IMG/VR virus record: IMGVR_UViG_3300017751_000155
Coordinates: 1 to 28,055 of that record
Source of the DNA: a virus
Strand: one strand, 5' to 3'
Length of the DNA stretch: 28,055 nucleotides
The position numbers were made by a program, and so were the translations under genes. Below are positions 1-28,055 of the stretch, in pieces; position 1 is the first letter of the stretch, and every line of letters begins with the position of its first letter. The notes beneath the pieces were generated by a model, which saw only the letters and a list, made by a program, of their open reading frames with translations, ran no database searches and was not told where the DNA came from.

Positions 1-444
1 ATGCTTAGATGCTGGTGGACGAACAATGGAAAAATCACCGTCGTATTTGTAGATGTCCATCATCATAGGTATAAACTGAGCAATGATATTCATGTCTGGG
101 AAAAATTGCATTTCGTGACGTTCTGGTGGAAGTAGGTCAACCATTCGACCTGCAAACTGGTCTAACATCCAGTGAGTCTGTCCTTCATTGAAATGTCCAA
201 CAAACAGGATATTTTTGTATCCCTGAAACTTCAGTGCATTACAGAACATAGGTGCACGTGAGAAAGCTTCTTCTACCACGTTCATCTCTGCATTACGGAA
301 TCGTAGATACTTTCCGTTCACTTCTGAGTATAGGTTCAGTGTACCTACCATCCATCGAAGTAGAGCGTTCTTTTCAATTCCGGATACGGTTGCGTACTTT
401 TCACTATCGACTAGGATAGTTTCGTCTTTGTGATTAAAAAACAT
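1..444 (-). CDS. Conserved phage protein of unknown function (3' end beyond window)
   Basis: Reading leftward from the ATG at 444, the frame stays open for 148 codons to the window edge, so the protein is truncated here and its C-terminus lies outside. The start has an AAGGGA-type ribosome-binding site about 9 nt upstream and lies 3 nt after the stop of the preceding minus-strand gene, so the two are probably co-transcribed. The visible part begins MFFNHKDETILVDSEKY and is a mixed, globular-looking sequence with a methionine-rich stretch (IPMMMDIYKYDGDFSIV) near the edge. I see no signal peptide, membrane helix or catalytic motif and do not recognise the family. Confidence 0.75.
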   Translation of the reverse strand, partial: MFFNHKDETILVDSEKYATVSGIEKNALLRWMVGTLNLYSEVNGKYLRFRNAEMNVVEEAFSRAPMFCNALKFQGYKNILFVGHFNEGQTHWMLDQFAGRMVDLLPPERHEMQFFPDMNIIAQFIPMMMDIYKYDGDFSIVRPPASKH

Positions 445-447
445 TGG

Positions 448-699
448 TTAGGGTCCCTTATAGATGTTTTGTATGTATGTTTCGAATTCCTCGATTTTTT
501 CTAATCGATTCGGCCAAAGAATATACTCTTTCTCTGGATTGGTCTTGAGGTTAGTCAAGAGCGGTTGAATCGCATTAAAAAGGTTATCGAGTCGGGTTTG
601 TGTCTCATCCACAGTGTCAGTGACAGTCTCTAGCTGTTGAAATGCTTCGAGTTCTGACTCATCTACGGCAGTGAAACCAAAATCAAATATATCTTTCAT
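448..699 (-). CDS. Small conserved phage protein with predicted coiled coil
   Basis: 83 residues starting MKDIFDFGFTAVDESELEAF, followed by a heptad-like helical stretch (about residues 20-55) and the segment KEYILWPNRLEKIEEFE near the C-terminus. Similar small proteins occur, as I recall, in marine T4-like phages, but I know of no assigned function. A longer frame reaches upstream to 801; I chose the ATG at 699 because the extension is cysteine- and leucine-rich, unlike a protein, and would overlap the divergent gene at 750. No Shine-Dalgarno sequence precedes 699, and a late promoter box lies only 5 nt upstream. It ends 3 nt before the next minus-strand gene. Confidence 0.75.
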   Translation of the reverse strand: MKDIFDFGFTAVDESELEAFQQLETVTDTVDETQTRLDNLFNAIQPLLTNLKTNPEKEYILWPNRLEKIEEFETYIQNIYKGP

Positions 700-704
700 A
701 GAGT

Positions 705-712
705 TATTTATA
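705..712 (-). promoter_or_regulatory. T4-type late promoter box TATAAATA
   Basis: Perfect TATAAATA on the minus strand, only 5 nt upstream of the ATG at 699. T4 late transcripts start a few bases downstream of this box, which would place the 5' end at or next to the start codon. The absence of a Shine-Dalgarno sequence fits a leaderless message. Confidence 0.7.
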
Positions 713-749
713 CTAAATAAGTTCGCATATAGGCAAAAGGAGTGTAAAT

Positions 750-1187
750 ATGCTAGATTTAGTACACATGGACAAACATGTCGAACACCTGAATGAAACA
801 TGGAAGTATCTATATGACGACGATCAATATGGATCGGACACGTGGCACATCATCAAAGAACCACCATACGAAGGTGACTGCGAGGACTATGCGCTGACAC
901 TACTGTGGTTGATGAGTGGAAAATCAATGGTCAACTTCTGGATCAATATCATCACAATGCAGGCACAGTTACGAAGGGTCAGTACGAAAAGAGGCGGGTT
1001 CCATGTCGTTCTCAAGGTAGGTGACCTATATGCAGACAACTGGACGCAAGAGTTCGTGACATGGGAAGAGATGGAAGAGAAGTGCGGTCACAAGAAGTAC
1101 CTGTGGATGTATGACCCGATTCTTGTTATTTTAAAAATGTTTACATCTACGTTAAAAAAATCTTCAAGGGGGGTTGACAGAACCTAA
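750..1187 (+). CDS. Transglutaminase-like cysteine peptidase (BTLCP-type)
   Basis: 145 residues. The nucleophile motif GDCEDYA places Cys at residue 44, GGFHVVLKVGDLYADNW gives His85 and Asp96, and spacing and order match the Cys-His-Asp triad of bacterial transglutaminase-like cysteine proteinases (BTLCP, papain fold). Members cleave or remodel peptides or isopeptide bonds; the phage substrate is unknown. There is no signal peptide, so it probably acts in the host cytoplasm. The start at 750 has a strong AAAAGGAG site 7 nt upstream. The gene diverges from the minus-strand pair to its left. Its last codons hold the -35 box of the next promoter. Confidence 0.75.
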   Translation: MLDLVHMDKHVEHLNETWKYLYDDDQYGSDTWHIIKEPPYEGDCEDYALTLLWLMSGKSMVNFWINIITMQAQLRRVSTKRGGFHVVLKVGDLYADNWTQEFVTWEEMEEKCGHKKYLWMYDPILVILKMFTSTLKKSSRGVDRT

Positions 1188-1202
1188 TTTATACTGTACA
1201 AT
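1174..1202 (+). promoter_or_regulatory. Sigma70 early promoter
   Basis: TTGACA at 1174-1179, a 17-nt spacer and TACAAT at 1197-1202. The -35 overlaps the 3' end of the peptidase gene. It faces the gene at 1230, which has its own GGGGGA ribosome-binding site at 1216-1221. Confidence 0.8.
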
Positions 1203-1229
1203 ATCCTAACCAAATGGGGGATATACTAT

Positions 1230-1778
1230 ATGAATATTTTTAGATTACACGATGATCCAGTTATTTCTGCACAGATGATGTGCGACAAACACGTAGTCAA
1301 GATGGTTACCGAATACGGTCAGCTACTGTCGACCGCACATCGTGTTCTTGACGGTACGGTTGAGCGTCGACCTTCCAAGTCCGGAAAACGCATGGTAGAC
1401 CATTATATAGTCGATGGCGAAGCACGAGAAAATCTACTATATAAAGTGGCACATAAAAACCACCCATCCGCAATTTGGTGTCGCGAGAACCATAAGAACT
1501 ACCGATGGTTGTACGATCACTTTGTCGCTTGTGCAAAAGAATACACCCACCGATATGGTCGTGTCCATGCAACCTATGAAAAACTATCTGGACTTCTTTG
1601 GTTCTCTCCCCGTAACATCAACCAAGTTGGACCAGAGACCGTCATGCCTCAGTGTATGCCAGACTACTGTAAGGATACAGTCGTTACCGAAGGGTATCGC
1701 AAGTACTACCGTGAAGAGAAGAAAACCTTTGCTAAGTGGACTAACCGTGAGGTTCCAAAATGGTTCCTAGGGATATAG
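1230..1778 (+). CDS. Conserved phage/giant-virus-type protein of unknown function
   Basis: 182 residues. Landmark segments are CDKHVVKMVTEYGQLLSTAH (residues 18-37), HKNHPSAIWCRENHKNYRWL and EYTHRYGRVH, plus a C-terminal EGYRKYYREEKKTFAKWT. I recall this pattern of conserved His, Cys, Trp and Tyr from proteins in phages and large eukaryotic DNA viruses. The C-terminal basic-aromatic segment faintly recalls the end of T4 endonuclease V (pyrimidine-dimer glycosylase), but I cannot support that assignment. It is a soluble basic protein. The start is fixed by GGGGGA 8 nt upstream and a sigma70 promoter at 1174-1202. Confidence 0.8.
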   Translation: MNIFRLHDDPVISAQMMCDKHVVKMVTEYGQLLSTAHRVLDGTVERRPSKSGKRMVDHYIVDGEARENLLYKVAHKNHPSAIWCRENHKNYRWLYDHFVACAKEYTHRYGRVHATYEKLSGLLWFSPRNINQVGPETVMPQCMPDYCKDTVVTEGYRKYYREEKKTFAKWTNREVPKWFLGI

Positions 1779-1915
1779 GACTTTGGTTATTGAGAGGTAT
1801 GTTGATTCTCTGGTTGAGTTTCTCCCAGAAAGCAGATGATGATCTGTTCGGAGTACTCACTAGTATCCGACGTTTCAATGAATGTAAAAGGATTGTACAC
1901 TTGACAGCACCCTAG
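1760..1915 (+). CDS. Possible 51-residue protein overlapping the preceding gene
   Basis: A 51-codon frame opens at an ATG inside the last codons of the upstream gene, with a GAGG site 7 nt upstream, and runs through the otherwise empty stretch before the next promoter. The product begins MVPRDIGLWLLRGMLILWLS, so the N-terminal half is hydrophobic (one possible membrane helix), and ends polar and basic. The stop codon lies just after the -35 box of the promoter at 1901. No homologue is known to me; length alone does not prove coding. Confidence 0.35.
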   Translation: MVPRDIGLWLLRGMLILWLSFSQKADDDLFGVLTSIRRFNECKRIVHLTAP

Positions 1916-1930
1916 AATGTGTCGTATAAT
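1901..1930 (+). promoter_or_regulatory. Sigma70 early promoter
   Basis: TTGACA at 1901-1906, 18-nt spacer and TATAAT at 1925-1930. Transcription would start near 1937, which excludes the ATG at 1917 as a start for the next gene. Confidence 0.8.
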
Positions 1931-1970
1931 ACACATTGTATATTTTATGAAACAACTTGAGAGTTATATT

Positions 1971-2306
1971 ATGATGGATTATGAACAAGGACTAGGATAT
2001 GCTTTGTCCTTTGCCAAAGAAACCCCTTTCGATGATGATGAGGGTGTGATCAACTCGATCTTAGAAAGTGTAAGTAAACATCGTCTACCAGAGAGTTCTT
2101 ACTCTCCTTGGGAGAAGCTCGATTCTCTACTTGATGAAGAGAAGATATTGCGTACTAGCAAAACCCCTTGGGAAAGTGCTTGTAAGTTATATTCCTATCG
2201 TTACAATGTACGCATCCCTGATTCCATCATCTATGGTGATAAGAAAGCGAAACGAGCGTTGAATAACTTTTTAAAAGAAAATGAAAAAGCGGCAGAGTTA
2301 TTATGA
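1971..2306 (+). CDS. Small acidic phage protein, unknown function
   Basis: 111 residues, MMDYEQGLGYALSFAKETPF onward. In-frame ATGs at 1917 and 1947 exist, but 1917 lies inside the promoter and 1947 has no ribosome-binding site; the ATG at 1971 follows TTGAGAG at the spacing used by neighbouring genes. The sequence carries two short Trp motifs, SPWEKL and TPWESA, around a charged helical middle, and a lysine-rich C-terminus. There is no signal or membrane segment and I do not recognise it. Its stop overlaps the next start (ATGA), which suggests translational coupling. Confidence 0.7.
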   Translation: MMDYEQGLGYALSFAKETPFDDDEGVINSILESVSKHRLPESSYSPWEKLDSLLDEEKILRTSKTPWESACKLYSYRYNVRIPDSIIYGDKKAKRALNNFLKENEKAAELL

Positions 2307-2599
2307 TACACGGTTCAATGCGACATACTACTACTGGTAGAAAGAAAAGTTACAACGCTTGGTCTACCAAGAAGAAACCCACCCCCAGATTCCAACCTAT
2401 GGAAGTAAAGAGTGAACCCTATCGAAGGGACACTCCAGTTTACAAATCTAACGATTCTGGTACTCACAGTACCCAAAAGAAAGAAAAAATGAACTACACC
2501 GGAACCCTAGTCAAGGGTATCGGAACCATGCACAAGTCCAACGCAATCCCCGTGATTGATGAACAACAGATGAAAGACCTTGCATCGATGAGGAGATGA
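2303..2599 (+). CDS. Small basic conserved phage protein
   Basis: 98 residues, rich in Lys, Arg, Thr and Ser. The N-terminus MRHTTTGRKKSYNAW (from the second Met) looks disordered and basic. The C-terminal block YTGTLVKGIGTMHKSNAIPV followed by IDEQQ is compact and, in my recollection, strongly conserved in T4-like marine phages; its function is unknown. The start overlaps the previous stop by 4 bp (ATGA), and its own stop overlaps the next ATG, so it sits in the middle of a coupled three-gene operon. The charge could suit nucleic-acid binding, but that is inference. Confidence 0.75.
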   Translation: MIHGSMRHTTTGRKKSYNAWSTKKKPTPRFQPMEVKSEPYRRDTPVYKSNDSGTHSTQKKEKMNYTGTLVKGIGTMHKSNAIPVIDEQQMKDLASMRR

Positions 2600-3033
2600 T
2601 GAGTAAAAGTTCTATTGAAGAAGACCAACGCGTAGCAAAGGTCGAAAGTCAAATCAGTCCGGAAGTCAAACAGGAGTTTGCCGGTAGTACGATGTCCAAA
2701 GCAGGAAGACTTGCTATGGAACTTAACGTTGAACGTAAACGTCTCAAACAAGAGATGGAGGAGCTTCAACTAGAAGTCGAAGACTTGAAACCGGCAACAC
2801 CAACAGGTACCATTGATAGTTATGTCAAATGGGGCGCAACTGTGCTTGGTGTGACAGGGATTTTTGCTATTAGTGCGGGGTTCGTTATTACTGGTCAAAT
2901 ATGTTATGCCTCTGCGGCCTCTGCGTGGGTTTATGTTGGTCATTGTTGGAACGACAAAGCAATCATGATAGGGAGTTCCATATCAGGTACAGCAGTACTA
3001 ATGAACCTAGTAGACACCCTAGTGACAATGTGA
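2596..3033 (+). CDS. Membrane protein with N-terminal coiled coil
   Basis: 145 residues. Residues about 38-66 form a charged coiled-coil-like helix (MELNVERKRLKQEMEELQLE and onward). It is followed by two or three hydrophobic segments, around residues 78-100 (GATVLGVTGIFAISAGFVIT), 101-115 and 124-144. This suggests an inner-membrane protein with a cytoplasmic helical domain. ATGs at 2596 and 2599 are both possible after AGGAG; 2599 has the better spacing. It is the last gene of the operon starting at 1971. Function unknown. Confidence 0.7.
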   Translation: MMSKSSIEEDQRVAKVESQISPEVKQEFAGSTMSKAGRLAMELNVERKRLKQEMEELQLEVEDLKPATPTGTIDSYVKWGATVLGVTGIFAISAGFVITGQICYASAASAWVYVGHCWNDKAIMIGSSISGTAVLMNLVDTLVTM

Positions 3034-3058
3034 CTAATTCACATAAAATAGTCATCTT

Positions 3059-3093
3059 TTTTTTCAAAATAAGTGTTGACATATGTTTCCAAA
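3059..3093 (+). repeat. Promoter direct repeat, copy 1 (35 bp)
   Basis: A T-run, CAAAATAAGTGTTGACA and the next 12 bases are repeated at 3982-4016 with a single mismatch (34 of 35 identical). The repeat covers the upstream element, the -35 box and half of the spacer. Confidence 0.85.
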
Positions 3094-3104
3094 AGAAGTA
3101 TAAT
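3076..3104 (+). promoter_or_regulatory. Sigma70 early promoter (cassette type)
   Basis: TTGACA 3076-3081, 17-nt spacer and TATAAT 3099-3104. The leader ATTGAATTGATAGAGAGAG leads into the ATG at 3136. Confidence 0.9.
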
Positions 3105-3135
3105 ACTTGTATTGAATTGATAGAGAGAGTTGATT

Positions 3136-3516
3136 ATGTACTACGTTATGAAGAACTACAAAAACATGAGAGCGGCAGGTCCGTTCGAGACTTACCAAGA
3201 CGCATATGATCACATGGAGTCGTATCCAAACCCATCTGCCTTGCATGTTTCTACTGCACGTGAGTTCACCAACTGTTCTGACTTCGCTGAAGTAGGTGAG
3301 ACCATCCAGTTTACAAATGGTAAAGGTGTTCAAGAAGGTCAGGTGATGTTTGTTCACCGTGACTTACCTACGAGTGATCCACTACGTAACGCCGACTACT
3401 ACAGCATTGCAACTGGTCCTAACCCAATGGACCGTCACTATCTGAACAGCAACATGATGAAGATGATGAAGGTTGTCAATCTTTCTGCTGGTCAACAACT
3501 TTCTATGGAGTTTTAA
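3136..3516 (+). CDS. Phage protein of unknown function
   Basis: 126 residues, MYYVMKNYKNMRAAGPFETY at the N-terminus. A TTG at 3130 lies in frame, but the ATG at 3136 sits 6 nt after the GAGAGAG stretch, exactly as in the related leader at 4984, so I use it. The N-terminal 30 residues (tyrosine-rich, FETYQDAYDHMES) suggest a small alpha/beta fold; the C-terminus is methionine-rich (NSNMMKMMKVVN). No catalytic motif, membrane segment or known family is apparent. The following gene starts 1 nt after its stop. Confidence 0.75.
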   Translation: MYYVMKNYKNMRAAGPFETYQDAYDHMESYPNPSALHVSTAREFTNCSDFAEVGETIQFTNGKGVQEGQVMFVHRDLPTSDPLRNADYYSIATGPNPMDRHYLNSNMMKMMKVVNLSAGQQLSMEF

Positions 3517-3517
3517 T

Positions 3518-3730
3518 ATGTCTGACTTATTCATGACCGTTTACAAGAACAAGACCGAGAACACCATGACTTACTACTACAGTCGCACGAAAGATGTGTT
3601 TGTAAGTAAGATGGAGTTCTTGGAACTCAATGGTGATGTCGACTGCATTGTTGTTGACGATACTCTGACTGCACAAGAAGTTGACGTTGTGTTCGGTGAA
3701 ATCTACGGAGAAAAATATGAGTACGCTTAG
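3518..3730 (+). CDS. Small acidic phage protein, unknown function
   Basis: 70 residues beginning MSDLFMTVYKNKTENTMTYY, with alternating beta-like segments (DCIVVDDTL) and an acidic C-terminal half. A longer in-frame start at 3473 lies inside the upstream gene and lacks a ribosome-binding site; the ATG at 3518 has GGAG at a suitable distance. It overlaps the next gene by about 14 bp, which suggests coupled translation. Function not recognised. Confidence 0.7.
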   Translation: MSDLFMTVYKNKTENTMTYYYSRTKDVFVSKMEFLELNGDVDCIVVDDTLTAQEVDVVFGEIYGEKYEYA

Positions 3731-3965
3731 TCTAGAAGAAGCGTGTCACTTCTTGTGGCGCGAAGAGATAACCGATTGGAATGGGGAGTCTATTCCCAAC
3801 CACGTTTATATCAGTAAGGGCACAGACCTCATGGGGTATGTCGCTCGAAGTACTGGACGGATACAGATGTTCAACGCCCCCAAAAAGTCGTGGTCAGTAT
3901 CCCGTCGTAAGTTCCGTAAGTTGAACAAGAAGGAAATAAAAAGTTATATTGATATGCAAAAATAG
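3717..3965 (+). CDS. Small basic phage protein, unknown function
   Basis: 82 residues, MSTLSLEEACHFLWREEITD at the N-terminus and a strongly basic C-terminus (SVSRRKFRKLNKKEIKSY). The ATG at 3717 follows GGAG by 6 nt; an upstream in-frame ATG at 3681 is inside the neighbour and lacks a site. The middle part (NHVYISKGTDLMGYVARS) looks like a small beta sheet. The basic tail might contact nucleic acid, but nothing proves it. It is the last gene of the operon starting at 3136. Confidence 0.7.
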   Translation: MSTLSLEEACHFLWREEITDWNGESIPNHVYISKGTDLMGYVARSTGRIQMFNAPKKSWSVSRRKFRKLNKKEIKSYIDMQK

Positions 3966-3981
3966 TCTAAAAAACTTCACC

Positions 3982-4016
3982 TTTTTTCAAAATAAGTGTT
4001 GACACATGTTTCCAAA
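3982..4016 (+). repeat. Promoter direct repeat, copy 2 (35 bp)
   Basis: Matches 3059-3093 at 34 of 35 positions; the single difference is T to C directly after the -35 box. Confidence 0.85.
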
Positions 4017-4028
4017 TCGTGTTATACT
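3999..4028 (+). promoter_or_regulatory. Sigma70 early promoter (cassette type)
   Basis: TTGACA 3999-4004, 18-nt spacer and TATACT 4023-4028. It is followed by a leader with GATGAGAGA before the ATG at 4061. Confidence 0.85.
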
Positions 4029-4060
4029 TACCCTGTAAGTTGAGATGAGAGAAAAACCAA

Positions 4061-4192
4061 ATGATCAAACTGAAACCCGCAACTCCCCAGCGAATCGTCG
4101 AAGTTCTTTTCGGTAATGCTGTACTCTGGATGTTTGCCTACGCCGCGATGTCACTCGCTTCTGGTCACCCCGTTCAATCTTATATAGGATGA
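4061..4192 (+). CDS. 43-residue single-helix membrane protein
   Basis: Short frame beginning MIKLKPATPQRIVEVLFGNA with one hydrophobic segment (VEVLFGNAVLWMFAYAAMSL, about residues 13-32). It is the first gene after the promoter at 3999 and has GAGAGA in the leader. Its stop overlaps the next ATG by 4 bp (ATGA). The two positive residues before the helix suggest an N-in orientation. No homologue is known to me; expression is supported by promoter and coupling rather than by length. Confidence 0.6.
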   Translation: MIKLKPATPQRIVEVLFGNAVLWMFAYAAMSLASGHPVQSYIG

Positions 4193-4305
4193 GTCGAATG
4201 AAATATAACAAATCTTCTGTCGATAAAGAGATAAAGAAAGACCCACGTATCAAGGGTAAAGAAGCAAAAGCAATTCATGCTTTACTGAAAGGGAGAACGA
4301 AATGA
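4189..4305 (+). CDS. 38-residue conserved basic microprotein
   Basis: The product is MSRMKYNKSSVDKEIKKDPR followed by IKGKEAKAIHALLKGRTK. The core, DKEIKKDPRIKGKEAKAIHA, matches a small protein I recall as recurrent in T4-like phages, which supports a real gene despite its size. It overlaps both neighbours by 4 bp (ATGA at each end), so translation is probably coupled along 4061-4778. It is helical and strongly basic (many Lys and Arg), consistent with nucleic-acid or protein binding. Function unknown. Confidence 0.65.
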   Translation: MSRMKYNKSSVDKEIKKDPRIKGKEAKAIHALLKGRTK

Positions 4306-4778
4306 ATAGCATAAATTCTGAACGGTTCGAAAAAATGTGGGAAGATTTGGTTCCCGCTATTGGTAATGCCTCCAGTCTCGCGGGTGAGATGATCCGCGCT
4401 GCGGGTCGTCTGCGTCACGACTTCTACAACAACGGGATGGGTAACAACACGTCCGGTGCACTGAATTTCTTACGTGAGAAGGGTGCGATCGACAAGGAGT
4501 TGCACGAGTACGTCCTACCCTACACGACGGGTCGACTCTATGAAGGTAGATATGAGAACGACTTGTTCCATGTTGCCATCGATCGCATCGTGGAAATAAC
4601 TAGTCGGTTCATCGCGTTCAACCCTCAGTTGATTACCATTGAGAATACCGAAGATATGTTTGACTACTCTGAAGACGATCTAGATGAGACATGTCAAGAG
4701 TGTTCAGGTTATGGGTACGATGACTATGGTGATGAAGACTGTTACATGTGTGACGGTACTGGATTCGTTAGTCAATAG
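4302..4778 (+). CDS. Protein with C-terminal DnaJ-type zinc finger
   Basis: 158 residues. The first 125 form a helical, globular-looking domain with no family I recognise. The C-terminus holds CQECSGYGY and CYMCDGTGF, with Cys131, Cys134, Cys147 and Cys150, the CxxCxGxG pattern of the DnaJ cysteine-rich region, enough to bind one zinc ion. There is no J-domain HPD motif, so it is not a complete co-chaperone. An acidic linker (FDYSEDDLDE) precedes the finger. The start overlaps the upstream stop (ATGA). A large hairpin with a T-run follows directly. Confidence 0.8.
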   Translation: MNSINSERFEKMWEDLVPAIGNASSLAGEMIRAAGRLRHDFYNNGMGNNTSGALNFLREKGAIDKELHEYVLPYTTGRLYEGRYENDLFHVAIDRIVEITSRFIAFNPQLITIENTEDMFDYSEDDLDETCQECSGYGYDDYGDEDCYMCDGTGFVSQ

Positions 4779-4784
4779 TTCGAG

Positions 4785-4846
4785 AGGGGAGCCGGTCTTG
4801 CGAAGATTCCGACTGACAGGTATGTGGACCACTCCCCTATTTTTTT
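4785..4846 (+). terminator. Rho-independent-type terminator with extended branched stem
   Basis: AGGGGAG at 4785-4791 pairs perfectly with CTCCCCT at 4832-4838. Inside, GGTC can pair with GACC just within the stem. Seven T follow at 4840-4846. The 40-nt interior is unusually long for a simple terminator. Confidence 0.65.
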
Positions 4847-4921
4847 CGTTCCATATACGAAAAAGTTATATGCTTATTCCAAAATATTCTAAAAATAATC
4901 CATTTATTTTCATTTGATGTG

Positions 4922-4950
4922 TTGACATCTGTTTCAAAAACAAGTATAAT
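4922..4950 (+). promoter_or_regulatory. Sigma70 early promoter (cassette type)
   Basis: TTGACA 4922-4927, 17-nt spacer and TATAAT 4945-4950. The leader ATTGAATTGATAAAGAGAGA is nearly identical to that of the promoter at 3076. Confidence 0.9.
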
Positions 4951-4983
4951 GTTTACATTGAATTGATAAAGAGAGAGTTGATT

Positions 4984-5238
4984 ATGACTAATGAGAACTG
5001 GACAGACAACACAGAAACCAACGAAGACGCTACCTTCCTAACACAGGAAGAGTACGATGTCGCCATGAAAGTTATCCCAGTAGACATCAAAGACGTTAAG
5101 AATTTCCGTGCCGGTTTCGAACTGGTTGAGTATGAAGCGGGTACCGATCCGTTAGATGGTTTTTGTTTGATGGGTTTCGACGAAGTCGGAATGTTTTGTA
5201 AGAACCCTCGTTATGCATTTATTGGAGACGCAGCATGA
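4984..5238 (+). CDS. Small acidic phage protein, unknown function
   Basis: 84 residues with an acidic N-terminus (MTNENWTDNTETNEDATFLT) and a compact remainder ending GFDEVGMFCKNPRYAFIGDAA-like. An in-frame TTG at 4963 is upstream, but the ATG at 4984 lies 6 nt after GAGAGAG as in the sister cassette. Net charge is strongly negative. Its stop overlaps the next start (ATGA), the first of two such couplings in this operon. No motif or family recognised. Confidence 0.7.
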   Translation: MTNENWTDNTETNEDATFLTQEEYDVAMKVIPVDIKDVKNFRAGFELVEYEAGTDPLDGFCLMGFDEVGMFCKNPRYAFIGDAA

Positions 5239-5447
5239 ATTTGATTGGTCAGAAAGTTGAAGGTAACTGGGGTGCCATGCATCCCATCTCATACGGTCTA
5301 ATCGACCGTCAAGTTGGTAGCGACAGTGTCGAAATAAAATGGGAAGACGGTTATCGCCAGGAAATCCAAATCGATGAGATTCGCGAGTGTGGATATCGTA
5401 GTTCTAACGGTTCACCCATTGGTATCTTTTTTGGAGAAGTTGCATGA
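5235..5447 (+). CDS. Small beta-rich phage protein, unknown function
   Basis: 70 residues, MNLIGQKVEGNWGAMHPISY first. The pattern of short alternating strands (SVEIKWEDGYRQEIQIDEIR) suggests an SH3-like or other small beta-barrel fold, an inference from composition only. GGAG precedes the start, and both ends overlap neighbours by 4 bp (ATGA). No catalytic residues or membrane segments are seen. Confidence 0.7.
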   Translation: MNLIGQKVEGNWGAMHPISYGLIDRQVGSDSVEIKWEDGYRQEIQIDEIRECGYRSSNGSPIGIFFGEVA

Positions 5448-5665
5448 TTGATTATATTTCTTGTACCGAAGACGGTTCTGAGATTCGTCTTTACGATGAA
5501 CACGAGATGCGCCCTGTATGCGAATCGAACAACGTTGCTGAGTTGGTCAATGCATATTTGAAGTATGGTATTGCTCCTCAAGTGATGGGTTCCTCAGATT
5601 GGTTCGAGGCACCGTTTGCATCTGCTCGCGAGTACACCATGAAGAAAGTCTACAAACTAATCTAG
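5444..5665 (+). CDS. Small phage protein, unknown function
   Basis: 73 residues beginning MIDYISCTEDGSEIRLYDEH. It has an alternating polar/hydrophobic N-terminal part and a helical middle (NNVAELVNAYLKYGI). Start codon overlaps the upstream stop, with GGAG nearby. It precedes the lysine-tailed protein by 9 bp in the same operon. No recognisable family. Confidence 0.7.
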   Translation: MIDYISCTEDGSEIRLYDEHEMRPVCESNNVAELVNAYLKYGIAPQVMGSSDWFEAPFASAREYTMKKVYKLI

Positions 5666-5674
5666 GGAGAGACA

Positions 5675-6013
5675 ATGCCTAAGATCGTCAAACTGAACTA
5701 CGACCGGAAGGTCCGTTACATATTCGACAAGGACACCGAAGAGTGTGAGAGACTCGCTAACGAGGTCATGGACCACTACGGTCAGTTCCTAGAGACTCCA
5801 CACGGTTGGTGGATGGATGACATCAAACGTTTTCAAAAGGTCTTGAGAGAGTGTGGTCTATCCGTCAGTGAGTTTCTTCGAGAGGAATTTGTGATGCCGC
5901 AGAAAAGTGTGCAAAAACCCAAATCGAAGGTGCGTAAAAGTGTCGTGACCAAAAAGAAGACTCCGGTCAAGAAAAAGACCCCTACCAAGAAAAAAACTAC
6001 AAAAAACGCTTGA
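5675..6013 (+). CDS. Small protein with lysine-rich histone-H1-like tail
   Basis: 112 residues. Residues 1-77 form a folded-looking domain (KLNYDRKVRYIFDKDTEECE, then HGWWMDDIKRFQKVL). From about residue 78 the chain becomes a Lys/Thr/Pro/Val tail with repeated KKKTP units (TKKKTPVKKKTPTKKKTTKN at the end). Such tails, as in eukaryotic H1 and bacterial H1-like proteins, bind DNA non-specifically. A role in host nucleoid or phage DNA handling is inference. The GGGAGA site gives a good start. The tail-coding DNA runs directly into the next promoter. Confidence 0.75.
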   Translation: MPKIVKLNYDRKVRYIFDKDTEECERLANEVMDHYGQFLETPHGWWMDDIKRFQKVLRECGLSVSEFLREEFVMPQKSVQKPKSKVRKSVVTKKKTPVKKKTPTKKKTTKNA

Positions 6014-6037
6014 CCGTCATCGCCAGTGTGGTATAAT
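6010..6037 (+). promoter_or_regulatory. Sigma70 early promoter (cassette type)
   Basis: TTGACC 6010-6015, 16-nt spacer and TATAAT 6032-6037, then AGTTACCTAATTGATTGAGA before the ATG at 6067. Confidence 0.85.
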
Positions 6038-6066
6038 AGTTACCTAATTGATTGAGAGAGTGCGTT

Positions 6067-6483
6067 ATGAATCCAGTAATTGTCCAAGGTCGCATCAAGA
6101 ACAAGAAGAAAGTGGAATCTTACATCCATGCTCTCGCAAAGGAGTTGGGTATCCACCGACTCTACAGTAAAGTTCTTATGGTCAAATTCTCTACCAAACT
6201 TGATGGAGAAGCGCAAGGTCTGTGTTGGGGTGACCACAAGACTCATGCTGAGATATTTGTTGCAAAAACTAGTTGTGGTGACGAAATGTCTATGGAGTCT
6301 ATGATGCAGACCCTAGCGCATGAAATGGTTCACGCTAAACAGTATCTCCGTCGTGAACTGTGTGGTTATAGTATGGCGTGGAAAGGTCGCAAACCTCGTA
6401 ACTACAAATATGAGAATGCTCCTTGGGAGAAAGAAGCATACCGTCTCGAAGAAGAATTGTTCAATAAATGTTGGGAGAAATAG
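6067..6483 (+). CDS. Zinc metallopeptidase-like protein (HExxH), copy 1
   Basis: 138 residues. LAHEMVHAKQYL places the zinc/catalytic HExxH at residues 85-89, and PWEKEAY around residue 119-125 offers a downstream Glu as possible third ligand. The size and helix-HExxH-helix arrangement resemble SprT-like or gluzincin-like small peptidases. The N-terminus is basic. An in-frame TTG at 6052 exists, but the ATG at 6067 has the cassette GAGAGAG site. No signal peptide, so it is probably cytoplasmic in the host. Substrate unknown. A related protein lies at 8293. Confidence 0.75.
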   Translation: MNPVIVQGRIKNKKKVESYIHALAKELGIHRLYSKVLMVKFSTKLDGEAQGLCWGDHKTHAEIFVAKTSCGDEMSMESMMQTLAHEMVHAKQYLRRELCGYSMAWKGRKPRNYKYENAPWEKEAYRLEEELFNKCWEK

Positions 6484-6484
6484 T

Positions 6485-6694
6485 ATGAAAGGTTTAGGTG
6501 AATTACTACTAGTGGTTGCGGCAGTTTTGGTTTTTGTAGTCTATGCAGATGCGATGAGTAATGTTCTGGATATGCCAGATGTGCATGTTAGTAACTCCAG
6601 TCAGCAGTGTGTCAACGTTATCAACTACGCACCAGAGGATGATTACTCGTGTGAGAATCTTCCGGAAATCTACAACCAAGTATGGGTGAAATAA
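6485..6694 (+). CDS. Short membrane-anchored or secreted conserved phage protein
   Basis: 69 residues. The N-terminus MKGLGELLLVVAAVLVFVVY is a single hydrophobic helix, either a membrane anchor or an uncleaved signal. It is followed by a short ectodomain with two cysteines (QQCVNVINYAP and YSCENLPEIYNQVWV), which could form a disulfide in the periplasm. I recall the C-terminal pattern Cys-Val ... Cys-Glu-x-Leu-Pro ... Tyr ... Val-Trp-Val from other marine phage proteins. It starts just after the metallopeptidase stop, and its own stop overlaps the next start by one base. Confidence 0.7.
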   Translation: MKGLGELLLVVAAVLVFVVYADAMSNVLDMPDVHVSNSSQQCVNVINYAPEDDYSCENLPEIYNQVWVK

Positions 6695-6876
6695 TGGAAC
6701 TAGTATACGATGTACTCGGTCTTGGATTATTTTCATTTCTTAGTTTGTTGTTATATGTCAACCTACACATGGAAGAAGAGAAGGCACTGGGAGAACACAT
6801 CCCGTTGATGTGGGAAGAGGGTGGTTGGTTGAGAACTTTTTGGAATACCCTTATAGCAAATCGGTCTAAAAAATAA
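6694..6876 (+). CDS. 60-residue single-helix membrane protein
   Basis: Starts MELVYDVLGLGLFSFLSLLL, with one hydrophobic helix over residues about 5-23, then a charged, tryptophan-containing tail (GGWLRTFWNTLIANRSKK). An in-frame ATG 12 nt earlier lies inside the upstream gene; the TAATG overlap favours 6694. Function unknown. Together with its upstream neighbour it forms a membrane-protein pair behind the metallopeptidase gene. Confidence 0.6.
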   Translation: MELVYDVLGLGLFSFLSLLLYVNLHMEEEKALGEHIPLMWEEGGWLRTFWNTLIANRSKK

Positions 6877-6887
6877 TAAAAAAAGGG

Positions 6888-6915
6888 TTGACAATTCCGT
6901 CAGATTTGGTATAAT
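6888..6915 (+). promoter_or_regulatory. Sigma70 early promoter (cassette type)
   Basis: TTGACA 6888-6893, 16-nt spacer and TATAAT 6910-6915. The leader GGTTACATAAATTGATGAGA continues with GAGAGAG before the ATG at 6952. Confidence 0.9.
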
Positions 6916-6951
6916 GGTTACATAAATTGATGAGAGAGAGAGAAAATTGTT

Positions 6952-7335
6952 ATGGCATATGTAAGTCAAGAAGATAAGAAAAAGTTAACCCCTGCGATCA
7001 AAGCAGTCCTCAAGAAGTACAACATGAAAGGTACTCTTGCCATTCGTCATCACAGCAGTTTAGTGTGTAACATCAAGAGTGGTGCTCTCGATATCATCGG
7101 AGCGTTACCTGTCGGTGAGTACGGTCCTCGCGACTACATTCAGGTCAATCCGTACTGGATTGCTGAAAACTACGACGACGAAAAGGTTGTTGCGTTCTTG
7201 ACTGAATTGAAGGCTGCGATGGAAGGACCCGACTTCTTCTGTGAAGATGACAGCATGACTGACTACTTCCACCGAAGTCACTACATCGACATCAACGTCG
7301 GACAGTTCAACAAACCTTACCAGTTGGTGGCGTGA
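6952..7335 (+). CDS. Conserved phage/bacterial protein of unknown function
   Basis: 127 residues, MAYVSQEDKKKLTPAIKAVL then KKYNMKGTLAIRHHSSLVCN and a middle IQVNPYWIAENY. I recall similar N-termini (YVSQ..KK.L.PAIK.VLKKY.MKG..A.RHHS) in proteins from phages and bacteria, without known function. It is soluble, with an HH pair near residues 33-34 and several His in the C-terminal third. The start follows a long GAGAGAGAGA stretch in the cassette leader. It is followed directly by a 54-codon gene. Confidence 0.8.
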   Translation: MAYVSQEDKKKLTPAIKAVLKKYNMKGTLAIRHHSSLVCNIKSGALDIIGALPVGEYGPRDYIQVNPYWIAENYDDEKVVAFLTELKAAMEGPDFFCEDDSMTDYFHRSHYIDINVGQFNKPYQLVA

Positions 7336-7336
7336 T

Positions 7337-7501
7337 ATGAATTTTCGAATGTGGTGTAACGAGATGTGGTTTACCCATTGTGATGAGGTCGAGACCTACA
7401 CAGGTAAACGTCCGGACTACAAAGCAAAGGATTACTTTGCGAAGTATAAGTGGTTTCTGAAACGTGAATATTTACACGAAAAAGTTTCAAAAAAGAGTTG
7501 A
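7337..7501 (+). CDS. 54-residue conserved aromatic/basic phage protein
   Basis: Sequence begins MNFRMWCNEMWFTHCDEVET and continues YTGKRPDYKAKDYFAKYKWF. The aromatic-rich pattern (W..NEMW..H.DE...YTGK.PDY..K.YF.KYKW.LKREY) is one I recall from small proteins of T4-like marine phages, which supports a real gene. It starts 1 nt after the previous stop, and its TGA stop overlaps the TTGACA of the next promoter. It is basic at the C-terminus. Function unknown. Confidence 0.65.
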   Translation: MNFRMWCNEMWFTHCDEVETYTGKRPDYKAKDYFAKYKWFLKREYLHEKVSKKS

Positions 7502-7525
7502 CATTGTTTGCCATTATGGTATAAT
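7498..7525 (+). promoter_or_regulatory. Sigma70 early promoter (cassette type)
   Basis: TTGACA 7498-7503, 16-nt spacer and TATAAT 7520-7525. The leader GGTTACCTAAATTGATGAGA is almost identical to that at 6911-6940. Confidence 0.9.
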
Positions 7526-7555
7526 GGTTACCTAAATTGATGAGAGAGATATATT

Positions 7556-7780
7556 ATGTTCTATGCAAAACCTAAGTTGAATAACCATCACGACGCGCAG
7601 ACCTTCGAGAACGTTGCATCTGCCGTTGCTTTCCTAAACGAGTACAATGAGATGGGTTCTGATAAAGACCCTGAGAATAAAGTTGCTAAGTTGCAAGCCG
7701 AAGATTGGTGGTTACTTGGTAAGTTGGTTGGTCCAGAAGGAACCGAATTCAAGAACAACAAGGTAGTGGAGGCAAAGTAA
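7556..7780 (+). CDS. Small phage protein, unknown function
   Basis: 74 residues starting MFYAKPKLNNHHDAQTFENV, mostly helical, with a Trp-Trp pair (AEDWWLLGKLVG) near the C-terminus. The start is fixed by the cassette leader with GAGAGA. Its stop shares one base with the next start (TAATG). No motif or family recognised. Confidence 0.7.
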   Translation: MFYAKPKLNNHHDAQTFENVASAVAFLNEYNEMGSDKDPENKVAKLQAEDWWLLGKLVGPEGTEFKNNKVVEAK

Positions 7781-7965
7781 TGACTGCATGGTATGCACGT
7801 GGTGAACTTGGTGAGGCGATCCGTGATTTGATGGATGCCTTTCTTGATGACTTCATAGACACTAACACCATAATCAAGACTCTGTCCGAGATGGGTTTGA
7901 GTCACGAAGAGATGATGGAAGTGTGTAACGAAGAACTTGAATTTCAACAAGCAACTTTTCACTAA
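7780..7965 (+). CDS. 61-residue acidic helical protein, unknown function
   Basis: MTAWYARGELGEAIRDLMDA onward, strongly acidic and predicted helical, with a second helix (SHEEMMEVCNEELEFQQ). TAATG coupling to the preceding gene gives the start. The composition suggests a small helical bundle or adaptor, but no family is recognised. The AAGGAG for the following gene begins just before its stop. Confidence 0.65.
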   Translation: MTAWYARGELGEAIRDLMDAFLDDFIDTNTIIKTLSEMGLSHEEMMEVCNEELEFQQATFH

Positions 7966-7975
7966 GGAGTTAGTT

Positions 7976-8293
7976 ATGGGTCTTATTGCAAACATTTATC
8001 GTACCGACCAATCCGACTGTTCGGGTGGTGGTATGAGTTCACGGTTCACTTCGGTGACCATCGTAAACGTCGAAGGTCCTTTCGAACCAACTGTAGGTCG
8101 CCCTGCGGTTGAGTTGGTCAAGGGTTATGTTGACGGAACTTGTTTTGTTCGTCCCACGTACCTAGGTGCAGAACGTCCTATGATGGGTGGTACATTCGTC
8201 TCCACGTCTGATAGTCGATTCCACCGAAAGGTCCGTGAGATCACCGGAGGGGATTTCTCTGGTGCGGTTCCTTTCCACGATCGGGTAGAATAA
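7976..8293 (+). CDS. Conserved phage protein of unknown function
   Basis: 105 residues, MGLIANIYRTDQSDCSGGGM then SSRFTSVTIVNVEGPFEPTV. I recall proteins in marine T4-like phages that share this N-terminal block (MGLIA.IYR....DC..GG.S..F.SVT..NVEGPFEP). The rest is beta-rich with glycines (PMMGGTFVSTSDSRF). A strong AAGGAG lies 6 nt upstream of the ATG at 7976; an in-frame ATG at 7937 sits inside the previous gene with no site. Function unknown. Confidence 0.75.
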   Translation: MGLIANIYRTDQSDCSGGGMSSRFTSVTIVNVEGPFEPTVGRPAVELVKGYVDGTCFVRPTYLGAERPMMGGTFVSTSDSRFHRKVREITGGDFSGAVPFHDRVE

Positions 8294-8784
8294 TGAAGTA
8301 CGCTGAGAATGTTGATGTTGCGGAATCCCCTAGTTACGAGATGTCCACCTATGTTCATAAGGTTGCACAGTTTCTAGGAATCTCTACCATGCCTGGCCAC
8401 GTCGAGCTAGAATTCGTCAATGACCTAGGTACGTTCGCTGGACTAGTTGACGGCGATGAGGATCAAGTTGATATCTCTATCGCTGAGTACTTCGAAGGTA
8501 AACGGGTCGATGAGAAACAAATGAAAATCAACATTGCCCATGAGATGATTCATGCAGTGCAGATACTAAGCGGTCGATTGATTCATACTGGACTAACTCT
8601 GAATGAAGGTGTGATGTCCTATAAGTGGATATTCGATGGTCAAGAGTATGAGAATATGAAGTACTGTGATCAGCCATGGGAAAACGAGGCATATGACAAT
8701 GAAGAAGAAATCTACCAAGCGATCGAATCCGGTCGCGAAGTATGCGCGGAAATTCAATCGCGCTTCTACCCACGTCGACCGTAA
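8293..8784 (+). CDS. Zinc metallopeptidase-like protein (HExxH), copy 2
   Basis: 163 residues. INIAHEMIHAVQIL places HExxH at residues 83-87, and CDQPWENEAYDNEEE (around 125-139) supplies a downstream Glu. The layout (HEM[VI]HA.Q.L..., then YEN....PWE.EAY..EEE) closely matches the protein at 6067, so the two are probably paralogues. The N-terminal 70 residues differ and are acidic rather than basic. No signal peptide. The start overlaps the previous stop by one base. The last 86 nt also encode the start of another protein in a different frame. Confidence 0.75.
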   Translation: MKYAENVDVAESPSYEMSTYVHKVAQFLGISTMPGHVELEFVNDLGTFAGLVDGDEDQVDISIAEYFEGKRVDEKQMKINIAHEMIHAVQILSGRLIHTGLTLNEGVMSYKWIFDGQEYENMKYCDQPWENEAYDNEEEIYQAIESGREVCAEIQSRFYPRRP

Positions 8785-8848
8785 GAAGGAGTCGAAGAAA
8801 CGAGGTCAATTGACCAAAGAAGAATTGTATCCAAATAATGGATTCTAA
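8699..8848 (+). CDS. 49-residue basic microprotein in an overlapping frame
   Basis: Begins MKKKSTKRSNPVAKYARKFN and continues RASTHVDRKKESKKRGQLTK. The pattern NP.AK...KFN...TH.DRKK..KK is one I recall from small basic proteins of T4-like cyanophages, so this is likely a true gene even though its first 86 nt lie inside the metallopeptidase gene in another frame. GAGG at 8686-8689 serves the ATG at 8699 (spacing 9); an ATG at 8693 is also possible. Strong positive charge suggests nucleic-acid binding, function unknown. Confidence 0.65.
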   Translation: MKKKSTKRSNPVAKYARKFNRASTHVDRKKESKKRGQLTKEELYPNNGF

Positions 8849-8852
8849 CCAC

Positions 8853-8881
8853 TTGACAAACCACTACATATGAGGTATAAT
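8853..8881 (+). promoter_or_regulatory. Sigma70 promoter in front of the gp33-gp32 region
   Basis: TTGACA 8853-8858, 17-nt spacer and TATAAT 8876-8881. It lacks the repeated GAGAGAG leader. Predicted transcription start near 8888 rules out start codons at 8870 and 8882 for the next gene. Confidence 0.85.
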
Positions 8882-8899
8882 ATGTCCGTATCAAAAGAA

Positions 8900-9106
8900 A
8901 TGCGTTATGCAATGATTCGTGCAGCTGCACTGAAGATTCAGAAACGTAGTAAAATTAGTAAGTCAAATGACCGTCTTACTAAAGAAGTAGTAGGTCTTGA
9001 TCGTCAAGACTATAAGTCAGATGTACGATGGGGAGATGAGGAACGATTCGTCAATACTCACTTCTCCGATGTATATGAAGCAAACCAAAAAGAGGAATGG
9101 AACTAA
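8900..9106 (+). CDS. Small phage protein, unknown function
   Basis: 68 residues from MRYAMIRAAALKIQKRSKIS. In-frame ATGs at 8870 and 8882 overlap the promoter's spacer and -10 and cannot be in its transcript, so the ATG at 8900 (or 8912) is the likely start, with only an AAAAGA stretch as a weak site and a leader of about 12 nt. The N-terminus is basic and helical; the C-terminus (DEERFVNTHFSDVYEANQKE-like) is acidic. The stop overlaps the next start (TAATG). Function unknown. Confidence 0.65.
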   Translation: MRYAMIRAAALKIQKRSKISKSNDRLTKEVVGLDRQDYKSDVRWGDEERFVNTHFSDVYEANQKEEWN

Positions 9107-9399
9107 TGGCCGATATGCCTACAAACCTTATTGACTTAGGTCAATACCCCCGTAACGATGTTGATCTCATTGCCCGTGAGTATCTACGTTGTGCATACCT
9201 AGACACTCTTGACACATACGTCAAAGAGTTCGTGAGTCTTGATGAGGAAGATGATTCTCGCAAGAATGTTCTCGCTACACTTGAAGCATTCGAACACACC
9301 ATTGCAATATTAGATGGTAACGAAGAGTTTCTTGAAGCAGTACACGCCGACTCCGGTGAAGAGGAGTCTGATGAGGACGAAGAGTTTGAACGATTCTAA
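9106..9399 (+). CDS. Acidic phage protein with Glu/Asp tail, unknown function
   Basis: 97 residues, MADMPTNLIDLGQYPRNDVD at the N-terminus, a helical middle and a highly acidic C-terminus (HADSGEEESDEDEEFERF). The ATG at 9097 is only 1 nt from the AGAGG site; 9106 is better spaced and gives a TAATG overlap. Acidic tails near replication genes can mimic DNA or bind basic partners; that role is inference. It is followed by a strong AAGGAGG for the next gene. Confidence 0.7.
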   Translation: MADMPTNLIDLGQYPRNDVDLIAREYLRCAYLDTLDTYVKEFVSLDEEDDSRKNVLATLEAFEHTIAILDGNEEFLEAVHADSGEEESDEDEEFERF

Positions 9400-9409
9400 G
9401 GAGGAATCT

Positions 9410-9670
9410 ATGTTTAGTTATGAAAATATAGTTGATCAACTTCGATCAAACGTACTTCAGGTCACATTTAGTAAGGTCAACGGTGAGGAACGCATTATGC
9501 CATGTACTCTCCAGACAGACTATATGCCTGAACTGTCGGAGTCTAAGGTCAGTCAAGTGGATGACTTTTCTGTAAATAAGTCTGTGATTCGAGCATTCGC
9601 AATCGACAAGCAATCATGGCGGTCTTTCCGCGTTGATAATGTCCGTGCGATTGAGGTAATCAATGGATGA
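9410..9670 (+). CDS. Small beta-rich conserved phage protein (WRSFRVD type)
   Basis: 86 residues. The segments MPCTLQTDYMPEL, VIRAFAIDKQSWRSFRVDNV and the short beta strands are typical of a small SH3/WYL-like family that I recall next to gp33 or gp32 in T4-like marine phages. WYL-like domains often bind nucleic acid or ligands, but the role of this one is not known. The start at 9410 follows AAGGAGG by 6 nt; an upstream in-frame ATG at 9314 lies inside the neighbour. Its 3' end overlaps the gp33 gene by 8 bp. Confidence 0.75.
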   Translation: MFSYENIVDQLRSNVLQVTFSKVNGEERIMPCTLQTDYMPELSESKVSQVDDFSVNKSVIRAFAIDKQSWRSFRVDNVRAIEVING

Positions 9671-9899
9671 GACTACTGAAGAGAAATTCCTAACCAAGAA
9701 ATCATTCTCTGCGATGATCGAGAGTTTCGTATTTCAAAACAAGATGACGTACATGGATTCTATTGTACATCTCTGTGAGAAGAACGGATTAGAACTGGAA
9801 GACATCAAGAAGTATCTGTCTCCCACTATCGTAGAACATCTAGAGAGTGAAGCACGTCAGTTGAATTTTCTGCCAAAGCAGAATACACTAGACGTATAA
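9663..9899 (+). CDS. 33: gp33-like late-transcription co-activator
   Basis: 78 residues. FLTKKSFSAMIESFVFQNKM, TYMDSIVHLCEKNGLE and the C-terminal LNFLPKQNTLDV match the gp33 family of T4-like phages (T4 gp33 is 112 residues). T4 gp33 binds the beta-flap of host RNA polymerase and, with gp55 and the gp45 clamp, activates late promoters. The C-terminal hydrophobic/acidic end fits the sliding-clamp-binding motif of that family. It lies directly upstream of gp32; in T4 the two genes are also close. Its stop overlaps the late promoter box at 9895. Confidence 0.85.
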   Translation: MDETTEEKFLTKKSFSAMIESFVFQNKMTYMDSIVHLCEKNGLELEDIKKYLSPTIVEHLESEARQLNFLPKQNTLDV

Positions 9900-9902
9900 A
9901 TA
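9895..9902 (+). promoter_or_regulatory. T4-type late promoter upstream of gp32
   Basis: TATAAATA on the plus strand, overlapping the stop codon of the gp33 gene. The transcript would start near 9908 and include the gp32 leader. Confidence 0.75.
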
Positions 9903-9906
9903 GTAA

Positions 9907-9960
9907 TGCCCTTATGGGTAATCTCATACATTGTTTATATTTAAGTTTATATAAGGTAAA
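9907..9960 (+). promoter_or_regulatory. Possible gp32 autoregulatory leader
   Basis: A short hairpin (TGCCC, loop TTAT, GGGTA, 9907-9920) is followed by a U/A-rich tract and a second weak hairpin (TTATAT 9935-9940 with ATATAA 9949-9954) that touches the AAGG ribosome-binding site. T4 gp32 represses its own mRNA by binding a structured, A/U-rich leader; these elements would suit the same control. The pairing is weak, so this is inference. Confidence 0.4.
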
Positions 9961-9965
9961 ATATT

Positions 9966-10916
9966 ATGTCTTTTGCAAATCTAAAGTCCAAGTCTATGGA
10001 CATCTCAAAACTTGTCGCTGAAGCAAACGCTGCATCCGGTCAAGTATCTAACACCAACAAATACCAAGACGATCGCAAGTGGAAACCAACTGTTGATGAA
10101 CAGGGTAATGGTTATGCCGTGATTCGTTTCCTTCCCGCTACCGAAGGTCAAGACCTACCGTGGGTCCGTTATTGGGACCACGCATTCAAGGGTCCAACCG
10201 GACAATGGTACATCGAACGTTCATTGACTACCCTAGGTCAGAACGACCCACTAGGTGAGTTGAACTCACGTCTGTGGAACTCAGGTATCGAAGAGGATAA
10301 GGAAACTGCACGTAAGCAGAAGCGTCGTCTACACTACGTTACTAACATCCAAGTTATTAACGACCCTTCGAACCCCGCCAACAATGGCAAGATGTTCATC
10401 TATGAGTTCGGTAAGAAAATCTTTGACAAGATTATGGACCAGATGCAACCAGAGTTTCCTGGCGAGACTCCAGTCAATCCGTTTGACTTCTGGGGAGGTG
10501 CGGACTTCGAACTGAAGATTCGTAACGTTGCGGGATACCGTAACTACGATAAGTCGGACTTCAAGTCACCTTCTCCGTTCTTGAATGCTGATGAGACTCA
10601 ACTCGAAGCAGTTTACAACGGTCTATATGACCTGAACGAGTTCGTAGTTCCTAACTATCCTAACGCACACGATGCTAAATGGTTCAAGACCTATGATGAG
10701 TTGAAGAACAAGTTGGAGACTGTATTGGGTCTTGCGACTGGTGCTGGTGCAACCATCAAGAACGAGGCACTTGCGCAGACTGCTGAAGCGGCACCTATGC
10801 GTGAAGCGTCGGAACCGACTGTAGTATCTGCTCCTGCTGTTGAAGCTGCACCTGTGGTCGCAGCGGAAGCGGACGATACTCTCTCGTACTTCGCGCAGAT
10901 GGCTGCCGAAGACTAA
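9966..10916 (+). CDS. 32: Single-stranded DNA-binding protein gp32
   Basis: 316 residues (T4: 301). The N-terminus SFANLKSKSMDISKL resembles the basic cooperativity (LAST-type) region; the core carries the family's aromatic and basic segments (VIRFLPATEG, HAFKGPTGQWYIERSLTTLG, KQKRRLHYVTNIQVI, WGGADFELKIRNVAGYRNYD). After an Ala/Pro/Val linker it ends in the acidic DDTLSYFAQMAAED, the usual docking tail for partner proteins. It coats ssDNA in replication, recombination and repair. There is no cysteine anywhere, so the Zn site of T4 gp32 is absent, as I recall for marine relatives. It is followed by a strong terminator. Confidence 0.95.
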   Translation: MSFANLKSKSMDISKLVAEANAASGQVSNTNKYQDDRKWKPTVDEQGNGYAVIRFLPATEGQDLPWVRYWDHAFKGPTGQWYIERSLTTLGQNDPLGELNSRLWNSGIEEDKETARKQKRRLHYVTNIQVINDPSNPANNGKMFIYEFGKKIFDKIMDQMQPEFPGETPVNPFDFWGGADFELKIRNVAGYRNYDKSDFKSPSPFLNADETQLEAVYNGLYDLNEFVVPNYPNAHDAKWFKTYDELKNKLETVLGLATGAGATIKNEALAQTAEAAPMREASEPTVVSAPAVEAAPVVAAEADDTLSYFAQMAAED

Positions 10917-10938
10917 ATTCCATTTCCTTTGGTTTTTG

Positions 10939-10962
10939 GGGGACCTTCGGGTCCCCTTTTTT
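10939..10962 (+). terminator. Strong intrinsic terminator after gp32
   Basis: GGGGACC (10939-10945), loop TTCG, GGTCCCC (10950-10956), then six T (10957-10962). A UUCG-type tetraloop on a 7-bp GC-rich stem. The last T residues overlap the stop codon of the converging minus-strand gene. Confidence 0.95.
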
Positions 10963-12802
10963 ATACCCTAGTACCCGCTATGAATGGGTCTGAATTGTCA
11001 AACGAATTCAGTGAAGAACTTACTAGACTAGTGTTATTACTGACATTGCTGGTGTTAGATGTTGGTGCGAACAATGCCGAACCGGAATTCCCTGAAAGTA
11101 GTTCATTGAGTGTTTGAGTACTCTGTGCAACTTGACCACCCTGTGTAGGTAATGCTTTAGCTATACCTTTAGCGATTGCATCACCGCCTGGCGTTCCCGT
11201 AACACTCTGAGCAGTCGATACCGCACCCCCCGATTTGCTTGCCTCTTGGAGAGACTTTGCAACACCTATGAGTTCACTCTCTTCACCCAACAACCATTGT
11301 GCGACTTGTGATGCGATATAGTCACCGCTCATCGCACCAAGTACACCACCTAAAAGACCACCGACACCTGTTCCCAAAAGAGGTACGATTGAACCAACTG
11401 TTGCTCCCGCGATAGTACCTAGAAGACCCCCACCTATACCACCAAGTGCGCCAGCGATCTGTGATATTTTTTGTTCTTTAGATAATTCATCGTTCGCCAT
11501 TATCATACCAATCGAACCGGCTGAAATCATTGTACCTAGGACCGGAATCTTCAGTGCAGCTTTCAGGTTCTTGAATTGTGCGAGTTGTTTCAATAATCCT
11601 TTGGACTGTGTAGATGTGGGTGCCTTGACACTTTTTAGTGCTTCATCCATCTTATCAGCGGACATGAACTTTCCGTTCTGTCTCATTCCACCCTTGTCTA
11701 CGGTGATGCCCTTATCTTTCAACTTGTCTAATTTTTTCTGACTCAGGTTAGATGCGGTCTTGTTATTCAGCTGAATTCTTTCTTGCTTGCTCATCGCCGG
11801 TGGTTTTACGGCTGATGCCGGAGTTTCTGGTTTGGTGAGTGCATTCTTCGTTATACTCTGCAAGGTCTTCCCTTTGACCGCTTGTGATACCATTATTGCC
11901 CCAACCTGAGAACTGCCCTGCGCATTATCTTGTAATGCGTCCATGTCACCTTCAACAAGAGCCTGTGCCGATTTCAGTGCTTGGGTAGTTCTTTCTTCTA
12001 GGGTTGACATCGCACCATCCATGATTTTAGGTATGTCTACACCTAGGGTGATTAAGTATTCGTTGAACTCTCCAACTCTGTCAGAGAACTCTTCACCGAT
12101 GTTTCGTAATATCTCCATGTTCTCTTCAGTTGCCATCGCACCAGCGACAGCACCGATGAGTGCATACTTTTTACCGAACAACGAACCCAACGCACCGAAC
12201 TTGACTATGTTGGCCCCCGCTGCTGCGAGTTCAGGGTTATCGGTAAGTGACATGATACCTTTACCGATACTGTCGGATAGTATGGCACCCATACCGAACA
12301 CACCCGCTTTAGCAAGTATTCCTCTACCGAACAACTTGCCCATCACGTCGTCTTTGAATTTACCGGCTTTCTTACCTATGCCACCAGCAACACCAGAAGG
12401 GTTTTTAGTTCCCGCCTTGACTACAGGAGACTTTGACTTTTCTCTTTTCTTATCGTCACTTTCTTTCTTCTCGTGTTTACGAGTTTTTTCACGGTCCTTC
12501 TTTGACTCTTCTCTTTCTTTCTTTGACTCATCACGTTCAGAACGTTCTTCTGCACGGTCTTTGGCTCGTTGGGCACGTTCTTCTGCACGGTCTTTGGATT
12601 GTTCATTTCTTGAAGATTTATCATCGGCAAACCAACCCAAGAATGATATGTGCATTTGACTGATTGCTTGTTGTGTATCAAACGCACCTTTCCTCACAGC
12701 TCTGGACGTTACATCGGTCTGCGTCTCAATTTTTGTACCTAACGCATCATTTAGATGACGTAGGTCTCTATAGATTACTGGTGTTTTGTCTTCACGTGCC
12801 AT
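10961..12802 (-). CDS. 29: Putative tape measure protein (gp29-position)
   Basis: 613 residues (T4 gp29: 590). After an N-terminal helical domain, residues 62-125 are a highly charged Lys/Arg/Glu coil with a tandem AKDRAEER unit (at 70-77 and 80-87). Gly/Ala-rich hydrophobic segments lie at about 160-225 and 418-495 (for example GALGGIGGGLLGTIAGATVG), and the C-terminus is Ser/Asn-rich. Hydrophobic Gly-rich stretches plus long helices are usual in tape measures. It is the last gene of the minus operon, 3 nt after the gp26 frameshift product, the normal position of a tape measure. At about 1.5 A per residue it would fit a tail of roughly 92 nm. Identity rests on layout and composition, not on motif identity. 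Confidence 0.65.
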   Translation of the reverse strand: MAREDKTPVIYRDLRHLNDALGTKIETQTDVTSRAVRKGAFDTQQAISQMHISFLGWFADDKSSRNEQSKDRAEERAQRAKDRAEERSERDESKKEREESKKDREKTRKHEKKESDDKKREKSKSPVVKAGTKNPSGVAGGIGKKAGKFKDDVMGKLFGRGILAKAGVFGMGAILSDSIGKGIMSLTDNPELAAAGANIVKFGALGSLFGKKYALIGAVAGAMATEENMEILRNIGEEFSDRVGEFNEYLITLGVDIPKIMDGAMSTLEERTTQALKSAQALVEGDMDALQDNAQGSSQVGAIMVSQAVKGKTLQSITKNALTKPETPASAVKPPAMSKQERIQLNNKTASNLSQKKLDKLKDKGITVDKGGMRQNGKFMSADKMDEALKSVKAPTSTQSKGLLKQLAQFKNLKAALKIPVLGTMISAGSIGMIMANDELSKEQKISQIAGALGGIGGGLLGTIAGATVGSIVPLLGTGVGGLLGGVLGAMSGDYIASQVAQWLLGEESELIGVAKSLQEASKSGGAVSTAQSVTGTPGGDAIAKGIAKALPTQGGQVAQSTQTLNELLSGNSGSALFAPTSNTSNVSNNTSLVSSSLNSFDNSDPFIAGTRV

Positions 12803-12805
12803 GGG

Positions 12806-12997
12806 TTAGCCTTGTTGTTGTTTTGCCCTTTCGGTTTTTTCTTTGATGTCGTCTATCAACATCGTCAAGTAAATCTCTCTCTCCCAAGGTAACATACTTT
12901 CTACTTCTTCTAATGAATAATTGTAGTTGTTCAGTAGTTGGAAGTTCACTTGATAGTAGTTCACCAAATTATCATGGGAGAGGTTTACTAAAAAAAA
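12806..12997 (-). CDS. -1 frameshift extension of gp26 (tail assembly chaperone-like, gp51 position)
   Basis: The frame overlapping the end of gp26 continues for 61 residues after the T-run: LVNLSHDNLVNYYQVNFQLL, then NNYNYSLEEVESMLPWEREI and YLTMLIDDIKEKTERAKQQQ plus Gly. It has no ATG before the conserved-looking LEEVESMLPWEREIYL block, a TGA closes the frame just upstream of the T-run, and the only near-start codons (TTG 12967, GTG 12964) lack a ribosome-binding site. A -1 slip gives a 297-residue fusion with gp26. It ends 3 nt before the putative tape measure gene. Confidence 0.7.
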   Translation of the reverse strand, partial: FFLVNLSHDNLVNYYQVNFQLLNNYNYSLEEVESMLPWEREIYLTMLIDDIKEKTERAKQQQG

Positions 12998-13012
12998 TCA
13001 GTTATACCTTCT
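12988..13012 (-). promoter_or_regulatory. Programmed -1 ribosomal frameshift signal
   Basis: On the minus strand: AGAAGG (13012-13007), 9 nt, then eight T (12997-12990) forming an in-frame T TTT TTT slippery heptamer, followed directly by the gp26 stop TAG. A Shine-Dalgarno-like sequence about 10 nt before the slip site stimulates -1 shifting in E. coli dnaX. No clear downstream hairpin is visible. Confidence 0.7.
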
Positions 13013-13698
13013 AGTGTTTTTCCATTTTCATGACCACAAGAACTACATGAAAATACAGTCTCTTGTTTGATGGTCGGTATATTATTCACAAAGTCAGATA
13101 ACCGTTCGAATTGTTCGGAGTTCATAGAATCCACAAAACGAACAACTTCTTCCCTAGGTTCGTCCCTAATGTCAAACCTTTCATCCTTTGTCATTATGAT
13201 ATCTATACACGACATCACCATTTCGAGTAGAGTTTCGGTCAGACTGTTATCTTCGAATATCATATCATTGTTCATAAAGTCGTGGTAAGTTGGGTACCGC
13301 ATCTTTATTGATACATCATCCGTCAATTTTATGACCTTGTCCTTTACTATCTCTCCTTCGAGGAACACTTTATCTAACTCTACAGTAACCTCGTTTTGTG
13401 TGTTACAATCTTCGCAGTCCAATAATAGGGTCGCTGTTTCTCCTACGGACTTGGATCGAATCTTGGTGAACATGTAGTCGACATCAAATATAGTGAGTTC
13501 TTCTTTGATTCTTTCCTCTACACACGACTCGATGGTCCTTACAATAGAACGCATCATATCTTTTCGTTCTTGCGTCTCCATTGCAATCAATAGATTTTTC
13601 TGCTCCTTCACCAAGAAGGGACGGAAGGTAACCGACTGTCCGGAAGAAGGAATTGTTAGTTCGTAACTGGGTGTTGAGTTGATACTTGGTAATGCCAT
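12988..13698 (-). CDS. 26: gp26-family baseplate hub/tail assembly protein
   Basis: 236 residues (T4 gp26: 208). The N-terminal SYELTIPSSGQSVTFRPFLV followed by KEQKNLLIAMET is the signature of the T4 baseplate hub protein family (Pfam T4_baseplate). Two CxxC pairs, CEDC (Cys95, Cys98) and CSSC (Cys218, Cys221), could together hold one zinc ion. In T4 gp26 is needed for hub assembly. Here the reading frame ends in Phe-Phe-stop at an eight-T run that allows a -1 shift into the next frame. The gene lies 15 nt after the tube-fold gene in the same minus-strand operon. Confidence 0.85.
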   Translation of the reverse strand: MALPSINSTPSYELTIPSSGQSVTFRPFLVKEQKNLLIAMETQERKDMMRSIVRTIESCVEERIKEELTIFDVDYMFTKIRSKSVGETATLLLDCEDCNTQNEVTVELDKVFLEGEIVKDKVIKLTDDVSIKMRYPTYHDFMNNDMIFEDNSLTETLLEMVMSCIDIIMTKDERFDIRDEPREEVVRFVDSMNSEQFERLSDFVNNIPTIKQETVFSCSSCGHENGKTLEGITDFF

Positions 13699-13713
13699 TA
13701 TGTAATCCTATAA

Positions 13714-14472
13714 TTAAAATATTGAGCCTAAACTCAGTTTGAAATCTGCTAGACCTCTTTCATCCTTTACGACTCTCCAGTTGGTATAAGCGAAAGTCAC
13801 ACTCATCTCTACTAAACCATTTGCTTCATTGCTTAGTTCGATACTGTTTATCGTAGTGGGAAACGCATCTATTAGTTCGACACTATAGATGGACGCTCCT
13901 AGTAGGTCGAAGTCGAAACTCAGTGGACCTAAGTCGAACCCCACCCTTGCGATTGGTTTTCTTAGTTGGTGAATCTTGATGACACCAGAGTAGTCTTCTT
14001 TATATCCGACTGCACCCTTATCCATCGTGTGACCGTCTTTTATTTCCTTTTCTTTTCTTTCTTGTGCTTCGACTTCTTCGGCCGTCGGTGGTTCACCGTC
14101 CGATTTCTGTTCTGGTATAGGTAATTTGGAATCCAGAGAAACCTCACCTATCATATGCTTTCGCCACGAGTCGAAGTACTTCTTGACTCCATAGTCGTTC
14201 AACACATAGAATGTCATCGTGACATCCTCTACTACGAACCCATTGACGATCTTCTCGTTGTAGATACCTATCTGTCTATCGATGGTCGAAATCTGTTTGC
14301 CCGGCATAGTCACACTTTTACACAAGAGGTTTCCTGTCCTCATGTCCATACCCGACAGTTTATTCTTCTGAGACGAGCCAACGCCTGTAGGAAGTTCTAC
14401 TGAGTACTGGTTGGAAAATGCCATACCGTTCTTAGATATGAGACTACCCTTTAGTTGTTCTATTCCCGCCAT
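13714..14472 (-). CDS. 54: Tail-tube-fold protein (gp54/gp19 family)
   Basis: 252 residues. The conserved tube-fold elements are visible: SVTMPGKQISTIDRQIG (residues about 52-69), a mid-domain VTMTFYVLNDYGVKKYFDSW, and the C-terminal LIDAFPTTINSIELSNEANG followed by VTFAYTNWRVV. T4 gp19 (163 residues) builds the tail tube and gp54 (320) starts it on the baseplate. The intermediate length, a charged insertion at about 120-150 (EVEAQERKEKEIKDG) and location among hub genes, away from any sheath gene, favour a gp54-like initiator. The main tube protein cannot be excluded. It lies 3 nt after the gp2-like gene. Confidence 0.65.
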   Translation of the reverse strand: MAGIEQLKGSLISKNGMAFSNQYSVELPTGVGSSQKNKLSGMDMRTGNLLCKSVTMPGKQISTIDRQIGIYNEKIVNGFVVEDVTMTFYVLNDYGVKKYFDSWRKHMIGEVSLDSKLPIPEQKSDGEPPTAEEVEAQERKEKEIKDGHTMDKGAVGYKEDYSGVIKIHQLRKPIARVGFDLGPLSFDFDLLGASIYSVELIDAFPTTINSIELSNEANGLVEMSVTFAYTNWRVVKDERGLADFKLSLGSIF

Positions 14473-14475
14473 CGA

Positions 14476-15066
14476 TTAATCGCCTATCATTTTTTTAGAG
14501 TCGTAGTATACCTTCTTAGAGTTCGCCTTACGGAAGTCTGCGGTCGGTAGGAATGTAGCAATCTCCCACTCAGGTGCTGGCACCAATGCGAACTTACTCT
14601 GCACGTGTTCATTTAGATAGTGTTTGAAACACGGTTCGAAGTACTTCAACTTACTTGTCTTGACCAACAACTCATACGACATCTTGAATCGTGTAGAGTC
14701 ATTGAACTTGGTGTTCGTCGTGATATCCATCAACGCGTCCAACATCTTCGCACGTAGGATAGGTGGAAGGTAGTGTAGGTTCAAACCATAGAACCCACCT
14801 TCTGCCGGACCTACCACTACGACCAGTGGAAACGCATCATAGTATGGTAACGTATCTTTGTGCTTAGGATCATAGAAGAACATGTACATACTGCCGACGA
14901 TTTCTTGACTCGTTTGTTTCAACGGGTCTTCCTTCATTAGTTCAGTACGTTTGATACTGCGCATGTTCTTGATCTTGTTTCGGAACCAATTGCGCGATTC
15001 CTTGGTGCGAGGTGTGATACCCGCACGGAACGCTTGTAGTTCTAGACGTTGAAATATGTTAGACAT
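14476..15066 (-). CDS. gp2-like DNA end protector (tentative)
   Basis: 196 residues. Central motif LPYYDAFPLVVVVGPAEGGF followed by YGLNLHYLPPILRAKMLDAL, and a C-terminal CFKHYLNEHVQSKFALVPAP then EWEIATFLP. I recall this conserved block from T4-like phage proteins annotated as DNA end protector gp2, which joins the head portal after packaging and shields DNA ends. T4 gp2 is longer (274 residues) and I could not align it from memory. The context with gp4 (in T4 the adjacent gene 2-4 pair) supports the call. A late promoter lies 28 nt upstream of its start. Confidence 0.55.
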   Translation of the reverse strand: MSNIFQRLELQAFRAGITPRTKESRNWFRNKIKNMRSIKRTELMKEDPLKQTSQEIVGSMYMFFYDPKHKDTLPYYDAFPLVVVVGPAEGGFYGLNLHYLPPILRAKMLDALMDITTNTKFNDSTRFKMSYELLVKTSKLKYFEPCFKHYLNEHVQSKFALVPAPEWEIATFLPTADFRKANSKKVYYDSKKMIGD

Positions 15067-15093
15067 GTCGCTACCGTAAAAAATTCGTACTTC

Positions 15094-15101
15094 TATTTAT
15101 A
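15094..15101 (-). promoter_or_regulatory. T4-type late promoter for gp2-like to tape measure genes
   Basis: TATAAATA on the minus strand, 27 nt upstream of the ATG at 15066, just downstream of the gp4 stop. It would serve the operon from 15066 to 10961. Confidence 0.85.
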
Positions 15102-15102
15102 C

Positions 15103-15615
15103 TCATTTTTTCTTTTTTCTGAACGGAGGTAGTTTCTTCAGTGGTTTCTTGGTACGCATACGTTGGGTAGACTTGGGCATGATACCCATTGCGGTGAGTT
15201 CGTTCTCTGTCCATATCTCAAAGTGGTACCCCCTATCCTTCGCGTATTCAGATGCGGCCTTCCACTTGGACTGATTTTTGATGTACGTCATACCCTCGTT
15301 CAATAGAGTGTGACGGGACTTCCCCTGTTTACGTTCAGGACGTAGAGTCTGCTTGTGAGGTTTGACTTCTACCAATACAACCCGACCCGACTTGTACTTG
15401 ATAACGAAGTCCATGAAGTATCGATGGGCCCTGTTGTCGGTCTCACAGATGTAGGGGATGATCAACTCTTCGGACATCCATTGTTCTATGTCCAGATTCT
15501 CATCACACCATTTCATAACATGTCGTTCCCAACCCGAACGGTAGACGACATTGTCCACATCCCCAGCATACTTGGCTGGGTTCTTGGGTTTGTATCGTCC
15601 CTTATAGGTCTTCAC
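15103..15615 (-). CDS. 4: Head completion nuclease-like protein gp4
   Basis: 170 residues (T4: 150). RSGWERHVMKWCDENLDIEQ, then AHRYFMDFVIKYKSGRVVLV and EVKPHKQT show a PD-(D/E)xK-type nuclease core with Glu30, Asp69, Glu83 and Lys85. T4 gp4 (gp50/4/65 family) finishes the head after DNA packaging so that a tail can join. The C-terminus is very basic (RMRTKKPLKKLPPFRKKKK), suitable for DNA contact. It overlaps the upstream methyltransferase gene by 14 bp, which suggests coupling. Confidence 0.9.
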   Translation of the reverse strand: MKTYKGRYKPKNPAKYAGDVDNVVYRSGWERHVMKWCDENLDIEQWMSEELIIPYICETDNRAHRYFMDFVIKYKSGRVVLVEVKPHKQTLRPERKQGKSRHTLLNEGMTYIKNQSKWKAASEYAKDRGYHFEIWTENELTAMGIMPKSTQRMRTKKPLKKLPPFRKKKK

Positions 15616-16192
15616 GTTGCAATAATACCATGTGGTTCATTCTATCACTTGCCGGGTAGGTGAACTCGTTAATTTTATTGTATGTGAAATCTGGTTTGGA
15701 TAGAAAATGGTGTATCAATCGTTTAGGGTAGATACCTAGACTAGCAGACATGCACCCAACATAGTCATCTATAAGGATGTACTTAGGTTTCGCTGCATTG
15801 GATAGGTTCAGGTCCCTTGACATACCGTCAGTCCTATGGTCACCATCAACGAATATCATGTCATATTCCGATAGGGATGCGGGATCAATATCGTGAGAAC
15901 TCATGTGAGTGAACTGGAACCTGTCAGGATACATCTCCTTGAGTTTCTCAGCGTTCACCAACGTGTGTTCGTATTGACCTATGTCCACGGAATGGTAGTT
16001 CAATGAAGGGTTTATGTTCAAGAATGTGTATGCACTGTGTCCGTAATTGAACCCAATCTCGAATATGTTTTTAGAACGTGTAAGTTTCAAGATGGTGTGT
16101 ATCATACGACAGGTCGATTCGTCTGGTAGAATATGACCTTCTTCATATGTCCATCCTTCTTTAAGGAACTTGCATTCGTCTATTAGATTCAT
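15602..16192 (-). CDS. Class I SAM-dependent methyltransferase (Methyltransf_24 type)
   Basis: 196 residues. Motif I is FEIGFNYGHSAYTFL (residues 44-58), the acidic ribose-binding residue is Asp70 (SVDIGQY), and MIFVDGDHRTDGMSRDL (112-128) is the typical VDGDH...D box of this family. The substrate cannot be told from the sequence; relatives act on sugars, small molecules or proteins. It is the first gene of a late minus operon and overlaps gp4 by 14 bp. Only a weak ribosome-binding site is visible. Its position among head and tail genes suggests modification of a virion or host component late in infection, an inference. Confidence 0.8.
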   Translation of the reverse strand: MNLIDECKFLKEGWTYEEGHILPDESTCRMIHTILKLTRSKNIFEIGFNYGHSAYTFLNINPSLNYHSVDIGQYEHTLVNAEKLKEMYPDRFQFTHMSSHDIDPASLSEYDMIFVDGDHRTDGMSRDLNLSNAAKPKYILIDDYVGCMSASLGIYPKRLIHHFLSKPDFTYNKINEFTYPASDRMNHMVLLQREDL

Positions 16193-16213
16193 TTTATATC
16201 TTCGTTGGTTGTG

Positions 16214-16221
16214 TATAAATA
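16214..16221 (+). promoter_or_regulatory. T4-type late promoter for the baseplate operon
   Basis: TATAAATA on the plus strand, 34 nt upstream of the gp48 start. Predicted transcript start near 16227. Confidence 0.9.
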
Positions 16222-16230
16222 GTCAAACAG

Positions 16231-16238
16231 TATTTATA
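16231..16238 (-). promoter_or_regulatory. T4-type late promoter for methyltransferase-gp4
   Basis: TATAAATA on the minus strand, 38 nt upstream of the ATG at 16192. It lies to the right of the plus-strand box at 16214, so the two face each other with predicted starts only a few bases apart. Confidence 0.85.
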
Positions 16239-16255
16239 AACATAGGTCGAGAACC

Positions 16256-17332
16256 ATGTCAGATCAACAAAACCAGAAACCCGCGAAAACTGACGCGGAG
16301 ATAGAGGCGGAAATCATTGCTACTGCTATCGAGAATTCGGATGACCGAATCGATGGTCCTCTGAAGTATCCTTTCAGTGAGATGCACAGGTATGGTGCTA
16401 GGATTTCTTTTATACCTAAACTTGTCACTGGACCTAAACTGGAAGGTAACCTTACTCTGGGTGACGTTTTTAAGGCTGGTGGTAAGGCACTGTTTACTCC
16501 AAAAAGTGCCGAGGACTATAAAAAGAAAGAAGAGAAGAAAAAGAAGAAGGGTAAGTCTTCCGACAAACCAGCATCGGGAGACACTGATAGTACAAAGATT
16601 ATTTCGGATATACCTAAACCTCTTCCGGAGAAGAAGATACAAGTCTACCTTCCAGTATCATTCAATACGTCGGACACCATGAATTATGATAGTCCTAGTA
16701 TAGGTACAGCAGGCGCTCTCCTAGAGAGTGGATTGAATAATGCAAACGGAGGTTCTGCGACCAATGTGTTAGGTGGTGCGGTCAATGACTTCATCGACCT
16801 ATTCAAAGGTTCGACTGACGGGGGCAACCTAAGTAAACTTGGTGTTGCGAAACTCGCGGGTCGTGGACCGGCCGAGATAGCGGGTGGTGCGGCCGCTTCC
16901 TTACGTGTTACCGTTGATCCTAACATACGAACTCTATTCAGGGGAGTTGCGGTCAGACAGTTCTCATTCCAGTTCAAGTTCATCGCCAAGAACGCAAGAG
17001 AAGCGAAAGAGGTGAAGGACATCATCACTCGATTCAGATTCTTCGCCTACCCAGAGTCAATACAATTTGGTGGGGAAAGTGGTGAAGGTATAAGTGTGGG
17101 ATTCAAGTACCCGCATCCATTCGAGATTAAAGCTGCATACGTATCAGAGAAGGGTGAAGAGAATAGAATTGGTCCTTTGATGAAAGACTGTTATCTAACA
17201 AACATACAGACTAACTACAACCCTTCGTCTATGGCGTTCCATAGTGATGGTGAACCAGTAGAAATTGACTTAGCTCTCTCCTTTACCGAACAAACAACAC
17301 TTCACAAAGCCGATATTCTGAGGGGGTTCTAA
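16256..17332 (+). CDS. 48: Baseplate tail tube cap gp48
   Basis: 358 residues (T4: 364). The signature is IRTLFRGVAVRQFSFQFKFI then AKNAREAKEVKDIITRFRFF and AYPESIQFGG, and near the end ALSFTEQTTLHKADILRGF. This is the gp48/gp54 tube-fold family, which caps the baseplate hub and starts tail tube polymerisation. A lysine-rich loop (YKKKEEKKKKKGKSSDK, about residues 88-105) is likely a flexible insertion. It is the first gene behind the plus late promoter at 16214 and shares one base with gp53 (TAATG). gp54 is an alternative; position and length favour gp48. Confidence 0.8.
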   Translation: MSDQQNQKPAKTDAEIEAEIIATAIENSDDRIDGPLKYPFSEMHRYGARISFIPKLVTGPKLEGNLTLGDVFKAGGKALFTPKSAEDYKKKEEKKKKKGKSSDKPASGDTDSTKIISDIPKPLPEKKIQVYLPVSFNTSDTMNYDSPSIGTAGALLESGLNNANGGSATNVLGGAVNDFIDLFKGSTDGGNLSKLGVAKLAGRGPAEIAGGAAASLRVTVDPNIRTLFRGVAVRQFSFQFKFIAKNAREAKEVKDIITRFRFFAYPESIQFGGESGEGISVGFKYPHPFEIKAAYVSEKGEENRIGPLMKDCYLTNIQTNYNPSSMAFHSDGEPVEIDLALSFTEQTTLHKADILRGF

Positions 17333-18045
17333 TGTCTTATTTCAAAAATTTTCCAAACACACTATACACGTTCTCTTCCGGTGAAGCAATCACAACGAAT
17401 CTAGCGGCGTATGCCGAAATATTGGACCAAGTACGAATATCGTCGACCTTCTATCAAGACTATCACATCATGAACGGTGAACGTCCGGACCACGTCGCAT
17501 TCAAATTCTACAACGACCCTCAACTACACTGGGTGTTTTTTCTAATGAACCCTGTGTTACGAGAGAATGGTTGGCCGATGTCGAGTGAAGAAATATTGAG
17601 TAAGGTCAAGAAGGACCATCCAAATCACACGATTACTATCAATGAGGATATCACAACCATCCTACATGTGGGTCAAGTCATTCAAGGATACTCTAGTGAG
17701 TCCACAGGTACAATTGTACACAGGAACCTAGACCTAGGTCAAATCACTGTTAGGACGGACGGTCCGTTTCAACAGGGTGAGTTGATAAAGGATGTGGAGA
17801 CAGGTGATGTCTATACATTCACGCTTGCCGCTGCAACGGGTGAACACCTTGCAGCACACCACTATGAATTGAATGGTGAATGGTTCGACATCAACCCGTA
17901 CGCAACCCTACCGCCTACAGTGGTCAAGGTAACTAATTTAGAATATTACATATCAGAGAACAACAAGATGAAACAAATTCGAATCATCAAACCAAGTTCT
18001 ATCAACACTGTTGTTAGTGCATTCAAGAAAGCGATGAATTCATAA
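17332..18045 (+). CDS. 53: Baseplate wedge protein gp53
   Basis: 237 residues (T4: 196). RPDHVAFKFYNDPQLHWVFF followed by LMNPVLRENGWPMSSEE and the end MKQIRIIKPSSINTVVSAFK correspond to the conserved start and finish of gp53 (T4 has ...NPQLYWVLLMCND and ...KLRQIKIIAKSDINSF). gp53 joins wedges into the hexagonal baseplate. The extra length lies in the middle, about residues 100-190, where HVGQVIQGYSSESTGTIVHR and following strands look like an inserted small beta domain. One-base overlaps tie it to gp48 and gp27. Confidence 0.9.
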   Translation: MSYFKNFPNTLYTFSSGEAITTNLAAYAEILDQVRISSTFYQDYHIMNGERPDHVAFKFYNDPQLHWVFFLMNPVLRENGWPMSSEEILSKVKKDHPNHTITINEDITTILHVGQVIQGYSSESTGTIVHRNLDLGQITVRTDGPFQQGELIKDVETGDVYTFTLAAATGEHLAAHHYELNGEWFDINPYATLPPTVVKVTNLEYYISENNKMKQIRIIKPSSINTVVSAFKKAMNS

Positions 18046-19361
18046 TGTCTGTAACGGATGCTATTGAGTCGGTAGAGTTCAAGTCAGTCCTTATTGAGAC
18101 TGACAAACTCCCTATGGGGAATAATGTAGTAGACATTGCCCCTAACGTATCGAACATCGACATATATGAACACATGGATAAACCGTACCTAACGGCTGCG
18201 ATTGCCTACTCTGATACCCAAGATATCGTATCGAGTATGGACATTGGTGGGGGTGAACGCGTAGAGATAACTCTACAGAGTACACGTGAAGACTCACTAC
18301 CTATCGTCAAAAAGTTTTATCTCGATAAGATTGTTGCCGGTAACAAGGTACAGGGCAATATCGAATACTTCATCTTCCACCTAATCGAAGATATCGGATT
18401 CATATCGAACCTACACAACGTGAACAGGTCGTACAGCGGAACACCTACAGATATAATTAAAAGGGTCGCTAAAGAGTACCTAGGAAAGGAACTTGACTCG
18501 ACGAATAATTCAGACCAGAATATGAAGGTGATTGTACCTAATCTGAATCCATTGGAGACTATGTCTTGGATAAAGAACAGAGCATGTACCGCTTCGGGGT
18601 ATCCGTTCTACCTTCTATCTACCCTAGTCAATGATCAACTATCATTTGTGGACCTACAGACAATTCTGTCTTCACCTTCTATGAACCCAGACATACCTTT
18701 CTCGTTTAGTGAATCGACGATGGTGGATGGGTCACCTATCAGTACACCGCATCGAAGGGTTATCAGGAAATACAGTTTCAAGGACGCCGAAGACCTATAC
18801 TCACTGATACAGAAGGGATTGGTTGGTTCAGAGTACATGTACCTAGACCCTACCCAAAACATAGACAACAAGTTCACTTTCGACATACAGGAAAGTGTGA
18901 TATCATTATTGAAGAAAGATATGCTAATAGATGAAGCACCTTTCTATAGTGAAGACTACAAGTCGAATGGTAAGGAACTACACAAGTATCCTTCTCGACG
19001 AATCACTCAGGTAGGTTCTACCAAAGCGTATCATGAACAAGATTCGTATCAAGAGAGTAGTGAAGTATCTAAGTACAAGTTGAATGTAATCAATCGTGCT
19101 GTCGACCAGTTGATGAAGAAGAACCCGATGACCATGTTGGTGAATGGTATAGACTTTCTTGACGGAACTGGTCATTTGACCATAGGAAGAAAGTTGACGG
19201 TCAGGTTCCTACGTAATCTAGCGCCCGAAGACACCGACTATTTCTTTGACAATAAGAAGTCCGGAGACTTCCTAATATTCTCTGCAAAACATTCGTTCGA
19301 TAGAGAGACGTACATGGTCTCACTATCTTGTGTAAAATTAGATAATGGTGATGTAACATGA
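18045..19361 (+). CDS. 27: Baseplate central hub gp27-like protein
   Basis: 438 residues (T4 gp27: 391). The order gp53, this gene, gp5 and its size match the hub protein. N-terminal SVTDAIESVEFKSVLIETDK and PYLTAAIAYSDTQDIVSSMD suggest the first tube-like domain, and PTDIIKRVAKEYLGKELDST plus NLNPLETMSWIKNRACTASG match the hub family pattern near residues 130-190, where a short helix bundle follows the barrel. gp27 forms the trimer that holds the gp5 spike and docks the tail tube. It overlaps gp5 by 4 bp. Identity is by position and pattern. Confidence 0.75.
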   Translation: MSVTDAIESVEFKSVLIETDKLPMGNNVVDIAPNVSNIDIYEHMDKPYLTAAIAYSDTQDIVSSMDIGGGERVEITLQSTREDSLPIVKKFYLDKIVAGNKVQGNIEYFIFHLIEDIGFISNLHNVNRSYSGTPTDIIKRVAKEYLGKELDSTNNSDQNMKVIVPNLNPLETMSWIKNRACTASGYPFYLLSTLVNDQLSFVDLQTILSSPSMNPDIPFSFSESTMVDGSPISTPHRRVIRKYSFKDAEDLYSLIQKGLVGSEYMYLDPTQNIDNKFTFDIQESVISLLKKDMLIDEAPFYSEDYKSNGKELHKYPSRRITQVGSTKAYHEQDSYQESSEVSKYKLNVINRAVDQLMKKNPMTMLVNGIDFLDGTGHLTIGRKLTVRFLRNLAPEDTDYFFDNKKSGDFLIFSAKHSFDRETYMVSLSCVKLDNGDVT

Positions 19362-20089
19362 TACCTAGTAACTTTATTGACTTCTATGGTGACCAGACAC
19401 GATGGTTCGTGGGCACCGTAATGAATGTGAAAGATGACCCATTACAGATAGGTCGAGTCAGGGTCAAGGTACATGGAATGTATGATGACATTGAAGAAGA
19501 GGACCTTCCTTGGGCTCAGATAATACTACCTGTAACTCACGGTGTTACTTCTTTCAAAAAGAAGACAAAGGTCTTTGGACCTGTTCTCGACTTCGGAAAG
19601 GAAAAAGAGGAAACTTTACCAGTAGGACAGTACCTTGGTATGTTAGTGGGTACTCAGGTTTTTGGTATCTTTTTAGATGGTCCCAACTCTCAGTTACCTT
19701 TGGTCGTGGGAACGATACCAAAGGAAGGTGATGGTAATAAGAAGGCCGAAGAGAACTATCCATACAACAAAGTGTATCAGACAGAGAGTGGACACTATAA
19801 AGAGTGGGACGACACTGAAGGTGAGGAACGTGTTCGTGAACAACACACGTCGGGTACGTACTACGAAATGCAAGAAGATGGTAGTCGTGACACTGTTGTC
19901 CAGAATAATGATAAGCTGAGGGTCAAAGGTAATGTGACTATCATTGGAGAGAAAGATGCGAATATCCGAATCACTGGAAACTGCAATATCACGGTGACAG
20001 GTGATGCGAGGATCACAGCGAAGAATGTCTCAGTAACAGGTACAGATACCGTTACAGTACGCGCAGGGAACAAGGTAGTACTGGGATGA
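19358..20089 (+). CDS. 5: Baseplate spike gp5, without lysozyme domain
   Basis: 243 residues against 575 in T4. Residues 14-120 are the OB-fold domain (WFVGTVMNVKDDPLQIGRVR then VKVHGMYDD, and FGIFLDGPNSQLPLVVGTIP). Residues about 180-243 are short alternating strands (GNVTIIGEKDANIRITGNCN, DARITAKNVSVTG) of the trimeric beta-helix spike. The T4 lysozyme domain between them is missing, as I recall for cyanophage gp5. The spike pierces the outer membrane; peptidoglycan digestion must come from another protein. The start overlaps gp27 and the end overlaps the next gene, both by 4 bp. Confidence 0.85.
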   Translation: MIPSNFIDFYGDQTRWFVGTVMNVKDDPLQIGRVRVKVHGMYDDIEEEDLPWAQIILPVTHGVTSFKKKTKVFGPVLDFGKEKEETLPVGQYLGMLVGTQVFGIFLDGPNSQLPLVVGTIPKEGDGNKKAEENYPYNKVYQTESGHYKEWDDTEGEERVREQHTSGTYYEMQEDGSRDTVVQNNDKLRVKGNVTIIGEKDANIRITGNCNITVTGDARITAKNVSVTGTDTVTVRAGNKVVLG

Positions 20090-21702
20090 CATCCATTGCA
20101 CTTCCATGCCCACCTTCAGGTCTACCGACCAAGGCGGACCTTACCAATATGTTCAATCAGATCACTGCGATACCTAGTGACATACAGGCGAAGATAGATG
20201 AACTGAAACAGACCACGCAAAAGGACGCTAAGGAAGCACTCGATCGTATCCAGAATCTAGAGAACGAGATGAAGGAGAAGTCGGGAGAGGAACGTGCACG
20301 GATTCAGGCACAGATAGATGAACTAAAGAACTCACCGGACCCACTTGGTATTGTATCAGAGTTAGAGGATACAATCAAGGAAATCGAGGATACAATTGAT
20401 ACTATTACCGATCTATTCTCTCCGTGGTGGCAGAAGGGTAAGGTTCGTCAGTTAGAGAAAGAGGCAGAAGACGCATTTACCGAACTGGTACAAGAGTTTC
20501 ATATCTACATTCCTGTCAAGATGTTAGAGATGATCAGTAAGATTGTTCCGATATCATTTGAAATTCCTGTACTGGGATTGTCTATCGATGTGTTGCGCAT
20601 CATGGAACCAGCATACCAAGAAGAACTCAAACAACAGATCGCTGGTATTACTGAAGAGTATACCACAAAACTAGAAACATTGCAAGCAGATTTAGAATCC
20701 GGTAAGTTGAAAGAGGATGCATACAACTCTGCAATGGATGAGTTAGATAATCAGAGGTCACAGGTCATTGATGCATTGTATGCACTTGTACCTGAACAGT
20801 ATCGTTACTTTGATGGTGAGTTCGGTGTAGAGTGTGCAGAGTGGAAGGCAAAACTTACATGGTCATACATCAAGAATGAGATCATGGAGTGGTGTACAAT
20901 GTCCCTCTTCAAACTATTAGATAAATTGATTGGTATGTTCAAGGAGATATGGGATGCATTAGGGTTACCCGATCTACCTATCCCTCTCTCATTTGATATG
21001 GCAGCATGGGTACGTGCGGTGATAGATCAGATCGTCGCAAAGTATACCGAAGAACAGAATCGTATTCTAGGCGACCTAGATAAACTACAGAACTTTGATG
21101 TAGAACAGGAACTCGCAGACTTAGAACAGGATGTCAAGGACAAGGTAGCAGAGACAGAAGAAAAGATCAATAACTTTGATGCGCAGAAAGAACTCGAAGA
21201 TCAACTAGCAAAGTTGCAGGGTGATATTATATCAGAGATTATGGAATTGTCAATACCTTTACCATCACCTTTTGATATCAGTATACAAGATATCATGGGC
21301 GGAGAGATCGAAGGTAAGGTGCAGTGTCTCGAAGATAAGATAAACCAGATATGTACTGCGGCTAGAGACTGGAAGATTATCACTATGAAGGAACTGTTCA
21401 ACATATGGTTGAAGAAGATTAAGAAGTTCCTTGATGCAATTGGTCTAGGTAAACTTCTAGATTTCCTCACCTTCACTTTCTGTGACGTACTTGAGTTGAT
21501 AGGTCTTCCACTAGAGATTCCATTGCCGGGATTGGATAAACTATCAGAACTAGGAGTGTTGCCTCCTGTCCTTACGGGAGACATACTTGCTTCACACGAT
21601 AGAGTGAAAGTTACTCTCCCTACCCTAAGTGACGACGATATACCCGACTTTGATAGTATGACAGAAGAAGAATATCAAGACTTCCTCAGCCGTCTTGTAT
21701 AA
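20086..21702 (+). CDS. Large coiled-coil virion/baseplate protein between gp5 and gp25
   Basis: 538 residues. Long charged helices at about 30-110, 120-150, 175-230 and 310-385 alternate with proline-rich strands of one type: IVPISFEIPVLGLSIDVLR (153-171), GLPDLPIPLSFDM (293-305), LSIPLPSPFDISI (388-400) and GLPLEIPLPGLDK (473-485). The end is acidic (LSDDDIPDFDSMTEEEYQDF). I recall a protein of unknown function in this slot in marine T4-like phages but not in T4. Operon position and one-frame coupling to gp5 point to a baseplate or spike-associated component. It is followed by a late promoter that overlaps its stop. Confidence 0.75.
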   Translation: MTSIALPCPPSGLPTKADLTNMFNQITAIPSDIQAKIDELKQTTQKDAKEALDRIQNLENEMKEKSGEERARIQAQIDELKNSPDPLGIVSELEDTIKEIEDTIDTITDLFSPWWQKGKVRQLEKEAEDAFTELVQEFHIYIPVKMLEMISKIVPISFEIPVLGLSIDVLRIMEPAYQEELKQQIAGITEEYTTKLETLQADLESGKLKEDAYNSAMDELDNQRSQVIDALYALVPEQYRYFDGEFGVECAEWKAKLTWSYIKNEIMEWCTMSLFKLLDKLIGMFKEIWDALGLPDLPIPLSFDMAAWVRAVIDQIVAKYTEEQNRILGDLDKLQNFDVEQELADLEQDVKDKVAETEEKINNFDAQKELEDQLAKLQGDIISEIMELSIPLPSPFDISIQDIMGGEIEGKVQCLEDKINQICTAARDWKIITMKELFNIWLKKIKKFLDAIGLGKLLDFLTFTFCDVLELIGLPLEIPLPGLDKLSELGVLPPVLTGDILASHDRVKVTLPTLSDDDIPDFDSMTEEEYQDFLSRLV

Positions 21703-21705
21703 ATA
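21698..21705 (+). promoter_or_regulatory. T4-type late promoter upstream of gp25
   Basis: TATAAATA overlapping the stop codon of the coiled-coil protein gene, 20 nt upstream of the gp25 start. Confidence 0.85.
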
Positions 21706-21725
21706 GTACAAAAAGAGTTCACCCA

Positions 21726-22175
21726 ATGTCAAACAAAAACTGGTCGATACAAGACGGGAATCTAAATTCCACTCCTATTACTACGACGATATCCCGTACG
21801 TATTCGGATATTGATTGCTCGTTCGAACCTAATACATCTCCGGACGGTGACATCTATAAGAAGACTGACGCGGCTGCAGTACGTCAATCGGTCAAGAACT
21901 TATTGATGACCAACCACGGAGAAGTTCCTTTTCGACCATACCTTGGCGGGAACTTACATGACCTTCTATTCTCTCTATCTACAGATTTAGAAGTAACCGA
22001 TATAAGAGACGCTATACAATACACGATAGAGAAGTATGAACCAAGGGCGGTGATAAAATCTATCGACCCTATAATACAACCAGATTACAATTCAGTTGAT
22101 GTGACCATAAAGTTTGCAGTTGTGAATACACAGAAGGTCGTTACGTTGAATGTTAATATTGCAAGGATAAGATAA
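21726..22175 (+). CDS. 25: Baseplate wedge protein gp25
   Basis: 149 residues (T4: 132). SDIDCSFEPNTSPDGDIYKK, then TDAAAVRQSVKNLLMTNHGE and VPFRPYLGGNLHDLLF carry the gp25/W-type fold signature, including the EVPFRP..G motif that joins sheath and baseplate in contractile systems (also in T6SS TssE). gp25 starts sheath assembly on the wedge. The gene lies 20 nt after a late promoter and abuts gp6 with no gap. Confidence 0.95.
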   Translation: MSNKNWSIQDGNLNSTPITTTISRTYSDIDCSFEPNTSPDGDIYKKTDAAAVRQSVKNLLMTNHGEVPFRPYLGGNLHDLLFSLSTDLEVTDIRDAIQYTIEKYEPRAVIKSIDPIIQPDYNSVDVTIKFAVVNTQKVVTLNVNIARIR

Positions 22176-24041
22176 ATGACTATACAGAATTCCGAACTGG
22201 ATTTCTTTGAAATCAAATCCCAGTTGAAGACATACCTAAAGAAGCAACCGGAATTTTTTGATTACGATTTCAATGGAAGTGGTCTGTCTAACATACTAGA
22301 TGTGTTGGCGCACAACACGCACATCAATGGATTGATTGCAAACATGGCGATCAACGAGTCCTTCCTGAGTTCTGCTCAGTTGCGTTCGTCGGTAGTATCA
22401 CACGCCGAGGCACTGGGGTACCTACCTAAGTCAATGACATCATCAACCGCTATCGTTTCGTTGTCAATAACCAACCACCCGAGTGGTCCGGATATTATCA
22501 ATCTACCTGTAGGGACAGAGTTCACCACTTCGGTCGAAGAGACTCAATACACATTCACCAACCCAGAATATTGTACCGCTCTCAAGGACGGTGACAACTA
22601 CGTTTTCAAAACATCTTCGGGTTCGACCGATATCTTCCTAAAAGAGGGAAGGGTAAAGAACAAGACATTCATCGTAGGCGATGTGAGTGATGACTCTGTG
22701 TATGTTATACCAGACGAATCGATAGATACGTCGACTATTGTTGTTGACGTATATGAGAACTACCTATCGTTAGTACCAACAACTTACACTGATATCAACA
22801 AGGTCAGTACAATCAACGACGAATCAAGAGTCTTTATCATAAGAGAAACCTCTAATGGATACTATGAGATTTTCTTCAGTGACGGAAGTATCTTAGGTCA
22901 GTCTCCGACTGCCGGTAACAAAATTGAGATAACCTATATTGCGTCTTCGGGTGAAGTCGCGAACGGTGGTAAGAAGTTCTCTTCGGTATTCACTTCAAGT
23001 GGCAAAACACTGGAAGTAACTACAATCGCTTCATCTGCTGGTGGTTCAGAAAAAGAATCTTCTGCATCCATCAAGTTGAATGCACCTAGGTCATACTCTG
23101 CACAGAACAGATTAGTGACAGCGGACGACTACACAGCAATGATTCAGAGTCTATATGGTAGTTACTTCAAAGACGTAGTTGCTTGGGGTGGTAACGACAA
23201 TCTGCCTCCAGAGTATGGTGTGGTGTTTGTTAGTATCAACTTCGAGGATGGTACAGTAGAAAGTATCAAAGACTTGACCAAGACTATGATACGAGACCAA
23301 TTGACCTCTAACCTGTCTATCATGTCAATCGACACCAAGTTTGTCGAACCTGAAAGGACGTATCTGGAACTACAGACCAAGTTCAATATAGACACGACTA
23401 AAGATACATCTTCGGTGGAACTGTTACAGAATACAGTAAACGATTTCGTCGTCGAGTACACTGAAAACAATCTGAACGAATTCGGTTCTATATTCCGTAG
23501 GTCGAATGTGTTGACTCAACTAGACAACATATCACCCGCGATTCTAAACTCTCGTATGGACGTTCGTATACAACAACGTATCGATGTAGACGGAATTGTT
23601 GCACAGATAGAAGCTGATCAAGCAAGTGTCGGTATCGAGTTAGACGACTTTGTCGAGAAAGACTACACTATCAATTTCCCAGTTCTACTAGCGTCCCCAG
23701 ATAAGGACGACTATGTAATCACAACATCCGGATTCAGTTCAAGTGGTGTGGACTGTGTTGTCAAGAACGAGTTGGGGTCTACCCGACTACAGTTGCTTGA
23801 CCTAAACAACGTTGTTAGAATAGCGAACGTAGGTGACTACGATCCAGCAAAGGGTTTAGTAAACTTCAGAGGACTTGTCATCGACAAGAACAGTTATAGT
23901 GGAGATGGTATCAAGGTAACTGCCACGCCCGCGAACCAAAGTACTATTAGCCCTCTAAGAAACTACATCATTACTCTGGACCAAGAGAAAACAATTACCC
24001 GTGGTGTTGTTGACGCAGGGGCAAATAAGGTTGTATTATAA
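22176..24041 (+). CDS. 6: Baseplate wedge protein gp6
   Basis: 621 residues (T4: 660). The N-terminal domain has ELDFFEIKSQLKTYLKKQPE, FDYDFNGSGLSNILDVLAHN, NMAINESFLSSAQLRSSVVS and HAEALGYLPKSMTSSTA, the typical start of gp6/J-type proteins. Later VTADDYTAMIQSLYGSYFKD marks the second conserved region. gp6 forms the inner ring of the wedge that carries the sheath trigger. It begins directly after the gp25 stop and shares one base with the next gene (TAATG). Confidence 0.95.
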   Translation: MTIQNSELDFFEIKSQLKTYLKKQPEFFDYDFNGSGLSNILDVLAHNTHINGLIANMAINESFLSSAQLRSSVVSHAEALGYLPKSMTSSTAIVSLSITNHPSGPDIINLPVGTEFTTSVEETQYTFTNPEYCTALKDGDNYVFKTSSGSTDIFLKEGRVKNKTFIVGDVSDDSVYVIPDESIDTSTIVVDVYENYLSLVPTTYTDINKVSTINDESRVFIIRETSNGYYEIFFSDGSILGQSPTAGNKIEITYIASSGEVANGGKKFSSVFTSSGKTLEVTTIASSAGGSEKESSASIKLNAPRSYSAQNRLVTADDYTAMIQSLYGSYFKDVVAWGGNDNLPPEYGVVFVSINFEDGTVESIKDLTKTMIRDQLTSNLSIMSIDTKFVEPERTYLELQTKFNIDTTKDTSSVELLQNTVNDFVVEYTENNLNEFGSIFRRSNVLTQLDNISPAILNSRMDVRIQQRIDVDGIVAQIEADQASVGIELDDFVEKDYTINFPVLLASPDKDDYVITTSGFSSSGVDCVVKNELGSTRLQLLDLNNVVRIANVGDYDPAKGLVNFRGLVIDKNSYSGDGIKVTATPANQSTISPLRNYIITLDQEKTITRGVVDAGANKVVL

Positions 24042-25003
24042 TGTCTAACTTGATAAACAGACACTATCGAAGTGACCCTAGCTTTCACAGACACCAGATA
24101 ACTCAGGTATTACCGGAATTCTTCCAAGAACAGTACCCTAGACTTATTCAGTTTCTAGAGAAGTATTACGAGTACACGGGTGAAGACGGGTCTATCTCAT
24201 TCAATGAACAGGTACACCACCTATTCGGTATACGAGACATTTCCGATTCGGAGATGTACACACTAGACTTGTTGATAGAAGAATTGAGTGACGGTTTGCA
24301 GTCATCTTCATTCTATCAGAACCCACGATTGATGGCAAGACTTTTGTCCAATTTCTATCGTGCTAAGGGTACAGGTATATCCGTTGAACAATTCTTCAAG
24401 GCGTTCTTTGGAGAGGGTGTAGAGATATCCTATCCTAAGAGAGACATCTTTATTCTGAACGATAGTCCTGGCGGATCATTGATTGGACCTAAGTCCCTAC
24501 ACTTTATACAGGACAACAAGAAGTATCAGATTCTATCCATTCTTTTGAAAACAAGTATGTCTCTGTCGGACTATGAGATATTGTATAAGAAGATGGTTCA
24601 CCCAGCTGGATTCTATCTCGCCGCTTCGGTAGAGACTCAGGGTATCGCTGACTTGGACCTGAAGGCGGGACCAACAACAGACCCACTAGAAATTCCTAAC
24701 TATGCGATTCTTCTTCAGGGACTACCGTTGTCTTCTGGTACTGTACCTAAGTACTCGTTGTTGACTATGGAAGAGAATGACCCAGTCGACAGACGTAATC
24801 AAACAGAAAAAAACACGGGTGAAGGTCCGGTCGTCAGTTCACTAGAGACTCTAGAAAAGTTTGAAGATACTACTCTTGAAGAGATAGTGGGTGATTACAT
24901 CACCGTTGATGAATGGGCGGGAGCGAAATCGTCACGATTGGATGATTTGGATTTCGATTTGTCTTCGGATAATGAAACTTTAGACGCTGATGACCATCTC
25001 TAG
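24041..25003 (+). CDS. Baseplate wedge-associated structural protein (gp7/gp8 position)
   Basis: 320 residues. The N-terminus LPEFFQEQYPRLIQFLEKYY then EYTGEDGSISFNEQ is a segment I associate with wedge proteins of T4-like marine phages. LARLLSNFYRAKGTG-like and VEQFFKAFFGEGVEISYPKR follow, and YKKMVHPAGFYLAASV closes the folded part. The C-terminal 110 residues are acidic and probably flexible (LDDLDFDLSSDNETLDADDH). T4 has gp7 (1032) and gp8 (334) here; neither is clearly matched, so I leave the symbol empty. TAATG coupling to gp6 and the late promoter after its stop suggest it ends the wedge operon. Confidence 0.75.
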   Translation: MSNLINRHYRSDPSFHRHQITQVLPEFFQEQYPRLIQFLEKYYEYTGEDGSISFNEQVHHLFGIRDISDSEMYTLDLLIEELSDGLQSSSFYQNPRLMARLLSNFYRAKGTGISVEQFFKAFFGEGVEISYPKRDIFILNDSPGGSLIGPKSLHFIQDNKKYQILSILLKTSMSLSDYEILYKKMVHPAGFYLAASVETQGIADLDLKAGPTTDPLEIPNYAILLQGLPLSSGTVPKYSLLTMEENDPVDRRNQTEKNTGEGPVVSSLETLEKFEDTTLEEIVGDYITVDEWAGAKSSRLDDLDFDLSSDNETLDADDHL

Positions 25004-25005
25004 TT

Positions 25006-25013
25006 TATAAATA
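25006..25013 (+). promoter_or_regulatory. T4-type late promoter for the fibre genes
   Basis: TATAAATA two bases after the stop codon of the wedge-associated gene and 24 nt before the ATG at 25038. Confidence 0.9.
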
Positions 25014-25037
25014 AAAGGACTATTATAGGGACTCCCG

Positions 25038-25916
25038 ATGGCTAGACAAATTCTCAATACTGGCGGTGCTGCTAACGACGGTAAGGGCGATACCCTTCGA
25101 AACGCCAGTCAAAAAATAAATGACAACTTTTCAGAACTATATCACCTAATCTCCTTGGGAAAAGGCGGTGATGGTCTATCTCTCGAAGAACTAAAGTCAT
25201 TAGTCGAAGAAGAAGTAACCGAAGCACTGCAAGATGTGGGTTTAGAAGGTGGCAACGCTAACGTACTTTTGTATAAAGGGTATGATGCAAAGACCCTACC
25301 TTCGGAAGAAGACATCTCTGTGGATTCTACATACACCTTTGAAACCGGAACAATAGTAGAGACAGACACTAACAGTCCAGACATCAATGGATGGTCTATC
25401 AATCTTCCGGTAACTCAGAGATATGTGTTTCTGAAAAAAGTGGTACTTCACGCAAGTGAACCTACTAAGACTATCGCGCCTAGTGATTGGTCCAGTTCGG
25501 TTCTAGCGTATGATCGTGGGGGTGTCGCCGACTTAGATGTCGATATAGTAGCACCTAATGGAAACATCTTCCGGAACGATGTAGGTGAGACGGAAGTAAA
25601 AGCGGTAATCACTGCTGATGGGGTAGAAATATCACCATCGGAATATACCCAATTTGATTATGAATGGACAAGTGGCGGTGTACCTGTCTGTGTCCATGCA
25701 ACAACAAGATACGTTTCTCACATCGATGGTAACATTATAGTTGTGGGTTCGGATGGTACATGTCCCATAGGTTATGGTGTTCCCGCCACTAACTCTGGGG
25801 AAACAAACAACTTTCCTAACGGAGAGTTGAAATCAATTTTCATCGAAGCGCAGGCGGTTCCTAATTCTGGGACTCTACCTTTGCAACTAACAATTAACGA
25901 TAAACAAGAGGATTAA
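25038..25916 (+). CDS. Baseplate/fibre protein with NDGKGDTLR N-terminal module and Ig-like domain
   Basis: 292 residues. The N-terminus ILNTGGAANDGKGDTLRNAS followed by QKINDNFSELY is a module common at the start of virion proteins in T4-like marine phages. A helix (LSLEELKSLVEEEVTEAL) follows, then a beta-rich region. Residues 168-287 (from IVAPNGNIFRNDVGETEVKA to LKSIFIEAQAVPNSGTLPLQ) look Ig-like and match a segment of the next protein. It probably sits on the baseplate rim and anchors fibres. It is the first gene behind the late promoter at 25006, and the next ATG is 2 nt after its stop. Confidence 0.75.
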   Translation: MARQILNTGGAANDGKGDTLRNASQKINDNFSELYHLISLGKGGDGLSLEELKSLVEEEVTEALQDVGLEGGNANVLLYKGYDAKTLPSEEDISVDSTYTFETGTIVETDTNSPDINGWSINLPVTQRYVFLKKVVLHASEPTKTIAPSDWSSSVLAYDRGGVADLDVDIVAPNGNIFRNDVGETEVKAVITADGVEISPSEYTQFDYEWTSGGVPVCVHATTRYVSHIDGNIIVVGSDGTCPIGYGVPATNSGETNNFPNGELKSIFIEAQAVPNSGTLPLQLTINDKQED

Positions 25917-25918
25917 AC

Positions 25919-27121
25919 ATGGCTCTTAGAACGGCAACGGCCGCGATAACCCTAACGGACTTGGCCGATGGTCAGAGTTCCGTAACTGCGTTCTTGACTA
26001 ACGAAAACCACACCTTCGCAGCGAATGATGCGGGTGTTGTATCCGATGCGACAAGACGCGATTTTGGATGTTCTGTAAAAGTGTTCGTTGGTGGAACCGA
26101 ACAGGCATTCACTACAGGTTCTTCCCCAGCGGAAGGTTTCTTCACAATAGGTGTTCTTACCGCAGTAAGTGGTTGGGAGTTCCTAGTAGCACAATCAGTA
26201 AACACAGATATTGGTGGTGGTATAACTAAAAATGCTGGTGTTATCTATGCAGACGCAATTGGTACACCTAATTCAGCTATCATCATTGTACCTGTCACAT
26301 ATAACAATGGTGGTTCAGTTGGTTCATTCAACCTAGAACTTTCTGTAAACCGTATTCAGGACGGTGCTGGTGGTACAATCATTACTTTGATTCCATCTAG
26401 CCAAATGTTCTCTGCTGATGCAGATGGTAAGTTATTACCAAGTCAGAATTCGAGTACTATTTTGTTCGACATCGCTGGTTCGCCAGGTGCACTTGTTTAT
26501 GAAACATCACTAGACGGCGCATCATTCCAAGCTCAGAGTGCATCCACAAACAATGCTGGTGGTATTGCTGGTTTCGACAATGACGATTCTGGTTCATTCA
26601 CTACAGGTACATTACCTACATCAGCAACTACTGGTGCTCGACTAGAGATCAAACCAGCCAACATTGGTGATGCTAACTCAACTCTTACAGTTCGTGTAAG
26701 TGGTGAACAGGGTAAAGATGCAGTAACTTTCAGTAAGGTACGTGCAGGTCGTGCAGCGATCTACGTTGAGATCGAAAACGATCACCCAACCATCTTCAAG
26801 AATAACACTGGTTCTCCAGTAACTGCAACTGCTAAAGTATATGACGCAAACGACGGTAGTCTAATCAGTGATGGTGTCGGTGGCGCAACAGTAGAATATG
26901 ATTGGAAATGGGTAACTGGTCAACAGGTATATGTTGGTTCAACTGACCTAGAAGTTCAAACAGACTCTTCTGGTACTCCAGTATCAACTGGACGTTCTGC
27001 TAACGGCGGTTCAGGTGCAGGAGAAATCAACACATCTTCAGTAATCATTGGTCCATCTGACATTCCAGACACAGGTGCTCCAATCAGTGTTCGTTGTACT
27101 GTAACAGTAACTACACCATAA
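25919..27121 (+). CDS. Modular tail-fibre-like protein with beta/Ig-like domains
   Basis: 400 residues, beta-rich, with Gly/Ser/Thr-rich composition. The N-terminus LRTATAAITLTDLADGQ resembles the start of the next protein ([17 protein letters not shown]), which suggests a shared attachment module. Residues 281-398 repeat the Ig-like module of the preceding protein (TIFKNNTGSPVTATAKVYDA, then ATVEYDWKWVTGQQVYVG). Codons ending in CG are frequent up to about 26190 and then become rare, which hints at a recombined C-terminal part. Likely a fibre or baseplate adornment protein; no receptor can be named. Confidence 0.7.
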   Translation: MALRTATAAITLTDLADGQSSVTAFLTNENHTFAANDAGVVSDATRRDFGCSVKVFVGGTEQAFTTGSSPAEGFFTIGVLTAVSGWEFLVAQSVNTDIGGGITKNAGVIYADAIGTPNSAIIIVPVTYNNGGSVGSFNLELSVNRIQDGAGGTIITLIPSSQMFSADADGKLLPSQNSSTILFDIAGSPGALVYETSLDGASFQAQSASTNNAGGIAGFDNDDSGSFTTGTLPTSATTGARLEIKPANIGDANSTLTVRVSGEQGKDAVTFSKVRAGRAAIYVEIENDHPTIFKNNTGSPVTATAKVYDANDGSLISDGVGGATVEYDWKWVTGQQVYVGSTDLEVQTDSSGTPVSTGRSANGGSGAGEINTSSVIIGPSDIPDTGAPISVRCTVTVTTP

Positions 27122-27147
27122 TTCTACATAACGGATAGGAAGTCATT

Positions 27148-28055
27148 ATGACAACGCTAACTGCCAGCGCACAAATAACGTTTACGGACATAAATGACGC
27201 TGCCGGATATGAGTCTATCTTCACTAGAACCGTTAATACAATACTTGACGCTGATGATTTTCTATCTTCGCAACTTCCAAGTAACTCATGGGGTTATGGT
27301 GTCCCTTCACCAAATGGTGGTTCTAACGGAATAACGTGGACCACCAATGGTGAAAGTCTAAGTGCCGCTTTCCCTATACTATGGGAATGTAGGAGAAATA
27401 TTGTAGGTACACCTAGTGCAGGCGATTCGGTCGCTGGGCAGTGGGCTGAACCTACAATTATTGGTGTTGCTGGTGGTACGGGTGGAACAGGCCCAACAGG
27501 ACCATCCGGACCGATGGGAAGAACTGGTACTCAAGGACCTCAAGGTACGCAGGGTATTGACGGACCAACTGGTTTACAAGGACCAACAGGTACTCAGGGA
27601 CCAGTCGGTACGCAGGGTCTTGTTGGACCTACTGGTACACAAGGTCCGGTTGGTACTCAGGGTCCACAAGGTACTCAAGGTATTGACGGACCAACTGGTA
27701 TTCAAGGACCTACAGGTACACAAGGACCTCAAGGTACTCAGGGTCTTGTTGGACCTACTGGTACACAAGGTCCGGTTGGTACTCAGGGTCCACAAGGTAC
27801 TCAAGGTATTCCTGGCCCGTCCGGAACTCAGGGACCAGTCGGTACGCAAGGTCCTCCAGGCACACAGGGTATTGTCGGTCCAACTGGCATTCAAGGTGTA
27901 ACCGGAATAAGTGGTACACAGGGTCCACAAGGTACTCAAGGAATTCAGGGACCTACAGGTACACAGGGACCAGTCGGAACACAGGGTCCACAAGGAACAC
28001 AAGGCATTGCCGGTCCTACTGGTTTAGCGGGTACACAAGGTCCACGTGGTTCTCA
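27148..28055 (+). CDS. Collagen-like tail fibre protein (3' end beyond window)
   Basis: The frame opens at ATG 27148 (weak GGAAG site upstream) and stays open for 302 codons to the window edge. Residues 1-108 are a non-repetitive N-terminal domain ([20 protein letters not shown], then [14 protein letters not shown]). From codon 27472 onward every third residue is Gly for about 64 triplets, mainly GPT, GTQ, GPV and GPQ ([20 protein letters not shown]). Such Gly-X-Y stretches form trimeric collagen-like shafts in phage fibres. Receptor-binding parts would lie beyond the right edge. There is no stop codon in the window. Confidence 0.85.
27472..28055 (+). repeat. Gly-X-Y coding tandem repeat
   Basis: Degenerate 9/18-bp repeat encoding GPx-GTQ units. 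An exact 72-bp copy occurs at 27613-27684 and 27739-27810, offset 126 bp (seven 18-bp units). Recombination within this array would change shaft length by whole units. Confidence 0.9.

Follow-up and report, generated by a model that had tools for sequence, protein, structure and literature searches.

A signal-less C93/BTLCP cysteine peptidase encoded by a T4-like phage, with a possible role in the cell envelope at lysis

We identified, in a 28-kb window (the whole stretch of viral DNA analyzed here, 28,055 nucleotides), a gene for a phage-encoded transglutaminase-like (C93/BTLCP) cysteine peptidase, an assignment that is supported at the family level by profile and predicted fold. As relatives of this gene in several phage types adjoin lysis genes, the protein may help to open the cell envelope. 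The explanation that we favor, tentatively and with somewhat less than even confidence, is that the product is an envelope protease of the LapG type that depends on calcium and is set free at lysis. Taken together, the repeated occurrence next to endolysin and spanin genes, the absence of an export signal, and the conserved cationic tail point to a specific role in lysis that can be tested, and calcium gating, if true, would show how a phage safely stores an active protease until the membrane opens. Phage BTLCPs are also common in viral contigs, with each of four overlapping alignment-based scans returning at least 349 to 463 confirmed relatives.

Results

The window is a fragment of a T4-like phage, in which a single-strand binding protein, a DNA end protector, and a baseplate wedge are recognized; its positions 9000 to 28055 gave no near nucleotide match when compared with named phages. 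The open reading frame (ORF) at positions 750 to 1187 (+ strand) comprises 145 codons and a stop, and the motif AAGGAG, which resembles a ribosome-binding site, lies 7 nucleotides 5' of its ATG (737 to 742, +). Relatives are encoded at 29 viral loci with 37 to 94% identity and the frame kept, and dN/dS is low (0.09 against L001, 0.07 against L002, and 0.16 against L003; synonymous sites are saturated in the pair with L004). ORF 750-1187 is therefore a real gene under purifying selection. On its 5' side lies a divergent small gene of 83 amino acids (448 to 699, −), and on its 3' side lies a pyrimidine-dimer-glycosylase-like gene (1230 to 1778, +), so named from matches to PF03013 and phrog_624 and outside the function proposed here.

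The first-pass annotation had proposed a phage-encoded transglutaminase-like cysteine peptidase, and both a family profile and a structural model bear this out. The protein passes the Pfam model PF06035 (Peptidase_C93/BTLCP) narrowly, with 27.8 bits against a cut-off of 27 (E 2.6e-6), and matches phrog_22465, for which no function is given (E 3e-7), and, over 40 residues only, the peptidase family phrog_12671 (E 9e-4). Compared alone with the PDB, the protein returned no match, and a profile of 17 phage sequences found LapG (E 1.2e-4 and 9e-4). The GDCEDY motif, including the cysteine, is aligned there, as is the histidine for 4U65, and D96 falls beyond the alignment. Two further profile matches (E 0.28 and 0.96) were weak and unrelated and were set aside. 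An AlphaFold model based on 16 sequences (pLDDT 88.5, pTM 0.85) has LapG as its best structural match, with a Z score of 10.6 and an rmsd of 3.5 over 127 residues, followed by TglA (Z 7.0), PeiW (6.7), PeiP (6.2), and the vasohibins (about 6). A fold lacking the papain-like arrangement of the three catalytic residues had been named as the observation that would overturn the assignment; at the level of fold, the model agrees with the assignment through this match to LapG.

Conservation was analyzed over 326 loci with a BTLCP ORF, drawn from five viral-contig scans and named phage records. These include the window itself and contigs fetched repeatedly by overlapping scans, and grouping them into 63 clusters at 80% identity removes most of this redundancy. 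The catalytic set Cys44-His85-Asp96 is present exactly as first described, with codons at 876 to 884 for D43-C44-E45, 1002 to 1004 for H85, and 1035 to 1037 for D96 (all +). The cysteine and the histidine are kept in all 63 clusters and the aspartate in 62, L235 being the apparent exception. The positions on either side of the nucleophile are equally constrained: D43 is kept in 63/63 clusters, and position 45 is glutamate in 58 and aspartate in 5. In DvhG of Desulfovibrio vulgaris, the calcium site that the enzyme requires is described as including the two residues that flank C317, namely D316 and E318 (PMC13090378), so that, judging from the alignment, acidic residues corresponding to calcium-site positions appear to flank the cysteine in every phage cluster. 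Residue 84 (codon 999 to 1001), directly before the catalytic histidine, is phenylalanine in the window alone and glycine in 50 of the 63 clusters.

The ends of the protein set the phage relatives apart from some bacterial ones. The product had been described as cytoplasmic-looking, and hydropathy agrees, as the window protein has no hydrophobic N-terminus and a hydrophobic N-terminal stretch comparable to that of bacterial relatives is absent, by the same measure, from all 63 phage clusters. Among 25 loci on bacterial contigs, several of whose reading frames are ambiguous, nine full-length relatives (L340, L345, L347 to L349, and L351 to L354) begin with a hydrophobic stretch and lack a hydrophobic tail, and others (e.g., L331 to L334, L337, and L338) are of the phage type. 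The BTLCP at positions 5977 to 6465 of L341 (Albimonas sp. CAU 1670) lacks a hydrophobic N-terminus and has a C-terminal stretch that resembles a full membrane span. In the window protein, codons 123 to 140 (1116 to 1169, +) specify a predicted hydrophobic and cationic C-terminal helix. With thresholds that were chosen after the tails had been inspected, the tail combines a hydrophobic character with a charge of at least +3 in 56/63 clusters, against 13 of 330 control ORFs (other + strand ORFs of 100 to 200 amino acids in the same loci). As these residues are modeled confidently as a helix and the alignment with LapG runs through it, the helix may pack on the core of the protein instead of binding a membrane.

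The genes that surround BTLCP homologues across phages bear on a function in lysis. A Phage_lysozyme gene starts directly after the BTLCP gene in L010, L012, and L013, and the next gene encodes a lysozyme in L243, a PG-binding/M15 lysin in L196 and L206, and, in L208, a PG-binding lysin whose CHAP-like part scores below the cut-off for CHAP. In L015, L226, and L162, an Rz-like spanin lies three genes on and is followed by an o-spanin-like lipoprotein, which was recognized by eye and had no match in the family search. Similarly, the annotated gene order in Thiohalocapsa phage LS06-2018-MD03, whose record was found with homologue L017, is peptidase, hemolysin, Rz-like spanin, hypothetical protein, and peptidoglycan hydrolase.

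This association was quantified with three externally defined marker families (PF00959, PF01471, and phrog_739) over 50 records. A marker is present in 28 records and lies within 1.5 kb of the BTLCP gene in 15 of these, compared with 3.7 by random placement and a maximum of 11 in 5000 random runs; within 500 bp, the count is 7 records, against 1.2 by random placement. In the other 13 of the 28 records the marker is more than 1.5 kb away, and at the thresholds used 22 of the 50 have none of the three. Either strand was accepted, two PF01471 places below cut-off (G043 and W02) were kept, and phrog_739 matches weaker than 1e-10 were dropped, which removed four of the 16 records of that family. 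Related records were counted separately (phage DSS3_VP1 accounts for two of the 50), and many of the contigs are short. In control genomes, phrog_739 matched 9/14, PF01471 8/14, and PF00959 3/14. The test thus shows an enrichment of lysis genes near the BTLCP gene and gives no precise probability, since some records are related, and hence not independent, and since two of the families are common in control genomes.

A second count, seeded from loci seen near the BTLCP gene and hence partly circular, finds a lysis-type gene somewhere in the locus in 35 of 63 clusters, leaving 28 with none; this gene is adjacent in 21 clusters, where 5.1 were expected, and lies at most three genes away in 28, where 13.6 were expected. 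Of the adjacent cases, 14 are due to a single kind of neighbor, a protein of about 105 amino acids with two membrane spans and, in most cases, an EF-hand, which is also the commonest neighbor within three genes (19/63 representatives), followed by a terminase-like protein (15/63). When this EF-hand protein is excluded, 16 clusters have a lysis-type gene in the locus, adjacent in 7. We considered it as a holin and instead call it a membrane neighbor, as its similarity to Holin_X is weak (E 0.012, below cut-off) and its contexts are mixed: it follows a putative lysozyme in CRP-207 and precedes an annotated holin in CRP-810, and lies between baseplate-hub and tape-measure-like genes in HTVC008M and Melnitz-3. 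A DUF1353 neighbor was likewise considered as a lysis gene and rejected for want of evidence; its model gave no match among those listed, and the gene is outside all counts.

Other placements are away from recognized lysis genes. The BTLCP homologues of Vibrio phages K479 and D254 are found amid tRNAs or close to RNA-polymerase genes, those of the DSS3 phages adjoin a metallophosphoesterase and an RNA ligase, and that of L241 lies between tail-fibre-like genes. We also observed genes for class 3 lipases (PF01764), in L264 (4273 to 5004) immediately upstream of the BTLCP gene and in L149 (2333 to 3109) three genes before it.

The time of expression is informative because the first-pass annotation had read an early location beside sigma70 promoters as favoring a host target. 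This argument finds no support, as the promoters are on the wrong side of the gene and a late motif stands upstream of it in relatives. The six perfect TTGACA-N16-18-TATAAT promoters on the + strand lie at 1901 to 8881, in a block of small genes downstream of ORF 750-1187, and one further perfect site in the window is on the − strand at 21253. A site matching at 11 of 12 positions (TTGACA-17-TACAAT; 1174 to 1202, +) overlies the 3' end of the ORF and is directed at the next gene. In the 120 nucleotides upstream of the start, the best sigma70-like site matches at 8 of 12 positions in the window and at 9 in several relatives. An exact TATAAATA, the T4-type late motif, is found 37 to 38 nucleotides before the start in four close relatives (L005, L007, L008, and L009, which represent two distinct proteins). 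At the same distance the window has ACTAAATA (712 to 719, +), which matches 6 of 8 positions and is a weak late-promoter candidate; L001 to L004 have 6/8 versions at the window's position, and L043 has a 7/8 version at 31 nucleotides. In the codirectional loci L010, L012, and L013, the late motif was not found upstream of the BTLCP gene. Together, these upstream motifs favor late over early expression of the BTLCP gene, as far as promoter sequences can indicate. The divergent gene has a TATAAATA late motif of its own (705 to 712, −), invariant in 8 aligned sequences; this sits 5 nucleotides before the ATG (699, −) and no ribosome-binding site was seen, so that a late transcript of this gene would be leaderless.

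In the clade of the window itself, the link to lysis is less direct. In a quick tree with seven long branches, the window and the lysozyme-adjacent L012 fall within a branch of five clusters (SH-aLRT 94), which is nested in a set of ten (SH-aLRT 97). Five of these ten carry a lysis label, two from lysis genes proper (the lysozyme of L012 and the spanins of L226) and three from the EF-hand protein alone. Over the whole tree, the label changes 13 times with the labels of the locus-seeded count and 14 times with labels added by hand for L210 (PF01471 at 71 bp) and for L157 and L235 (spanins four genes away). In L012, the codirectional gene directly upstream of the BTLCP gene is homologous to the divergent gene of the window (55% identity), and the lysozyme of L012 is 71% identical to that of a relative of the window (L356, on the same contig as L001). 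These homologies imply that the three genes either shared a locus in the past or came to share one in the sister clade. The lysozyme lies 10.5 to 12.5 kb from the BTLCP gene, on the same strand, in the five window-clade records that were searched. Neither Phage_lysozyme nor the phrog_739 spanin was found within the 28-kb window, a fragment that begins 749 bases before the BTLCP gene. Given this separation from the lysozyme, a lysis role for the window's T4-like clade is an extension from its sister clade. Between the lysozyme and the BTLCP gene, L356 (9803 to 18957) has ORFs that by eye are radical-SAM-, carbamoyltransferase-, and glycosyltransferase-like, and in L010, L012, and L013 similar ORFs, again judged by eye, are located after the lysozyme.

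Discussion

When these results are placed into physiological context, a mechanism can be proposed for an envelope protease released at lysis. The BTLCP protein would be made late and would wait in the cytoplasm, where it would be inactive, since enzymes of the LapG type depend on calcium at the D-C-E site. Once the holin opens the membrane, the protein would meet both calcium and the envelope, reaching the latter much as signal-less endolysins reach the wall, and could dock there through its tail. It would then cleave a protein of the envelope, for example, one that resides in the outer membrane or is linked to the wall, or else an adhesin anchored there, and this cleavage would aid lysis or virion release beside the endolysin and spanins. 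Calcium gating after the holin breach fits both the lysis placement and the tail. Counting against a function in lysis, some homologues are placed apart from lysis genes, the BTLCP gene and the lysozyme are separated in the window's clade, and the EF-hand neighbor occurs in mixed contexts. It is a more doubtful proposition that phage BTLCPs form a class of lysis protease of their own, gated by calcium and acting in a step separate from those of holin, endolysin, and spanin: a signal-less cytoplasmic enzyme, silent until the holin breach, that would cut envelope proteins tethering the outer membrane or adhesins.

Other functions could be accommodated by the same family assignment. One is the cleavage or modification of a host protein or an anti-phage protein by a cytoplasmic protease made early, which we regard as unlikely. 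The lack of a hydrophobic N-terminus would suit such a function, ORF 750-1187 just precedes the block with six perfect sigma70 promoters, and the homologues of K479, D254, and the DSS3 phages are away from recognized lysis genes. Against this, the inference of an early host-takeover gene from promoter position was rejected since those promoters are downstream of the ORF, the best upstream site reaches 8/12, and four relatives have the exact late motif. Homologues also lie in or beside lysis genes, which are enriched near the BTLCP gene, and a LapG-type need for calcium, as described for DvhG (PMC13090378), would silence the enzyme in the cytosol.

A LapG-like function in the shedding or remodeling of host surface proteins, which could release adhesins, exclude superinfecting phages, or benefit the host cell, follows from what has been suggested for river-virus BTLCPs. 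The nearest solved fold is that of LapG, the cellular enzymes LapG, DvhG, and HvyA are described as acting on surface structures (PMC13090378, PMC4241560), and the viral gene is regarded as an auxiliary metabolic gene in PMC11283719. We nevertheless hold this to be quite unlikely for the phage protein, which without a signal peptide would need another way out of the cytoplasm and whose genes have lysis genes enriched nearby.

It might also be speculated that the protein is itself a peptidoglycan endopeptidase, and thus the endolysin. Transglutaminase-like folds include the pseudomurein endoisopeptidases PeiW and PeiP, both among the structural matches of the model, and neither PF00959 nor PF01471 was found beside the spanins on the short contigs L015, L226, and L162. 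This is improbable, as separate endolysins of different types adjoin the BTLCP gene in other phages and so are not replaced by it, and the fold is nearer to LapG than to PeiW.

Finally, a function in virion-protein maturation or as a virion component is very improbable, even though the BTLCP gene lies just before terminase-like and portal-like genes in one large group (clusters #1 and #4), between two genes of tail-fibre type in L241, as far as can be judged, and behind a gene annotated as a tail fibre in SBP1, because placement varies between phage types, for which reason a head-maturation protease is not favored, and because ORF 750-1187 is outside the recognized structural genes of the window, which begin beyond 10.9 kb.

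The phage protein can be compared with several cellular BTLCPs, among which the LapG/DvhG type is characterized by calcium-dependent cleavage at [T/A/P]AAG. LapG, a periplasmic BTLCP protease (4U65, 4FGO), is the best fold match and has the D-C-E motif in common with the phage protein, which differs in lacking a signal peptide and is 16 to 17% identical in the structural alignment. DvhG has the same triad, and its D316 and E318 correspond to D43 and E45; it is described as a periplasmic enzyme that cleaves adhesins (PMC13090378), whereas the phage protein is a signal-less domain of 145 amino acids. HvyA of Caulobacter, which blocks capsulation, is likewise of the BTLCP family with a Cys-His-Asp set and is reported to affect the envelope and phage sensitivity; unlike the phage protein, it is a host gene product of 272 amino acids with a Sec signal sequence (PMC4241560).

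Phage BTLCPs are already in print; searches of openly licensed papers, a set that lacks most subscription papers and preprints, brought up none that ties them to lysis. The closest precedents, compared here by description, are the phage-borne BTLCPs of single-virus genomes from river water, where no auxiliary gene is reported to have been identified more often than BTLCP, which seems to have been transferred between virus clusters (PMC11283719). It is treated there as an auxiliary metabolic gene with suggested surface or biofilm roles, and the passages considered here deal with host adaptation, with no word on lysis, signal loss, or the tail (PMC11283719).

Some features elsewhere in the window may be of separate interest. 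Collagen-like GTQGPxG repeats, probably of a fibre protein, are present at its end (27148 to 28053). The ORFs at 6052 to 6483 and 8293 to 8784 match the same PHROGs (phrog_16532 and phrog_10499), and the former shows a weak similarity to SprT-like metallopeptidases (E 9e-5, below cut-off).
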